Shown one piece after another: positions 1 through 64,000 of a DNA stretch of 64,000 nt; the first letter of the stretch is position 1; every line of letters starts with the position of its first letter. The DNA is taken from NCBI GenBank assembly GCA_017450965.1, contig JAFSSQ010000044.1, positions 1 to 64,000 of the forward strand, read 5' to 3'. This DNA comes from Clostridia bacterium. Lineage in GTDB: Bacteria; Bacillota; Clostridia; Oscillospirales; CAG-272. The position numbers and the translations under genes were made by a program. Under the pieces are notes generated by a model that searched no databases, had not been told where the DNA came from, and worked only from the letters and a program-made list of their open reading frames with translations.

Positions 1-26
1 AGCACCCGATGGGTGCTTTCCGTTTT

Positions 27-102
27 TGGTGGAGCGTACGGGATTCGAACCCGTGACCCCAACACTGCCAGTGTTGTGCGCTCCCAACTGCGCTAACGCC
101 CC
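27..102 (-). tRNA. tRNA-Ala (anticodon GGC)
   Basis: On the minus strand the sequence folds as a complete 76-nt cloverleaf with an encoded CCA end at 27-29. The seven-base anticodon loop is CTGGCAG, which gives anticodon GGC for the GCC codon. The acceptor stem pairs GGGGCGT with ACGCTCC and holds a G3-U70 wobble pair, the identity element read by alanyl-tRNA synthetase. The T arm GGTTCGAATCC is canonical. It lies 4 nt from the tRNA-Ser gene on the same strand, so both are probably cut from one transcript. Confidence 0.96.
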
Positions 103-106
103 GTTT

Positions 107-193
107 TGGCGGAGGGAAAGGGATTCGAACCCTTGTGGGTTGCCCCAAACGGTTTTCAAGACCGCCTCGTTATGACCACTTCGATATCCCTCC
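107..193 (-). tRNA. tRNA-Ser (anticodon UGA)
   Basis: A class II tRNA of 87 nt on the minus strand with a long variable arm and an encoded CCA end. The anticodon loop is CTTGAAA, giving anticodon TGA for UCA. The acceptor stem GGAGGGA pairs perfectly with TCCCTCC, and the discriminator base is G as expected for serine tRNAs. It is immediately upstream of tRNA-Ala in the direction of transcription. Confidence 0.96.
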
Positions 194-302
194 ATAAAGG
201 CGGGATCGTTCCCAACCTCGCCTATTGTATCACGCAAAAAGGCGAATGTCAAGCAGAAGATGCGAACTTTTAGAAAAAGTCTGTTTTTTTGAATTTTACT
301 CT

Positions 303-330
303 TGATTTTTTCGTTTCGGTATGGTAAGAT
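303..330 (+). promoter_or_regulatory. Putative sigma-A promoter for tRNA-Ser(GGA)
   Basis: TTGATT at 303-308 and TAAGAT at 325-330 are separated by 16 nt. The -10 box ends 23 nt before the tRNA 5' end, which fits a short tRNA leader. This is inference from motif and position only. Confidence 0.5.
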
Positions 331-353
331 GATAAAGCTCGCGTGAGCGGCTT

Positions 354-446
354 GGAGAGATGGCTGAGCTGGTCTAAGGCGCACGACTGGAAATCGTGTG
401 TTCGGCTAATCACCGACCGTGGGTTCGAATCCCACTCTCTCCGCCA
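354..446 (+). tRNA. tRNA-Ser (anticodon GGA)
   Basis: A 93-nt class II tRNA with encoded CCA at 444-446. The anticodon loop is CTGGAAA inside a CACGA/TCGTG stem, giving anticodon GGA. The acceptor stem GGAGAGA pairs with TCTCTCC, and the extended variable arm is typical for serine. The gene is transcribed away from the other two tRNAs and runs straight into a strong intrinsic terminator. Confidence 0.96.
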
Positions 447-448
447 AG

Positions 449-480
449 AAAAAAGCACTTGCTGTTGCAAGTGCTTTTTT
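449..480. terminator. Bidirectional terminator after tRNA-Ser
   Basis: A 14-bp perfect stem with a four-base loop, flanked by six A on one side and six T on the other, so it can end transcription both ways. Its core (ACTTGC, loop, GCAAGT) is almost the same as the hairpin at 772-802. Confidence 0.9.
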
Positions 481-482
481 CA

Positions 483-656
483 ATGATGTTTGCCCCTTGC
501 GGGGCAAATGATGTTGCCTTCGGCAATGATGTGCGCTGACGCGCATGATGTGTCCTGCGGGACATGAGGGGCAAACATCACATCATTGCGAGCGAATGCA
601 AGCAACATCATTTCGGCGAAGCCGATACATCATGAGGCGCTTTGCGCCGACATCAT
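483..656. repeat. Array of short hairpins spaced by TGATGT / ACATCA
   Basis: At least six small palindromes follow one another: TTTGCCCC/GGGGCAAA (489-508), TTGCC/GGCAA (514-526), TGCGC/GCGCA (532-545), TGTCC/GGACA (551-564), then TCGGC/GCCGA and GGCGC/GCGCC near 612-649. The spacer between units reads TGATGT in the left half and its reverse complement ACATCA in the right half. The outer segment 484-496 is also the exact reverse complement of 568-580, so the whole block can fold into a larger cruciform. The stretch 481-1031 holds no convincing gene; translations here lack a good ribosome site. From 803 to about 900 there are further weak GC-rich palindromes. Confidence 0.75.
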
Positions 657-771
657 TATGGGCTATTTTGTTGGTGCAAAAGCCATCATTCTCGATCATA
701 TTGAATCTTCATCAGAAATATCAAATTTACCCCGTTTTCATTCTTGGGCTATTTCGTCTGTTAATCCCAGG

Positions 772-802
772 AAAAAAGGACTTGCTTTGCAAGTCCTTTT
801 TT
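772..802. terminator. Bidirectional terminator, near copy of 449-480
   Basis: A 14-bp perfect stem (A-tract, GGACTTGC, three-base loop, GCAAGTCC, T-tract). No gene ends immediately on either side, so here it insulates the hairpin array rather than ending an obvious transcript. Confidence 0.85.
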
Positions 803-929
803 CCGTGATGCCGGCCCTCGGGCAAAGGATGGCTGCGCAAGCAGACAGATCATAAGCCGCCTTGCGGCTGTTTTCCGTTCAGAACGGCGGACTGCTTTTT
901 TCGGCTTCTCCCCGGAACGGAAAAAGGTG

Positions 930-958
930 TTGTGTTTCGGCGAAAAATATGTTACCAT
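930..958 (+). promoter_or_regulatory. Putative sigma-A promoter of the LRR lipoprotein operon
   Basis: TTGTGT at 930-935 and TACCAT at 953-958 with 17 nt between them. The same -10 hexamer occurs in the sortase-module promoter at 26361. The start codon lies about 70 nt downstream. Confidence 0.5.
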
Positions 959-1031
959 AAAAATAAGATCGGCGTTTTCCGGTCCGTCCGGTCCCTGACG
1001 ACAAAACCGAATGCTTTTCAAGGAGACAGAG

Positions 1032-3212
1032 ATGTATCGATTTCAGAAAACAGGTATCTTTTTTATCTCGTTATTGCTTTCAGCCGTCTTGCTTGCCGGC
1101 TGCGGGGAAACCGGCATGACCGAAGAAAGCGGCAGCTCTGCTCCGGACGGCGCCTCTGTTGCGGACAGCGCCGTTTCCTTTGTGACGGAGAAAGATCCGC
1201 CGGCCTCGGCGGAAGGGGAAACGTCCCCCGTGCACACGGAAGCGGGGACCGCCGTTCCGGAAACCTCAAACGCCCCGGCGGAAACCGCCAAAACGCCGGG
1301 GGAGACTGCCGCCCCGGACAGTACGCCCGCGGAAACGCAGGGCGTTGCGGTCGCGCCGGTCGTGATAAGAGACGGCGCGATCCCGATGCCGTACCCCTCC
1401 ACGCTGCATATGCAGTTTGAAGAGGATCATCTTCGCGCTCAATACTATCCGCAGGACGGACAGACCCCCGAAGAGCTGCCGCTCTACAAAGGGAAGGCGG
1501 TCTCTCCTCACCGCAACGACTTCACCTTTGTCGTCACCCTGCAGGATCAGCTGAAACGACCGGTAAAGGAAAAGGGCGTCGTTGTGTATTATACGGCGGA
1601 ATCAAAAAACGGGGAAGAAAAAGACCCGCAGCTTTACTACGCCGTGACCAATTCGGAAGGGGTCTTCATCGTTACGATGGATTCGCACGATTATCCCCTT
1701 ACCGCCGGGATCACCGTCGTGGATATCGAATCCGAAACTCTCGCGCTCGACCCCGATCCCGCTTCCGGAAAGCGGTTTTACTGCGACCTGGTAGCTTTGG
1801 ATCCGCACTCGAACACCGGCGGGACGATCCCGTGCGCGCTCAACGTCATCCCGTCCGAGTCCTATCGCTACGCCGACCGGCTTGTCGTTTACGAAGAGGG
1901 AACGCGGCGCCCGATCCCCGGCGCGAAGGTCACGCTCGAATACAGCACCGGCAGCCGTGTTTCCGGGACCACGGGAGAAAACGGGGAATGGACCGGCAGG
2001 ATCGCCGTTGATATCAGGACCGTAACGGTCACCTATACGACGGAAAGCGGCAAAACGGTTACGTTTGCGCGCGGGTTTGAAGTCAAAGACGGCGCGATCT
2101 ATGTCTCCTTTCCGAAGACCGAGCTCCGGACGATCCGGATCAAATGGGTGGATGAAAAGACGCTGGAACCCTGCACGGTGAAGAATGTCACGGTCCAGTT
2201 CACGGCCCAAACCGGAGAAAAGATCTATTATCAGGGGACGAACAGGATCGACCTGATAGACGGGCTCGTCAGCGCCGACGGCACGGTCTTTTTAGAGATC
2301 TACGGGTCGGTCTGTTACAGCACGAAGAATCCGTTTACCGGCGAGGTCACGGAACGGGAAAGCAACGTCAGTTTCCGGGAACACGTTCCGGCCTCCGGCG
2401 ACCTTGTCCTGATGTGGCGGGAGAATCCCGGCAGGATCATCCGGCAGGAGCCGGGTGTAACGTACACGCCGAAGCCGGTAACGGCGGTCTCCGGCAGAAC
2501 GTCGGACAACCGGATTCTGTGGGAACTGTCCCCCGACGGAACGCTGAAGGTAAGCGGTTCCGGCACGCTTACGCTAAGCCATACGGAAGAGATCTGCAAC
2601 GAGGTCTATGCCGCTTCGATCGACGTGCTCCGGCTGGAGATCGGCGCCGGCATTACCGCGGTCGGGACGAGAGCGATGAAGGACACGCAGATCCGGTCGG
2701 TCAAGTTCTCCGACTCGCTTACCGCGCTTGAGAGCTCCGCCTTTCTGAACTGCGCGTCGCTTGCGTCGGTGGAGTGGGGAAGCTCGCTTGCAAGCGTCGG
2801 TTCGCAGGCGTTTTCCAAAACGGCGCTCGCCTCCTCCTATCTTCCCGCGTCGGTGACCGAAGTCGGCACGAACGTGTTTGCAAATTGCAGCAAACTCAAA
2901 ACGCTCGTCATCCCCGAAGGATTGGCCGAAGTCCCGCGCGGATTCGTTTCCGGTTCCGCGCTGGAAACGGCGACGATCCCGTCAAGAGTCAAAACGGTAA
3001 ACGCAAGCGCGTTCCGGAACTGCGTTTCGCTGAAAAGCGTCACGCTGGAAAGCGGCGGCGTTACCGCGATCGGCGCGCGCGCGTTCGAGGGCTGTTTTGC
3101 ATTGACGGCGTTTGATTTCGGCGACGCGCTGAAGACCGCGGCGAAAAACGCGTTCGACGGAACTCCGGTCGCCGGCGCTTTGCCCGTCGGCGTAGAGATC
3201 ACGGAAGCATAA
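1032..3212 (+). CDS. Secreted lipoprotein with BspA-type leucine-rich repeats
   Basis: A 726-residue surface lipoprotein. The start at 1032 has AAGGAG six bases upstream; an in-frame upstream Met at 1011 has no such site. Residues 1-24 form a lipoprotein signal ending in LAGC, so Cys24 should be lipidated. Residues about 25-110 are rich in Ala, Thr, Glu and Pro and look like a flexible stalk. Beta-sandwich modules resembling carboxypeptidase-regulatory or Ig-like folds follow (for example PGAKVTLEY, and a later CTVKNVTVQFTA segment). The last 240 residues hold repeats of the LRR_5/BspA kind, with recurring AFxxCxxLxxVxxP patterns. Such domains usually mediate adhesion or binding to glycans and proteins. 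It is 59 nt upstream of the giant exoenzyme and probably co-transcribed with it. No catalytic motif was recognised. Confidence 0.85.
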   Translation: MYRFQKTGIFFISLLLSAVLLAGCGETGMTEESGSSAPDGASVADSAVSFVTEKDPPASAEGETSPVHTEAGTAVPETSNAPAETAKTPGETAAPDSTPAETQGVAVAPVVIRDGAIPMPYPSTLHMQFEEDHLRAQYYPQDGQTPEELPLYKGKAVSPHRNDFTFVVTLQDQLKRPVKEKGVVVYYTAESKNGEEKDPQLYYAVTNSEGVFIVTMDSHDYPLTAGITVVDIESETLALDPDPASGKRFYCDLVALDPHSNTGGTIPCALNVIPSESYRYADRLVVYEEGTRRPIPGAKVTLEYSTGSRVSGTTGENGEWTGRIAVDIRTVTVTYTTESGKTVTFARGFEVKDGAIYVSFPKTELRTIRIKWVDEKTLEPCTVKNVTVQFTAQTGEKIYYQGTNRIDLIDGLVSADGTVFLEIYGSVCYSTKNPFTGEVTERESNVSFREHVPASGDLVLMWRENPGRIIRQEPGVTYTPKPVTAVSGRTSDNRILWELSPDGTLKVSGSGTLTLSHTEEICNEVYAASIDVLRLEIGAGITAVGTRAMKDTQIRSVKFSDSLTALESSAFLNCASLASVEWGSSLASVGSQAFSKTALASSYLPASVTEVGTNVFANCSKLKTLVIPEGLAEVPRGFVSGSALETATIPSRVKTVNASAFRNCVSLKSVTLESGGVTAIGARAFEGCFALTAFDFGDALKTAAKNAFDGTPVAGALPVGVEITEA

Positions 3213-3271
3213 GCTCCGGATCCGGCGGACGCGCCGTCCCGGAAACGAAAACCGCTCGAAGGAGAGGAAAA

Positions 3272-6200
3272 ATGAAAAAACGGAAGTTGGTTTTGCTGTC
3301 GCTGGTTTTAGCGCTCCTGCTGTCGGCAGGCGCTCTTTCCGCGATCGTGTTCGGGAGCGGTGCGGTCTCCTCTCTCCCCGTGATGGAGGATCCCGCGGCG
3401 CTTCCCGCGGGCAGCTACCCGCGTATGACGCGCCTGTCCACCGGCGCTCTGATGGTCTGCGCCGGACACAACGAATACATCTCCTTCGATTCGGGCGAGA
3501 CTTTTACGCAAAGAACGTCCGATCTTCACAACAACGCCGCCGCCTCGATCGTTACCTCCTCGGGGACGGAGCACACCGGGATGGATCGCGCCAACACCCA
3601 GGCGATCGAGCTCTCGGACGGCTCGATGATGGTAGCGTACCGCACGCATACCCACACGCCGGCGGACTATCAGGAGGGGGACGAGTTCTATACCTCGATC
3701 CGCGTGATGACCCGCTCGGCGGAGGACCGTTTTTTCTCCTATGACAGCGAAGAGATCCTGATCGAACGGACGGCGACCGTCAAGCACGGCTTCTGGGAGC
3801 CGTTCCTTCTTCAGCTTGACGAAAACACCGTTGCGATGTACTACGCCGACGATCTCACCCCCCGCACCGAGCGCGGCTGCTCGTCCTGGTATCAGGATAT
3901 TTCCGTGATGACCTACGACATCCCGACCAAAACGTGGAACAAAACGCCGCAGATCTGCCTTGACGGCATCGATCACGCAAGCCGCGACGGGATGCCGATC
4001 GTTGCCCGTCTCTACGACGGCAGCGGCTACGTGCTGGCGATCGAGGGCTGGATCGACGGGGGCAGCAACCTGGAGATCGAGCTCTGGTTCTCGCAGGACG
4101 GCCTGACGAACTGGACCAACCGCACGATCGTTGCCCGCTCGAATACCAAAGGCTACAACTGCGCCGTTCCCGGCGTCGCCGTCCTGCCGGACGGCCGGCT
4201 CGCCGTTTCCTTCCAGGAGCCGATTTCCGCTGTCGGGCGCACGGTGCTCAACGGCGAAGTCGCCTACAACGGCACGCCGCACGTCGTCCTCTCCTCCGGC
4301 CCTGTTACCTTTGCGAATTCCGCCTCGCTCTCTTCCGCGACGACGAGCGGCTCGTCGGTCTGCTACCGTCTTTCCTCCTCCTTTTCCACCGAAGTATCCC
4401 TCCCCCTTGATTACGGCGGATACGACAAGGCGGGCGTCGTCAACGATACGCAGTACAGCGTCTGGAACTCGGTTTACTGCGCGAACGGCTATCTCTATTT
4501 CTGCGGCTCGGTCGGTCATAACGAGGAAAACGGCGGAACGGTCAGGGCTGTTTCCCACGGCGTGCAGATCTGCCGCGCTCCGGTGAACGGAGCGGAAACG
4601 CCCGATCCCCTCGACGCGGCGCAGGGATGGGAGGCGCTGCATATCACGGAGCCGGATACGCTCCTCCGGCTGATGAACGATCCGGGCGCGTGGGGCAATA
4701 CCGTTGTTCTCGACTGTGACGTCGACCTTTCGCAGGCGACCTCCCCGCTTTCTCAGACGCCGATCGGCGTCTCCTCCTCCAAGGCCTTTACCGGGACCTT
4801 TGACGGGCGGGGGCATACGCTCTCCGGGCTGGATCTGGAAACGAATGAAGCGACCCTGGCCGGCACCGGTCTCGGGCTTTTCGGCTGTGTCAAAAACGCC
4901 TCGGTCCGCGATCTCACGGTCGAGGGCGAGATCCGTTCTTCTCAAAGTTATACCGGACTTGTCGGTTATGCGATCGATTCCGAGCTCTCCGACCTCACCT
5001 CCCGCTTGAGTATCACGCTCACTGGTTCGTCTCTGACCCGTTCGGGCGGCGTCGTGGGGCGGTTTTTCGTGGACGCGAACGCAAAACGGGAGTGCCGGGT
5101 CGCCCGCTGCTCCTTCGAGGGCACGCTGACCGGCCAGACGGTAAGCCGCGCCGGCGGCGTCGTCGGGTTGATCGACTTTGCCTCCGCGACCTCCGTTTCC
5201 GCGACCGTCTCCGATTGCCGCAATACCGGGACCGTCTCCGGCGCGAACCGGATCGGCGGCGTCATCGGCGCGGTCTATAACCCCTCGTCCGTTCAGGGCG
5301 CCGATCTCATCGTCACCCGCTGCCAAAACGACGGTCCCGTTTCGGCAGCCGCGACAAGCGACGGCTTCTGCGGCGGGGTCGTCGGTCTCCTGCAGAACGG
5401 CGCGGCGTGCGTCGGCCGTACCGCGATCCTCGGCTCCGTCAATACGGGGACCGTTTCCGGCGTGCTCAACGCGGCCGGTATCGCGGGGGGCGCGGTCAGC
5501 GACGGGGCGCTGCTGGAAATCGCCCGCTGCCGGAACGCGGGCGCGGTCTCCTCGACCCGCACCGCCTCTCTCTCCGGGACCGGCGCGATCGCCGGCAAGG
5601 CCCGGTGCGTGGAGGTGCGCGACTGCGAAGCGCGCGGCTCCGTGACCGGAGCGTCCGGCGTCGACGTCGGCGGTCTGATCGGATACGCCGCCTACAACGC
5701 GTCTGCGCAGAGCAACGCCGTTTCTCTCTGCCGCAACTACGCCTCACTCACCCTTTCCGCCGCGGGCAACGCGCTCTCCGGCGGCGCGCAAACCGGCACG
5801 ACCGTTTCCTTTGCCGATTTCTATCTCGCCGAGGGCGCCGGCGCTTCCTCTTCTGCCGCCACCGTCCTCCCCGTGACCGCCGATCAGGCGGAATACCACC
5901 ACTTTGACTTTGAGGCCGTCTGGACGATGACCGAAAACGGCCCGACCCTGCGCGATTTCGTCGGCGGATACGCCGAGCCGCTCAGCCGGGGCACGCCGGA
6001 GAGCTACGCCGTCCGCTACGTCTGCGACGCAGGCAGCGACGCAAACGACGGTCTTACCTCCGCCGCGCCGCTCGCCACCCTTCCCGCGGCGGCGCAGCAG
6101 CTCACGGGCGGCGGCGTCATCGTCGTCTGCGGGCCTCTTACCGTCACGAACGCCTCGCTTGCCGCCAACGCCGTCTATCCGATCACGATCACTTCCTATT

Positions 6201-9200
6201 ATAACGGCGCCGACTACCGCGCGGGCGGCAACGCCGCAAACGACGCGCGCTTCATCGCGGCGACCTCGGTCACCGCGCAGTCCGGCGGCTGCTGCGGCCT
6301 GCGCTTCAACGGAGACTATACGCTTGAAAACCTCGATCTCGTCTGGTCGGGCAGCAATCCCGCTTTCATTCTGGCGTACCATAACTTCCGGATCGCCTCC
6401 TCCGTCTTCTCCGTCACGGCGGATCCCGCCGACGCGGAGACCGCGTCGAAAAACGGGATCCTGATCCTCGGGATGAACGTGAGCGAGACGTCCGCCGCCT
6501 CGATCACCCGCGATCAGACCGTCGTCCTCGAGGGCGACTGCCGCTACAACTGGTTCCGCGCGGGCGGACGGAACGGAACGCAGGAGACCTATTCCGGCAC
6601 GATGACGATCCGCCACGCGTACGGCGACGTGCTGGCGCCCTCCTCCTCGTCCGGCACCGCTTCCGGCGCCGCTCTGCTCGGTCATAATAACTGGGACGGG
6701 GCGAAGATCGTATACGATTTCTCCGGCGGGACGATCCGCGGCAATCTGTTCGTTCTCGGCTACACGAGCGCTCTCGTCCCGTCCGCCAAAGCCTCGGTCA
6801 CGGTCAACTTCCTCGGCGGCCGGGTCCTCGGGGACGTTGTGGTCCGGCAGAACGCAAACTATCCCGCCTCGCTTGACGGGACGGTGGAGATCAACGTGCC
6901 GGACGCCGCGCCCTTCTCCCGCCTGAAAACCGCGGGCACGGACGGCGTGGACTTCTGCGTACGGGCGGCGGAAAGCTGGCTTGACCGGCTCGACTTTTCC
7001 GGCGCGGCGACGGAAGGGAAGCTCTGCTTCGTGACCGACGCGGCGTCCCGCGCCGCTTCCGCCTCCTGGCTGATGCTGGCGCGGACCGGGACGGAGGAAA
7101 ACGTCCTGGATCTTCAGGGCTTCCAGCTCCGTGATAACGGAAACGGCGCCGCGCTGCGCGCGGTCTTCCGTCTTCTCGGCTCTTTCACGGAGGATTATAT
7201 GGACTACCGGACCGTCGAGTTCGGCATCCTGGTCAAAAGTGAAAAAAATCCCATCCCCTTCCGTTACTTCCCGGGCGGCGGACAGCACGGCGACGAACGG
7301 AACGACATCCTTCCGGACAACAACCTCAATCATACGACGGGGCACTTCAAATCGCTCAACTACCTTTGCAGCGCGCAGACCGGTTCCCCCGTCGTGCTCG
7401 ATTATTACTACGACCCGGAGGAGAGCGATCTCGTTTCCTTTGCCACCGCGATCCGCTTTGCCGACGAGGAGCAAATCGCGCTGTATGCGCGCAAAGGTTA
7501 CGCTTTTTGCCCGTACGCGGTCCTGCGCGACGGAGAGGGGAATCTCGTGACCCTCGCCGGCGGGACGGTCTCCGCCTCCCTTTACGATCGGGCGGCCTCG
7601 CTCCACGAAAAGCCGGGCGTCAGCGCCGAATCCGCGGCGATCGCGGAGTCCATCCTCCGCCGCTGCCAGCGGATCACGCCCGTGGAGGAGCTCAACACCG
7701 CTTCCGTTCCGGGCAGCCACGCCGGAGAGGAGGCGGGACAGGCGACGGTCGAGTACGACTACCGTACCTACGCCGTGCAGAATACCGGCTCCGCCGGTCT
7801 CGGCGTGACCGCCTGCTATTACCCGCGCGTCAAACGGATGAAGGACGGCCGCTACATCCTCTTCTACCAGAACGGACAGGTCAGTACCAATATGTACTGC
7901 GCCACGGGCGATACGCCGACGTCCTTCTCCGGCAAGACGATCATCTTCCGCGCCTACGCGACCGAGCTTGCGGACGGGACGGCGGATTCCGGCTATTTCT
8001 CCAGCGGGGACGCCCTCGTCCTCTCAAACGGCGATATCCTCGCCGTTACCGCCCTGCGGATCAATCACGATTATACAAAAAACGTCGCCGGCGGCGGGCT
8101 GGTCCTCAGCCGCTCGACCGACAACGGCAAGACCTGGAGCAAGGCGCGGCTCATCTATACCGGCAACTGCTGGGAGCCGCATCTGATCGAGCTGCCGGGC
8201 GGGGAAGTGCAGGTCTACTTCACGCATATCGCGCCGAAGTGGTATGCCGATACCTACCGCAGCGAGCGCCGCTCCAGCGGCGTCGGCCTGATCCGCTCCT
8301 ATGACGGCGGGGAGAGCTGGACGCCCTACGTGGCCGAACCGCCCTACGCCGCCGAGCGCGTGATGCAGCAGTATATCACCACGCTTTACGGGGTGCGCCA
8401 TTTCACCGATCAGATGCCGGTCGCCTGCCTCCTCGCCGACGGCACCCTCGCCGTCGCGGCGGAGAGCAAGCAGGCGGACAACAGCACCTTCAAGATCTCC
8501 CTCGGCTATTCGGACGATAACTGGGCAACGGGCCTCGGCATCGACGAGACCGGCCCCGCCGACCGCCTTGACAACTTCGTTACCGGCGCCGGTCCCTACC
8601 TTGTCGCCTTCCCCTCCGGGGAGACGCTCCTCTCCTACAACCGCAGCAATACGATGATCGTCCGCACGGGCGATGCCGGCGCGCGCGCCTTCGGCGGCGA
8701 GTCGACGGTCTTCGGGACGAGCGGCTTCTGGGGCTCGCTGCTCGTCGACGGAACGCACAGCGCCGTCGCCGCGTTCCCGAGCGTTTCGGGCAGTACCTCC
8801 GCGATCCGCACGGTCACCCTCCGCCTCAATCACGCGCTCTTTGCGCAGGAGGCCTCCCCCGCGATCGACGGATATATCGCCGACTGGCTCTCAAACACGG
8901 ACGCCGTCTTCCTCGGCGCCAAGACCCAGGCGCAGGTTACCGTCCGGACCGCCTACGACGCGGAAAACGCCTGTTTCCTCGCGGAGCGCAGCGACAGCGC
9001 CCTCCGCTCCTCCGACACCGTGACCCTGTACCTCCCGGCGGCGGGCGGCGGGATCTACACCCTCACCCTTGACCCCTCCGGTACGGCGACGCTGAAAAAG
9101 GACGGGAGCCCGGTTTCCTTCCCCGGCGCGTGCGCGGTTTTCGCGGACGGCACCTTCGACGATCCCTCCGACGAAGACGGCGGCGTGCTCTGGGAGGTTT

Positions 9201-12200
9201 CCTTCCCCCGCGCGCTTCTCAACGATCTCGGCGGCGTTCTCCGCTTCACCTATACCTTTACCGCCGAAGATGAAAACGGCTCTACCGTGACCGAAACGCC
9301 GGTCGGCGTTGTTCTGAACGAGGCAAACTCGCCGACGTGGTTCAAGACGTATTTCGGAGAAACAGAGCCAGAAACGCCGGCGGCCGACGCGGTCTTCGTC
9401 GACGGGCAAAACGGCTCCGACGCAAACGACGGGCTTACCGCCTCCTCGGCGGTCGCCACCTACGAGCGGGCGTTTTCGCTGCTCACGCCGTCCCGCTCGA
9501 CCGTCGTCGTGGTCCATACCGTCCCGGCGGCCGCCGATTACGTTTTCCCCGCGTATGACGGGACCGTAACGCTCACCGCCCGGCAGGGAAGCTTCGACTA
9601 CGCGAAAAACAACAACGCGGGGATCCGCGTCCTCTCCTCCTGCGCCTTTTCCTCCGACGTGATCCTCGACGGGATCCGTCTCCTCGCAGAGAGCGACGGC
9701 GCGCGGATCTGCGCCCGTTTCCACAACGTGACCGTGACCGATACGGTCGTCTCCGCCGGGGCGCTGCCATCCTTCGTCGGCGGGTATCTCGTCTCCGACG
9801 TCGCACTCAACGTCGAGGGGCACATGACGGCGGCGGAGGTCAGCCACACGGGCAATCTTGTCTTCTCGATCTCCGGCGGCAAATGGCGCAGCATCGTCGG
9901 CGGCAACGTCCGGCTCGGGAAAAACGCTCCCGTCGGGACGGTAAACGGCGCGCTCACCCTCACCCTCGGCGGGTCGGTCGAAGTGGAGTCCGGCGCGATC
10001 ACCGACGATATCGGCGTCGACTATATCGCCGCCTCCGGCGCGAATATCGCCCATGGCTCGGTCACGCTCGAGATCACCGGCGGAACCTACAAGACGCCGG
10101 TCTACGCGATCGGGCACCTGGGCAAGTATTTCAACTTCACCGCCGCCAACGGCAAAACCGGGACCGACGGACTGCAGCAAAGCTACGATACGCTCTATAA
10201 CGCCGGGGTCACCGTCCTTATCTCGGGCGGGGACTTCACCTCGCCGAAAGCGACGGAGATAAAGGCCCTCCAGGTTCCCGGAGAGACCGCGCTACACGCG
10301 GACTGCGCTTTCACGGTCGCGGGCGGTTCCTTCTCGGATACGCTCGCCTTCTCCGCCCTCGGCGTTCTCGGAAACACGACCGCCGCAGGCGTGCCCGCCG
10401 GGCATAAAACGGTGGATTTCCTCTTCGTCAACGGGAGTCGGACGGCGGAAAAGCACGTCCCGCGCCTCGCCTGCTGCGGGGACAGCATCACCTTCGGCAC
10501 CGGCTTTACCGCGCAGGACGGGTATCTCGACGTTAACTTCTCCTACCCGGCGCAGCTTCAGCGCCTCTGCGGCGATACGGCCGTTGTCGGGAACTTCGGT
10601 TATCCCGGCTCGAACGTCACGTCAGGCTCCTACGCAAAGTATTATCAGTCCCTTTGCTGGAATCTCCTTGAGGATTTCGATCCGGACTTCGTCCTCTTTG
10701 CGCTCGGGACCAATAACGCCTCCCTGATGCCGGGGGGACTTGCCGATTTCAAAAACAGTTATATCGCGATGATCGGCGCACTCCGCGAGGCGTACCCGCA
10801 GGTCAAGGTCTTTATGACCACCGCGCTTTACCGATTTGACAACGCGGACCGCAACGAGATGGTCGACAGCTATATCATCCCCGCACAAAAGGAGATCGCC
10901 GGCCGCTTCTTCGGCTTCACCCGGCTCGTCGATCTTAACACCCTCTTTCGTCCCTACGGCAGCACGACGTATTATAAGGATAAACTGCATCCCAACAACC
11001 TCGGCTATTCCAAACTCGCCGAGATCCTCTTTGATACGCTCGATCTCACGGGCGCGTCCTTCCCCTCCTTCCCGCCGATGGAAGTCGGCGACGGGATGGA
11101 CGTCGACGCGGCCGAACTGGACGGATGGGACGATACGCTGCTGGCGACCGGTACGGCGTCTCCCGCTCCCGTCTATGAGAACGGCTTTTCCGATCCGGAC
11201 GCACTGTCCTCGCTCCGCGTCCTGTACGGCGGCTTTGAAGTCAGGGAGGGCGCGCTCTGCGCGTCCTCCTCTCTTTCTTCCGGGCAGTCCACCCTTCTGT
11301 TCCCGACCGACACGCTTGACGATTTCATCGCCGAGTGCGATTTTCTCGGTCATATCCGCGGCGGCGGGCTGATCATCCGCTCTGACGGAGAGCGGGCCTC
11401 CGCGTCCGGCGATACCGCTTTTTACGGATATCACGCCTTCATCGGCAACGCCGGTACGCTCGGCGCGCTCGGCTGCGCGGGCAGCGCGGGGACGTGGAGC
11501 GGCAACCTCTTCGTTTCCGCCGCCGATGTGACCGAGGTCGGTTCCGATCTTCATCTGCGCGTCCTCGCCGTCGGCAACGTTCTCGTCTATACCGTCACGG
11601 ACAAGACGACGGGGAAGGAGGTCTTCCGCTCCGTCTACCGGATCGGCGACCACCCGAACGACACGATCTCCGCGCTTTCGGGGCTCGTCGGGTTCCGTAT
11701 GGTCAACGACGGCGGCGTCGGCCGGGTCGATAACGTCAGCGTCCGCCCGCTCAAAAGTACTTCCGACGCTTTCGACCTCCCGGACGGGAAAGCGTTTTCC
11801 GCTTCCGTCACTCTCGCTTCACAGGAGACGCTCACCCTCCTCGACGGCGAGGGGAACGGACTGTTTGTCTGCTTTGATCCGGAGACGGATCTGATCCTGT
11901 TCTTCCGGCGGGAAAACGGCGTTCTTTCCCGCGCGGCAGAGCAGGCGATGACCCTGACCGAGGGCAGAGAATATCCGTTCGGCGTTTCGCGCTCGGACGG
12001 GATCTGCCGGATCTTTTTCGGATACGCCGATTATCCGGTCTTCGAGACCGTGTGCGCGGCGGGGCCGATGACGCTCGCGTCCTCTTTTGCGTTCGTTTCC
12101 AAGCTGACGGACGCGCCGGCGGCCGCGGCGGAGACCTATCTCAATCCCGTCGCCTCCGGCCCGGACCCCGACGTTTATTTTGAAGACGGCGTTTACTATC

Positions 12201-13042
12201 TCTACACGCATCAAAACGGCGCCGTCCAGGCTCAGACCTCCGTCGATCTGATCCACTGGTCGGCGATGCAGCCGGTCTACACCGTCGATCACAGCGTGAC
12301 CGATATCACCGCCTATATGAGCCCCAACGTCTTCAAGAGCGGCGATACCTATTACCTTTTGATCGCCTCCAAGACGAGAAACCTGTCCGAATACCGCATC
12401 CGTTACGCGACAGCCGCCTCTCCTCTCGGGCCTTTTACGATGGCAAGCGAGGATTCGTTTGTCAACGACGTGCAGGAGATCGGCGGCGCGCCCTTTATCG
12501 ACGAGGACGGAAAGATCTACCTGACCACCGTCCGCTTCGGCGGCGGCAATCACGTTTATATTCAGGAGATCCGGGCGGAAAACGGCGTGATCACGCCGCT
12601 GACGCCGGGGACGCTCGTCGTCTCGCCGACCGAGCACTACGAGTGCGACGGTTACGGCAAGATCGCCGAAGGCGGCGTCATCGTCAAGCATAACGGGCTC
12701 TATTATATGCTTTACGCCTCCGGCCATTATAAAGGGCACTACGGCGAAGCGTGCGCCGTCAGCGAAAGTATCTGCGGACCGTATACGAAAGTCGGCTATA
12801 ACGAGGTCCTCCCGTATACCGACGAGGCGGACGGCGTCGGCGACTGCGTCTTCGTTTCCTCGCCGGACGGCAGCGAGCTTTTTGTGATGTACCACCGCCA
12901 CGCCGTGATCGGCAACGAGGGCGCTTCCCGCGTCATCTGCATTGACCGTGTGGTCTTTGAGCCGGACGAAAACGGCGGCCCGGATATTCTCCGGATCGTC
13001 GGTCCGACGAACACTCCGCAGCCCGTACCCTCGCACAACTGA
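3272..13042 (+). CDS. Giant secreted multi-enzyme: two Asp-box propellers, SGNH hydrolase, GH43-like
   Basis: A 3256-residue exoprotein with a clear signal peptide (residues 1-30) and GGAGAGG before the ATG. Visible modules: sialidase-like Asp-box propeller at about 48-436; GLUG-like repeats (GxxDGxGHTLSG type) at about 480-900; beta-helix opening with CDAGSDANDG at about 912; second Asp-box propeller at about 1515-1853 (STDNGKTW, SYDGGESW); CBM9-like domain at about 1864-2030; second beta-helix opening with FVDGQNGSDANDG at 2039; SGNH/GDSL esterase at about 2398-2600 with Ser2405 in GDSIT, GTNN, and Asp2570/His2573 in DKLHPN; LamG/DUF1080-like domain at about 2633-2950; GH43-like propeller at about 2957-3256 with the DPD base motif. 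There is no wall anchor or C-terminal membrane segment. The domain order suggests coordinated trimming and deacylation of a complex glycan; the exact substrate cannot be read from sequence. The GH43 module has Gly where the modulating Asp is expected (see findings). Confidence 0.9.
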   Translation: MKKRKLVLLSLVLALLLSAGALSAIVFGSGAVSSLPVMEDPAALPAGSYPRMTRLSTGALMVCAGHNEYISFDSGETFTQRTSDLHNNAAASIVTSSGTEHTGMDRANTQAIELSDGSMMVAYRTHTHTPADYQEGDEFYTSIRVMTRSAEDRFFSYDSEEILIERTATVKHGFWEPFLLQLDENTVAMYYADDLTPRTERGCSSWYQDISVMTYDIPTKTWNKTPQICLDGIDHASRDGMPIVARLYDGSGYVLAIEGWIDGGSNLEIELWFSQDGLTNWTNRTIVARSNTKGYNCAVPGVAVLPDGRLAVSFQEPISAVGRTVLNGEVAYNGTPHVVLSSGPVTFANSASLSSATTSGSSVCYRLSSSFSTEVSLPLDYGGYDKAGVVNDTQYSVWNSVYCANGYLYFCGSVGHNEENGGTVRAVSHGVQICRAPVNGAETPDPLDAAQGWEALHITEPDTLLRLMNDPGAWGNTVVLDCDVDLSQATSPLSQTPIGVSSSKAFTGTFDGRGHTLSGLDLETNEATLAGTGLGLFGCVKNASVRDLTVEGEIRSSQSYTGLVGYAIDSELSDLTSRLSITLTGSSLTRSGGVVGRFFVDANAKRECRVARCSFEGTLTGQTVSRAGGVVGLIDFASATSVSATVSDCRNTGTVSGANRIGGVIGAVYNPSSVQGADLIVTRCQNDGPVSAAATSDGFCGGVVGLLQNGAACVGRTAILGSVNTGTVSGVLNAAGIAGGAVSDGALLEIARCRNAGAVSSTRTASLSGTGAIAGKARCVEVRDCEARGSVTGASGVDVGGLIGYAAYNASAQSNAVSLCRNYASLTLSAAGNALSGGAQTGTTVSFADFYLAEGAGASSSAATVLPVTADQAEYHHFDFEAVWTMTENGPTLRDFVGGYAEPLSRGTPESYAVRYVCDAGSDANDGLTSAAPLATLPAAAQQLTGGGVIVVCGPLTVTNASLAANAVYPITITSYYNGADYRAGGNAANDARFIAATSVTAQSGGCCGLRFNGDYTLENLDLVWSGSNPAFILAYHNFRIASSVFSVTADPADAETASKNGILILGMNVSETSAASITRDQTVVLEGDCRYNWFRAGGRNGTQETYSGTMTIRHAYGDVLAPSSSSGTASGAALLGHNNWDGAKIVYDFSGGTIRGNLFVLGYTSALVPSAKASVTVNFLGGRVLGDVVVRQNANYPASLDGTVEINVPDAAPFSRLKTAGTDGVDFCVRAAESWLDRLDFSGAATEGKLCFVTDAASRAASASWLMLARTGTEENVLDLQGFQLRDNGNGAALRAVFRLLGSFTEDYMDYRTVEFGILVKSEKNPIPFRYFPGGGQHGDERNDILPDNNLNHTTGHFKSLNYLCSAQTGSPVVLDYYYDPEESDLVSFATAIRFADEEQIALYARKGYAFCPYAVLRDGEGNLVTLAGGTVSASLYDRAASLHEKPGVSAESAAIAESILRRCQRITPVEELNTASVPGSHAGEEAGQATVEYDYRTYAVQNTGSAGLGVTACYYPRVKRMKDGRYILFYQNGQVSTNMYCATGDTPTSFSGKTIIFRAYATELADGTADSGYFSSGDALVLSNGDILAVTALRINHDYTKNVAGGGLVLSRSTDNGKTWSKARLIYTGNCWEPHLIELPGGEVQVYFTHIAPKWYADTYRSERRSSGVGLIRSYDGGESWTPYVAEPPYAAERVMQQYITTLYGVRHFTDQMPVACLLADGTLAVAAESKQADNSTFKISLGYSDDNWATGLGIDETGPADRLDNFVTGAGPYLVAFPSGETLLSYNRSNTMIVRTGDAGARAFGGESTVFGTSGFWGSLLVDGTHSAVAAFPSVSGSTSAIRTVTLRLNHALFAQEASPAIDGYIADWLSNTDAVFLGAKTQAQVTVRTAYDAENACFLAERSDSALRSSDTVTLYLPAAGGGIYTLTLDPSGTATLKKDGSPVSFPGACAVFADGTFDDPSDEDGGVLWEVSFPRALLNDLGGVLRFTYTFTAEDENGSTVTETPVGVVLNEANSPTWFKTYFGETEPETPAADAVFVDGQNGSDANDGLTASSAVATYERAFSLLTPSRSTVVVVHTVPAAADYVFPAYDGTVTLTARQGSFDYAKNNNAGIRVLSSCAFSSDVILDGIRLLAESDGARICARFHNVTVTDTVVSAGALPSFVGGYLVSDVALNVEGHMTAAEVSHTGNLVFSISGGKWRSIVGGNVRLGKNAPVGTVNGALTLTLGGSVEVESGAITDDIGVDYIAASGANIAHGSVTLEITGGTYKTPVYAIGHLGKYFNFTAANGKTGTDGLQQSYDTLYNAGVTVLISGGDFTSPKATEIKALQVPGETALHADCAFTVAGGSFSDTLAFSALGVLGNTTAAGVPAGHKTVDFLFVNGSRTAEKHVPRLACCGDSITFGTGFTAQDGYLDVNFSYPAQLQRLCGDTAVVGNFGYPGSNVTSGSYAKYYQSLCWNLLEDFDPDFVLFALGTNNASLMPGGLADFKNSYIAMIGALREAYPQVKVFMTTALYRFDNADRNEMVDSYIIPAQKEIAGRFFGFTRLVDLNTLFRPYGSTTYYKDKLHPNNLGYSKLAEILFDTLDLTGASFPSFPPMEVGDGMDVDAAELDGWDDTLLATGTASPAPVYENGFSDPDALSSLRVLYGGFEVREGALCASSSLSSGQSTLLFPTDTLDDFIAECDFLGHIRGGGLIIRSDGERASASGDTAFYGYHAFIGNAGTLGALGCAGSAGTWSGNLFVSAADVTEVGSDLHLRVLAVGNVLVYTVTDKTTGKEVFRSVYRIGDHPNDTISALSGLVGFRMVNDGGVGRVDNVSVRPLKSTSDAFDLPDGKAFSASVTLASQETLTLLDGEGNGLFVCFDPETDLILFFRRENGVLSRAAEQAMTLTEGREYPFGVSRSDGICRIFFGYADYPVFETVCAAGPMTLASSFAFVSKLTDAPAAAAETYLNPVASGPDPDVYFEDGVYYLYTHQNGAVQAQTSVDLIHWSAMQPVYTVDHSVTDITAYMSPNVFKSGDTYYLLIASKTRNLSEYRIRYATAASPLGPFTMASEDSFVNDVQEIGGAPFIDEDGKIYLTTVRFGGGNHVYIQEIRAENGVITPLTPGTLVVSPTEHYECDGYGKIAEGGVIVKHNGLYYMLYASGHYKGHYGEACAVSESICGPYTKVGYNEVLPYTDEADGVGDCVFVSSPDGSELFVMYHRHAVIGNEGASRVICIDRVVFEPDENGGPDILRIVGPTNTPQPVPSHN

Positions 13043-13085
13043 AAAAAGCCCGGCGGCAGTCTCAGACTGCCGCCGGGCTTTTTCG
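13042..13085. terminator. Strong bidirectional terminator
   Basis: A perfect stem of about 20 bp (AAAAAGCCCGGCGGCAGTC with its complement) flanked by A and T tracts. It sits between the convergent giant exoenzyme and the flavin-like protein gene and serves both. Confidence 0.93.
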
Positions 13086-13088
13086 TTT

Positions 13089-13481
13089 TCAGTCCAGCGT
13101 AACCGGCGCGGCGGTGAAGGAACAGAGAACGCCGACGGGGTTTTTGAGATAGAGGACCTCGAAGATCCCGTCCCCGACGCGGTACATCCCCCCGAGCTCC
13201 GGGTATTCCCGCAGCATCGCCGCCCGCGCCTCGTCCCGGTCGTCGCGGACCAGCTCTCCCGTCACGCGGATCCACTCGCCCTCCCCGGTCATGCCGGAGA
13301 TCTCGACCTTCGGATTGGCGGCGATCTGCGCGTAGCAGGGCTTTTTGTTGTTCGTGCAGAGATAGATCCTGCCCTCAAACTCCGCCGCGGCGCCGAAGGG
13401 GCGCACCCGCGGCTGATCCCCCTCCGCCGTCGCCACGAAAAAGACGCCGGCTTTTTTCAGATATTCTGTAATTTTTTTCAT
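13089..13481 (-). CDS. Pyridoxamine 5'-phosphate oxidase-like (FMN-binding) protein
   Basis: A 130-residue cytosolic protein of the PNPOx-like split-barrel family. The start at 13481 follows AGGAGAAAAAG; a longer frame upstream lacks a ribosome site. The N-terminal part has the VFFVATAEGDQPRVRPF pattern and the later CTNNKKPCYAQIAANPKVEI pattern of small clostridial family members, which usually bind FMN or F420 and reduce poorly defined substrates. It is a single gene with its own promoter, divergent from the M14 surface protein gene. A haem or general redox role is also possible; the specific reaction is unknown. Confidence 0.85.
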   Translation of the reverse strand: MKKITEYLKKAGVFFVATAEGDQPRVRPFGAAAEFEGRIYLCTNNKKPCYAQIAANPKVEISGMTGEGEWIRVTGELVRDDRDEARAAMLREYPELGGMYRVGDGIFEVLYLKNPVGVLCSFTAAPVTLD

Positions 13482-13513
13482 CTTTTTCTCCTTTTTTTGA
13501 ACGGATCGGCGTG

Positions 13514-13542
13514 ATTGTAGCATATTCTGCCGTTTCTGTCAA
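13514..13542 (-). promoter_or_regulatory. Sigma-A promoter of the PNPOx-like gene
   Basis: Reading the minus strand, TTGACA (13542-13537) and TACAAT (13519-13514) are 17 nt apart. The -10 box lies about 32 nt upstream of the start codon at 13481. Confidence 0.85.
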
Positions 13543-13692
13543 GGAGGGTTTTATAAGAAAGAAAACGGAAATGATACGATTTTGCTTTTCGGGCAACCGT
13601 TTTCAGATTATTTACTACATTTTTGTCTTGCTTTTTCCGGTTTTTTGTGTAAAAATATATACAGAGTATTTTTGTTTTACAGGAGGAATGCA

Positions 13693-16600
13693 ATGCGAGC
13701 TTCAAAACTGGCGGTTTTGCTCCTTGCCGCGGCGCTTGTCGCCGCGCTGGTCGCCGTATCGGTCCACGCGGATACGGATACGGTGTATCTCGACGGGACC
13801 GGCGCCACGGCGGGGGCGTACACGGATATTACGTCCGCGTTCAACGCGCTGCCCGCCTCGGGCGGTACGGTCGTCGTTACCGGCGATACGACGGTCGGTA
13901 CAAAATCGGCCGGCGTGACTTTGCCGACAAAATCCGGAAAAGTTACGATCCGCGGGGAAGGGAACGTCACGCTGAATATCGCGCGTTCTCTCACCCTCGG
14001 CGGGGAACTGCAGATCCGGGATATCCACCTGCACTCCGCGTCGGGCAACACAAACGGGAACCTGATCGCGAAAGGCAAAAAATTCACGCTCGGCCCCGGT
14101 CTCACGACCTCAAACGCTTCCGGCGCGAGCGTGTTTGCGATCTTCGGCGGCGCGGCGAGCGGCACGGTGACGTATCACACGGATGTCACGGTGCTCGGCG
14201 GGACCTACCGCGCGATCTACGCCGGCAGCTACAACGGCACCCTGAACGGCACGTCGTCTCTGACGCTCTCGAACGCCGTCTGCACCGGCACGGTCTCCGC
14301 GGGCAACTTCCAGGGCACCTGCAACGCAACGAAGAGCATCACCGTCGATCTGCGCGGCGGCGCGACCGTTTCCGCCGGCACGTGGAAGGAAACGCCGGAT
14401 ACCATTCTCGTGGACGACGGATACGAGTACGTCCTCTCGGGCGGCGTCTATTCGCAAAACTCGCTGACGCCGGCGACAAGCGACGTCGTCTATCTTGACC
14501 CCGCCGGCACGAGCTCGCATACGGAAGACGTATACAGCGGCTTTGCCGCGGCGCTGAACGCCCTGCCCGCCTCGGGCGGCACGATCGTGGTCTGCAGCGA
14601 TGCGACGATCACGGACGGCAGCGCGAACACCTACTACGTTCTGGCGCCCAAGCCCCTTCACATCACCGGCGAAACGGCGGACGTCAGACTCACGCAGACC
14701 CAGTCCATCCTCTTCGGCGAGGACGTTACGATCGACAACATCACCTGGGCGGAAAACGCGGGCGACGGCTATTCGCACATCTACGCGCAGGGGCATCATC
14801 TGACCTTCGGTGAAAACGTTACCTGTCTGCTCCTCAAGGGCGTCCGTTACCCCGCGCTGTTCGTCGGATCCCGGGCGTTTTCCGGGGCGGTCGGCGCGAT
14901 CACGAACGGAGACGGGACGGTCACCGTACAGTCCGGTACCTTCTGGGCGATCTTTGCCGGCGGACTCAACTCCGCCAGCTCGTACAGCGGAACGGCGACG
15001 ATCGCGTTTGAAGGCGGGACGGTCACCGAGAAGATCACTCTGTCCGGCTCCAGCGCCGCCGTCAGCGGAACGGTGAACGTAACGGTCAGCGGCGGTCAGG
15101 TTGCCAAAGTGGAGGCGGGCGCCACCTTTATCGGAACGAACACCGTCACGGTGACGGGCGGCCGGATCAACGCTCTGACGAACGTGAACTCCGTGATCGA
15201 TCTCACGGGCGGCAAGACGGTAACGGTCGGCGCCGCACTCAGCGCGGGATCGCTTGTCGGCGGCGGAACGCTGATCATGGAGAGCGGCTCCTCGCTTACG
15301 GTGGATGCCTTTACCGGGAACGCGGCGGTGCAGATCCCCGTTCCGGAAGGAGACAAGACCTATCTGACGATCAACGATCCGTCGACCGCCGGCACGGTAT
15401 CCTATACGCCGGTCGGGACGGAAACTCTGACCAGGACGGAGGAAGATGGAAAAGTGAAATACACCGTTACGTCGGCGGCGCCGGCGCCCACCGTCGTTTA
15501 CCTTGATCCCGCCGGCACGAGCGCGCATACCGAAAACGTCTTTACAACGCTCGCGGACGCGGCGGCGGCGCTCTCCTCCAACGGCGGAACGATCGTCGTA
15601 TGCAGCGACGCCGAGATGAACGCGGACAGCGGGACGCCTTATCATTTCCCCGCAAAAGCGATCCGCATCACCGGCGAGACCGGAACCGAGAAACTGACGC
15701 AGCGGAGAGATACCTACCTCAACGGAGACTTCGTCATCGACAATATCACCTGGGTCAACTCCGTTTCCGATTCCCACTCCTTCCTCTTTGCACAGGGGCA
15801 CGACCTGACGGTCGGGGAGAACGTCGTCTGCGTGCCGAACGGCTCCGCCTATCTCTGCCTCCTCGCCGGCTCCCGGAACGGCGTCGCCGGCGCGGTCGGC
15901 AGCATCTCCGGCGCCGACGCGACCGTTACCGTGAAGTCCGGCTCCTTCCGCGCCATCTTCGGCGGCGGCCTCGGCGTCTCCTATCAGGGCAACGTCAGCA
16001 TTCTCTTTGAAGGCGGATACGTTGTGCAGAATATCAGCCTCGCCGGCTCCGGCGCGGCGGGCACGGTGAACGGCACCGGCAGCGTCACGTTCTGCGGCGG
16101 CAAAGTGGACGGCAACATCCAGAAGAATACCGCCGCCGGCGTGTTTACCGGAACGTCGGTCATCACGCTCAAGGGCGGCGAGCTCGGCGGCGTGGCCGAT
16201 CTGACGCCCGCGATCGACCTCAGCGAGGGCGGAGCGCTTACCCTCAACGGCTCCGCGGCCGTCTCGGGACTGACCGGCGGCGGCAAGCTGACGCTCGGCG
16301 GCAGCGCGGCCGTGACAACGCCTTCGTTTACGGGGAGCGTCGAGCTGAAGATCAAGAACCCCTCGAACGACTTTGCGTATCTCACGGTGACAGACGAGAA
16401 CACGGTCGGGACGGTGACCTACGTTCCCGCGATCGGCGGAGACACGCTGACCCGGACCGTCTCGGACGGGCAGGTGCGCTACACGGTCAACGTTCCCACC
16501 GTCACCGTCAAGATCACCTACTATAACCCCGAGGGAGAAAACGCCAAGCAGCCCACCCTCCGTCTGGAGCGCGGCTACTCCTCGGCGTCGACCGTTCTGA

Positions 16601-19290
16601 ACGATTACACGACCGGCAAGGACGGCTGGAAGAACTACATCGTGGCGGAACTGACCCCCGGTCTCTACGACTGCATCCTGTACGTGAACAATTCCGCCAA
16701 CTACGCGAGAAAGTATTTCTACATTTCGGGACAGGAGACGGGGACCGTCGAGTACGACCTGCCGCTCTATCCCTACGCGGCAAACAACCACGAAGAACCC
16801 AGATTTTCCCGGCCGACGGACGAGATCACCGAGAACTTCTGGAACTTTGCGAAGACCAACGTCCCCGACTTCACCCTCGTCACGCCGGTCTTCACAATGG
16901 AAAAATACACGCAGGATATCAAGCGGTTCATGAACAACGAAGACCTCTGCGCTTTCGTGGACAGCCTGAGCAGCCCGTATCTGCACGTATATTATCCGTT
17001 CGCGCTTACGCCTCTCGGCAACCGCTGCCCCGTTCTCGTCTTCACCAAGGATCAGACAAAGACGGGGATCACCCTGCCCGACCTCGCCGAGCAGATCGCT
17101 TCCGGCGGGATCCGGGAGATTCTGATGATCGTCGGCGGGCAGCACGGCAACGAGCCGAGCGGCACGGACGGCTCGCTGCAGCTGGCGTACGATCTGTGCG
17201 GGGCGTACGGCGAGGAGGTGCTCGATCATTTCGGCGCCATCGTTATGATCCCCTGCGTTTCCTGCGACAACAACCAGCGCTTCGCGAGAGAGTACCCGGA
17301 CGGGCTCAATTCCAACCGGGATCTGGTGTACCTCTCAAAAGAAGGTTCGCAGAACATCGCGTATATCTATAAACTCTTTATGCCGACGGTCTTCGTTTCG
17401 GCGCACGAGGATAACGAAAACAATACCGTCGATCCTTCCGATAACTCGATCGCCGATATGCGCAGTATGTCCGTCGAATCCGCCACCGTCCCGAATAGTC
17501 CCCTCACCAGCGTCAAGGGACTGGTCGACGGAACGGAGACCCTCCTGACCCTCGGACAGGCGCAGATGATGAACCGCCTGATCCAGACCGCGCAGGATCA
17601 GGGCTTCCGCGCGATGCACTACTACGATCCTTCCTCCTATCCGGTGGCGGAAAAGAACTACGCCGCGGTGCGCGGTTCCTATTCCTTCCTGATCGAGATC
17701 CAGCGGATGTGGACCGGTAAGAACAACTATGACTTCTCGGTCAAGGAAATGGTCACCGCCATGAAGAATCTGGTGGCGGAGATCATCTCGGTAGACGAGA
17801 CCGAGCCGAAGACCATCGCCCAGACCGTCTATGAGGGCAGAGAAAACGCAAAGGTCGCCGCGTTCAGCGCCGACCGTCTGTTCGCGCTGGGCACGTCGTC
17901 CGGCGTCGCCGGGACGGATCCCGCTCCTTCGGTCTACGTGGACGGCACCTACAAGGACGCCTCCGCGACCAAGAACTGGAAGTTCCCCATGACGGTCACG
18001 GGCACCCGTGTGCTCCCGCTCTCCTACGTGATCCCCGCGGATCTCGATCACATCGACGAGATCCTCCATCTGCTTGAAATGCACGGGATCTCCTACGTGA
18101 AGCTGGAAAACGGCGCAACGCGCACCCTGAAGCAGTATTCCACGGTCGATACGAGCGGAGATCTGAGCAAGCTGGACGTTACGATCGGCGCGGCCGCCGA
18201 GGTGACCTTTACAAGCGGCGCGTACGAGATCTCGCTGAACAGCAGCGACGCGTACCTGATCGCCTACCTCTTTGAGCCGGACTCCTACCAGGCGTCCTTC
18301 CAGTACGTCAGCCTCGTCAAGATGGGCTATCTCGCGCTCTCCGATCCGCTCTACCGCAACGAGAGCGAAACGCCGGCCGGGCTTCCCGCGCTCTCCTTCT
18401 CCGGCGCGTCTCTGACGCTGGAGAACGACCTGACCTTCAACTTCAAGGCGAACGCCGCTCTCTTTACCGAGTACGGCTACGCCGATCCGTGCGTCGTCTT
18501 CTCCTTCAACGGGGAGGAAACGACGGTCACGGAATACCGGGTAGAGAACGGGAAATACGTCTTCTCCTTCACCGGCATCGCCCCGCACCAGATGAACGAC
18601 GTTCTCACGGCCGCGCTCCACGCTTCTCTATACGGGAAGAACGTGTCCTGCGTCATGGAGTACAGCGTCGGCGAGTACTGCTACGACGCGTACGTGCAGT
18701 ACGGCGACGCGCAGTACGCCACGCTGCACCGGCTGCTTGCGGATCTCTTGCAGTACGGCGCCCGCGCGCAGGAGTATATGTCCTATCGCACGGACGCGCC
18801 GGTGACCGACCGGCTCGCGGTCTATCCGGAGCTGGCGGCGTGCGCAACGGCGGGTACGCCGACCTACACGACCGTCCGGGATCTTGCGGTCGAGATCGTG
18901 GCCTCTCCCGCCGCCGTCTTCAAGGGCGCGGGATTGAACCTGCAGAACACGGTCGCCATCCGCCTGAAGATCCAGACAAACGAGGATCCCGCCACGCTCA
19001 CGCTGAAGGCGGAGAAGGAGGGGGGCGGCGAGTACGAGGTGCCCGGAACGGCGTTCCTATCGGCGGGAACGGGACTGTATTATGCGTTCTTTACCGATTT
19101 CCACGCCGGCGAAATGAAAAAGACGGTTTACTTTACCGTATATCAAGGGGAGAACGCCGTCAGCAACAAGGTGGCGTACAGCATCGAGTCCTACGCGTAC
19201 GACAAGCAGGGAGACGCCGGATTGACGGATCTCCTTGCGGCGATGATGAACTACGGCGAGTCCGCCCGCCTGTATCGGGCGGAGCAGTAA
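13693..19290 (+). CDS. Giant surface protein: beta-helix repeats plus M14 zinc carboxypeptidase
   Basis: A 1865-residue secreted protein. The start at 13693 follows AGGAGGAATGCA, and residues 1-27 are a signal peptide ending near VHA. Residues about 28-940 hold three related beta-helix modules, each opening with VYLD(P/G)xGT and an AAxxxLxxxGGTIVV core. A linker of about 150 residues leads to a peptidase M14-like domain: HGNEPSG gives zinc ligands His1151 and Glu1154, FVSAHED gives His1238, and the catalytic Glu is probably Glu1335 in FLIEIQ. The C-terminal 350 residues contain two related modules that each end in an LLxxxxxYGxxAxxY pattern often seen in clostridial exoproteins. It could release amino acids from glycopeptides or crosslinks, or act like a deacylase of the AspA/AstE branch; the sequence does not decide. 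A 39-residue peptide gene follows 13 nt downstream. Confidence 0.88.
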   Translation: MRASKLAVLLLAAALVAALVAVSVHADTDTVYLDGTGATAGAYTDITSAFNALPASGGTVVVTGDTTVGTKSAGVTLPTKSGKVTIRGEGNVTLNIARSLTLGGELQIRDIHLHSASGNTNGNLIAKGKKFTLGPGLTTSNASGASVFAIFGGAASGTVTYHTDVTVLGGTYRAIYAGSYNGTLNGTSSLTLSNAVCTGTVSAGNFQGTCNATKSITVDLRGGATVSAGTWKETPDTILVDDGYEYVLSGGVYSQNSLTPATSDVVYLDPAGTSSHTEDVYSGFAAALNALPASGGTIVVCSDATITDGSANTYYVLAPKPLHITGETADVRLTQTQSILFGEDVTIDNITWAENAGDGYSHIYAQGHHLTFGENVTCLLLKGVRYPALFVGSRAFSGAVGAITNGDGTVTVQSGTFWAIFAGGLNSASSYSGTATIAFEGGTVTEKITLSGSSAAVSGTVNVTVSGGQVAKVEAGATFIGTNTVTVTGGRINALTNVNSVIDLTGGKTVTVGAALSAGSLVGGGTLIMESGSSLTVDAFTGNAAVQIPVPEGDKTYLTINDPSTAGTVSYTPVGTETLTRTEEDGKVKYTVTSAAPAPTVVYLDPAGTSAHTENVFTTLADAAAALSSNGGTIVVCSDAEMNADSGTPYHFPAKAIRITGETGTEKLTQRRDTYLNGDFVIDNITWVNSVSDSHSFLFAQGHDLTVGENVVCVPNGSAYLCLLAGSRNGVAGAVGSISGADATVTVKSGSFRAIFGGGLGVSYQGNVSILFEGGYVVQNISLAGSGAAGTVNGTGSVTFCGGKVDGNIQKNTAAGVFTGTSVITLKGGELGGVADLTPAIDLSEGGALTLNGSAAVSGLTGGGKLTLGGSAAVTTPSFTGSVELKIKNPSNDFAYLTVTDENTVGTVTYVPAIGGDTLTRTVSDGQVRYTVNVPTVTVKITYYNPEGENAKQPTLRLERGYSSASTVLNDYTTGKDGWKNYIVAELTPGLYDCILYVNNSANYARKYFYISGQETGTVEYDLPLYPYAANNHEEPRFSRPTDEITENFWNFAKTNVPDFTLVTPVFTMEKYTQDIKRFMNNEDLCAFVDSLSSPYLHVYYPFALTPLGNRCPVLVFTKDQTKTGITLPDLAEQIASGGIREILMIVGGQHGNEPSGTDGSLQLAYDLCGAYGEEVLDHFGAIVMIPCVSCDNNQRFAREYPDGLNSNRDLVYLSKEGSQNIAYIYKLFMPTVFVSAHEDNENNTVDPSDNSIADMRSMSVESATVPNSPLTSVKGLVDGTETLLTLGQAQMMNRLIQTAQDQGFRAMHYYDPSSYPVAEKNYAAVRGSYSFLIEIQRMWTGKNNYDFSVKEMVTAMKNLVAEIISVDETEPKTIAQTVYEGRENAKVAAFSADRLFALGTSSGVAGTDPAPSVYVDGTYKDASATKNWKFPMTVTGTRVLPLSYVIPADLDHIDEILHLLEMHGISYVKLENGATRTLKQYSTVDTSGDLSKLDVTIGAAAEVTFTSGAYEISLNSSDAYLIAYLFEPDSYQASFQYVSLVKMGYLALSDPLYRNESETPAGLPALSFSGASLTLENDLTFNFKANAALFTEYGYADPCVVFSFNGEETTVTEYRVENGKYVFSFTGIAPHQMNDVLTAALHASLYGKNVSCVMEYSVGEYCYDAYVQYGDAQYATLHRLLADLLQYGARAQEYMSYRTDAPVTDRLAVYPELAACATAGTPTYTTVRDLAVEIVASPAAVFKGAGLNLQNTVAIRLKIQTNEDPATLTLKAEKEGGGEYEVPGTAFLSAGTGLYYAFFTDFHAGEMKKTVYFTVYQGENAVSNKVAYSIESYAYDKQGDAGLTDLLAAMMNYGESARLYRAEQ

Positions 19291-19303
19291 GGGGGAGACG
19301 GTC

Positions 19304-19423
19304 ATGAAAGAAACGAAAAAAGTATCGTATCAGGCGCCTGAGCTTCTTGTGATCGAGCTCGGAGACAGCGCCGTCGTTACCGCGAGCGGCGGGATCCCCC
19401 TGCCGGACGTGGACTGGAGCTGA
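19304..19423 (+). CDS. Small 39-residue peptide, possibly modified or secreted
   Basis: ATG at 19304 preceded by GGGGGAGACGGTC gives MKETKKVSYQAPELL, then VIELGDSAVVTASGG, then IPLPDVDWS and a stop. It is 13 nt after the M14 protein gene and followed by a strong terminator, so it is the last gene of that transcript. The layout (Lys-rich start, Y-x-x-P-E-L, hydrophobic-acidic middle, V-V-T-x-S-G-G, short tail) resembles short peptides common in gut Clostridia and looks like a leader plus core. No modification enzyme is visible nearby. A role as RiPP precursor, signal or small binding protein is open; no function is assigned. Confidence 0.65.
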   Translation: MKETKKVSYQAPELLVIELGDSAVVTASGGIPLPDVDWS

Positions 19424-19430
19424 CCGAAAG

Positions 19431-19474
19431 AAAACGGCGGTCCGCCGGGAAAAACCCGGCGGACCGCCGTTTTT
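19431..19474. terminator. Bidirectional terminator
   Basis: A perfect 16-bp GC-rich stem (ACGGCGGTCCGCCGGG) with an A5 loop, T tail on the plus strand and A tract on the other side. It ends the M14-peptide transcript and the small membrane protein gene facing it. Confidence 0.93.
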
Positions 19475-19481
19475 GTCGGGA

Positions 19482-19709
19482 TCAGTATCCCCTGATCCGC
19501 GTGTTCCGCGGAGAGCGCCGCGCCGGGATCCGCCAGAGCCGCTGCGCCCGCCGCTGTTTTGCCGCGCGAAGACAAAAGTCCCGTATCTCATAGCGGAAGG
19601 TAAACCCGCAAACGGCGAGATCGAGCAAAAGCCCCAATCCTATTGCAAGCCACAGGGGCGCCCCCAGAAAGTCAAAGAGCCCCGCAAAGAATAAAAATCC
19701 GAGTATCAT
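19482..19709 (-). CDS. Small membrane protein of unknown function
   Basis: A 75-residue protein with an AGGAG site seven bases before the ATG at 19709. Residues 1-34 are very hydrophobic, with an apparent helical hairpin (ILGFLFFAGLFDF, then LWLAIGLGLLLDLAV). The rest is strongly basic, ending in a run rich in Arg. No family was recognised. It stands alone between two terminators, so nothing in its surroundings suggests a partner. A regulatory or envelope role is only a guess. Confidence 0.65.
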   Translation of the reverse strand: MILGFLFFAGLFDFLGAPLWLAIGLGLLLDLAVCGFTFRYEIRDFCLRAAKQRRAQRLWRIPARRSPRNTRIRGY

Positions 19710-19801
19710 ATTGTTTCTCCTTTCTTCGTCCGCGGCTCGCGCCGCTTGCCTTCTGTCCTTATCTTAAGGGAAGAAGCGTCCGATAAAACGGACTTGAAAA
19801 A

Positions 19802-19848
19802 AGAAAAACAAAAAGGATCCGCTTCCGAAAAAGGGGGGCGGATCCTTT
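19802..19848 (-). terminator. Terminator of the malQ operon
   Basis: An 11-bp stem (AAAGGATCCGC with its complement) just past the malQ stop, followed on the minus strand by a T-rich tract (TTTTTGTTTTT). Confidence 0.85.
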
Positions 19849-19849
19849 G

Positions 19850-21274
19850 TCAGCGATCGGCGAGACGGCCGGAGAGACGGTTGAGATAGCGCCACCAGCC
19901 GCGGTCAAGGCAGTCCGCGGCGCCGTTTCCGAGCCGGAAGCGCCAGCAGCCGCTCGGTACGCCGGGGACGTTCATCCGCGCGTCCGAGCCGTAAAAGAGC
20001 AGATCCTGGATCGGGAACACGACCGTGTCCGCGTGGGAAAAGAGGAGCTCGCGCATCAGCGCCATACAGCCCGCCCGCTCGTCCTCGCCCTGATAACCGG
20101 CGTAGGCGAAGGCGTGGCGGCGTTTGTCCGGCGGGAGGGAACGGACCCAGCCGAGGAGGGTGTCGTTGTCGTGCGTGCCGCTGTACGCCGCCGCGTTGGC
20201 GGGATAGCGGTAGGGAAGGTGAGCGTCTTCCGGGTCGCCGAAAAAATCGGCAAACTGCAGCACCCGCATCCCGGGGAGACCCGTTTCGTCGAGAAAGGCG
20301 CACAGAGACGGGGTGGAAACGCCGAGATCCTCCGCGAGGATCCCGCCGCCTCCCGCCGCTTCGCGGATCGCGCTCACAAACGGCATCCCGGGTCCTTTCA
20401 CCCAGCGGCCCTCTTTTGCCGTTTTCGCGTTTGCGGGGATCGCGTAGTACGCTTCGATCGCCCGGAAGTGATCGATGCGCAGCTCGTCGAAAAAGGAAAA
20501 GCAGAAGCGGATCCGCTCGCGCCACCAGGCAAAGCCGTCCGCCCGCATCCGCTCCCAGTCGTAGAGGGGATTGCCCCAGAGCTGCCCGTCGGCGGAAAAG
20601 AGATCGGGCGGAACGCCGGCCACGTCGGTCGGACGGCGCGTTTCGTCGAGGCAAAAAAGCTCCGGGTGGAGCGCGGCGTCGCAGCTCTCCCGGTCCACGT
20701 AGATCGGAATATCGCCGAGGATCTTCACGCCCTTTTCTTTCGCGTAGGCGCGGACCGTTTTCCATTGCTCCGCAAATTCATAGGCGCAGAAGAGGAGCCG
20801 GAACGCCGCGTTTTTGTCCGCGGGAAAGCGCTGTTTTGCCGCCCATTCGCAGTACTCGCGCTGTTTTTTCTCCCGCTCGGCAAACGCGAGGATCCTGTTT
20901 TTTTCACTTGCGTCCACCCGGTCCGCCGCGGCGAAAAGGAGAGGAAGGCGCTCCCGCGCCAGCCGCTCATATTCCGCCCGGTATGGGTCGTTTTGCCGCG
21001 CGCCGGCAAGCTCGGCGTCCGTCAAGAGTCCCTTGTCCCGCAGGATCTCCGGATCGATCAGATAGGGATTTACGCTGAAGGCGGCGGGGGACTTATAGGG
21101 GGAGCCGCAGGCGTCCGTCTCGCAGAAGGGGAGGACCTGCCAGAGGGAAAAACCGCACTCGGAGAGAAGATCAAGGAAGGAAAGCGCCTCCCGGCCGAAG
21201 GTCCCGCAGCCGTATTCCCCGGGCAGGGAGGAGACGTGCAGCAGTACGCCGCTGCGGCGCACGGGCTTACGCAT
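19850..21274 (-). CDS. malQ: 4-alpha-glucanotransferase (amylomaltase, GH77)
   Basis: A cytosolic enzyme that transfers alpha-1,4-glucan chains between maltooligosaccharides, releasing glucose. It has about 474 residues, usual for the bacterial short form. Visible landmarks: an N-terminal RRSGVLLHVSSLPG, the SPYKSPAAFSVNPYLID block, GDIPIYVD, the nucleophile region LRIDHFR, the acid/base region ILAEDLG, and SGTHDND. The ATG at 21274 overlaps the upstream stop codon by 8 nt; a TTG at 21280 is an alternative. Translational coupling to the upstream 144-residue protein is likely. It suggests internal glycogen or imported maltodextrin use. Confidence 0.95.
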   Translation of the reverse strand: MRKPVRRSGVLLHVSSLPGEYGCGTFGREALSFLDLLSECGFSLWQVLPFCETDACGSPYKSPAAFSVNPYLIDPEILRDKGLLTDAELAGARQNDPYRAEYERLARERLPLLFAAADRVDASEKNRILAFAEREKKQREYCEWAAKQRFPADKNAAFRLLFCAYEFAEQWKTVRAYAKEKGVKILGDIPIYVDRESCDAALHPELFCLDETRRPTDVAGVPPDLFSADGQLWGNPLYDWERMRADGFAWWRERIRFCFSFFDELRIDHFRAIEAYYAIPANAKTAKEGRWVKGPGMPFVSAIREAAGGGGILAEDLGVSTPSLCAFLDETGLPGMRVLQFADFFGDPEDAHLPYRYPANAAAYSGTHDNDTLLGWVRSLPPDKRRHAFAYAGYQGEDERAGCMALMRELLFSHADTVVFPIQDLLFYGSDARMNVPGVPSGCWRFRLGNGAADCLDRGWWRYLNRLSGRLADR

Positions 21275-21701
21275 CGGCAAGGAAGGAGAGCGTCTCCTTC
21301 ATATCGGGCGCCCCGGCGGGCACGGGGGTAAAGGTGATGGTGGGACGGGCAAAATACTCCTCCAGCGCGTCGGCAAAGGGGAAAAGCGGGGCGCTCTCCG
21401 CCAGATCCCGCGGACGGGGGAGGGGAGAGAGGGTACGCACGTCGAGGTGGTCCTCGTCGAGGATCGTGGCAAAATGCTCGTCGTAATACCGGCTGCGGAT
21501 GAAGCTGGAAAAATAGAAGACTGCCTTTCTCGCCGCGCTCATCTCGGCGGAGAGGGCGGCGTCCTCCCCCGCGGCCATCTCGGAGGCGGGGATAAGCCCC
21601 TTTGTGCGGTAGACCCGCTCGCCGCGGTGGTTATAGACGCAAAAGGCGTAAGCGGCGCCGTCTTTTGTCGGTTTTACGGCGGCGCAAAGGCTGTAATTCA
21701 T
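21267..21701 (-). CDS. Hypothetical 144-residue protein co-transcribed with malQ
   Basis: A predicted soluble protein with a good AAGGAGATGATCGT site before the ATG at 21701. It has no signal peptide or membrane segment. The N-terminus (a beta-strand-like stretch, then AYAFCVYNHRGERVYRTKG) and a later helical part vaguely resemble an RNase H-like fold, but I cannot confirm catalytic acidic residues, so no function is claimed. It is the first gene of the malQ transcript and overlaps malQ by 8 nt, so the two are expressed together. Confidence 0.7.
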   Translation of the reverse strand: MNYSLCAAVKPTKDGAAYAFCVYNHRGERVYRTKGLIPASEMAAGEDAALSAEMSAARKAVFYFSSFIRSRYYDEHFATILDEDHLDVRTLSPLPRPRDLAESAPLFPFADALEEYFARPTITFTPVPAGAPDMKETLSFLADA

Positions 21702-21731
21702 ACGATCATCTCCTTATCGTGAAGCCCTTTT

Positions 21732-21760
21732 ATTGTAACACGCTTTTTTCTCCAATGCAA
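21732..21760 (-). promoter_or_regulatory. Sigma-A promoter of the malQ operon
   Basis: On the minus strand TTGCAT (21760-21755) and TACAAT (21737-21732), 17 nt apart, lie about 30 nt upstream of the first start codon. Confidence 0.8.
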
Positions 21761-21835
21761 CAGGCAAAGGGGAAAAGAGCGCCGGAAACCGTTTTACAAA
21801 AAACGGAAAAGACGATATAGAAATGCCTTTCCGTC

Positions 21836-21864
21836 TTGACGGGAAGGGAAAAAACGTCTATAAT
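21836..21864 (+). promoter_or_regulatory. Near-consensus sigma-A promoter of the cytosolic GH43 gene
   Basis: TTGACG (21836-21841), 17 nt, TATAAT (21859-21864). The predicted leader is about 50 nt. Confidence 0.88.
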
Positions 21865-21892
21865 GAAATCGCAGAGTTTTCTGACTTTTTTC

Positions 21893-21920
21893 GGGAGGTG
21901 CGGGTTTTCCCGCAACGGAT
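21893..21920 (+). promoter_or_regulatory. Shine-Dalgarno site separated from the start by a hairpin
   Basis: GGGAGG at 21893-21898 is 22 nt from the ATG at 21921, too far for normal initiation. Between them TGCGGG-TTTT-CCCGCA forms a 6-bp hairpin (21899-21914). If folded, it leaves six bases between the site and the start, an ideal distance. This supports 21921 as the real start. Confidence 0.55.
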
Positions 21921-23375
21921 ATGCAGGAGATCAAATGGCTTTCCCAGGGCGGCTCCGTCAGCGTGCGCGACGGGGTGTATACGCCGGACACGCAGGAGGA
22001 TACCTATCTTTTTTCGGAGGAAAAGGCGCCCCGCGATTTCTCCTTTTCCTGCGAGGTGAAGATCAACAAACCGGGCGACTGCGGCGTGCTTTTCCGCGCG
22101 CAGGGCAAAAACGGCATCGAGTGGATCGCCGGGTATTATTTTTCCTTCAACGCGGACACGCATACCGTCACGCTCCAGAACGTCAACGGGGGCGACCACT
22201 ACAAAAACGAGCTCGGCAGGATCACCTGCCCCTTCGAGTACGGCAAATGGTACACGGTCAAGGTCTGTATGCAGGACTGTAACGCCCGGCTCTGGTTCAA
22301 CAACTTCGAGTACGAGGTCCCGCCCTACTACACCAAGTTCGATCTTCAGCTCAAGCACTTTCCGCGCGGGGTGATCGGGCTCCACTTCGGCGAGGGCACG
22401 GCACAGTTCCGCCGCGTCGAACTCGGGGAGAACACCGAAATCTTCGATCTCGATCCGGACAAGTCCTATCAGAACCCGATCATCTACGGCGCCGATCCCG
22501 ACATCATGTATCACGACGGCACCTATTACCTCTACTATACCGATACGCAGGATATGTCGCTTTTCCAGTGCTATACCTCCACGGACCTCGTTCACTGGTC
22601 GGAGCCGCATATCGTCTTCCACGGCTGCGACGGGTGGGGCAACAACGAGTATATGAGCCCGAACGTGATCTATTATAAGGGGCTCTTCTATATGTTTTAC
22701 GCCTCCCATACCGCGTGGGACGAAAATCACAAGCGCCGCGTCCAGGTCGCGTACGCCTCCTCGGAGTCTCCCCTCGGTCCGTTCAAGTCGAAGACCTGCA
22801 GGCCGCTGCACACCGATATTCAGGAGATCGGCGGCCATCCCTTCGTCGACGAGGACGGGCGGGTCTACCTCTCCGTCGTCCGCTTCAACCACGGCAACGA
22901 GATCTGGGCGTACGAGATCAAAATGGAGGACGGCGTCGTCACCCCGGTCGAGGAAACGCTCACGCAGCTGATGGTCCCGGACTGCGACTGGGAGCGCGAT
23001 TACGCGAACATCGTGGAGGGCGCTGTCATCTTTAAGCATAACGATCTTTATTATACGGTCTACGCCGGCAGCCACTATAAGGGCAGCTACGCGGAGGGCC
23101 TCGCGTGGGCGAAGAACCCCCTCGGCCCGTATGTCAAGTACGAGTATAACCCCATCCTGCGCAAAACGGCGTTCACCCGCGGAACGGGGGACAGCGTCTA
23201 CGTCCGCAACGCAAAAGGCGAATACATTATGTTCTACCATCAGCACTTCAGCGTCACGGAGATCTCGCCCCGCCAGATCTGCATGGACCGCATGAAATTC
23301 GTCAAAATGCCCGAGGGTCCGGACGTTCTGATCGTCAACGGTCCGACGGCGACCCCGCAGCCCGGTCTTGCGTAA
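21921..23375 (+). CDS. Cytosolic GH43-like glycosidase with LamG-like N-domain
   Basis: A 484-residue protein with no signal peptide, so it likely acts on imported oligosaccharides. Residues 1-170 form a concanavalin-like (LamG/DUF1080-type) domain; residues about 175-484 form a five-bladed GH43-like propeller. The catalytic-base motif is ADPDIMYHDG, the second block is MSPNVIYYKG, and the acid region is NIVEGAVIFKHND. The block EIGGHPFVDEDG has Gly where most GH43 enzymes have the pKa-modulating Asp. It ends with GPTATPQPG, matching the GH43 modules of the giant exoprotein and of the next gene. Arabinofuranosidase or xylosidase activity would be the family default but is not certain here. 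Confidence 0.85.
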   Translation: MQEIKWLSQGGSVSVRDGVYTPDTQEDTYLFSEEKAPRDFSFSCEVKINKPGDCGVLFRAQGKNGIEWIAGYYFSFNADTHTVTLQNVNGGDHYKNELGRITCPFEYGKWYTVKVCMQDCNARLWFNNFEYEVPPYYTKFDLQLKHFPRGVIGLHFGEGTAQFRRVELGENTEIFDLDPDKSYQNPIIYGADPDIMYHDGTYYLYYTDTQDMSLFQCYTSTDLVHWSEPHIVFHGCDGWGNNEYMSPNVIYYKGLFYMFYASHTAWDENHKRRVQVAYASSESPLGPFKSKTCRPLHTDIQEIGGHPFVDEDGRVYLSVVRFNHGNEIWAYEIKMEDGVVTPVEETLTQLMVPDCDWERDYANIVEGAVIFKHNDLYYTVYAGSHYKGSYAEGLAWAKNPLGPYVKYEYNPILRKTAFTRGTGDSVYVRNAKGEYIMFYHQHFSVTEISPRQICMDRMKFVKMPEGPDVLIVNGPTATPQPGLA

Positions 23376-23381
23376 CGAAGA

Positions 23382-23417
23382 GGCGGTATGACGGTTTTTC
23401 CGCCATACCGCCGTTTT
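23382..23417 (+). terminator. Weak terminator or attenuator between GH43 genes
   Basis: GGCGGTATG and CATACCGCC form a 9-bp stem extended by CGG/CCG around a T-rich loop, followed by GTTTT. The short T tract and the ribosome site of the next gene directly after it suggest partial readthrough. Confidence 0.6.
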
Positions 23418-23427
23418 GGAGGAAACC

Positions 23428-26295
23428 ATGAAAAAGATCCTGACCTTTCTCGCGCTTTTTCTGACCTTTCTGTTCCTTTGCCCGGCGGCGGCTTTTGCCG
23501 CTGAAAAGAAGGAGAACGTGATCTTCCTGTCCGACGGCGGCGGGGACGCGCTTGACGGGAGCGCCCCCGGCCGGGCGATGAAGAGTTTCAAGGACGCGGT
23601 CCGCCGGCTTTATTCCGGCGGTACGCTCGTGATCTGCGGCCCCGTGAGCGTTGCGGAATCGATCTCCCTGCCGGAAAACGTCGGGTGGATCACGGTCACC
23701 TCGGTCTACGACGGGGTGGATTACCGCGAAAAGGAGGGGGCGGCGCTGATCCTCTCCAAGAACCTGCAGCTCGAGGGTCCGACCGTCTTCCGCGATCTGG
23801 AGATCCGGACGAAGGAGAAAAATCTGGTCCTCGTCTGCAACGGGAGCCGCGCGGTCTTTGATACCGGCATCACCTGCAAGGCGGTCGGGGCGAACGCCAC
23901 GCTGCCCTCCATCACGGGCAGCGGCTGCACCAACTACGCCTTCGGCGGGGCCGCGCTGACGGTGAACAGCGGCTCCTGGCTTCGTCTGCGCGGCGGCAAC
24001 CGCTCCACGGGCGAGGTGCACGGAGATACCTATATCGAGATCAACGGCGGCACGTTTTCCTCCCTCGTCGAGGGAGGGGGAGAGACCGCCCAGACCGGCA
24101 GTATCTATATGCTGATCACCGGCGGGACCTTCAGCGGCGCCGTTTACGGCGCCGCCGGCAAGGCCGTGAGCGGCAACGTAACGATCGCCGTGACCGGCGG
24201 CACCTTCAAGAGTATTACCGTTTCCTCCGGCGGTCAGATCGGCGGATCCGCCTCGCTTTCGGTGTTTTCTCCGGTCAGCGCCGCCTTCAAAGGAACGCAG
24301 AACCTGGCGGCGGGCGGATCTGTCGCAACCTTTTCCGAAAAGCCGAAAAGCGGCGTCAGCGGCTTTACGGATGTGAAGACCTATGCGTCGGCGGAGGAAG
24401 CCGCCGCGGAGCTGGAGACGGTCCGCGGGCTTTTTGACGCGCGCTTCAGCGAATGGGACGCCGCCGAAAGGGCGCTTCACGCCTCCGTGGAGGAGCGCCT
24501 GTCCCTGAAAAAAACCGCTGCGCTCTCTCTCGAGCGCACCGGAACGGCCGGGGATCCGCCCGTCGACGGATCCGCTCCGGTGTACGCCGTATGGGTCCTT
24601 CCGCTCTTTGCGATCGCCGGGATCCTCGCCGCGCTCGCCCTCTTCCTGTTTCTCAAAAAGGTGCCGGTCCCCGGCGCCGTCGCCGCCGCGCTTGCCCTCG
24701 CCGCGCTTGCGATCGCCCTCGTTTTCAACGCGAAAACGGGCGGCGGGGACGGGAAGAACCGCGCGCAGCTGACGGAGAAGAGCGGGGAAGAGACGGCCGC
24801 GGCGGAACAGCAGGAGCAAGGACAGGGAGGCGTCCTCTGGGCCCTCTACGGCGCCGCCGAGGCGGACCCGCAGAGAGGGATCCTCTCCGCTTCCTCACCC
24901 GCCGCCGTTTTCCTTGACGAAAACGAGGCGGAAAACGTCCGCGCCGAGAGCGTTCTCACCCTTTCCGAAGGGGCGAAAGCGGGACTTTATTTCAACGCCG
25001 CGCTCAAAAGCGGGGAAAACGCCTTCACGCTTGACGGCTACTATCTCGAGATCGACGGGGGCGCCGACCGCGTGACGCTGTACGCGCAGAAGGGAACGGC
25101 TCTCGCGCCCGTCGGGACGCGGTACTGCCGGCTGGAGGCGGGCGCCGCGATCCCGGTGATCCTGGAGGTTTACAACCGCTATCTCACGGTTTACGTCAAC
25201 GAAAATCCGCTTGATACCGATCCGTACCCCAAGTTCGAGCTCAACGCCGGCGAGTTCAAAAAAGGAACCTTCGGCTATTCGTTCTCCGAGGGGGCGACCT
25301 TTACTTATCCCGTCCTCTCCGCCTTCGACGGCGCGCGCTATCAGGGCGAGACCTACAAAAACCCCGTTGTGACGGACCTCAACGACCCCGACGTCTTCTA
25401 CTGGGAGGGGACCTATTACCTCTACGGCGGCGGCAGCAAGTATGTGCGCTGCTACACCTCGACCGACGCAAAGACCTGGACCGAGGCCGATGCGATCATG
25501 GATCCGAAGGACGTCTGGGGAGAGAGCGGGTTCAACGCTCCCAACATCCTCTATCGCGACGGGTATTTCTACCTGTTCTATATGGCGTACGATTCCTCGA
25601 TCGGAGGATCCGTCACCTCTTACGCGTCGGCGAAAAGCCCGCTCGGGCCGTTCACCTCGCAGAAAAAGCAGCCGCTTTGCCCGGAGGTCTCAACGATCGG
25701 CGGTCAGCCCTTCGTTGACGACGACGGCCGCATCTGGCTGACCGTCGTGCGCTTCGGCCCGGGCAACGTCCTCTACCTGGTCGAGATCGAGTGTAAGGAC
25801 GGGAAAGTCACGGTAAAGGAGGGCAGTCTGACCAAGCTGATCCAGCCGGACGAGCGCTGGGAGAACCTCATCGCGCCCGTGACCGAGTGCGGTTATATCT
25901 ATAAGCACGGCGGCTATTACTATCTCATCTACGCCGGCGGCAACTACAATTCCGCTTACGGGACGGGGTACGCCGTCGCGGAGAAGGTCACGGGGCCCTA
26001 CGTCCGCTACGAGGGCAACCCGGTCCTCTATTCCACCGCGCAGGCGTACGGCAACGGCGCCGTCTCGATCTTCCCCTCGCCGGACGGCAGCGAGCTGTTC
26101 TCGACCTATCTGCGCCACAGCGCCGTAACCTCCGTCCGTCCTCTCAATACCTGCATCGACCGGATCAAATTCGTCCCGAATCCCGCGGGCGGCGCGGATC
26201 TGCTCTGCGTGTACGGTCCGACCGTGACGCCCCAGCCTCTGCCCTCCGCCGCGGGGACGGGAACGCCGTCGGAAACGCAGCGTTTCTTCGACTGA
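23428..26295 (+). CDS. Surface beta-helix / membrane hairpin / GH43-like fusion protein
   Basis: A 955-residue protein; the start at 23428 follows TTTTGGAGGAAACC. Residues 1-25 are a signal peptide. Residues about 28-300 are a beta-helix module whose opening matches those in the two giant proteins (GGGDALDG, then GGTLVICG). At about 385-437 two membrane segments form a tight hairpin with a KKVPVP turn, so both halves should face outside. Residues about 470-635 are LamG-like and 640-955 are a GH43-like propeller with NDPDVFYWEG, APNILYRDG and TECGYIYKHGG. The block TIGGQPFVDDDG lacks the canonical Asp. It ends in GPTVTPQPLPS. The hairpin would hold the enzyme at the cell surface. It is downstream of the cytosolic GH43 gene and probably shares its promoter. 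Confidence 0.85.
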   Translation: MKKILTFLALFLTFLFLCPAAAFAAEKKENVIFLSDGGGDALDGSAPGRAMKSFKDAVRRLYSGGTLVICGPVSVAESISLPENVGWITVTSVYDGVDYREKEGAALILSKNLQLEGPTVFRDLEIRTKEKNLVLVCNGSRAVFDTGITCKAVGANATLPSITGSGCTNYAFGGAALTVNSGSWLRLRGGNRSTGEVHGDTYIEINGGTFSSLVEGGGETAQTGSIYMLITGGTFSGAVYGAAGKAVSGNVTIAVTGGTFKSITVSSGGQIGGSASLSVFSPVSAAFKGTQNLAAGGSVATFSEKPKSGVSGFTDVKTYASAEEAAAELETVRGLFDARFSEWDAAERALHASVEERLSLKKTAALSLERTGTAGDPPVDGSAPVYAVWVLPLFAIAGILAALALFLFLKKVPVPGAVAAALALAALAIALVFNAKTGGGDGKNRAQLTEKSGEETAAAEQQEQGQGGVLWALYGAAEADPQRGILSASSPAAVFLDENEAENVRAESVLTLSEGAKAGLYFNAALKSGENAFTLDGYYLEIDGGADRVTLYAQKGTALAPVGTRYCRLEAGAAIPVILEVYNRYLTVYVNENPLDTDPYPKFELNAGEFKKGTFGYSFSEGATFTYPVLSAFDGARYQGETYKNPVVTDLNDPDVFYWEGTYYLYGGGSKYVRCYTSTDAKTWTEADAIMDPKDVWGESGFNAPNILYRDGYFYLFYMAYDSSIGGSVTSYASAKSPLGPFTSQKKQPLCPEVSTIGGQPFVDDDGRIWLTVVRFGPGNVLYLVEIECKDGKVTVKEGSLTKLIQPDERWENLIAPVTECGYIYKHGGYYYLIYAGGNYNSAYGTGYAVAEKVTGPYVRYEGNPVLYSTAQAYGNGAVSIFPSPDGSELFSTYLRHSAVTSVRPLNTCIDRIKFVPNPAGGADLLCVYGPTVTPQPLPSAAGTGTPSETQRFFD

Positions 26296-26360
26296 AAAAG
26301 CCGGGCGCGGAAAAACGGAGCTTTTCCGGAAAATAAAAACGGAAAAAGTACAAAAAACTG

Positions 26361-26389
26361 TTGACAATCCCGATACGTTGTGTTACCAT
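26361..26389 (+). promoter_or_regulatory. Sigma-A promoter of the sortase module
   Basis: TTGACA (26361-26366), 17 nt, TACCAT (26384-26389). AAAGGAG precedes the first start codon at 26429. Confidence 0.85.
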
Positions 26390-26428
26390 TATAGACAAGA
26401 AACTGTTTATTGGTAAAAGGAGCATAAT

Positions 26429-27001
26429 ATGAAAAAGATTATTTGCTTTGTTTTCGCGATCGCTATGGTGATGACCCTCGCGGTTTCCGCTTTTGCGGCT
26501 GATGCCGACACGACGGCGAACGCTCAGGAGATCAAAACCTTCCTCGCCGGCCTTACCACGAAGTTCCCCGGCCTCGGTTTCAAGGCAGAGGATCTGAACG
26601 CGGCCAACAACTACATTGACAGTTATATCAACACCAACACCATCACCGCGGCGCAGGTCACGGCGATCAAGACCGCTCTCAACGAAGGCGTTGCGATCTA
26701 CAACGCGAACAACAAGGAAGAGACCAACCTGAGCAATCTTCCCGCAAACGTGAAGACCGACATCCTGGCCAAGGCGAACGAGGCCGTTTCCGTTCTCGGG
26801 CTGAGCGTCAGCACCAAAAACGGGACCGTCAAATTCGTGCGCGTCTCTGACGGCGTAGAGGTCTACACCACTTCCGCCACGATCGTGAAGTCCACCGGCG
26901 CCGAGTCCGGCGTTCTTCCGATGGTCATCACCTGCTCTGCCGCCGCCGTTCTCCTTGTGGGCGCTTACCTGATCACCCGCAAGCTCGGCGCAAAGGCTTG
27001 A
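26429..27001 (+). CDS. Small surface protein, candidate sortase substrate
   Basis: A 190-residue protein with a signal peptide (about residues 1-23, ending SAFAAD) and a C-terminal hydrophobic helix followed by RKLGAKA, the layout of a sorting signal. The residues before the helix read KSTGAESGVLP, with a TG pair but no LPxTG. The mature part is Asn/Ala-rich and helical, then has a short beta segment. The next gene is a sortase whose start overlaps this gene's stop, so this protein is the obvious candidate substrate. It could also stay as a simple C-terminally anchored membrane protein, because the motif is non-canonical. Confidence 0.8.
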   Translation: MKKIICFVFAIAMVMTLAVSAFAADADTTANAQEIKTFLAGLTTKFPGLGFKAEDLNAANNYIDSYINTNTITAAQVTAIKTALNEGVAIYNANNKEETNLSNLPANVKTDILAKANEAVSVLGLSVSTKNGTVKFVRVSDGVEVYTTSATIVKSTGAESGVLPMVITCSAAAVLLVGAYLITRKLGAKA

Positions 27002-27804
27002 GACCGGAACGGGACAATAGAAAAAGCGGTCGGGCGTTATTATTCTATATAATAACGCCCGTCCTTTTTGCTATTGTCGTTTCCGCGGTCCTGTATTTTT
27101 CACTCTCGCCCTTTCTGGCAACGGTTTCCTCCGCGCTGGACATCCTCGCCCGGGACGTTTCCGGCCGGGGTGAGGGGGTGCAGATCAACGACCTGACCGC
27201 CGATCCGGTCAAACCGACGGAGGTGACGGCGGCGCCGGGTACGGGAGAGGACGATCCCCCCGCTCCCGCCGAGACCGGCGGGGAAGCGCCGGTAACGGCG
27301 GAGCCGGATCCCTCCGGCGCCGTTCTCCCCAACACGCCCAACGCCCCGACCTCCTATATCCGGTTCGGGTCTTTCACTTTTCCGGCGATCAACGATAAGT
27401 TCGGATGGATCCGGGTCGAGAATACCGCGATCAACTGCGCGCTTTATATGGGGGACAGCCGTCCGCTGCTCAATCTCGGCGCCTGCGTTTCCCCCTATTC
27501 CCGCATTCCGGGCGATCCGGGCACCACGCTGATCGGCGGGCACGCCACGGCGTATTTCCACACGCTCGGCAGCGCTTATATCGGCGACCGCGTTTATATC
27601 ACGACCAACTACGGCAGCTACGTTTACGAGATCACCGGCTCGGTGATCAGTGATTACTGGGATACGAGCGTGTTTGATCTCGGCGCGGAAGAGGAAAGTC
27701 TCGTTCTTTATACCTGCTATCCGTTCAGCACGCTGATCGCGGTCAACAAGCGCTATTACGTCTATTGCCGCTATCTTTCCGGGCCGATCATCCGGAGGGA
27801 CTGA
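26998..27804 (+). CDS. Class D-like sortase
   Basis: A 268-residue membrane-anchored transpeptidase. The TTG start at 26998 overlaps the upstream TGA (TTGA), implying translational coupling. Residues about 12-35 are a signal anchor. A Pro/Thr/Glu-rich linker of about 75 residues leads to the sortase barrel. Catalytic residues visible: His182 in GGHATAYFH, Cys240 in LYTCYPFS, and Arg252 in NKRYYV. The family cuts a sorting signal between Thr and Gly and joins the protein to a peptidoglycan or pilin amine. The long linker may reach through the wall. The neighbours are a candidate substrate and a membrane protein. Confidence 0.9.
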   Translation: MRPERDNRKSGRALLFYIITPVLFAIVVSAVLYFSLSPFLATVSSALDILARDVSGRGEGVQINDLTADPVKPTEVTAAPGTGEDDPPAPAETGGEAPVTAEPDPSGAVLPNTPNAPTSYIRFGSFTFPAINDKFGWIRVENTAINCALYMGDSRPLLNLGACVSPYSRIPGDPGTTLIGGHATAYFHTLGSAYIGDRVYITTNYGSYVYEITGSVISDYWDTSVFDLGAEEESLVLYTCYPFSTLIAVNKRYYVYCRYLSGPIIRRD

Positions 27805-27805
27805 T

Positions 27806-28747
27806 ATGAGGAACGTAAACGTGATCGGGACCGCGGTCAACGGCCTTGTTGCGCTGATCCTTGCGGCGGCCCTCTTTACGGGCGCGCTTTTCCTCTCCTG
27901 CCTGCTCACCGTCTGCCGCTATCCGTATATGCGCTCGGCGATGGAGGCGATGCGGGTGCCGGAGGAAAAGCTGGCCGATTTCCGCGAAGAACTCAAAGAG
28001 GAAATGCTCAACTCCGGCGTGGACGACGCGTTTATCGACTCGATCCTCCCGACGGATCTCGCGGGTGACTTTTTTTCCGTTTTGGGGGAGATCTACGGGG
28101 AGGAGACGACGGAGAGCTCGATATCGGACGGCCGTTATCACGCCCTCGTCTATCACGCCGTGGAGGAAAAGGTCAGGGAACAGTTACACGAACTCGGCGT
28201 GGAGGACGGAGAGTCCTTTTACGACGAGGAAACGCTGACCGCCGTCGCGGATACGGTCGTCCGGCTTTATCAGTCCACGCTGAAGATCCCGGGGGCGGCG
28301 ATGCTCTCGTATTATCTGGAGCGCGTCCGGTTTCTCTCCGCCGTGATGCTTGCCGTTTCCGTTCTGATCGGCGGAGCGTCCTTTCTGATCCTTGTCAGCG
28401 GAGGGAAGAAGGAAGGGACGGCGTTCCGCTTTGCGCCCGTGTCCGCTTTTGCCGCCGCGCTGATCTTTTTCGCCGCGTTCCTTTTCTTCCGCTTCAGCGG
28501 CTATATCGAGGGATTTCTGACGCAGACCGGCGGGGACTACGCCATTCTCCTTGCCGTCAGAAAAACCGCCGCCGACGTTACGGGACGTTCGGCGGCGGCT
28601 CTGGGCGCGCTCGGGGTCATTTTCCTCGGGATCCGGCTGCTTCTTCTCCGTCCTTCCGACCGGATCGCGGAAGAGGCCTGGCGGATGTACGAAACGCGAG
28701 ACAACACAGCGTTCCGCCGCACAGGATCCCGCAGCAGCAGGCGCTGA
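27806..28747 (+). CDS. Membrane protein of the sortase module, unknown function
   Basis: A 313-residue protein one base after the sortase stop, with GGAGG before the ATG. An N-terminal membrane helix (about 10-37) is followed by about 130 acidic, helical residues predicted outside the cell, then three membrane helices (about 170-195, 205-230, 255-275) and a basic tail. No family was recognised. Its placement suggests a helper in anchoring or assembling the surface protein. The final 131 nt overlap the end of the convergent membrane protein gene. Confidence 0.75.
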   Translation: MRNVNVIGTAVNGLVALILAAALFTGALFLSCLLTVCRYPYMRSAMEAMRVPEEKLADFREELKEEMLNSGVDDAFIDSILPTDLAGDFFSVLGEIYGEETTESSISDGRYHALVYHAVEEKVREQLHELGVEDGESFYDEETLTAVADTVVRLYQSTLKIPGAAMLSYYLERVRFLSAVMLAVSVLIGGASFLILVSGGKKEGTAFRFAPVSAFAAALIFFAAFLFFRFSGYIEGFLTQTGGDYAILLAVRKTAADVTGRSAAALGALGVIFLGIRLLLLRPSDRIAEEAWRMYETRDNTAFRRTGSRSSRR

Positions 28748-29438
28748 ACATTATCCACAGCGTTTCCGCGCTCACGGGGCAGTCCTCCGCCATCCGCGCG
28801 AGCGCGGACATATCCGCAAACGTCAAGAGAACAGAACCGATCGCGTACACCGCGGCCGCTGCCGTCGAAAACAGGACGAGCATCACGCAGGTACGGGAAA
28901 GGTTCTTTCTTTTTTTCAGCCGTTTTCCGCAGAGAACGGAAAGGGAGAGAAGAAAAAAGAGGACGAGGCAGGAAAGAAAAGAAGAAAGAAAGATCAGCGT
29001 AAACACGTTGAAAAACTCGGCAAAAAAGGCGAGCGCCTCTTTGAGCGCCGGCGGCGCGGCGAAAAACAGTCCCGCGATCACGGGGAGAAGAAACGCCGCG
29101 GCGTGGAGGAGAAAGAGGGAGAGAAGAAAGGAGAGAACGATCCCGCCGAGCGTTTTTTGCGAGAGCCCGTCCTGCGCGCGGGGAAAGGCGCGGTAAAGAA
29201 AGGAGAGGTGCAAAGCAAACAGCCCGACCAGAGCGGAGAAAAGGAGCGCGCCCTCGAGAAAGAAAAAGGCGGCGTTCTCTTTTTCCGCGGGGAGGAAAAG
29301 GGAGGAGAGAAGAACGAGCAAGAGCGCCGCCGGGGGGAGAAGAAGGAAGCGGACCGCCCGCTCAAAGCAGAAAGAAAAAACGGAGGAAAGCCGCTCTTTC
29401 GCGGAGGAACGCGAGACGGTTTCGGTCGTGTATTTCAC
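28617..29438 (-). CDS. Polytopic membrane protein of unknown function downstream of rsmI
   Basis: A 273-residue protein with about six membrane helices. The GTG start at 29438 overlaps the rsmI stop (GTGA) and follows AAGGAGG, so it is coupled to rsmI. The N-terminus has a short basic region before the first helix. No catalytic motif was seen. It runs 131 nt into the end of the opposite gene, so its last 43 codons (Cys-rich helix and basic tail) are antisense to that gene. Confidence 0.75.
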   Translation of the reverse strand: MKYTTETVSRSSAKERLSSVFSFCFERAVRFLLLPPAALLLVLLSSLFLPAEKENAAFFFLEGALLFSALVGLFALHLSFLYRAFPRAQDGLSQKTLGGIVLSFLLSLFLLHAAAFLLPVIAGLFFAAPPALKEALAFFAEFFNVFTLIFLSSFLSCLVLFFLLSLSVLCGKRLKKRKNLSRTCVMLVLFSTAAAAVYAIGSVLLTFADMSALARMAEDCPVSAETLWIMFSACCCGILCGGTLCCLAFRTSARPLPRSGRKDGEEAAGSRGK

Positions 29439-30310
29439 GTTTCGTCCTCCTTGCAAAGCGCGCGGTAGAGTTCGTTTTTGGCGATCCCGCGGTCGGCGGC
29501 GGCGCGTTTGATCGCGTCCATCCGGCGCATCCCGCCCGCCTCGTAAAAGGCGACGTGCTCCGCGGGGGAGAGCAGGCAAAGGTCGTTTTGAGCGCTCTCC
29601 TTTGCCGGCGCGCCCTCGATCACAAGGGCAAACTCGCCGCGCGGCTCCTCGCTTTCGTAGCGTTCCCGCGCGGCGGAGAGGGTGGTACGCACGGTTTCTT
29701 CGTTTAACTTCGTCATCTCCCGGCAGAGGGCGATCCGGCGGTCGCCGAGAGCGTCAAAAAGCTCGGCGAGCGTTTTTTTCAGCCGGTGCGGCGCCTCGTA
29801 GAGAACGAGCGTCTCAGAGAGGGCGGCAAGCGCCGTGAGGCGCTCCCGCCGCTCCTTGTTCTCCCGCGGGAGGAACCCCTCGAAATGAAAGGTGCGCGCG
29901 GGGAGGCCGGAGAGCGCGAGAGCGGAGACGGCGGCGGAGGGTCCCGGGATCACGGAGACGGGAACGCCCGCCTGCGCGCAGAGCGCGACAAGCGCCTCCC
30001 CGGGGTCGCTGATCGCCGGCATACCGGCGTCCGTGACCAGCGCGCAGCTCTCCCCCGCGAGGAGACGGGCGAGGATCGCCTCGCCTCTTTCGGTCTGATT
30101 GTGCTCAAAATACGAGATCATCTCTTTTTTGATCCCCAGCGCGGCAAGGAGCCGCCCGGAAACGCGCGTATCCTCCGCGGCCACAAAACCGACCTCGCCG
30201 AGGACCTTGACCGCCCGTTCGGAGAGATCGGAGAGATTTCCGATCGGCGTGCCGACCAGATAGAGCGTGCCGCCGAGGACCGCGTTTTTTTCTTCGCCGT
30301 TTCGTTTCAT
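29435..30310 (-). CDS. rsmI: 16S rRNA (cytidine-1402-2'-O)-methyltransferase
   Basis: About 291 residues, close to the family's usual 280-290. It uses S-adenosylmethionine to methylate the ribose of C1402 in the ribosomal P site. Landmarks: LYLVGTPIGNLSDLSERA at the start, AAEDTRVS, YFEHNQTERG, LVTDAGMPAISDPG, VIPGPSAAVSALALSG, and the FEGFLP block. I chose the Met at 30310 because AAAAAGGA lies six bases upstream; the Met at 30316 would sit directly on that site. It follows the tRNA methyltransferase gene almost without gap. Confidence 0.96.
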   Translation of the reverse strand: MKRNGEEKNAVLGGTLYLVGTPIGNLSDLSERAVKVLGEVGFVAAEDTRVSGRLLAALGIKKEMISYFEHNQTERGEAILARLLAGESCALVTDAGMPAISDPGEALVALCAQAGVPVSVIPGPSAAVSALALSGLPARTFHFEGFLPRENKERRERLTALAALSETLVLYEAPHRLKKTLAELFDALGDRRIALCREMTKLNEETVRTTLSAARERYESEEPRGEFALVIEGAPAKESAQNDLCLLSPAEHVAFYEAGGMRRMDAIKRAAADRGIAKNELYRALCKEDET

Positions 30311-30312
30311 GG

Positions 30313-31080
30313 TCATCCTTTTTCAAACATCGTTTTGCCGCCGTAGATCGCGGCGGCGTCCGCCGAATAGCGCTCGGCGTCCGGCCCGTCCCGCAAAAAG
30401 AGCGGGCGGGTGATCTCAAGTCCCTCGCCGGCGCCCTTTTTCGCTTCCAGAAGGAGAAGGGAAGGGGCGGCGCCGGGATGCTCGCAGACAAGCGTCATCC
30501 GCTTCGGGGAGAGGGAGGCGGCGCGCAGCGCGTCAAAGAGGGCGGCAAGCCGCTCCGGCCGGTAGACGAGAAAAAAACTGCCTCCCGTCCGCAAAAGCCG
30601 CGCCGCCGCGGCGGAGAAATCGCCGATCCCGCCGTAAACCTCCCGCCGCGCGGCGTTTTTTTCGTCGGCCAAGGAAGGGAGGCCCGCGCCGACGGCCAGG
30701 TACGGCGGATTGGAAACGACGAGATCGACCTCGCCGCCGCAGTCGGCGGGCGACGCCTCCCGGATATCGCGGCAGAAAACGCGCATCCGGTCGGAAAGAC
30801 CGTTGTCCGCGGCGTTCTCTGCGGTCAGGGCGGCGTATTCCGGCTGGATCTCGTAGCAAAAGATCCGCGCCGTCTTCCCCCGCGAGAGCAAAAGCAGCGA
30901 GAGGATCCCCGTGCCGGAGCCGAGCTCGGCCGCGGTCAGGGAGCGCCGCGCGGACGGGACGAAGGAGGCAAGCAGGAGCGCGTCGGTCCCGAACTTCAGC
31001 CCGTTTTTGCGCTGGGTGAGGATCAGGTCGTCGTTGACGCGGTCGGTCGTCGTTTGCGTTTCAAAATCGGGAACGATCAT
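30313..31080 (-). CDS. tRNA1(Val) (adenine(37)-N6)-methyltransferase-like protein
   Basis: A 255-residue Rossmann-fold methyltransferase of the TrmN6/YfiC type. Seen: the substrate-loop motif LTQRKNGLKFGTDALLLA, the SAM motif AAELGSGTGILSL, and the N6-adenine catalytic motif NPPY. The pairing with rsmI in Clostridia is common and suggests a translation-fidelity role. It lies downstream of the ferredoxin gene on the same strand, after a weak hairpin. Confidence 0.9.
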   Translation of the reverse strand: MIVPDFETQTTTDRVNDDLILTQRKNGLKFGTDALLLASFVPSARRSLTAAELGSGTGILSLLLLSRGKTARIFCYEIQPEYAALTAENAADNGLSDRMRVFCRDIREASPADCGGEVDLVVSNPPYLAVGAGLPSLADEKNAARREVYGGIGDFSAAAARLLRTGGSFFLVYRPERLAALFDALRAASLSPKRMTLVCEHPGAAPSLLLLEAKKGAGEGLEITRPLFLRDGPDAERYSADAAAIYGGKTMFEKG

Positions 31081-31096
31081 AAGACCCCTTTATAAC

Positions 31097-31142
31097 CGAA
31101 AAGCGAAACAATCCGGGGAAAAACCGGGCTGCTCCGCTTTTT
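31097..31142 (-). terminator. Weak terminator after the ferredoxin gene
   Basis: AAAAGCG and CGCTTTT flank an imperfect inner CCGG/CCGG stem. On the minus strand it ends in TTTT. The broken stem makes partial readthrough into the methyltransferase gene likely. Confidence 0.4.
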
Positions 31143-31163
31143 AGGTTTCTATCGAATCAGGAA

Positions 31164-31337
31164 TTATTCGTCCTGAAGAGGCGCGCCCACGGGGCAGACG
31201 CCGGCGCAGGTACCGCAATCGATGCACTCGTCCGCATCAATTACGTACTTGCCGTCTCCTTCGGAGATTGCATTGACGGGGCATTCGGCAGCGCAGGAGC
31301 CGCACGCGATGCAATCGTCGGAAATCTTATAAGCCAT
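31164..31337 (-). CDS. 2[4Fe-4S] ferredoxin
   Basis: A 57-residue protein with a GGGAGGTG site before the ATG at 31337. It contains two cluster motifs, CIACGSCAAECP (from residue 9) and CIDCGTCAGVCP (from residue 38), so all eight Cys ligands for two 4Fe-4S clusters are present. It matches the clostridial ferredoxins used as low-potential electron carriers for hydrogenases and pyruvate:ferredoxin oxidoreductase. The spacing of 26 residues between motifs is typical. It has its own promoter and is not part of a recognisable redox operon here. Confidence 0.95.
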   Translation of the reverse strand: MAYKISDDCIACGSCAAECPVNAISEGDGKYVIDADECIDCGTCAGVCPVGAPLQDE

Positions 31338-31370
31338 TCAAAAACACCTCCCATACCAAAAGTTAAGATT

Positions 31371-31398
31371 ATTCTATCACACTTTCCGAAAAAATCAA
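31371..31398 (-). promoter_or_regulatory. Sigma-A promoter of the ferredoxin gene
   Basis: Minus strand: TTGATT (31398-31393), 16 nt, TAGAAT (31376-31371), about 33 nt upstream of the start codon. Confidence 0.7.
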
Positions 31399-31455
31399 GC
31401 GTTTTCGGAAATATTTTTTATCGGGAAAGGACGGGGCCGGAAAAACGCGGCGCTC

Positions 31456-32484
31456 TCAGATTTCCCCGGCTTCCTCCACGTTCGGCCGCGTGAGGATCTC
31501 GACCTGATTCTCCGCGGTTTTTTCTTCGCCGCCGGTTTTTTTCTGCTTCTGGCGGGGGGCGTTTTTCGCGGCGTTTTCCGCCTTGCGCTGTTTGGCGGTC
31601 ATCAGCACTTTCACGTCGTCGCGCGAGTAATACTTCGGCGATTCCGGTTTTTCCTCCAGCTTGACGCGGACCTGACCGACGAGAGGGTTTACTTCGGTGA
31701 TGATCCCCTTGCCGCCGGGCACCTCGACCAGCGACCCGACCGCCGGGGTCTTTTTGATCTCCTCGTCGTATACGTCGTGCTCGTACCGCAGGCAGCACAT
31801 CAATCGGCCGCACGCCCCGGATACCTTGGAGCTGTTGAGGGAGAAGTTCTGCTCTTTTGCCATTTTGATCGAGACCTGAACGAACTCGGAGAGAAAACTG
31901 TGGCAGCAGAAGGGACGCCCGCAGACGCCGAGTCCGCCCATCAGCTTCGCCTCGTCCCGGATGCCGACCTGCCGCAGCTCGATGCGGGTGCGGAAGATGG
32001 AGGCAAGCTCCTTCACGAGCTCCCGGAAATCCACGCGCCCCTCCGCTGTAAAGTAGAAGAGGAGCTTGTTGTTGTCAAAGGTATACTCCGCGTCGATCAG
32101 ACTCATCTCCAGCCCGGATTCCTCGATCTTTTTGCGGCAGATCTCGCAGGCCTTCGCTTCTTTCTGGCGGTTTTCCGCGTCGTGCTTTTTGTCCGCTTCG
32201 GTCGCCACGCGCAGTACGGGGCGCAGGGGACGGATGACCTCCCGCTCCCGGACGACGGTGTTGCCCGCGGCGGCCTCGGCAAGCTCCAGTCCGCGCGCCG
32301 TTTCCACGATCACCGAGTCGCCGGCCTTCACGGTCAGTTCGCCCGGGTCGAAATAATAGGTCTTTCCCGCCCGCCGGAACCGCAGTCCGACGACCGTAAC
32401 GGGTGCCTCGGGATCTCTTTTTTCTTTGGCGCCTTCCGCTTCCTCGGGCGCTTTTTCCAGATAATCGTCCAAACTGTTTGCCAT
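31456..32484 (-). CDS. ricT: PSP1-domain protein (RicT/YaaT family)
   Basis: A 342-residue cytosolic protein. The start at 32484 (MANSLDDYLEK) has AAAGGAACCGT upstream; the open frame extends further but without a site. The conserved core includes GGLGVCGRPFCCHSFL and KVSGACGRLMCCLRYEHD, the Cys pairs that in RicT help hold Fe-S clusters in the RicA-RicF-RicT (Y-complex). That complex assists mRNA processing by RNase Y and supports phosphorelay, competence and sporulation in Bacillus. It is directly downstream of holB, the usual Firmicutes order. The long basic C-terminal tail (from about residue 300) is less conserved. Confidence 0.92.
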   Translation of the reverse strand: MANSLDDYLEKAPEEAEGAKEKRDPEAPVTVVGLRFRRAGKTYYFDPGELTVKAGDSVIVETARGLELAEAAAGNTVVREREVIRPLRPVLRVATEADKKHDAENRQKEAKACEICRKKIEESGLEMSLIDAEYTFDNNKLLFYFTAEGRVDFRELVKELASIFRTRIELRQVGIRDEAKLMGGLGVCGRPFCCHSFLSEFVQVSIKMAKEQNFSLNSSKVSGACGRLMCCLRYEHDVYDEEIKKTPAVGSLVEVPGGKGIITEVNPLVGQVRVKLEEKPESPKYYSRDDVKVLMTAKQRKAENAAKNAPRQKQKKTGGEEKTAENQVEILTRPNVEEAGEI

Positions 32485-32498
32485 ACGGTTCCTTTCTT

Positions 32499-33536
32499 TT
32501 ACGGTCGGATCCCGCCCCGCGCGTGATAGGCGCGCAAGGCAAAAGCCGGTAACAGCGTTTTCGGCGGAGCGTTTTTCTCCAGTTCCGCCGCCGTGTCCGT
32601 CAGGAGGACGGAGAGAGCGGCCGCTCCTTTTACGGAGATGCGCGAGGCGCACGCGGACGCTTCCCCGGACGTGAGGAAAAAGTCCGGCTCAAAGCGCTCG
32701 GTACGCTTTGCCGCTATTATATCACGCATCGCGCGATAAATCAACATCAAGAGGGCGAGCAGCTCCTCTTTTTTTTGCGGAAAGCGGTTGAAAAAGAGCA
32801 AAAACTCTCCCTTGGAGCAGTCCCGGCCGAAGAGCTCCGCCGTCTCCGTGACGAGGGCGCGGTCGGCGAGGGGGGCTTGCGCCTCCGCTTTTTTCAGATA
32901 GATCGCCTCGGCGAGCGCGAGATTTCCGCCGGACGCGGCGGCGGCAAAGTCCGCCTCGACCCCGGAGAAGGGAAGCGTGTCTTTCAGATAAGCGGCAAGC
33001 TCCCGGCGCGTCGGCGGGGAGAGACGGAGGACGGGCGCGCGGCTCCGCACGGTGGGGAGGAGCTTTTGCGCGTTTTTCGCCAGCAGAAGGTAAACGGTGC
33101 GCGAGCCGGGCGGCTCCTCCAGCATTTTGAGGAGGGAGTTTTGCGCCTGCGGGGTCATCCGATCCGCGTCCCTGATGATGTAACACTTGAAGTCGAGCTC
33201 CCCCGGCGTCAGGACGAGACTCTCCTTCAGGCGCCGGATCCGGTCGACGCCGATCGTGGCTTTGCCTTCGTCCGGGCCGATCGTCTGCACGTCCGGACAG
33301 AGGGAGGCAAGGATCCGTTTGCACGGTCCGCACTGCCCGCAGGGGAGGGGCAGGAGGGGATCGGTCTTCTTCTCGCAGGCGAGCGCCGCGGCAACGGCGA
33401 GAGCGAACGCCGCTTTCCCGGAGCCTTTCGGTCCTTCGAAGAGATAGGCGTGGGCAAAGGTGCCGCTCTCTATATCGTCGGCGATCGCGCGGCGCAGCCG
33501 CGCGCTGCCGCACACGGAGGGGAACGCGTCCTTCAT
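32499..33536 (-). CDS. holB: DNA polymerase III delta' subunit
   Basis: A 345-residue clamp-loader subunit. The start at 33536 (MKDAFPSV) follows AAAGGAGACAGG; a longer frame to 34427 is only antisense to spoIIIAA. The N-terminal AAA+ domain has Walker A GPKGSGK and zinc-binding CGQCGPCKR; LKMLEEPP and the SRAP motif (sensor I region, usually SRC) follow. It stabilises the tau/delta complex that opens the sliding clamp. It heads the holB-ricT pair and is divergent from spoIIIAA. Confidence 0.93.
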   Translation of the reverse strand: MKDAFPSVCGSARLRRAIADDIESGTFAHAYLFEGPKGSGKAAFALAVAAALACEKKTDPLLPLPCGQCGPCKRILASLCPDVQTIGPDEGKATIGVDRIRRLKESLVLTPGELDFKCYIIRDADRMTPQAQNSLLKMLEEPPGSRTVYLLLAKNAQKLLPTVRSRAPVLRLSPPTRRELAAYLKDTLPFSGVEADFAAAASGGNLALAEAIYLKKAEAQAPLADRALVTETAELFGRDCSKGEFLLFFNRFPQKKEELLALLMLIYRAMRDIIAAKRTERFEPDFFLTSGEASACASRISVKGAAALSVLLTDTAAELEKNAPPKTLLPAFALRAYHARGGIRP

Positions 33537-33580
33537 CCTGTCTCCTTTCTGCGCCCGAAGGCGTTTCTCTGTTTGGCTCC

Positions 33581-33609
33581 AGTATAGCACAGTTTTGCGG
33601 CGAGGACAA
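33581..33609 (-). promoter_or_regulatory. Sigma-A promoter of holB-ricT
   Basis: Minus strand: TTGTCC (33609-33604), 17 nt, TATACT (33586-33581). Confidence 0.7.
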
Positions 33610-33617
33610 GTTTTTTC

Positions 33618-33646
33618 GCATAAAAAACTGACAAGCCTCATAGATT
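33618..33646 (+). promoter_or_regulatory. Putative sigma-E promoter of the spoIIIA operon
   Basis: GCATAAA (33618-33624) and CATAGATT (33639-33646) are 14 nt apart, close to the mother-cell sigma-E consensus (ATA-rich -35, CATACA-T -10, spacing 13-15). spoIIIA is a known sigma-E operon in Bacillus. The assignment is by motif and context. Confidence 0.65.
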
Positions 33647-33668
33647 GTTCCGAAAGGACGGAAAAGCC

Positions 33669-34580
33669 ATGACCGAATGGACGCAGCCGAATACTCTGCC
33701 GCCGGTGCTCGACGCGCTGGGCGAGCGTGCCAAAGAGGCGATTTCCCGCGCGCTCCGGGCGCGGGGCGTCTCCCCCTCCGAGCTGACGGAGGTGCGCGTG
33801 CGCGCCGCCCGCCCCCTTTCCCTTACCCTCGACCGGCAAAACCTCGTGCTGGATCTCGCCTTTTCCGCCGAGGAGATCGGGGAGACGGTGCGCCGCCTTT
33901 GCCGCGGCTCGGTCTACGCCTACGAGGATACGATCCGCGAGGGGTATCTTCCCCTGCCCGGCGGCGTGCGCTGCGGCGTCTACGGCGCGGCGTACAGCGA
34001 GGGGGAGCGGATCCTCTCCCTGCGGTCCTTTTCCGGCCTCGTGTTCCGTCTGCCGCACCGGATCCGCGGCAAGGCCGCGTTCCCCGCGTCGCTCTTTCGG
34101 GAGAACCGGCGGGGGATGCTGCTCTTTTCGCCTCCCGGCGTCGGAAAAACGACGCTGCTGCGCGAGCTTGCGGAGCTCCTTTCCACGGGAGAGACCCCTC
34201 TGCGCGTCGCGGTGATCGACAGCCGCGGGGAGCTTGACGACGGGACCTTCTCTCCCTCCGCCCTGATCGACCTGCTCTCCGGCTATCCGCGGGGGCGGGG
34301 GGTAAGCGTGGCGGTGCGCACGCTCTCCCCCGATCTGATCGTGACCGACGAGATCGGGACGGGGGAGGAGGCGGAAAGCCTGCTCCTTTCCGCCCGGTGC
34401 GGGGTGCCGGTCGTCGCCAGCGCGCACGCGGCGAGTTTTGAGGAGCTCGGGCGCTCCGCGTTGCTTTCGCCGCTTCTCTCCGCCGGCGTCTTTCCCGATC
34501 TCGTGCGCGTCTCAAGGGAGCCGGGGGAAGGGGATTTTACTTTTGAGACGAGAGAGGGGGAGACCTTGTGTCGTTTGTGA
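33669..34580 (+). CDS. spoIIIAA: Stage III sporulation protein AA, secretion-like ATPase
   Basis: A 303-residue ATPase related to type II/IV secretion ATPases. Walker A is SPPGVGKTTLLREL and a conserved VIDSRGEL block follows. It powers the SpoIIIA-SpoIIQ feeding-tube complex in the mother-cell membrane during engulfment. AAAGGACGG lies upstream of ATG 33669. spoIIIAB overlaps its last 13 nt, so translation is coupled. First gene of a complete eight-gene operon. Confidence 0.96.
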   Translation: MTEWTQPNTLPPVLDALGERAKEAISRALRARGVSPSELTEVRVRAARPLSLTLDRQNLVLDLAFSAEEIGETVRRLCRGSVYAYEDTIREGYLPLPGGVRCGVYGAAYSEGERILSLRSFSGLVFRLPHRIRGKAAFPASLFRENRRGMLLFSPPGVGKTTLLRELAELLSTGETPLRVAVIDSRGELDDGTFSPSALIDLLSGYPRGRGVSVAVRTLSPDLIVTDEIGTGEEAESLLLSARCGVPVVASAHAASFEELGRSALLSPLLSAGVFPDLVRVSREPGEGDFTFETREGETLCRL

Positions 34581-35053
34581 CCGTCGCGGGCGGGATCCTT
34601 CTCGTTGCCGCCTCCTCCGTTTTTTCGCTCTTTTACCGCCGACGCCTCGAACGGCGGGCGCGCGCCGCGGGCGAGATCCGGGACTTTTTCTCCTTTGCGG
34701 GGGAACAGATCGCCGCCTTCGGCGTCCCGCTTGACCGGATCCTCGCCGCCGCGCCGGAGGGACTTTTGCGGGAGTGCGGGTTTTACGAAACGGCGCGCCG
34801 CGACCCCGGCGAGGCGATCGCGCGGGCGGTTGCCGCGCTCTCCCTTGAGAGAGAGGACGAGCGTCTTCTGCGCGATTTCTTTTGCGGCGTCGGCGCCGGT
34901 TTTTCCGGGAGCGAGGCAAAACGCTGCGCCGCCTTCGCGGCGGAGGCGGGCAGACGGGCGGATCGCCTCCAAAGCGAGCTTCCGCAAAGAAAAAAGCTTG
35001 CCTCCACCCTTTCCTTCTGCTTTTCGCTGATGGCGATCTTGCTTTTCTTGTGA
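34568..35053 (+). CDS. spoIIIAB: Stage III sporulation protein AB
   Basis: A 161-residue membrane protein resembling GspF-type platform proteins. An N-terminal membrane helix (residues about 3-23), a cytosolic helical domain, and a hydrophobic C-terminal helix (LSFCFSLMAILLFL) match the family. It starts with GTG at 34568 after GAGGGGGAG, inside the end of spoIIIAA. Confidence 0.93.
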   Translation: MSFVTVAGGILLVAASSVFSLFYRRRLERRARAAGEIRDFFSFAGEQIAAFGVPLDRILAAAPEGLLRECGFYETARRDPGEAIARAVAALSLEREDERLLRDFFCGVGAGFSGSEAKRCAAFAAEAGRRADRLQSELPQRKKLASTLSFCFSLMAILLFL

Positions 35054-35061
35054 GGTGACGG

Positions 35062-35256
35062 ATGGATATCGGACTGATCATGAAGATCGCGGGCGTCGGA
35101 CTGCTCGTCGCCGTGATCAATCAGGTCCTTGCCAAAACGGGCAGGGAGGAGCAGGCGACCTTCGTCACGCTCGCGGGGATCGTCACGGTGCTGATCGTCC
35201 TCGTCGCCGAGATCGCCAAGCTCTTTCAGACCGTCCGCTCGGTCTTCGGACTGTGA
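35062..35256 (+). CDS. spoIIIAC: Stage III sporulation protein AC
   Basis: A 64-residue protein with two membrane helices, the normal length for SpoIIIAC. GAGGTGACGG precedes the ATG. A KTGREEQATFVTLAG segment between the helices is typical. It is part of the inner-membrane base of the channel; spoIIIAD overlaps its stop codon by 4 nt (GTGA). Confidence 0.95.
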   Translation: MDIGLIMKIAGVGLLVAVINQVLAKTGREEQATFVTLAGIVTVLIVLVAEIAKLFQTVRSVFGL

Positions 35257-35636
35257 GCGTCTGCGCGCTCCTCGGCACGGCGGTTCTCTGCGCCGTCGCG
35301 GCTCTCGTTTTACGGGAGAGCAAAAGCGGGCTCGCCGCCGTCGCGGCTCTCTTTGCGGGGGCGCTCCTTCTCGGCGCGGCGGGGGAGCGATACGCGCCCG
35401 TCGTACGGGAGCTTCTCTCGCTTGCGTCGGGCAGCTCGTTTTCCTCTTACGCGGGCGTTTTTCTGCGCGCGCTCGGCGTGGCGCTGCTCGCCGAGCTGGC
35501 GGCGTCCGTCTGCCGGGACCTCGGCGAGACCTCCCTCGCCGCCAAGGCCGAACTGATCGGAAAAGCGGAGATCCTGCTCCTCTCCCTCCCGCTCGCGCGG
35601 GAGCTGATCGCCGCCGTTTCGGAGCTGATGATATGA
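35253..35636 (+). CDS. spoIIIAD: Stage III sporulation protein AD
   Basis: A 127-residue protein with three or four membrane helices, starting at a GTG that overlaps the spoIIIAC stop (GTGA). Length and the final LARELIAAVSELM segment match the family. SpoIIIAE overlaps its end by 4 nt (ATGA). Confidence 0.93.
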   Translation: MSVCALLGTAVLCAVAALVLRESKSGLAAVAALFAGALLLGAAGERYAPVVRELLSLASGSSFSSYAGVFLRALGVALLAELAASVCRDLGETSLAAKAELIGKAEILLLSLPLARELIAAVSELMI

Positions 35637-36781
35637 AAAAAGCCGGGACCGTTTTCTTTGTTGTTTTGCTTTTCTTCCTCTCTGCCGGTTTTGCGCGGGC
35701 GCAGGAGTACGAGTACAGGTACAGCCCGGAAGAGGAGGGGGAAAACGACCGGATAACCGAGTACGCCTCCGCCTTCCGCGAAACGCTACCGGAAGAACTC
35801 TCCGAGGAGAGCCGGGAGCTGGCGGAGGCGGCGCTGGAAGGGAAGAGCGAGCTTTCCTTTTCTCTCCTTCTGCGCAAGAGCTTTTTCGCGATCACGCGGG
35901 AGGCGACGGCTCCTCTCCGTCTTCTCTCCCTTCTCCTGGCACTTTTGATCGTTCTCTCCCTTTTCCGCTCTCTCGGCAAAAGCGCGGAGGGAAACGCCGG
36001 CGTCGCCGCTTCCTTCCGCCTTTGCTCGGTCCTCGCGCTCTCCTCCTGCGTTCTCGGCACGGCGCGGCACACGGTTGCGGCGGTGCGGGACATTCTCTCC
36101 TCCTTCAATTCCTTTCTCTTTGCGATGTTCCCCGTCCTCACTTCCCTCTACGCCTCGGGCGGGAAGGTGGGGGAGGCGGTCGCCGCCCACTCCGCGCTTT
36201 ACCTTCTGACCTCCTTTATCTCGGATTTCTGCGTCCGGTTTATCCTGCCGGCGGGCGGGATCCTCACGGCGCTCGCCCTCGCGGGCGCGGTCCTGCCGTT
36301 TGATCTCTCAGGCTTTTCCCGCTGGATCAAGCGCCTCTTTTCTCTCTCGCTTGCGCTGGCGTCCGCCGCGCTGTCCGCCGTGCTCGCCTTCCAGACGCAT
36401 ATTTCCGCCGCGCGGGACGGACTCGCTTTGCGCGCGGTGCGCTTTGCCGCCGGCAGCTTTATCCCCGTCGTCGGCGCCTCGCTCGGGGAAGCGTTCCGCA
36501 CCGTCGCGGGCAGTCTTTCGTTTCTCAAAACGACGATCGGTTGGGCGTCCGTCGCCGTCGTGCTGGGGCTGCTTCTGCCGGTTTTGCTTTCTCTGCTCCT
36601 CTTCCGGTTTTCGCTCGGCGCCGCCTCCGCCTGCGCCAAGGCGATCGGCTGCCAAAAAGAGAGCGGACTGATGGAGGAGATCTCCGACGTGTTCGGTCTT
36701 TACGCGGGCGTGGTAACGGCGGCGGGGTCGGTTTTTATCGTGGCGATCACGCTCCTCGTGCAGAGCGGCGGGGGAGAATGA
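35633..36781 (+). CDS. spoIIIAE: Stage III sporulation protein AE
   Basis: A 382-residue polytopic membrane protein with a signal-like N-terminus, an acidic outer segment (residues about 25-75) and at least six membrane helices, in agreement with SpoIIIAE, the transporter-like core of the complex. ATGA overlap with spoIIIAD implies coupling. The charged KRLFSLSLALASAALS and SGLMEEISDVFGLYAG segments are recognisable. Confidence 0.93.
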   Translation: MKKAGTVFFVVLLFFLSAGFARAQEYEYRYSPEEEGENDRITEYASAFRETLPEELSEESRELAEAALEGKSELSFSLLLRKSFFAITREATAPLRLLSLLLALLIVLSLFRSLGKSAEGNAGVAASFRLCSVLALSSCVLGTARHTVAAVRDILSSFNSFLFAMFPVLTSLYASGGKVGEAVAAHSALYLLTSFISDFCVRFILPAGGILTALALAGAVLPFDLSGFSRWIKRLFSLSLALASAALSAVLAFQTHISAARDGLALRAVRFAAGSFIPVVGASLGEAFRTVAGSLSFLKTTIGWASVAVVLGLLLPVLLSLLLFRFSLGAASACAKAIGCQKESGLMEEISDVFGLYAGVVTAAGSVFIVAITLLVQSGGGE

Positions 36782-36782
36782 G

Positions 36783-37250
36783 ATGAAGGAAGCGATTCCG
36801 GCCGCTCTCGCGTTCGCCCTCGGCGGGAGCTTTCTCCTCTCTCTCCTCCCCGGCGGCAAAAAGGGGATCTCCGCCGCGCTCACCGTTCTCTTTTCGCTCT
36901 CGCTGCTCTCCCTCGTCCTCGGCCCCGTCCTCTCTCTCCGGGAGGTTTCCCTTTCCGCGCCGGAGGAGAGCGCGGAGACCTCCTTTGCCGAGGGGGACAG
37001 GAGCTGGATCCTCGAGGAAACGGCCAAACAGATCGGCCGCGAGGTGACCGCCTATCTGCGCGAGCATTATCAGACGGACGTGGAGGGGATGAGCGTCGCC
37101 GTAACGCTCGATCTCGACGGCGAGAACGTTCTGCGCGTGAAGGCGATCACGATCGATCTGCGCGCCTCTCTCGTCACCTTTGACATCCGCGCGCTGAAAA
37201 GCGAACTCTCCGACCTGCTCGATACGCCGGTCACCGTACTTGTGAGGTAA
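36783..37250 (+). CDS. spoIIIAF: Stage III sporulation protein AF
   Basis: A 155-residue protein with two N-terminal membrane helices and a soluble alpha/beta ring-building-like domain after residue 70. It forms part of the ring assembly. It begins one base after the spoIIIAE stop, with GGGGGAGAATGAG as ribosome site. Confidence 0.9.
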   Translation: MKEAIPAALAFALGGSFLLSLLPGGKKGISAALTVLFSLSLLSLVLGPVLSLREVSLSAPEESAETSFAEGDRSWILEETAKQIGREVTAYLREHYQTDVEGMSVAVTLDLDGENVLRVKAITIDLRASLVTFDIRALKSELSDLLDTPVTVLVR

Positions 37251-37252
37251 CG

Positions 37253-37684
37253 ATGGATTCAAGACAACCCCCAAAAAGGAAAAAAGCCGACCTCCCGCTC
37301 CTTCTCTGCGCTCTTCTCGCGGCGCTGGGGATCCTGCTGCTCGCGGGCGGGGCTCTTTTCGGAAGCAAAAAAAGCGAGGAGACCCCCGCCGCCGCGTTCG
37401 ACGAAGCGGCGTATCTCGAAGGGCTCCGCCGGCAGGCGGAGGCGCTGTGCAACTCGGTCGCCGGGGTCTCGGGCGCGGAGGTGATGCTTACCTGCGAGAC
37501 GGGGTTTGAGTACCGCTACACCGCGGCGGGAAAGCCGGAGGTTACCGTTTATCCGAGACCGAACGGCGTGGCGGTCGTCTGCGTCGGCGGCGATCTCCCG
37601 CAAAACCAGAAAAAGATCATCGATCTGCTCTCCGCCGCCTTCGGGCTCTCCTCCGCGCGAATTTCCGTCGCGGGCAAGGCATAG
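37253..37684 (+). CDS. spoIIIAG: Stage III sporulation protein AG
   Basis: A 143-residue protein: one membrane helix (about 13-35) and a ring-building domain with a beta-strand insert (EVMLTCETGFEYRYTA, then VTVYPRPNGVAVVCVGGD). In Bacillus the protein is about 230 residues, so this is a compact version lacking part of the insert. GTGAGGTAACG precedes the ATG. Confidence 0.9.
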   Translation: MDSRQPPKRKKADLPLLLCALLAALGILLLAGGALFGSKKSEETPAAAFDEAAYLEGLRRQAEALCNSVAGVSGAEVMLTCETGFEYRYTAAGKPEVTVYPRPNGVAVVCVGGDLPQNQKKIIDLLSAAFGLSSARISVAGKA

Positions 37685-37755
37685 TTTCCCTCCCGCGCGA
37701 ATAGGATTAGAACAGATGGAAAACCGTCAGATCGGAAAGAAAGGAAGAAAATACT

Positions 37756-38340
37756 ATGCGGGATTTTTTGAGAACCGTCTGGGAAAAGGCGAAAACGGTC
37801 GGAGGCAGGATCGGGAAGAGGAATCTGGTCCTGATCGCCTGCGTGTTTGCCCTCGGCGCGGTCGTGTATCTGAACTTCAGACTGTTCACCGCGCCGGACG
37901 GCACGGTCGCCTACGGCACCTCGAACATGAAGGATAACGTCAGCGTAACCGACGTTTCCGCCAAAGAGAAGGAGGAAAACGGGGACGCCGCCGAATACTT
38001 CGCCTCCACCGTCCTCAACCGCCAGAAGGCGCGCGACGAGGCGATCGAGGTGCTGCGGACCGTCGTTTCTTCGGAGAGCGCGCTGGAAACGGCGAAAGAG
38101 CAGGCGCTCGGCGACATCGAGCGCATCGCCGCCGATATCGCCAAGGAGGCGGATATCGAAACGCTCGTCTGCTCCAAGGGGTTTGAAAGCTGCATCGCCG
38201 TGATCTCCGGGGACGTAGTCAACGTCATCGTCAAGTCCTCCGGCCTCCTGCTGAGCGAGGTGGCGCAGATCAACGAGATCGTCCTCGAGCAGACCGGCAC
38301 CAAGCCCGAGAACGTCAAGATCATCGAAAAAAGCGCCTAA
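37756..38340 (+). CDS. spoIIIAH: Stage III sporulation protein AH
   Basis: A 194-residue protein with a membrane helix at about 20-40 and a YscJ/FliF-like ring-building domain near residues 95-190. In the family it contacts forespore SpoIIQ across the intermembrane space. AAAGGAAGAAAATACT is the ribosome site. It ends the operon 7 nt before a strong terminator; the 71-nt gap after spoIIIAG has no gene. Confidence 0.93.
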   Translation: MRDFLRTVWEKAKTVGGRIGKRNLVLIACVFALGAVVYLNFRLFTAPDGTVAYGTSNMKDNVSVTDVSAKEKEENGDAAEYFASTVLNRQKARDEAIEVLRTVVSSESALETAKEQALGDIERIAADIAKEADIETLVCSKGFESCIAVISGDVVNVIVKSSGLLLSEVAQINEIVLEQTGTKPENVKIIEKSA

Positions 38341-38347
38341 AAACGGC

Positions 38348-38386
38348 AAAAAGGAAGAAGCCTCGCTTGCGGGCTTCTTCCTTTTT
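38348..38386. terminator. Bidirectional terminator between spoIIIAH and the glycosidase operon
   Basis: A 15-bp stem (AAAAAGGAAGAAGCC and complement) with A and T tracts on both sides. It serves the two convergent operons. Confidence 0.92.
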
Positions 38387-38390
38387 GTTC

Positions 38391-40046
38391 TTATTTTTCT
38401 TTTTTCCGTCGGCAGCGGAGGACAAGCAGGATCGCGCCGGCGAGCAGAGCGGCGGCGCCGATCGCCGCGAGAGCGAAGGGGACGGCGGATTTTTCTGCGG
38501 ACGGACCGGGCGTTTCTCCGGTTGTGGAGTCGGAAGGCGCCGTACCGGGCGCGGCCGTCTCCGGCGCGGCGCTTTCGGCGGCGTTCTTCGTTTCGGGGGG
38601 AGCGGTTTCCTCTTCCGTGACGGGGGAGAGCGTTTCCGGCGGCGCGGTCACGGGCGGCGCGGAGGTCGCCGGCGGCTCCGTCGCGGGTTCGGTCGCGGGA
38701 GCTTGCGTCACGGGCACGGTTACGGGGGCGGTAACGGGAGCGGTCACGGCTGTCGTTTCCGGACGGGAAAACGGCTCCGCGACCTGGAGGCGGCTGATCT
38801 GCACGCCGAAGCCCTTGCGTTCCGTGGCGGAGAGGTTATAGCCGGTGCCGCTGAGGGCGTAGAGGTAGCCGTTTGCATAGGTGACGGCGTTCCAGATCGA
38901 ATAGGCGGCGTCAGCGTGGTCGCCCGACGAGTCGGTAAAGTTCCGTTTCACGGCGATCTCTTCAAAGGAGGCGGAGATCCCCTTGGAAGCGGGGATCAGT
39001 CCGTGTCCGTTCCCGCCGAGGGAGACCGGCTCTTTCGAGAGGATGAGCTTCATCGTCACGTTGCAGTCGACCGAACTGCTGAGTACGGCACGGCCGCGCG
39101 TGGAGACGTTTTCCTGATAGGAAACGGCGATCCTGCCGTCCGGCAGAACGGCAACGCCGGGCGCGGAACAGCGGGGAGCCTTGTTGTCGGTCTTGTTCTT
39201 ATAGACCTCCGGCTCGGCGACGATCACGCCGTCTTTCCAGTCGTACCCGTTCGGGGAAAACCAGAGCTGGGTGCAGAAGACGTAGGAGGATGGCTTCGGC
39301 TGCGCTTCGATCGACATGACGAATCCGCTGCCGTCGGAAAGCCGTTCAACGGTCGGCATCCCGTCGCGGCTCTGGTGCTCCTTGCCGGAGAGACAGACGC
39401 GGGGCGTCGTGTCCCACGTTCCGGAGGAGATCGAATAGGTCAGGACGCGGATATCCTGCAGATACCCGCCGGAGGACGTCTTTCCGGCGTTGAGATCGTC
39501 GGAATAGTAAACGGCGAGGGTGTCGCCGTCAAGCAGAACGGGGTACGGCTCCCAATAGCCGTGCTGGACCTGCGGCGCGCTCTCGACCAGTACCGTTTCC
39601 TTCCCGTAGACGCCGGAGGAGCCGCTCCGGGACATCACGCGGATCGAGGTATAGAACTCTTTTTCGACGCTGCTGTCGTAATTTTTTGTGTGGCAGCGGT
39701 AAAAGATCATCATCGAGCCGTCCGGCAGCTCGATCGGAACGGTGTTCGCGCGGGTCAGCGTATGCGTAACGCCGGAGGCGGTCGTCACGGTCGACGGCGT
39801 TCCCGCAAAGAGATTGGTACTTGTTTTCCGGTAGGTCGCGCCGTTATCGGAGGAACGGTATTCGGTCGTTTCCCCCGTGACGATCAGGTCGCCGTTCGAG
39901 AGGCGCGTCATCCGCGGATAACCGCCGGATCCGACGCGGACGGGATCCTCCGTGGAGAGGGGGCCCGCCGCCGCGGCGGCCAGCCCCGCCGGAAGAAGCA
40001 GCAGAGCGGAGAGCAGCAGCGCCGAAAAACGCTTGAGAGAGGGCAT
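38391..40046 (-). CDS. Membrane-anchored sialidase-like (Asp-box) protein
   Basis: A 551-residue surface protein, start at 40046 after AAGGAGGAAGGCG. It has a signal peptide (about 1-26), an Asp-box propeller (about 35-415), a Thr/Pro/Glu-rich stalk (about 420-510) and a C-terminal membrane helix followed by RCRRKKEK. The opening YPRMTRLSNGDLIVTGETT and the Asp-box SSDNGATY closely parallel the first propeller of the 3256-residue protein (YPRMTRLSTGALMV). Sialidases and related exo-glycosidases share this fold, but I see no full catalytic set, so the substrate is uncertain. Last gene of the operon. Confidence 0.82.
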   Translation of the reverse strand: MPSLKRFSALLLSALLLLPAGLAAAAAGPLSTEDPVRVGSGGYPRMTRLSNGDLIVTGETTEYRSSDNGATYRKTSTNLFAGTPSTVTTASGVTHTLTRANTVPIELPDGSMMIFYRCHTKNYDSSVEKEFYTSIRVMSRSGSSGVYGKETVLVESAPQVQHGYWEPYPVLLDGDTLAVYYSDDLNAGKTSSGGYLQDIRVLTYSISSGTWDTTPRVCLSGKEHQSRDGMPTVERLSDGSGFVMSIEAQPKPSSYVFCTQLWFSPNGYDWKDGVIVAEPEVYKNKTDNKAPRCSAPGVAVLPDGRIAVSYQENVSTRGRAVLSSSVDCNVTMKLILSKEPVSLGGNGHGLIPASKGISASFEEIAVKRNFTDSSGDHADAAYSIWNAVTYANGYLYALSGTGYNLSATERKGFGVQISRLQVAEPFSRPETTAVTAPVTAPVTVPVTQAPATEPATEPPATSAPPVTAPPETLSPVTEEETAPPETKNAAESAAPETAAPGTAPSDSTTGETPGPSAEKSAVPFALAAIGAAALLAGAILLVLRCRRKKEK

Positions 40047-40057
40047 CGCCTTCCTCC

Positions 40058-41557
40058 TTATTTTTCTTTCTTTTGCAGGATGATCTCGGAGAGACCGGCG
40101 GTATCCTGTCCCTCCTTCAGGGTAACGGCGATCTCCAGCGTTTTCACCTTCGTTCCCTCGGGCAGCTCGCTCAGTACGCAGAGCGCGGGGCTCTTCACGT
40201 CGGCGGAGAAACGGAGATTTTCGATCCGGTAAACGCCGTTGACCGTTACCGTCGCCGTCTTGGGGAAGTATCCGGAGTAGGCGGCGGGATAGATCCAGAC
40301 GTAGGTAAGGGGCGTTTCCTCGTCAAAAGTCAGCGTCACGACGCTCTCCTCCGTGAGCTTGCAGTAGGTCCCGGTGGTAAGGGAGCCGGTGCTGCCGTCG
40401 ACCAGGAGCTTTGCTTCCTTGCCGTCCAGCTCCGCCTTCACGCCCTCGTGGATCGTCGTAATGCCGTTAAGCCCGGAGGGAAGCGGCTGGCGCCAGGTGG
40501 AAGGACCGTTGACCGAGAGGGCGCCGTCCTCCGCAAAGACCATCCGGTCGATGCAGGGAGTGCGGTTGCCGCTCGGGTTGTTCACGTCGGTATGGCTGTG
40601 ATACACGGTATACATCTCCGTCCCGTCGGGGGAGAGGAAGTAGTTGTTGTGGCCGGTTCCGGAGGTCAGCTTCCCGTCGCCCTGCAGGATCGGGTTGTTT
40701 TTCGGTTTGGTGAAGGGCCCGGTCGGGGAGGAGGAGGTCGCGTATCCGACGCAGTAGGAAGCGGCGGCGTAGTAGTTGGCGGAAAACATCAGGTAGTAGA
40801 TCCCGTTCCGCTTGAACACGCAGGGGCCCTCGTTCCAGATGACGCTGCCGGATTTCAGCTCCCACGCCTCGGTCGGCGTGGTGAGCAGGATCGGGTCGCC
40901 CACCGTTTCTTTCAGATCGCTTGAGAGCTCGATCACACAGCTCTGGCTGACCCGCTTGTCGCCGATATAGTTCGTGGAATTGTCCTTGGAGTAGTAGAGG
41001 TAGCACTTGCCGTCGTCGTCAAAGAAAAGACTGCCGTCGATCACGCTGTATCCGGGAGAGAAGAGCGCCTTGCCGCCGAGATAGTCGGTAAACGGCCCTT
41101 CCGGCTTGTCCGCGACCGCCAGCCCGATGCTGTGCAGATTCGTCTTGCTGTTCTGCGCGGAGAAGACGAGATAGTATTTTCCCTTGTACTCATGACATTC
41201 CGGCGCCCAGAACTTCTGATCGCCGAAGGTAGCGGACGTCCTCTGGTAGACCATGCCGAGCTCGGTCCACCGGTCAAGGAGCTTCGACTTCCAGGCCTTG
41301 AAGCCGCCGCTCGCGGACGTGGCGTACATATAGTACGTCCCGTTTGCGTAGAGAATAAAGGGATCGCCGATATTCGTGATGGCAGAATAGGGATTTTTCA
41401 TCAGTTCGCCTCCGTAAGCGCCGCCGTTTTCAAGGACGGTGATTTCTTTTTTCGGTTCTTCGGTTTCGGGCGCGGTATCCGCCGGCTTTTGCGGATCGCC
41501 GGCGCAGGAGAAAAGAAACAGACACAGGAGAAGAAGAGAAACAGCGCGTTTTTTCAT
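40058..41557 (-). CDS. GH43-like lipoprotein with C-terminal jelly-roll
   Basis: A 499-residue lipoprotein: signal ending in LFSC, then a short linker and a GH43-like propeller from about residue 50. Motifs: NIGDPFILY (base), FWAPECHEYKG, VIDGSLFFDDDG (modulating Asp present) and NEGPCVFKRNG (acid). The last 110 residues look like a galactose-binding jelly-roll ending LSEIILQKK. Two adjacent Mets (41560, 41557) are possible starts; the second has better spacing to GTGAGG. It contains GPSTWRQPLPSG, the shared signature near the propeller's end. Third gene of the operon. Confidence 0.87.
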   Translation of the reverse strand: MKKRAVSLLLLCLFLFSCAGDPQKPADTAPETEEPKKEITVLENGGAYGGELMKNPYSAITNIGDPFILYANGTYYMYATSASGGFKAWKSKLLDRWTELGMVYQRTSATFGDQKFWAPECHEYKGKYYLVFSAQNSKTNLHSIGLAVADKPEGPFTDYLGGKALFSPGYSVIDGSLFFDDDGKCYLYYSKDNSTNYIGDKRVSQSCVIELSSDLKETVGDPILLTTPTEAWELKSGSVIWNEGPCVFKRNGIYYLMFSANYYAAASYCVGYATSSSPTGPFTKPKNNPILQGDGKLTSGTGHNNYFLSPDGTEMYTVYHSHTDVNNPSGNRTPCIDRMVFAEDGALSVNGPSTWRQPLPSGLNGITTIHEGVKAELDGKEAKLLVDGSTGSLTTGTYCKLTEESVVTLTFDEETPLTYVWIYPAAYSGYFPKTATVTVNGVYRIENLRFSADVKSPALCVLSELPEGTKVKTLEIAVTLKEGQDTAGLSEIILQKKEK

Positions 41558-41564
41558 CATGGCC

Positions 41565-43079
41565 TCACTTTGCTTTTTTGTATTGCAGGACAAGCTCGGA
41601 GAGAGCGCACGTTTGTTTTCCGTCCTGCGGGGTCGCGGTGATCTCCAGCGTTTCGATCAGGGTCCCCTTCGGCAGAGCGCCGAGATAGAGGACGGCGGGG
41701 GAGTTCGCCTTGGAGGAAAACGCAACGTTCTCAAAGCGGTAAGTCCCGTTGACCGTGACGGAGAAGGAGAGGGGACGGAGCGCGTCCTTGTCGCCGGGGT
41801 AGACCCAGAGCTGGGAAAGGGCGGTCGGCGTCTCAAGCGTCACGGTCGCCGTATTCTCCTCCGTCAGCATCAGGTAGGGGGAGCCCGTCCGTCCGTCGAG
41901 GAGGCGGCCGGCGGTCTTGCCGTCGATCCCCGCGACGGAAACGGAAACGCCATCGGTCAGCTTGCAGTAGTTGCTTGTCCCGCTCGGGACCGGCTGCGCC
42001 CAGGCGCTCGGGCCGTTTGCGTAGAGGAGCCCGTCCTCGTCGAAGACGAGACGGTCGATGCAGGGGGTGCGGTCGCCGCTCGGGTTTGCGGGATCGGTGT
42101 GGATATGATAGACGGTGTAGATCTCCGTCCCGTCGGGGGAGAGGAAGTAGTTGTTGTGCCCCGGTCCGCTGATCTTGCCGCCGTCCGTCTCGATAAGCGG
42201 GTTGTTCGCCGGCTTCGTGTAGGGGCCGAGCACGTTTTTCGCCATGGCGTAGCCGACGCAGTAGGTCGCCTTGGAGTAGGAATTGGCGGAGAACATCAGG
42301 TAGTAGGTCCCGTCGTGCTTGAAGATACACGGTCCCTCGTTCCAGAGGGTATTGCCGGATTTTTTCTCCCAGTCCTCGGTCGGTGTGGAGAGGATCACCG
42401 GTTCCCCGACCGTCGTCCTGAGGTCGGAGGTGAGCTCGATCGCGCAGGACTGGCTCGTTTTTTTGCCGTTTACCTTGTTGGTTGAGCAGTCCTTTGAATA
42501 AACCAGATAGCACTTGCCGTCGTCGTCAAAAAAGAGACTCGCGTCGATCACGCTGTAGCCGGGGGAGAAGAGCGGCGCGCCCTCCGGCAAAAGGTCGGTA
42601 AAGGGCCCCTCCGGCTTATCAGCGACGGCGATGCCGATGCTGTGAAGGTTCGTTTTGCTGCTCTGAGCGGAAAAAACAAGATAGTATTTTCCCTGATACT
42701 CGTGGCATTCCGGCGCCCAGAACTTCTGATCGCCGAACTTGCAGGCGGCGTAATCGTAGACCTGCCCGACCGAGGACCAGCTTTTCAGGTCGGTGGATTT
42801 CCAGCATTTCATTCCCGAGGTCGCGTACAGATAATACGCGCCGCCCGCGTAAAGGATATAGGGATCTCCGATCTTGGTGATCGAGGAATAGGGATTTTTG
42901 ATATAGGAAGCGTTGATCGGATCCTTGTTTTCAAGCAGGATAAGCTCGGCCGTTTCCTCCGGCTCCGGCAGCGTCTCGGACCCGGACGTTTCGCGGCCGG
43001 GATCGCCCGAACGGCAGGAGGAGAAGAGAAGGAGCAGGGCGAGAAGGAGGAAGGGAAGGGAAAAGCGTTTCGGTTTCAT
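41565..43079 (-). CDS. GH43-like lipoprotein, paralog
   Basis: A 504-residue lipoprotein (signal ends LFSSC) with AAAGGAGACCGAA before the ATG. It closely matches the next upstream gene: KIGDPYILY, FWAPECHEYQG, VIDASLFFDDDG, NEGPCIFKHDG and GPSAWAQPVPSG are all present, so the usual catalytic Asp/Asp/Glu set is intact. A jelly-roll-like domain ends the protein. The short acidic linker (about 22-45) replaces the long TEPA stalk seen in the first gene of the operon. Family default: arabinofuranosidase or xylosidase. Confidence 0.87.
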   Translation of the reverse strand: MKPKRFSLPFLLLALLLLFSSCRSGDPGRETSGSETLPEPEETAELILLENKDPINASYIKNPYSSITKIGDPYILYAGGAYYLYATSGMKCWKSTDLKSWSSVGQVYDYAACKFGDQKFWAPECHEYQGKYYLVFSAQSSKTNLHSIGIAVADKPEGPFTDLLPEGAPLFSPGYSVIDASLFFDDDGKCYLVYSKDCSTNKVNGKKTSQSCAIELTSDLRTTVGEPVILSTPTEDWEKKSGNTLWNEGPCIFKHDGTYYLMFSANSYSKATYCVGYAMAKNVLGPYTKPANNPLIETDGGKISGPGHNNYFLSPDGTEIYTVYHIHTDPANPSGDRTPCIDRLVFDEDGLLYANGPSAWAQPVPSGTSNYCKLTDGVSVSVAGIDGKTAGRLLDGRTGSPYLMLTEENTATVTLETPTALSQLWVYPGDKDALRPLSFSVTVNGTYRFENVAFSSKANSPAVLYLGALPKGTLIETLEITATPQDGKQTCALSELVLQYKKAK

Positions 43080-43090
43080 TTCGGTCTCCT

Positions 43091-44845
43091 TTACTTGGTA
43101 TATTGCAGCACGATCTCGGCGAGGGAGGCGTCCGTTTTTCCGTCTTTCGGTGTGAGCGTGATCTCGGCGGTCTCGGTGAGGACGCCGGCGGGCAGGGAAA
43201 GGAGGGGAAGGGCAAGCGGCGCGCCCTCCGTCGCGGGGACCGCCGCGTTCTCAAAGAGATATTTTCCGTTGATGAGGACGGTAACGGATTTCGGCGCGCG
43301 GGCGGCGTCCTGCCCGGGATAGAGCCAGAGGACCGCGATCCGCGTCGGCTCGTCGAGAGTGAGCGTCACGGCGTCCGTTTTGCCGAGCGCGAGACCGTCC
43401 TGGCCGGTCAGCCCGTCCGTGAGGAGCGTGGCTTTCGCCGCGTCCTTGCCCGGGACCGCAGCGGAAACGCCCTCGGTCAGCTTATAGTAGCCGCTCACGC
43501 CGCTCGGCACCGGCTGGTTCCACGCGCTCGGGCCGTTTACGTAGAGGAGCCCGTCCTCGCCGAAGACGAGGCGGTCGATGTTCGGCATCCGGTTGCCGCT
43601 CGGACTCTGGGGATTGACCTGAGTATGATAAACGGTATAGATCTCCGTCCCGTCGGGGGAGAGGAAAAAGTTGTTGTGCCCGGAGCCGCTCGTCGTGGCG
43701 CCGCTCCCCTGGAGGATCGGGTTGTTTTTCGGCTTGGTGTAGGGGCCGAGCACGCTTGTCGCCGTGGCGTAGCCGACGCAGTAATAGTTGGTGGCGTAAT
43801 AGTTGGCGGAGAACATCAGGTAGTAGATCCCGTTATGCTTGAGGATACACGGTCCCTCGTTCCAGAGAGTATTGCCCGATTTCTTTTCCCACGCCTCGGT
43901 CGGGGTGGAGAGGACGACAGGATCCCCGACCGTCGCCTTGAGATCGGAGGTAAGCTCGATCGCGCAGGACTGGCTCGTCTTCTTGCCGTTGACCCAGTTG
44001 GACGAGCAATCCTTTGAGTAGACCAGATAGCATTTCCCGTCGTCGTCAAAAAAGAGACTCGCGTCGATCACGCTGTAGCCGGGGGAGAAGAGCGGCGCGC
44101 CCTCCGGCAAAAGGTCGGTAAACGGCCCTTCCGGGGTATCCGCTACGGCGATGCCGATGCTGTGCCGCCCGGTCGATTTGTTCGCGGCGGAGAAGACCAG
44201 ATAAAACTTCCCCTGATATTCGTGGCATTCCGGCGCCCAGAACTTCTCCTGTCCGAACGCGCACTTCGTGTAATCGTAGACCCGCCCGATCGGCGCCCAG
44301 TTTTTCAGATTGGTGGAGCGCCAGCATTTCATCCCCGAGGTCGCGTACATATAATACGTTCCGCCCGTGTAAAGGATGTAGGGATCTCCGATGTTGGTGA
44401 TGGAGGAATAGGGGTTGCTCATATAGGAGAGGGAGGGGAGAAAAGATGGGGAAAGCGCGACGATCGCACTCGGATCTTCCGTTTCCGCCGCGGTCGTGAC
44501 CGGCGGCTCGGTCGCCGGTTCCGTTGCCGGCTCGGTCGCGGGCTCCGTTGCGGGCTCGGTCGCGGGCTCCGTTGCGGGCTCGGTCGCCGGTTCGGTTTCC
44601 GGCTCCGTCGCCGCTTCCGTCGTCTTCGGGGCGCCCGTCGTTTCGGCGGAGGTCGTTTCCGGCGCTCCCGTCGCGTCTGGCGCCTCCGTCCCGGCGGGGA
44701 AGGTCACGGCGTCCCGCTCCGCCGCCGTTGCGGCGTCGGTCAGAGCCTGCGTTCCGTCCGGGTCGGCCCCGGGAACGCAGGAGGCAAAGAGCGGGAGCAG
44801 CAGGGAGAAAAGGAGAAAGAGCGGCAAAAACAGGCGTTTTTTCAT
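43091..44845 (-). CDS. GH43-like lipoprotein with TEPA-repeat stalk
   Basis: A 584-residue lipoprotein, first gene of the operon, with CCGGAGGATTT before the ATG. The signal ends LFASC. Residues about 30-125 form a Thr/Glu/Pro/Ala stalk containing about eight TEPA units. The GH43-like domain begins near 140 with NIGDPYILY; FWAPECHEYQG, VIDASLFFDDDG, NEGPCILKHNG and GPSAWNQPVPSG follow, then a jelly-roll-like C-domain. The stalk probably lifts the enzyme above the wall. It and the gene after it are recent paralogs; the stalk length is likely variable between strains. Confidence 0.88.
   Translation of the reverse strand: MKKRLFLPLFLLFSLLLPLFASCVPGADPDGTQALTDAATAAERDAVTFPAGTEAPDATGAPETTSAETTGAPKTTEAATEPETEPATEPATEPATEPATEPATEPATEPATEPPVTTAAETEDPSAIVALSPSFLPSLSYMSNPYSSITNIGDPYILYTGGTYYMYATSGMKCWRSTNLKNWAPIGRVYDYTKCAFGQEKFWAPECHEYQGKFYLVFSAANKSTGRHSIGIAVADTPEGPFTDLLPEGAPLFSPGYSVIDASLFFDDDGKCYLVYSKDCSSNWVNGKKTSQSCAIELTSDLKATVGDPVVLSTPTEAWEKKSGNTLWNEGPCILKHNGIYYLMFSANYYATNYYCVGYATATSVLGPYTKPKNNPILQGSGATTSGSGHNNFFLSPDGTEIYTVYHTQVNPQSPSGNRMPNIDRLVFGEDGLLYVNGPSAWNQPVPSGVSGYYKLTEGVSAAVPGKDAAKATLLTDGLTGQDGLALGKTDAVTLTLDEPTRIAVLWLYPGQDAARAPKSVTVLINGKYLFENAAVPATEGAPLALPLLSLPAGVLTETAEITLTPKDGKTDASLAEIVLQYTK
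44505..44612 (-). repeat. 12-bp coding tandem repeat (TEPA stalk)
   Basis: About nine 12-bp units of the type GGCTCGGTCGCG / GGCTCCGTTGCG, partly as a 24-bp higher-order unit. They encode the TEPA repeats of the lipoprotein. Slippage here would change stalk length in frame. Confidence 0.85.
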
Positions 44846-44917
44846 AAATCCTCCGGTCAGCTCGTTCCCGTCCCGGCGGACGGGACAGAAAATTGTTTCT
44901 ATTTCTTATACACAGTC

Positions 44918-44946
44918 ATTATAGCGTGCCGCCGGCGGGAAATCAA
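44918..44946 (-). promoter_or_regulatory. Sigma-A promoter of the four-gene glycosidase operon
   Basis: Minus strand: TTGATT (44946-44941), 17 nt, TATAAT (44923-44918). A GC palindrome (CCGCCGGCGG) lies inside the spacer and could be an operator. Confidence 0.75.
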
Positions 44947-45006
44947 GATGCGGGGGAAATCTTTTCTTCTTATTTTATCTTTCAAAAAACTTTTTTCGCA
45001 AACCTC

Positions 45007-45035
45007 TTGACACGCCGCTCGCTTTGTGCTATTCT
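45007..45035 (+). promoter_or_regulatory. Sigma-A promoter of ylxM-ffh-rpsP-khpA
   Basis: TTGACA (45007-45012), 17 nt, TATTCT (45030-45035); the first start codon is 40 nt downstream. Confidence 0.85.
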
Positions 45036-45075
45036 GTGTAAAGCAAAAACGTTTACACCTTGACCGGAGCGTCGG

Positions 45076-45453
45076 ATGTTTGAAAAAAATCTGGTGATCG
45101 GGACGCTGATCGACTTTTACGGCGATCTGCTGCCCGAGGAACAAAAAAAGCTGCTCGCCGCCTACTATTTCGACGATCTTTCGCTTTCCGAGGCGGCGGA
45201 GATCTTTTCGATGACGCGCCAGGGCGCGCGCGCCGCGATCAAGCGCGGGGAAAAGGAGCTGCTCTTTTTTGAGGAAAAGCTCGGGCTCGCCGCCTCCCAC
45301 CGGGACCGGCAGCGGGAGCTTGACGAGCTCCTCGCGCTGGCAAAACGCCAGCGGGAGCTCGCCCGCAAGCAAGACGATCCGGAGCTTGCCGCGTGTGCCG
45401 TGGAGCTCGAGGCGCGGCTGGCCGCTCTCTCCGGGGAAAAAGAGACGAATTGA
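45076..45453 (+). CDS. ylxM: YlxM-family DNA-binding-like protein
   Basis: A 125-residue UPF0122 protein with a sigma-70-region-4-like helix-turn-helix (LSLSEAAEIFSMTRQGARAAI). In Firmicutes it sits next to ffh and is thought to modulate the signal recognition particle. The stop is 30 nt before ffh. A charged, helical C-terminal half is normal for the family. Confidence 0.92.
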   Translation: MFEKNLVIGTLIDFYGDLLPEEQKKLLAAYYFDDLSLSEAAEIFSMTRQGARAAIKRGEKELLFFEEKLGLAASHRDRQRELDELLALAKRQRELARKQDDPELAACAVELEARLAALSGEKETN

Positions 45454-45483
45454 CGCGGCGGGACCGCCGATGGAGAATACCGA

Positions 45484-46815
45484 ATGTTTCAAAGTCTGTC
45501 AGAAAAACTGTCGAACGCCTTCCGGCGCTTCCGCAGCAAGGGGAAGCTGACCGAGGCGGACGTGCGCGAGGGGATGCGCGAGGTCAAGCTCGCCCTCCTG
45601 GAAGCGGACGTCAACTTCAAGGTCGTCAAGGAGTTCTGCAACCGGGTCACCGAGCGCGCCGTCGGCGCGCAGGTGCTCGAGAGTCTGCTCCCGGAGCAGC
45701 AGATCGTCAAGATCGTCAACGAGGAGCTGATCGCCATCATGGGCGGGGAGAACGCCAAACTCGAGATCTCCCCGAAGCCCCCGACGGTCGTTTTAATGTG
45801 CGGCCTGCAGGGCGCCGGCAAAACGACGCACAGCGCCAAGCTCGCCTCCTATTTCAAAAAGAAGGGGAAAAATCCTCTCCTCGTCGCCTGCGACATCTAC
45901 CGTCCCGCCGCGATCGACCAGCTGAAAACGGTCGGGGAAGCGGTCGGCGTGCCGGTCTTTTCCCTCGGAACGGACCGTCCCGCCGTCGAGATCGCCAAAG
46001 CGGGCGTGGAATATGCGAAAAAGAACTGCCACGATATGGTCTTCATCGATACGGCGGGCCGCCTCCATATCGACGAAGGGCTGATGGAGGAGCTGGAGGA
46101 CATCCGGCGGGAAACCTCGCCCACCGAGATCCTGCTCGTCGTCGACGCGATGACCGGCCAGGACGCCGTCAACGTGGCAAAGGCGTTCAACGAAAAGCTG
46201 GAGCTCACCGGCGTGATCCTCACCAAGATGGACGGCGATACCCGCGGCGGCGCCGCGCTCTCCGTCCGCTATATCACCGGCAAACCGATCAAGTTCATCG
46301 GCGTCGGGGAAAAGCTCGATATGCTCGAGCCCTTCTACCCGGACCGCCTCGCTTCCCGTATCCTCGGGATGGGCGATATGCTCACGCTGATCGAAAAGGC
46401 GGAGCAGGCGTTCGACGAAAAGAAGGCGGCGGAGATGGAGAAAAAGCTCCGCGAGTCCTCCTTTACGCTCTCCGACTATCTGGAGCAGATGGACCAGCTC
46501 AAAAACATGGGCAGCCTCGAGCAGCTCGCGGGGATGATCCCCGGGATGAACAACGCGGTGCTGCGGGACGCGAAAATCGACGAAAAAGCGATGGACCGCA
46601 GCAAGGCGATCATCTGCTCGATGACGCTGCGCGAGCGCGAACGCCCCGATATCATCAACTCCTCCCGCAAAAAGCGGATCGCGGCGGGCGCGGGCACGAC
46701 GGTCGAGGAGGTCAACCGCCTGCTCCGGCAGTTCGACGCGATGAACAAGATGATGAAGCAGTTTACGGGCAAAGGCTCGAAAAAACTGCGCAGGATGATG
46801 AAAATACCGTTTTGA
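45484..46815 (+). CDS. ffh: Signal recognition particle protein Ffh (SRP54)
   Basis: A 443-residue GTPase that binds SRP RNA and signal peptides to bring ribosomes to SecYEG. The NG domain has GLQGAGKTT, DTAGR, TKMDGD and a later GVGEKLDMLEPF; the Met-rich M domain begins near residue 330 and holds FDAMNKMMKQF. Length is typical. GGAGAATACCGA precedes the ATG. It shares the ylxM promoter. Confidence 0.97.
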   Translation: MFQSLSEKLSNAFRRFRSKGKLTEADVREGMREVKLALLEADVNFKVVKEFCNRVTERAVGAQVLESLLPEQQIVKIVNEELIAIMGGENAKLEISPKPPTVVLMCGLQGAGKTTHSAKLASYFKKKGKNPLLVACDIYRPAAIDQLKTVGEAVGVPVFSLGTDRPAVEIAKAGVEYAKKNCHDMVFIDTAGRLHIDEGLMEELEDIRRETSPTEILLVVDAMTGQDAVNVAKAFNEKLELTGVILTKMDGDTRGGAALSVRYITGKPIKFIGVGEKLDMLEPFYPDRLASRILGMGDMLTLIEKAEQAFDEKKAAEMEKKLRESSFTLSDYLEQMDQLKNMGSLEQLAGMIPGMNNAVLRDAKIDEKAMDRSKAIICSMTLRERERPDIINSSRKKRIAAGAGTTVEEVNRLLRQFDAMNKMMKQFTGKGSKKLRRMMKIPF

Positions 46816-46869
46816 CCGAAACGGATTTTTATAAAAAAACAAAACTATATTTTTGGAGGAAAACAAACC

Positions 46870-47115
46870 ATGGCAGTCAAAATCAGACTTACCCGGATCG
46901 GGAAGAAAAAGGAACCCAGCTACAGAGTCGTCGTGGCGGACGCGCGTATGCCCCGCGACGGCAGATTCGTCGAGGAGATCGGCTTCTACAACCCGCTGAC
47001 CGACCCCGCCACCGTCAAGATCGACGCGGAGAAGGCGCAGAAGTGGATCAAGAACGGCGCGCAGCCGACCGATACCGTCCGTGCGCTTCTGAAGAAGAGC
47101 GGTATCATCGAATAA
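46870..47115 (+). CDS. rpsP: 30S ribosomal protein S16
   Basis: An 81-residue ribosomal protein with the canonical opening [22 protein letters not shown] and the GFYNPLTDP block. TTGGAGGAAAACAAACC is the ribosome site. It lies 54 nt after ffh in the expected order. Confidence 0.97.
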
Positions 47116-47152
47116 GCAGAAAGGAAGTTTGCCCGCCGGCGAAAGAGAGAAC

Positions 47153-47392
47153 ATGATAGATCTGAAAGATACCTTAACCGATATCGCCAAAGCGATCGTG
47201 GATCATCCCGACGACGTTGCGGTGGAGGAGCGGAAGAAGGAAAACGGCGAAACGCTGCTGACCCTTCGCGTTCACCCGGACGACATGGGCATGGTCATCG
47301 GCAGGCACGGCAAGATCGCCAAGTCGATCCGCCTGATTATCAAAGCCGCGGCCAATTCCGCAAACGAGAAGGTCACGGTGGAGATCGAATGA
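47153..47392 (+). CDS. khpA: KH-domain RNA-binding protein KhpA
   Basis: A 79-residue protein with the type-I KH motif VIGRHGKIAKSIR. KhpA with KhpB binds many small and messenger RNAs in Gram-positive bacteria. The ATG at 47153 matches the family N-terminus; a TTG at 47129 with AAAGGAAG just upstream is an alternative. The rimM-trmD-rplS genes that usually follow are absent; a terminator comes next. Confidence 0.93.
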   Translation: MIDLKDTLTDIAKAIVDHPDDVAVEERKKENGETLLTLRVHPDDMGMVIGRHGKIAKSIRLIIKAAANSANEKVTVEIE

Positions 47393-47401
47393 TCCCAAAC
47401 C

Positions 47402-47440
47402 AAAACGGAGCTTGTCCCCTCGGAAAAGCTCCGTTTTTTT
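47402..47440 (+). terminator. Terminator of the ffh-rpsP-khpA transcript
   Basis: An AAAACGGAGCTT/AAGCTCCGTTTT stem with a 7-T tail just before the glpK ribosome site. Confidence 0.88.
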
Positions 47441-47450
47441 CGGAGGAGTT

Positions 47451-48935
47451 ATGAAAAACCGCAAGTACGTCCTCGCCCTTGATTGCGGCACGTCCAGCGT
47501 GCGCGCGATCGTCTTTGACCTCTTTGGCGCGCCCGTTTCCTGCGTGGCGCGCAGCGTAAAGCTGGACTACCCCGTCCCCGGCTATGTGGAACAGAGCGCG
47601 GAAGAGATCTGGACCCGCCAGATCTCCGCCGCCTACGAGGCGATCACCTCCGCCGGTATTTCGGCGGGCGAGATCGCCGCGATCGGCATCACCAATCAGC
47701 GGGAGACCGCGATCGCGTGGGACAAAAAGACCGGTCAGCCGCTCGCGCCCGCCATCGTCTGGCAATGCCGGCGGACGGCGGAGCGGTGCGCGCGGCTCGC
47801 CGCCTCCCCGGAGATGGAAACGGTCCGGGAGAAGACCGGCCTTGTCGCCGATCCCTATTTTTCCGCCACCAAATTCGAGTGGATGATGGAAAACGTCCCC
47901 GGCCTGCGGGCGCGGGCGGAGCGCGGGGAGGTCGCCTTCGGCACGGTGGACAGCTGGCTCCTTTACCGCCTCTCCGGCGGCCGGAGTTTTCTTACCGACC
48001 TCTCCAACGCCTCCCGCACGATGCTCTGCGATATCCGCGCCGGCGCGTGGGACGCTTCCCTCTGTTCGCTCTTCGGGATCCCGGAGAGCTGCCTGTGCGA
48101 GATCCGGCCCTCCTCCGGGCTCTTTTGCGAAACGGAGCCGGACCTGCTCGGCGCGCCGATCCCGGTCTGCGGCGTCGCGGGCGATCAGCAGTCCGCCCTG
48201 TTCGGGCACGCCTGCGTGGACGCAGGCGAACTGAAAAACACCTACGGCACCGGCGGCTTCCTGTTGATGAACACGGGCGCCCGTCCCAAGCTCGACCGCA
48301 AGGGCGGGCTCCTTTCCACCGTCGCGTGGCAGCGGGACGGGAAGATCACCTACGCGCTCGAGGGCTCGGTCTTCGTCTGCGGCGCGGCGATCCAATGGCT
48401 GCGGGACGGGCTCGCGATCATCCATAGCTCCCCCGAGTCGGAGGAGCTGGCGCGCTCGGTCCCGGACAGCGGCGGCGTCTATCTGGTCCCCGCCTTTACC
48501 GGGCTCGGCGCCCCCTACTGGAACAGCGCCGCCCGCGGCGCGATCCTCGGGATCACCCGCGGAACCGAACGCGGCCATATCGCGCGCGCCGCGCTGGAGG
48601 CGCTCGCCTATCAGACCGCGGACGTCGTGCGCGAGATGGAACGCGTTACGGGGGAGAGCGTCCGCTCCCTGCGGGTGGACGGCGGAGCCGCCTCAAACGA
48701 TCTTCTGATGCAGATCCAGGCGGACGTGCTCGGCGTTCCCGTCCGGCGGCCGGCATACGCGGAGATCACCGCGCGGGGCGCCGCCATGCTCGCCGCCCTC
48801 GGCGTCGGCGCGATCTCCTCGCCGGAGGAGTTCCTCGCGGGGGAGAAGACGACGGTCTTTGAGCCGCAGATCGGCGACGAGCGCCGCCGGGAAATGCTCG
48901 ACGGCTGGCACGAGGCGGTGCGCCGCGTTCTCTGA
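47451..48935 (+). CDS. glpK: Glycerol kinase
   Basis: A 494-residue FGGY kinase that converts glycerol and ATP to sn-glycerol-3-phosphate. Landmarks: LALDCGTSSVRAIVFD, ITNQRETAIAWD, DSWLLYRLSGG, VAGDQQSALFG, TYGTGGFLLMNTG and the FGGY-type FTGLGAPYW block. TTTCGGAGGAGTT precedes the ATG at 47451. It stands alone between two terminators, without glpF or glpO nearby. It could supply glycerol-3-phosphate to PlsY, encoded at 59253. Confidence 0.95.
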   Translation: MKNRKYVLALDCGTSSVRAIVFDLFGAPVSCVARSVKLDYPVPGYVEQSAEEIWTRQISAAYEAITSAGISAGEIAAIGITNQRETAIAWDKKTGQPLAPAIVWQCRRTAERCARLAASPEMETVREKTGLVADPYFSATKFEWMMENVPGLRARAERGEVAFGTVDSWLLYRLSGGRSFLTDLSNASRTMLCDIRAGAWDASLCSLFGIPESCLCEIRPSSGLFCETEPDLLGAPIPVCGVAGDQQSALFGHACVDAGELKNTYGTGGFLLMNTGARPKLDRKGGLLSTVAWQRDGKITYALEGSVFVCGAAIQWLRDGLAIIHSSPESEELARSVPDSGGVYLVPAFTGLGAPYWNSAARGAILGITRGTERGHIARAALEALAYQTADVVREMERVTGESVRSLRVDGGAASNDLLMQIQADVLGVPVRRPAYAEITARGAAMLAALGVGAISSPEEFLAGEKTTVFEPQIGDERRREMLDGWHEAVRRVL

Positions 48936-48937
48936 AA

Positions 48938-48971
48938 AACGGGGCGGGAGATTCTCCCGCCCGCATTTTTT
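48938..48971 (+). terminator. Terminator of glpK
   Basis: A GGGCGGGAGA/TCTCCCGCCC stem with a minimal loop, then GCATTTTTT. Confidence 0.9.
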
Positions 48972-49011
48972 AACAAACTGTAAATCCGGTCTCCCCTCGA
49001 TACGATTTTTC

Positions 49012-49040
49012 TTGCAAAACGGGGCGATTTTTGGTATAAT
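49012..49040 (+). promoter_or_regulatory. Sigma-A promoter of the flotillin gene
   Basis: TTGCAA (49012-49017), 17 nt, TATAAT (49035-49040), about 70 nt before the start codon. Confidence 0.8.
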
Positions 49041-49109
49041 TTTATCCGGAACAACTGTACAGTGATCCGGACGATAAGCAATCCGACGCAAACAGAAAGG
49101 AGTTTCGTT

Positions 49110-50675
49110 ATGCTTTCCATCAGCGCGCTCGCACTCACCCTCGCAAACGTGCCGGTCTCCGCCATTGTAGCGGCGGTGATCCTGGTCCTGGCGTTTTTCA
49201 TCTTCGTGATCTCCGGCTACGTCAAAGCGCCGCCGGATCGGGCGTTTATCATCTCCGGCCGCAAAAAAGAGCCGAAGATCCTGATCGGCCGCGCCGGGAT
49301 CAAGCTCCCCTTCTTTGAGAGGAAGGATACGCTGCTTTTAAAACAGATCAGCATCGACATCAAGACCAACGGCTACGTTCCCACCCTCGACTTTATCGGC
49401 GTCGATATCGACGCAGTGGCAAAGGTCCGCGTCAATACCGATCCCGCGGGGATCAAGGTCGCGATGAAGAACTTCCTTAATATGAACGAGGCGCAGATCA
49501 TCGCGGCTCTGACCGACTCGCTGCAGGGCAATATGCGCGAGATCATCGGCACCGTGAAATTAAAGGAACTCAACACCGACCGCAAAAAATTCGGCGACGA
49601 GGTCCAGGAAAAAGCGCAGAAGGATATGAACGCCCTCGGCATCGAGATCATCTCCTGCAACATCCAGAAGATCGAGGACGAAAAGGGACTGATCATCGCC
49701 CTCGGTCAGGACAATATGAGCCAGATCCAGAAGGACGCGTCGATCGCCAAAGCGCAGGCGGAAAAGGATGTTGCCATCGCGGAAGCGGAGGCGAAAAAGG
49801 CCGCCAACGACGCGCAGGTCGCCGCGGAGACGGAGATCGCCGCCAAGCAGAACGAGCTGCGGATCCGCCAGGCGGAGCTGAAACGCGAGTCCGATATCAA
49901 ACAGGCGGAAGCGGACGCGGCGTACCAGATCCAACAGCAGGAACAGCGCAAGACCATCGAGATCACCACCGCCAACGCGAACATCGCCAAACAGGAGCGG
50001 GAGATCGAGCTGAAAAAGCGCGAGGTCGAGGTAACGGCGCAGAAGCTGGACGCCGACGTTAAAAAACGCGCGGAAGCGGACCGTTTCGCCCGTCAGCAGC
50101 AGGCAGAGGCGGCGCTCTACGAGCGGCAGAAGAGAGCGGAAGCCGAAAAGTTTGAGCAGATGAAGGCGGCGGAAGCCCGCAAGATCCAGGCGGAGGCCGA
50201 CCTCTTTGCCCGTCAGCAGGAGGCGGAGGGGATCCGCGCCGTCGGCGAGGCGGAGGCAAAAGCCATCGAGGCAAAAGGCGTCGCCGAGGCGGAAGCCCTG
50301 GAAAAGAAAGCTGAAGCGATGAAAAAATACGGTCAGGCGGCGATGATGGAAATGATCATCAAGGCTCTGCCCGAGATGGCGGCGGCGGTCGCCAAGCCGA
50401 TGGAGAACATCGACAGGATCACGATCATCGACGGCGGCAGCGGGGAAGGCGGCGTCTCCGGCGTCGGAGCTTACGTTCCCGCCGCGCTCGCCAGAACGAT
50501 CGAGACGGTCAGAGAAGCCACCGGCGTCGACATCCGCGAGATCATGCGCGCGAATACCTACGAGGCAAAAGTCACCAAAAACGTCAACGTCACCGGCCTC
50601 CCCGGCGGGGACGACAAACCCTCCCCCGCCGCGGACAATATCGTCCAGGCCGCCGTTACCGAGCCGGAGGAATAA
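49110..50675 (+). CDS. floT: Flotillin-like membrane scaffold protein
   Basis: A 521-residue SPFH-domain protein. A membrane hairpin or helix (about 10-35), the band-7/SPFH domain (about 36-210), a long Ala/Glu/Lys coiled coil with AEAEAKKAA repeats (about 215-425), and a C-terminal oligomerisation tail match FloT/YuaG. It organises functional membrane microdomains. The ATG at 49110 follows GAAAGGAG. The usual NfeD-type partner is not next to it. It has its own promoter and terminator. Confidence 0.93.
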   Translation: MLSISALALTLANVPVSAIVAAVILVLAFFIFVISGYVKAPPDRAFIISGRKKEPKILIGRAGIKLPFFERKDTLLLKQISIDIKTNGYVPTLDFIGVDIDAVAKVRVNTDPAGIKVAMKNFLNMNEAQIIAALTDSLQGNMREIIGTVKLKELNTDRKKFGDEVQEKAQKDMNALGIEIISCNIQKIEDEKGLIIALGQDNMSQIQKDASIAKAQAEKDVAIAEAEAKKAANDAQVAAETEIAAKQNELRIRQAELKRESDIKQAEADAAYQIQQQEQRKTIEITTANANIAKQEREIELKKREVEVTAQKLDADVKKRAEADRFARQQQAEAALYERQKRAEAEKFEQMKAAEARKIQAEADLFARQQEAEGIRAVGEAEAKAIEAKGVAEAEALEKKAEAMKKYGQAAMMEMIIKALPEMAAAVAKPMENIDRITIIDGGSGEGGVSGVGAYVPAALARTIETVREATGVDIREIMRANTYEAKVTKNVNVTGLPGGDDKPSPAADNIVQAAVTEPEE

Positions 50676-50769
50676 GCGCCGGGAAAACGCCCTTCCTTTT
50701 CCGGAGAAAAGGAAGCGAAAAGACTTTCCGAAAAGGGAAGAAAAAAGCGCAAACAAAGAGAACAGCACC

Positions 50770-50801
50770 AAAAAGCCGGTCACAATCGTGACCGGCTTTT
50801 T
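50770..50801. terminator. Terminator after the flotillin gene
   Basis: A 13-bp stem AAAAGCCGGTCAC with its complement, loop AATC, and a T tail. It works in either direction. Confidence 0.92.
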
Positions 50802-50844
50802 GCTTTTGCGGGATAAGAGTAAGAACCGGCAGGGATCCTTCTCC

Positions 50845-50945
50845 GTCGTAGGGGCGCTTCACGAAGCGCCCGTTCTCCGTCCGCCGCCGCGCGGCTTTTT
50901 GCCTCCCCCTTGGGGGAGGTGGCGCGGCTCGCCGCGGAGAAAGCC
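50845..50945. repeat. Palindromic intergenic repeats at the edge of the AT-rich island
   Basis: Two different palindromes lie side by side: GGGCGCTTC/GAAGCGCCC (about 50852-50871) and CCTCCCCC/GGGGGAGG (50902-50919), followed by GCGCGGCTCGCCGCG. They resemble REP-like elements scattered in gut Clostridia. Base composition drops sharply right after them. Confidence 0.7.
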
Positions 50946-51209
50946 GTCTTTGTTCGTATCCGATTACCAAAAACAGTGCCAAACATATTTTTTGCCACTT
51001 ACTTAATGCATTGGACACCACTTTTTACCATCTTTTACGATTCTATACCAGTCCGTTTTATTTCAACAAACGATGTAGATAGAAACCGGCCTCCAATTGT
51101 CTTCCGATTCTATACAGTAACGGTTTTTTTGTTTATAAAATTACAATAGTTTGAAAAAGCTATCGCTACTTCAAATGATTTGAAAAGCTGTTTTTCATTG
51201 ATATCATTC
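50946..51209. other. AT-rich gene-free stretch
   Basis: No supported gene. It contains an 11-bp direct repeat (CGATTCTATAC at 51038 and 51105) and a few short frames without ribosome sites. It may be the degraded end of an earlier insertion, but no transposase or integrase remnant is recognisable. Confidence 0.5.
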
Positions 51210-51461
51210 TTAGTTTTCAGTTTTTTTTACAGTCCAGTGAAATTGAACTTTAAAATCATTGAAACATTTTTCGCAAATCCAATAATAGCCATCGTTTGCC
51301 GTGTATCCTATATGCAGATCCCCTTCCAATTCGCTGAATTTGTCCCCACAGAATTCACAATGATCATGATCCCAATCTTTACTCTGTGGCCGGTATATTT
51401 GATACTTTAACTCTTTTTCAAAAAGATACTCGGCTTGATCAGTAAGTCTCCAATCGTTCAT
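51210..51461 (-). CDS. Small two-CxxC protein, candidate immunity protein
   Basis: An 83-residue protein with a perfect AGGAGGTAATCTT site before the ATG at 51461. It has two zinc-ribbon-like CxxC pairs (HCEFCGDK and ICEKCFND). It lies directly downstream of the orphan Rhs tip at 51520, the usual place of a toxin's immunity gene. No matching family was recognised, so the immunity role is inferred from position only. Confidence 0.7.
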   Translation of the reverse strand: MNDWRLTDQAEYLFEKELKYQIYRPQSKDWDHDHCEFCGDKFSELEGDLHIGYTANDGYYWICEKCFNDFKVQFHWTVKKTEN

Positions 51462-51519
51462 AAGATTACCTCCTATACGAAACGGGATTTTTTAACTTAA
51501 TAATCTTGTATTTTTGCTA

Positions 51520-52435
51520 TTATTTAGGAAGAATTGTTCCGTCCGGAAACAATCGAAATTTTCCGGTTGGTCCTTTATAGTCCCAATGAGGCCCGATTGG
51601 ATCTGGATGCTCTAAATCCGGAGACAAGCTTTCCCTGGTATTAGGATTATAATAGTTTCCTTTTTTACTTCCAGGAGTTCCCGGACCTCTCCATTCACTT
51701 CCGTTGGGTGGTTTTAAAGGATCATTCCCTAGATAATCTACATTGGGAGGTTCGGGATTCGGATTCTGTTTAGAAGGTTCTTTACCATCAGTTTTTTTAT
51801 CAAACGATCTATAATTAAATAGACTTTCCAAAGAAGTTGCTATACTTTCAAAAAAGCCACTTAATCCATCTGCAAAAGCAAAACTGACCCCCAAACCCAC
51901 TATGCAATACATGCCCAAACTTCCGCCGCCGATGTCCAGTGTATTATAGCACCGCGCGCTCAAGCCGAATGGGTCGTATTTGTTCACCGGATCATTCCCG
52001 CAATACGCAAACATATTGCAGCCGAGCACGCCCTGACCGGTGGAGACATAGGCATCTGGATTTATGAAACGGCAAATCTCCGGATCATAATACCGACTCC
52101 GGAGGTAATAGAACCCGCTTTCGGTATCGTAGTAATACCCTCTGTAACGGATGGGGTTGATATTGGCGATATGCGTTGCGCCGGTGATGGCAACGCCGTA
52201 TTCATCCTTGACCGAGAGCAGTTTGCCCCACGCGTCGTACTCGTAATAAGCGACGGTCTCGCCGTTCATGGCCAGGAGCTCGATCACGTCGCCCTGCAGA
52301 TTGCGCAGGAAGTAGTAATTGTCCGTGTTCGTCCCGTCGCAGTAGATCAGCCCGTACGGTCTTCCGGTCTCATCGTAAATATAGTAGATGTAGCAGCTGC
52401 CCCATTCTTCGCAGACGAGCCGGTCTCTAAGGTAG
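51520..52435 (-). pseudogene. Orphan Rhs tip with polymorphic toxin C-terminus (second cassette)
   Basis: The 5' end is lost at about 52435, where a HEAT-like gene begins. What remains starts inside the Rhs core (DRLVCEEWGSCYIYYIY) and includes RYRGYYYDTESGFYYLRSRYYDPE and the variable junction around DPFGLSAR. After the junction comes a toxin-like tail ending HWDYKGPTGKFRLFPDG. Possible starts (GTG 52287) have no ribosome site. It is a displaced cassette that could become active if recombined behind a full Rhs core, because the 370-bp core segment is shared with the copy at 53989. Confidence 0.8.
52066..52435 (-). repeat. Rhs core segment, copy A of a 370-bp direct repeat
   Basis: Nearly identical, without gaps, to 53989-54358 (constant offset 1923 nt). 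This is the Rhs core part just before the variable junction. Confidence 0.85.
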
Positions 52436-52443
52436 TTTTTTCT

Positions 52444-52944
52444 TTATTTCTCTCTTTGAGCATCCATTTCTTTTATCACTTCCTCCAACGCCGCACCCCG
52501 TTCCATTACGCAATCATATTCTTCCCAAATCTTCTCCCGGATAGTTTTCTTTTTGCCTTCGGAAAGACGCGGGATAGTTTTTAACAACAGTTTGCAACTC
52601 AAATCCCTCGTTCCTTCATCTTCTTCCTTTAAGTTGTCGGCAAGCGTTTGAAGAGACCTGTCGTCGCTCAAATCCATACTTTCCAAAGAAGCCAAAAAGC
52701 AAGCGCGGGATCCTTTTGTTTTTGAGTTTTCCAAAAGTCCGAGCAGCAGCGCCTTGTAGTCTTCGTTTTCCGCGAGATGCGGGGTAAGGAATTCCGTCAT
52801 TCCCCGCCAAACGACCGGGCTCGACACGGAGTTCAAAATTTCAAAATAAAGAGGGAGCATCGTTTTGTCAAACGGAAGCTGCGTGATTGCCTTCAACAGC
52901 CCGGTGGCAACGTCCGGAGTCTTTTTTGTGCTGCGTTTATTCAT
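52444..52944 (-). CDS. HEAT-repeat-like protein, candidate immunity protein (second)
   Basis: A 166-residue soluble helical protein, start at 52944 (MNKRSTKKTPDV) after GGGAG; an upstream Met at 52965 lacks one. Repeated helical pairs (for example FEILNSVSSPVVWRGMTEFL, and ALLLGLLENSKTKGSRACFLASL) suggest an alpha solenoid. It is paralogous to the gene before it and overlaps that gene by 8 nt. Solenoid immunity proteins are common beside Rhs toxins, but the role here is inferred. The orphan Rhs tip follows it 8 nt later. Confidence 0.75.
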   Translation of the reverse strand: MNKRSTKKTPDVATGLLKAITQLPFDKTMLPLYFEILNSVSSPVVWRGMTEFLTPHLAENEDYKALLLGLLENSKTKGSRACFLASLESMDLSDDRSLQTLADNLKEEDEGTRDLSCKLLLKTIPRLSEGKKKTIREKIWEEYDCVMERGAALEEVIKEMDAQREK

Positions 52945-53461
52945 CGAAAACTTCTCCCAAGGCAAGCAAAACGGTTTCCATCGTTCTTCCGAGTTTCACT
53001 TCTTCACTGTGCGCTCTTTTGAGCCGCCGTTTCAGCATTTTTCTTTGAGGGACGGAAAGGGCAGATGCTGCGGTTTTCAGAATTTGCACGCTTTTATAGC
53101 GACACTCAAAGTTCCCGCGCTGGATCTCGTCACACAAAATTTTTATCGAGCGGCTATCCTTACAGCCGATCTTTTGCAGTGCGGAGAGAAAAACTCCTCT
53201 CGCGCCCTTTGTACCCGGATCGGTCAGACGATCCAAAAGAAGCTCCCGAAAAGCCGGATCCTGCGAAAAAGGAGAATCCGCGATCCGATGAACCAACTCC
53301 CCCCAGATCAAAGGATTTGTCGTTGTCGTTATGATTTCATAACACAAAGAGAGACTTTCTTCGGTGATCGGAAAACGATCTGTTCCTTCGCACAGTTCTT
53401 CGGCTTTTTTTGTATTCTCCGGCATCCTTAATCGGGAAACGGTTTTCCTAGTTCCAGCCAT
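52937..53461 (-). CDS. HEAT-repeat-like protein, candidate immunity protein (first)
   Basis: A 174-residue helical protein directly after the first Rhs tip. The ATG at 53461 has GAGGAG 11 nt upstream and overlaps the Rhs end; an internal ATG at 53425 aligns better with its paralog's N-terminus. The solenoid pattern (IWGELVHRIADSPF, FRELLLDRLTDPGTKGARGVFLSAL) parallels the second protein closely. Probably the immunity partner of the toxin encoded just before it. Confidence 0.75.
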   Translation of the reverse strand: MAGTRKTVSRLRMPENTKKAEELCEGTDRFPITEESLSLCYEIITTTTNPLIWGELVHRIADSPFSQDPAFRELLLDRLTDPGTKGARGVFLSALQKIGCKDSRSIKILCDEIQRGNFECRYKSVQILKTAASALSVPQRKMLKRRLKRAHSEEVKLGRTMETVLLALGEVFDE

Positions 53462-54474
53462 AACTTGTAAAGCTCCTCTGCTTCTTCTCTACTTTCGATA
53501 TCAAAATTATAATTGAATCTTTTCTTGCCTACACGCTCAAACCATTTTTGAAATCCTTTGTCATTATACCCATACCATTTATCTCTTTGTTTTTTTGATC
53601 CACCCCTAAAACTTTTTCCTTTAGGAGTAGGTGAAGACTGTTCTATTTCTTCCCCAATTTCACCAGTAATAATAGACGCTGCTCCAACCGTTGCAACAGC
53701 AATGGTTACCTCTGTAACAATTTCTGCCGTTATGGCAATGGCAGCAGGGATTGCAACAACTCCGCCTATTCCTCCGCTGCCAATAGTGCCTGTAATAGCA
53801 GCACCTATCGTTATTCCAATGGAGGCTGCTCCGCCAACTATAATGGCAGCTTTTACAAAAGTCTTTCCAACCTGTTTTAATACACTCCAAAAAGATGTGC
53901 CCAAAGGATCTATGCAATTTGTTGGATTGTTTCCACAGTACACAAAAAGATTGTATAAACCCACTTCCAGCCAATCATCCGCACTGATAAACCTGCACAC
54001 TTCCGGATCATAATACCGACTCCGGAGGTAATAGAACCCGCTTTCGGTATCGTAGTAATAGCCCCTGTAACGAATGGGGTTGACGTTGGCGATATGCGTC
54101 GCGCTCGTGATCGCGTTGCCGCTCGCGTCCTTCACCGAGAGCACCTTGCCCCACGGATCGTACTCGTAGAAGGCGACGGTCTCGCCGTTCATCTCCATGA
54201 GTTCGAGCACGTCGCCCTGCAGGTTGCGCAGGAAGTAGTAATTGTCTGTGTTCGTTCCGTCGCAGTAGATCAGCCCGTACGGTCTGCCGGTCTCGTCGTA
54301 AATGTAGTAGATATAACAGCTGCCCCATTCTTCGCAGACGAGCCGGTCTCCGAGATAGGTGTAGGTATGGGTGACGCCCCCGACCGTTTTCTGTACCCGC
54401 AATCCGTCCCGGTCGTAAGAATAATAAGTCGTCGCGTTGTTCTTGGTCAGCGTTGCGAGCCGTCTGCCCTTTGC
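53428..54474 (-). pseudogene. 5'-truncated Rhs tip with polymorphic toxin C-terminus (first cassette)
   Basis: In frame from 54474 (just after a TAG) to 53428. The retained core includes KGRRLATLTKNNATTYYSYD, GDRLVCEEWGSCYIYYIY, and RYRGYYYDTESGFYYLRSRYYDP. After the DPLGTSF junction come about 75 hydrophobic Gly/Ala/Ile-rich residues, typical of a translocation segment, then a basic tail with GGSKKQRDKWYGYNDKGFQ. A TTG at 54402 could start a shorter product, but no ribosome site was seen. The rest of the large Rhs protein is missing. Confidence 0.8.
53989..54358 (-). repeat. Rhs core segment, copy B of a 370-bp direct repeat
   Basis: Matches 52066-52435 at a constant offset. Recombination between the copies would swap toxin tails and delete the genes between them. 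Confidence 0.85.
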
Positions 54475-54555
54475 CTATGGATTGGTTGCTTTTTTGTAAG
54501 AGGGTAACATAGCAACCGTATGCATTACCTCTTTGTGCGAAACTTACCGCATCGT

Positions 54556-56298
54556 TTAGTTTCCCTTTTTCATCACGCAAACGTACCCGTCCTCGCGGAA
54601 GACCGTCTCGTATCCGAGCTTTGCGTATTCGCCGGGATACTTCTGCCATTCGCCGTACCGCAGATCCACAACGACCCACTCGGTCTCGTGCATCCCCTCG
54701 ATCAGATAGAGCTCCTTTCGGTTGGAGAGATTGGCGGCGAGGAAGGTGGAAACGGAGACCGACTCTCCCTCCGGCACCAGCGCGATCCCGCGGCCGATGA
54801 TCTCCGTCTCCGCCGCAAAAACCTTCGGATAGGAGAGGTAGGAGGAGTGGCGGGAGAAGCGCATCGAGGCGGTCAGCAGCGCCGCGCAGACGGCGAGGGA
54901 GGCAAGATACCGCCGCACGCTGGCGAGTTCCGTATAGTTGAGGACGGACGCGTAGACGAGCAGAGCGAGCGACCCGAAGACGTACTGGAAATCAATGGAA
55001 TGCTGATAGACGTAATCCGGCATCAGGTTGACGAGGATCAGCCCGCCGAGGAGGATGAACCGGGAGATTTTTTTGCTGGCGAAGGGGAGCAGCCCGAGCG
55101 GCAGCAGCATAAAGGCGGCGCACTCCAGTTTTTCCGCGGTGAAACAGGCGCGGATCACCCGCATCGGGTCGGTCAGCGCGGTCACGATCACGCCGAAGAG
55201 AGAGCCGTCCGAGGAGACGTTCTGATAGCGGTAGGACATGATCCCGAGCCCGTAGGTGTCGATATACCAGCAGGCAAAGAGAAAATAGAGGAGCGAGAGC
55301 GCGAGCATCGCGCAGCCGAGCGCCCGCCGCCTGCCGGAAAGCAGAAGAAAGAGCGCAAGGAACGCCACGTAGACCGCCGCGTCCTCCTTGATCATACAGG
55401 TAAAGAGGGAAAAGACCATCGCCCAGACGGCGCCGCTTTTGCCGCCCTTTTCGGCAAAGAGGATCGCCGAAAAGAGAAAGAGCGGGAGCAGGCAGTTTTC
55501 GTGGAAGTCGTACATACAGCCGCCGATCAGCGCGGGGTGGATCAGATAGAGAAAGCAGAAAGCGAAGGAGGCGCGCGCCGTCAGCTTCATCCGGCGGCAG
55601 ATCAGCCAGAGCGGGATCACCGCCGCCGCCAGCGCGGCAGACTGGAGAATCTGCACGGTGGCGGGGTAGGGAAAGAGCAGGTAAAAAGGCAGAAGAAAGT
55701 ATAGGGCGGGGGAGAGATGAACGGCAAAGTGCGAGAGGATCTGATCCCGCTCGCAGGAGGCGTCCGGGGAAAAGTGGTCCCGGAGCGACCAGAAGACCTG
55801 GGCGAAGATGCCGAAGTCGTAGGTCGGCGTATGGTAGGTCAGATAGCGGAAAACGCCGATCAGCCCCACCCGCACCGCAAAGACGAGCGCGCAGGCGAGC
55901 GCCGCGGCAAACCAGAGCCTGCCGCCCCGGTCGGGAGGGGAAAAGCGTTCCGTGCCGCGCAGGACGTAGACGAGCACCACGGCAAGGACCGCCGTGGCGG
56001 CGAGAAAGGCGAGATCGTCTCCCTCCTTGCCGTAAAGATCCCAGCAAAAGGAGAGGCAGAGGAGAAGGGAGGAGAGAAGCAGCGCGCCCTTCCCGGCGGC
56101 AAGCCCCCCTCGCGTGGCAAGAGTGACGGTGAAAAGAGCGAGAAAGACCGCGCCGCCGACAATAAGAGGGATAAGGAGCGCCTCTGTCCCGGAGAGCGGG
56201 AAGAGTTTTGCTGTCGCGGCGCCGCTGACCCAAGCGGAAACGAGCGAGAGCGCCAGTTCTTCTCTTTTTTGATATAAAACCTGAAAAAGATCGTTCAT
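54556..56298 (-). CDS. DUF2079 polytopic membrane protein
   Basis: A 580-residue protein with about 13 membrane helices, start after CGAGGTGTTAT. The conserved TYDFGIFAQVFWSLRDHFSPD block and the CMYDFHENCLLP block identify the DUF2079 group, distantly related to GT-C glycosyltransferases. The role is unknown; a sugar transfer step in cell-envelope synthesis is possible. The last 90 residues form a soluble C-terminal domain. Normal GC content returns here, so it marks the right edge of the AT-rich island. Confidence 0.88.
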   Translation of the reverse strand: MNDLFQVLYQKREELALSLVSAWVSGAATAKLFPLSGTEALLIPLIVGGAVFLALFTVTLATRGGLAAGKGALLLSSLLLCLSFCWDLYGKEGDDLAFLAATAVLAVVLVYVLRGTERFSPPDRGGRLWFAAALACALVFAVRVGLIGVFRYLTYHTPTYDFGIFAQVFWSLRDHFSPDASCERDQILSHFAVHLSPALYFLLPFYLLFPYPATVQILQSAALAAAVIPLWLICRRMKLTARASFAFCFLYLIHPALIGGCMYDFHENCLLPLFLFSAILFAEKGGKSGAVWAMVFSLFTCMIKEDAAVYVAFLALFLLLSGRRRALGCAMLALSLLYFLFACWYIDTYGLGIMSYRYQNVSSDGSLFGVIVTALTDPMRVIRACFTAEKLECAAFMLLPLGLLPFASKKISRFILLGGLILVNLMPDYVYQHSIDFQYVFGSLALLVYASVLNYTELASVRRYLASLAVCAALLTASMRFSRHSSYLSYPKVFAAETEIIGRGIALVPEGESVSVSTFLAANLSNRKELYLIEGMHETEWVVVDLRYGEWQKYPGEYAKLGYETVFREDGYVCVMKKGN

Positions 56299-56385
56299 AT
56301 AACACCTCGGATGATTCTATCGTAACACAGGTTTATACGCTTTGTCTACCGGAAATCCTGAAAAAACGGAAAAACGGGCAAAAAC

Positions 56386-56414
56386 TTGACAATCCTCCCA
56401 AAACGGGATATAAT
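56386..56414 (+). promoter_or_regulatory. Consensus sigma-A promoter of the DUF1858-trmK-Nif3 operon
   Basis: TTGACA (56386-56391), 17 nt, TATAAT (56409-56414): both hexamers are perfect. Confidence 0.92.
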
Positions 56415-56445
56415 AAAATCACCACAATGAAAAGGAGAAACTGCC

Positions 56446-56646
56446 ATGACCGTTACCAAACAGTCTTTGATCGGCGACGTTCTTGACGCGGAGCCGGAGA
56501 CCGCCGCTTTTTTCTTTGAGATCGGGATGCACTGCCTCGGCTGTCCCGCCTCCCGCGGCGAGAACATCGAGCAGGCGTGCGCCGTCCACGGCACCGACGC
56601 CGACGCGCTGGTGAAGAAGATCAACGATTATCTCGCGTCCAAATAA
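56446..56646 (+). CDS. DUF1858 protein
   Basis: A 66-residue protein with AAAGGAG before the ATG. It carries the GMHCLGCPASRGENIEQAC motif of DUF1858, often found alone or fused to hybrid-cluster and redox proteins; the Cys pair may bind a metal or cluster. First gene of the operon, 3 nt before trmK. The cellular role is not defined. Confidence 0.93.
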   Translation: MTVTKQSLIGDVLDAEPETAAFFFEIGMHCLGCPASRGENIEQACAVHGTDADALVKKINDYLASK

Positions 56647-56649
56647 ACG

Positions 56650-57348
56650 ATGCAGACGGACCGTACACGCGATCCGGGAAAACGGCTCCTTGCGGCGGCG
56701 CAGTACGTTCGCGCGGGGGCCGTTTTTGCCGATATCGGGACCGACCACGCCGCCCTCCCCATCGAGCTCTGCCGGACGGGACGGGTGAAAAAGGCGTACG
56801 CCTGCGACGTGGCGCCGGCGCCGCTGGAGGCCGCGCGCCGCCATATCGAGCACGCCGGACTTGCCGACCGGATCGTACCGCTGCTTTGCGACGGGTTTAG
56901 CGGCCTCGACGGGCTCGGTATCACGGACGCCGCCGTATGCGGGATGGGCGGAGAGCTGACCGCCCGGCTGATCGGCGCGGCGCCCTTTCTCGTCCGCGAC
57001 CGCGTCCGGCTGATCCTCCAGCCGATGACCCGCGCCCGCTTTCTCCGTTCCTATCTCCTCTCCGCCGGGTTTTCGATCGAAGAGGAGGAGCTCCTCTCGG
57101 ACGCGGGCAGGCAGTACGAGCTGATCGTCGCCTCCTATACCGGAAAAACGGAAACCTGGAGCGAGGCGGAGTTGATCCTCGGCAAACGCAATATCGCCCG
57201 CGGCGGCGCACAGCTTGCCCGGCTTGCCGCGCGCCGCATTTCCCATCTGAACAATCTGGCAAACGGACAGACCGGCGCCGAAAAAGAAAAAACGGAGCAA
57301 ACGATCCGCGAGATCCGGGCGCTGGCGGCCCCGGCGGAAAGGAACTGA
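56650..57348 (+). CDS. trmK: tRNA (adenine(22)-N1)-methyltransferase
   Basis: A 232-residue SAM-dependent enzyme that methylates A22 in the D arm of tRNAs. Landmarks: ADIGTDHAALPIELC, CDVAPAPLEAA, VCGMGGELTA and LQPMTRA. The C-terminal coiled part (about 180-232) is typical. The very short gap after the DUF1858 gene and the 1-nt gap before the Nif3-like gene indicate one operon; the trmK-Nif3 pair is standard in Firmicutes. Confidence 0.95.
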   Translation: MQTDRTRDPGKRLLAAAQYVRAGAVFADIGTDHAALPIELCRTGRVKKAYACDVAPAPLEAARRHIEHAGLADRIVPLLCDGFSGLDGLGITDAAVCGMGGELTARLIGAAPFLVRDRVRLILQPMTRARFLRSYLLSAGFSIEEEELLSDAGRQYELIVASYTGKTETWSEAELILGKRNIARGGAQLARLAARRISHLNNLANGQTGAEKEKTEQTIREIRALAAPAERN

Positions 57349-57349
57349 T

Positions 57350-58111
57350 ATGACAGTAGCCGAGCTTTATACTTATTTTGACGCGCGCTTTCCCGCGTCG
57401 CTTTCCCTCCCGTGGGATCACGACGGGCTGCAGATCTGCCCCGATCCCGCCCGGGAGGCGCGGCGCGTGCTCGTCGCGCTCGACGTAACGCGCGAGGCGG
57501 TCGAGCGCGCCGTGCGGGAGAACTGCGATGCGGTCCTCACCCATCATCCGCTCTTTTTCGAGCCGCTGAGGCAGCTCTGCGCGGACGTGGGGCGCGGCGG
57601 GACCGCCCTCCCCCTGATCCGCGCGGGGATCGCGCAGATGAGCTTCCACACCCGCTTCGACGCGGCGGACGGCGGGATGAACGATCTCCTTTGCGCCGCG
57701 CTCGGGCTGCGCGCCATCGGCCGCGTCGGTCCCGCGGGAGAGGCGGTCGCGCGTCTGGCGGAAGGGACCCCCAAAACGCCCGCCGAATGGGCGAGCGCGG
57801 TCAAAGCCGTCCTCGGCGCCCCCTTCGTCCTTCTCACGGAAGCGAAAAAGGAGCCGGTCGGCCGGGTCGCCGTCTGCGGCGGGGACGGAAAGGATTTTAT
57901 CGGGGCAGCCGCCGAGGCGGGCGCCGGGCTGCTGATCTGCGGCCGCTCCGGCTACAACGCCGACGTGGAGGCGCCGGAGTGCGGCGTTTCCGTTCTGGAG
58001 GCCGGACATTTTTATACCGAGGCGGTCTGCCTCCCGTATTTTGCGGAGGAGCTGAAACGCCTCGGTATCGAGCCCGTCGTGTACGGCGAATGCGCCGTCC
58101 GGGCGTTATAA
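57350..58111 (+). CDS. Nif3-like dinuclear metal centre protein
   Basis: A 253-residue protein with the metal-binding landmarks LPWDHDGLQI, LTHHPLFF, FHTRFDAADGGMND and GHFYTEAVC. It lacks the central insert of the longer form. Some members act as GTP cyclohydrolase I type 2-like enzymes, but the usual function is not settled. It ends overlapping the convergent methyltransferase gene by 6 nt. Confidence 0.93.
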   Translation: MTVAELYTYFDARFPASLSLPWDHDGLQICPDPAREARRVLVALDVTREAVERAVRENCDAVLTHHPLFFEPLRQLCADVGRGGTALPLIRAGIAQMSFHTRFDAADGGMNDLLCAALGLRAIGRVGPAGEAVARLAEGTPKTPAEWASAVKAVLGAPFVLLTEAKKEPVGRVAVCGGDGKDFIGAAAEAGAGLLICGRSGYNADVEAPECGVSVLEAGHFYTEAVCLPYFAEELKRLGIEPVVYGECAVRAL

Positions 58112-59252
58112 ACGGGGAAGGACTCCGAGAAAGGCGCACGCCTCGCGGTATTCTCGCGCGGCGGCGCTTTTCTTTTTTTCGTTGGGTTTCAGGACGGCGC
58201 GCAGGATCACGTTTTTCGGCGTGTCGTCCGGGTCGATCAGCTCCGCCGCGGCCGTTTCGTAGCCGTTTGCCTCCAGATAGAGGACCCGCAGCGCGTCGGT
58301 AAGCGACGCGCAGATCTTGTCGGAGAGAACGCCGTGCCGCAGCGCAAAGGACAGAGGCGGACAGGAAACGGCGCGGGAGAGCTCCCGCTGGCAGCAGGGA
58401 GTGGAGAGGATCGCCGCGGCGCCGAGCCGGACCGCCGTCTCGAGAACGGTATCGGTCGCCGTGTCGCAGGCGTGCAGGGAGAGGACGAGATCCGGCCGGC
58501 CGCCCTCGGGCAGCTCCCGGATATCGGCGGCGAGAAAGCGCATCCCCGAAAAGCCGAGCCGGCGCGCGGCCGCCTCGCAGAGATCCGTCATATCCCGCTT
58601 CCGGTCGACGCAGAGCATCGAAACGTCCCGCCCGAGCGCGTTTGCGAGATAATGGTAGACGGCAAAGGAAAGATAACACTTGCCGCAGCAGAGATCGTAA
58701 ACGGTCAGCGGTCCCGTCTCCGGCAGGGCGGGGAGCACGTCGCGCAGAAACTCAAGAAAACGGCAGATCTGCCGGAACTTCGCCTGCCGGGAGGGCAGGA
58801 CCCGCCCCTCGCGGTCGGCAACGCCCAGCTCCCGCAAAAACGGCTCGCTCCCGTCGAGGAGACGGTTTTTTTGCCGGGAGAGGGAGGGGATCTCCGCGCG
58901 CTCGCCGCCCGGCTCCGTCAGCGCGGCGGGCAGCCGGAGGTATTCGCTCCCTTTTTTGCTGCGTTTATATTCCGCGCTCGCGCTCGCCCCGATCAGGTCG
59001 GCCTGGAAAAAGAGGGGCAGCGTCTTTTCGAGCGTTTCTTCGGGGAAGGTGCGGAAGTTTTTCTGCAGATCCTTGCCGTCCGCGAGGAAGGTTTCGGCGA
59101 CGTAGAGGATCTTTTCTTTGTCCCGGCGCCGCTCACATTTCCACTTGACGAGGGCGGGATCCGCCGGGCGGGAGAGCACGAGCGTCCGCGCGCCTCCCGT
59201 TTCCAGAGCAGTCTTTGCCGCCGCGAGAAAGCGGCGCCCTTTTTCGGTCAGT

Positions 59253-59263
<11 letters not shown>
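58106..59263 (-). CDS. Class I SAM-dependent methyltransferase, substrate unknown
   Basis: A 385-residue protein. The N-terminal 180 residues look like an RNA-binding or adaptor domain; the SAM domain begins with TVYDLCCGKCYLSF, then SLHACDTATD and TPCCQRELS. The Cys-rich set resembles a small family related to GSTCD and some tRNA methyltransferases; an RNA substrate is a reasonable guess but unproven. It overlaps plsY by 11 nt and is downstream of it. Confidence 0.8.
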
Positions 59264-62702
<3,439 letters not shown>

Positions 62703-62765
62703 CGTAACGCTCCTTTCCGCTTTTGCTGCTGTCAGTGTATGCGGGGAGGAGGGAAAGGTTCTTTC

Positions 62766-63479
62766 ATGGCAGACAGAAAAAAGGTGCTCAGCGCCGTTCG
62801 CCGCGCGTGCGAGGAATACCGGATGATCGAGCCGGGGGACCGGATCGCCGTCGGATTGTCGGGCGGCAAGGATTCGATCACCCTGCTCGTCGCGCTCGCC
62901 GAGATGCGCCGGTTTTATCCCGCGCCCTACGAGCTGATCGCGATCACCGCCGATCTCGGCTTCCCCGGCGGGGACTTTTCCGCTATGGAGGAGCTCTGCC
63001 GCTCGCTTGACGTTCCCTACGTGATCGAGCGCACCGAGATCGCCCGGATCGTTTTCGACGAACGCAAGGAAACGAACCCCTGCTCCCTCTGCGCCAAGAT
63101 GCGCCGCGGCGCGATCCACAGCGCGGCCAAACGCCTCGGCTGCGGCAAGGTCGCGTTCGCCCATCATTTCGACGACGTTGCGGAGACCTTCCTTCTCAAT
63201 CTCTTTCACGAGGGGCGCCTCGGCGCCTTCCAGCCGGTTACTTACCTTGACCGCACCGGGGTCACCCTGATCCGGCCGCTGATCTTTCTCGAGGAAAAGG
63301 AGATCCGCTCCTTTGTAAAAAAGGAGGCGCTCCCCGTCCTGCCGAGCCTCTGTCCGGCGGACAAGCACAGCGAACGCGAGGAGATGAAGGAGCTTTTGCG
63401 GGATCTGGAGCGCCGCTGGCCCGAACTGCGCCAAAAGATCTTTACCGCCCTCCGCAAAAGCCACACCGACGGCTATTAA
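62766..63479 (+). CDS. TtcA-like PP-loop tRNA thiolation protein
   Basis: A 237-residue N-type ATP pyrophosphatase of the TtcA/TtuA group, which thiolates tRNA (typically C32). Visible: PP-loop GLSGGKDSITLL, the CxxC pair in CSLCAKMRRG, the KVAFAHHFDDVAETFLLN block and a late Cys in LPSLCPADKH. These Cys probably bind a 4Fe-4S cluster. GGGGAGGAGGGAAAGG lies upstream of the ATG at 62766. A different target base cannot be excluded. Confidence 0.87.
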   Translation: MADRKKVLSAVRRACEEYRMIEPGDRIAVGLSGGKDSITLLVALAEMRRFYPAPYELIAITADLGFPGGDFSAMEELCRSLDVPYVIERTEIARIVFDERKETNPCSLCAKMRRGAIHSAAKRLGCGKVAFAHHFDDVAETFLLNLFHEGRLGAFQPVTYLDRTGVTLIRPLIFLEEKEIRSFVKKEALPVLPSLCPADKHSEREEMKELLRDLERRWPELRQKIFTALRKSHTDGY

Positions 63480-63517
63480 ACCGACTCCGCAGGAAAACGA
63501 CGAAACGGAGGGATCCG

Positions 63518-64000
63518 ATGCAAAAAAAGAAAACCGGAGGGGAAGAGCGGGACGACCGGGAAAACGCCGTCGTTTACCGGGACGGGCGGTACACACTCGG
63601 GGAAAAGGACGGCGCCCCCTGCGTGATCGCGGGCGGGGCGGCCTACCGCCTCTCCTGCCATCCCTACGAGCCCTGCCTCTATATCACCGACGAAAAAGAC
63701 CGCCTCACCGCGGTCCACAACGCATTTGACCCGTCCGCCGTTCTGTGCGTTTTCGCCGGCGGCGGGACGGTCACGTCGATCACCGGTTTAGAGTACAATG
63801 CGCAAGATTTCTGCCGGATGGTCGAATACGCTGCCGGCCGGCTTGATCTTCAGATCGACGAGGCGGAAAAGGTCTTCGGCGGCCGCGCCAAACGGAAAAA
63901 CCCGCCGCCGGAGAGAAAAAAAGAAAAGGAAAACCCGCCGCTCGGCGAGAGGGAAGAAGACCCACGCCCGGAGACCGGCCGGATCGCAGAGGACGAGCGC
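63518..64000 (+). CDS. Partial hypothetical protein, runs off the window
   Basis: The frame from ATG 63518 (AACGGAGGGATCCG upstream) is open for 161 codons to the window end, with no stop. The first 110 residues look like a small alpha/beta fold with many Cys and aromatic residues (AYRLSCHPYEPCLYITDEKDR); from about 115 on it is Lys/Glu/Pro-rich and low complexity. No family is recognised. It begins 38 nt after the TtcA-like gene and is probably co-transcribed with it. Confidence 0.7.
   Translation, partial: MQKKKTGGEERDDRENAVVYRDGRYTLGEKDGAPCVIAGGAAYRLSCHPYEPCLYITDEKDRLTAVHNAFDPSAVLCVFAGGGTVTSITGLEYNAQDFCRMVEYAAGRLDLQIDEAEKVFGGRAKRKNPPPERKKEKENPPLGEREEDPRPETGRIAEDER

Follow-up and report, generated by a model that had tools for sequence, protein, structure and literature searches.

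The stretch of DNA analysed here (the window) comprises 64,000 nucleotides of a contig from a gut-type Clostridia bacterium of an uncultured genus (Oscillospirales, CAG-272), and carries a gene for a protein of 3256 residues. The features of this gene, together with one relative located elsewhere in the window, are as follows.

3272-13042, + strand: reading frame of 3256 aa, open throughout, with a strong hairpin terminator of its own behind it
3272..3370, + strand: N-terminus resembling a signal peptide, residues 1-33, without a lipobox (predicted from the sequence)
3371..4606, + strand: propeller 1, residues 34-445, GH93-like (profile against PDB: 3a71, 5e-8; 2ydt, 2w5n)
4607..5977, + strand: GLUG-repeat region, residues 446-902 (Pfam Glug, 3.6e-4 when the segment is scanned alone)
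5978..6916, + strand: beta-helix-like region 1, residues 903-1215 (no Pfam match; other large proteins encoded in the genome contain homologous regions)
6917..7741, + strand: linker domain, residues 1216-1490 (no Pfam match; found, among the loci compared, only in orthologues)
7742..8869, + strand: propeller 2, residues 1491-1866, six-bladed (alignment, model with pLDDT 91.5, fold search, hhalign)
8870..9349, + strand: beta-sandwich, residues 1867-2026, called CBM9-like in the original prediction (model; it follows propeller 2 in its paralogues)
9350..10441, + strand: beta-helix-like region 2, residues 2027-2390 (a separate helix-SGNH gene, G000:C66, has a counterpart with 70% identity)
10442..11041, + strand: SGNH esterase, residues 2391-2590, with Ser2405, Asp2570, His2573 and a GTNN block at 2479 (Pfam, 2e-19; NCBIfam AxeA1, 1e-21)
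11069..12121, + strand: two LamG-like beta domains, residues 2600-2950 (model; in separate proteins, GH43 is likewise preceded by this pair)
12122..13039, + strand: GH43, residues 2951-3256, with base Asp2965, acid Glu3133, Gly3071 at the position of the pKa modulator, and Asp3191 (alignment, fold, tree)
13044..13082, + strand: hairpin terminator, different from those of the orthologues L001 and G004
38391-40046, - strand: paralogue of propeller 1 (sequence relative)

The frame can be regarded as a functional coding sequence, because it has an orthologue (L001, 3674 aa, 85% identical, spanning residues 1-3254) and because dN/dS between the orthologues and the window copy lies between 0.12 and 0.41 across all modules, the top values being those of the linker against G004. 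The values between orthologues are 0.14–0.19 for GH43, 0.13–0.15 for SGNH, which is one of the modules with the lowest dN/dS, and 0.17–0.22 for propeller 2. The protein runs from the putative signal peptide through propeller 1, the GLUG region, beta-helix 1 and the linker domain to propeller 2, and on from the CBM9-like sandwich through beta-helix 2, the SGNH esterase and the two LamG-like domains to GH43. Pfam recognizes GH43 (2956-3233, 5e-33), GDSL_2 (2401-2579, 2e-19) and BNR_2 (1612-1753, 2e-7) in the whole protein, and the AlphaFold models of residues 1490-2025 (pLDDT 91.5) and 2599-3256 (pLDDT 84.4) are confident. The module list given in the original prediction is upheld, with GH43, SGNH, BNR and GLUG recovered by Pfam, and the CBM9-like and LamG-like regions modelled with good confidence as all-beta domains; the CBM9 label itself is unconfirmed. 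The beta-helix, linker, CBM9-like and LamG-like segments had no Pfam match when scanned alone, and the two beta-helix assignments, made from sequence pattern and paralogues, are provisional.

The protein is probably secreted. Pfam found no dockerin or cohesin of its own, although both domain types occur in the genus; a genome of the same order (G090, 1.9 Mb) has 64 dockerin and 5 cohesin matches, which suggests a large cellulosome in that organism. Sortase anchoring, a lipobox and an own dockerin were considered and rejected, as no such motif was seen by eye or by Pfam, despite the presence of a sortase gene at 26998-27804. Whole-protein searches of NCBIfam and PDB returned no matching architecture, and the module order was not found outside three sister species in the searches made, in agreement with the earlier statement that no standard enzyme is known to have it. 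Multicatalytic CAZymes from gut bacteria, such as a CE15-GH8 fusion (PMC8417218), fused acetyl-feruloyl esterases (PMC7110780) and the enzymes of Ca. P. polyenzymogenes (PMC5831590), similarly combine several catalytic and binding modules in one secreted chain, but they consist of other families in another order, and no GH93-SGNH-GH43 fusion was found in the abstracts examined.

Separate relatives of the modules and a shared C-terminus

The giant gene is present in three of the six genomes of the genus: the window genome (G000), G002 (the contig carrying L001) and G004, where its two parts lie at the ends of contigs C54 and C67. It was not seen in the other three genomes, which are less complete (69–88%). 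The protein has a mosaic build: most of its blocks are also encoded by genes of their own, either in the window genome or in sister species. The block formed by propeller 1 and the GLUG region is found in three further species of this genus as a protein of about 995 aa with a C-terminal dockerin (two by Pfam, 1e-12 and 8e-11, the third by genome scan). Propeller 2 and the CBM9-like sandwich form a stand-alone unit in over 30 proteins from the genus and its family, several of which are encoded in the window genome; beta-helix 2 and SGNH occur alone in G000:C66 (70–78% identity); and the LamG-LamG-GH43 block is found on G000:C52, in two copies, and elsewhere. No separate relative of the linker domain (1216-1490) was found among the loci compared. 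The gene would have originated by the fusion of propeller 1-GLUG, beta-helix 1 and linker, propeller 2-CBM9-like, beta-helix 2-SGNH and LamG-LamG-GH43 blocks. Within the linker (6917-7741), the first part is 73% identical to the G004 copy (L155/L074) and the second about 48%, with the break at the ends of contigs C54 and C67; a swapped module or a repeat may account for this drop.

A third propeller, with relatives on G000:C30, follows GH43 in L001 and G004, but is absent from the window copy, which has its own terminator. A frameshift or assembly artefact can be dismissed as the cause, given that the C-terminus ends cleanly and the terminator is different. Identity between L001 and G004 at four-fold sites is about 53–71% up to residue 2690 and 80–100% beyond, and their third propellers are 99% identical at the amino-acid level (dN/dS 0.08 between these near-identical copies). 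The C-terminus shared by L001 and G004 looks like a tract recombined between species. A simple loss of propeller 3 from the window copy is, therefore, not settled, because both copies of this propeller lie on the recombined tract. The C-terminus may still be exchanged among species in this way. Directly upstream of the orthologue (L001, 1715-3550), a serine recombinase gene ends just before the start codon; in the window, this place is taken by three tRNA genes and a gene for an LRR lipoprotein, and the similarity between the two loci stops at the start codon.

Propellers, esterase and gene neighbourhood

The best PDB matches of the propeller 1 family profile are GH93 exo-arabinanases (3a71, 5e-8; 2ydt, 2w5n and 2ydp), whereas the best non-GH93 match reaches 8e-4, and sialidases all rank behind GH93. 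Glu176 and Glu258 align with Glu170 (WEP) and Glu242 (MP...E) of Arb93A, the numbering being taken from the alignment and corrected for a chain offset of 14; the second conserved glutamate column is Ala in the E242A mutant chain 2ydp, which places this column at Glu242. The catalytic residues of GH93 are E170, E242 and Y337 (PMC11813348), and the profile alignment stops before the position of Tyr337. Propeller 2 is modelled as a six-bladed propeller of the sialidase superfamily with Asp boxes, a fold common to GH33 and GH93; fold searches place 5hx0, GH33 and GH93 close together (Z 33.0 to 30.9), and its PDB sequence matches are mostly sialidases, which score better than GH93 over stretches covering mainly the Asp-box part. 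GH93 is, thus, the best solved relative of the propeller 1 family, but not of propeller 2. In hhalign, however, propeller 2 matches the propeller 1 family with a probability of 99.4, the WEP and MP...E motifs line up, and both Glu1635 and Glu1731 are invariant in 39 homologues. On the basis of the profile match, these aligned motifs and the invariant glutamates, both propellers are treated here as GH93-like rather than sialidase-like, propeller 2 less certainly so. The two had been described as propellers of different type; they are instead related six-bladed domains, not clearly of two activities. They resemble the GH93 exo-1,5-alpha-L-arabinanases (Arb93A, 2w5n/2ydt; Abnx, 3a71/3a72) in having six blades and both catalytic glutamates, at WEP and MP...E. 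The solved GH93 enzymes are, by contrast, fungal and single-domain, whereas two or three copies of low identity are found per bacterial fusion here.

The SGNH module contains all the conserved blocks, GDSITFG, GTNN and DKLHPN, with their Ser, Asn, Asp and His residues, and Ser2405, Asp2570 and His2573 are located where they had been predicted. Its closest relative is the acetylxylan esterase AxeA1 (NF042968, NCBIfam), with which it shares the SGNH domain and the Ser/Asp/His residues, but its alignment covers no more than the final part of the model, and its score of 76.4 bits is far below the cut-off of 700.

The window genome has 25 GH43 matches (two of them below the cut-off) and three GH51-type matches above the cut-off. 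Three tandem GH43 proteins are encoded at 40058-44845; the triad is kept in the two that were read, and the third matches arabinanase models. L-arabinose isomerase (AraA) was not found in this genome, which is about 98% complete, so arabinan is not obviously a food source; either another isomerase is in use, or the cell does not use the products as arabinose. Behind the giant gene lies a gene (13582-19290, + strand) whose product of 1902 aa combines three beta-helix-like repeats with an M14-like carboxypeptidase domain (QHGNEP, weak Pfam score); the gene occupies the same place in G004 and is missing from that place in L001. A plasmid search was negative.

The GH43 module and its clade

The GH43 module is modelled as an intact five-bladed propeller (Z 36.9, rmsd 2.1 over 291 residues to 4qqs). 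Alignment to 4qqs, 3kst, 4nov and 6ms2 shows that base Asp2965 and acid Glu3133 are retained, whereas the pKa-modulating Asp of the triad is replaced by Gly3071, and Asp3191 occupies the position at which His stands in most GH43 proteins (GxGH to GxGD). The module is, thus, GH43 by fold and descent, not by a full catalytic triad. Its closest relatives, 4qqs, 3kst and the GH43_26 arabinofuranosidases AtAbf43C and SaAraf43A, share the five blades, the base Asp and the acid Glu, but differ in the modulator and in the WAP and GxGH motifs. The catalytic triad of GH43 has been described as invariant (PMC7809346), and no natural loss of the pKa-modulating Asp was found in a literature search whose coverage mostly excluded subscription journals.

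This substitution is not confined to the giant protein. Among 54 GH43 domains from the window genome and its relatives, the modulator position holds Gly or Ala in 20 members of the close group, Asp in 33 others, and Gly in the divergent L078. The Gly/Ala group also has MSP in place of WAP, and GxGD or another variant in place of GxGH. In a maximum-likelihood tree of 77 domains, restricted to those keeping base and acid, 32 fall into a single clade (support 100/99) drawn from the genus of the window and a second genus in the family (G035): 23 have Gly, three Ala, two Tyr and four Asp, so that 28 of the 32 have Gly, Ala or Tyr. Four divergent large GH43-like proteins (C82, C86, C32 and C64), in which Asp is absent from the aligned column and the alignment is unsure, were kept out of this argument. 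A search of 391 sampled genomes of the class (E <= 1e-30) for the change from Asp to Gly elsewhere returned relatives only in the window genome and in G242, both copies of which keep the Asp. Two further GH43 proteins with the Gly adjoin the giant gene (21921-23375 and 23416-26295). The latter (+ strand) has an unusual membrane-anchored layout, with a beta-helix-like part, two apparent mid-protein membrane segments and GH43. Three proteins of the clade that keep Asp carry a dockerin (L077, G000:C70; L020, G003:C71; L137, G005:C8), and the Gly/Ala members that were looked at seem to be without one.

Two crystallised laboratory mutants bear on this position, as we take D128 (2exj) and D147 (3d61) to be pKa-modulating Asp residues. 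The first is, according to its PDB title, an engineered D128G GH43 xylosidase with xylobiose, and the second a D147A arabinanase with arabinobiose; in AtAbf43C, the D283A mutation of the same Asp abolished activity, and His408 was dispensable (PMC12493170). Given that changes engineered here either left the enzyme inactive or were used for crystals with bound sugar, the module is, by analogy, more likely to bind sugar than to cleave it, and only poor turnover would be expected. It is not decaying, as its dN/dS shows. Loss of catalytic residues in most homologues, which the original prediction had named as contrary to it, comes close to being the case for GH43.

The same module could nevertheless be active, with Asp3191 or another group replacing the lost Asp in a fully multicatalytic protein removing decorations in turn. 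Base and acid are kept under purifying selection, most, but not all, clade members have Asp at the GxGH position, and the GH43_24 exo-beta-1,3-galactanases (Pc1,3Gal43A), another GH43 branch with one triad residue missing, are active with an altered triad (PMC7939473). This precedent for the natural replacement of a triad residue means that Gly3071 does not in itself preclude activity; in GH43_24, however, it is the base that is missing, with Gln in its place, rather than the modulator. Both Asp residues are missing from some of the proteins (IAGF with S, IGGQ with A, IYGY with Y), and the Ala mutant of AtAbf43C speaks against an active module, so we consider full multicatalysis unlikely. The stepwise removal of several decorations, as first proposed, is supported only in part: it is weakened by the loss of the triad Asp from GH43 and most of its close clade, and by the relatedness of the propellers, and recognisable catalytic residues are kept only in the SGNH and GH93-like modules. 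A surface adhesin, most modules of which would merely bind plant fibre or mucin glycans with catalysis incidental, would fit the many non-catalytic modules, the defective GH43 and the beta-helix regions common in the large proteins of this genome, but it is rather improbable, as the SGNH residues and propeller Glu pairs are kept and the dN/dS of SGNH is among the lowest. Least probable is an enzyme for mucin or other host glycans, with the propellers as sialidases and SGNH as a sialate or mucin O-acetylesterase: GH33 sialidases are among the best fold and sequence matches of propeller 2, but for propeller 1 the GH93 match is better by orders of magnitude, the WEP and MP...E motifs resemble those of GH93, and the neighbours are arabinanase-like GH43 proteins.

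We favour, at about even confidence, a secreted fusion built from blocks and targeting arabinan or pectin, with GH93-like and esterase activities and binding modules. Its target would be a plant cell-wall polysaccharide rich in arabinose, either pectic arabinan or arabinoxylan, from the chain ends of which the GH93-like propellers would cut short arabino-oligosaccharides via Glu176/Glu258 and Glu1635/Glu1731, while the SGNH module would remove acetyl esters, and the beta-helices, sandwiches and Asp-less GH43 would hold the protein on the glycan. Somewhat more tentatively, the GH43 branch expanded in this genus, in which Asp has given way to Gly, Ala or Tyr while purifying selection has kept fold, base and acid, may represent an enzyme that has become a sugar-holding module, used inside a giant fusion with active GH93-like and esterase modules.

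The gene shows the assembly of a giant multi-enzyme protein, with separate relatives of its parts at hand and end modules exchanged between species. Its most interesting aspect is, nevertheless, the natural loss of a GH43 catalytic residue rather than the length of the protein. The Asp-less branch is a natural test case for whether the GH43 triad is truly indispensable and for how enzymes turn into binding modules; if the proposed role is correct, it would be the natural counterpart of the sugar-bound catalytic mutants made in the laboratory. Annotation pipelines would score such GH43 domains as arabinofuranosidases or xylosidases, and the degrading capacity of such gut genomes may, thus, be overstated.
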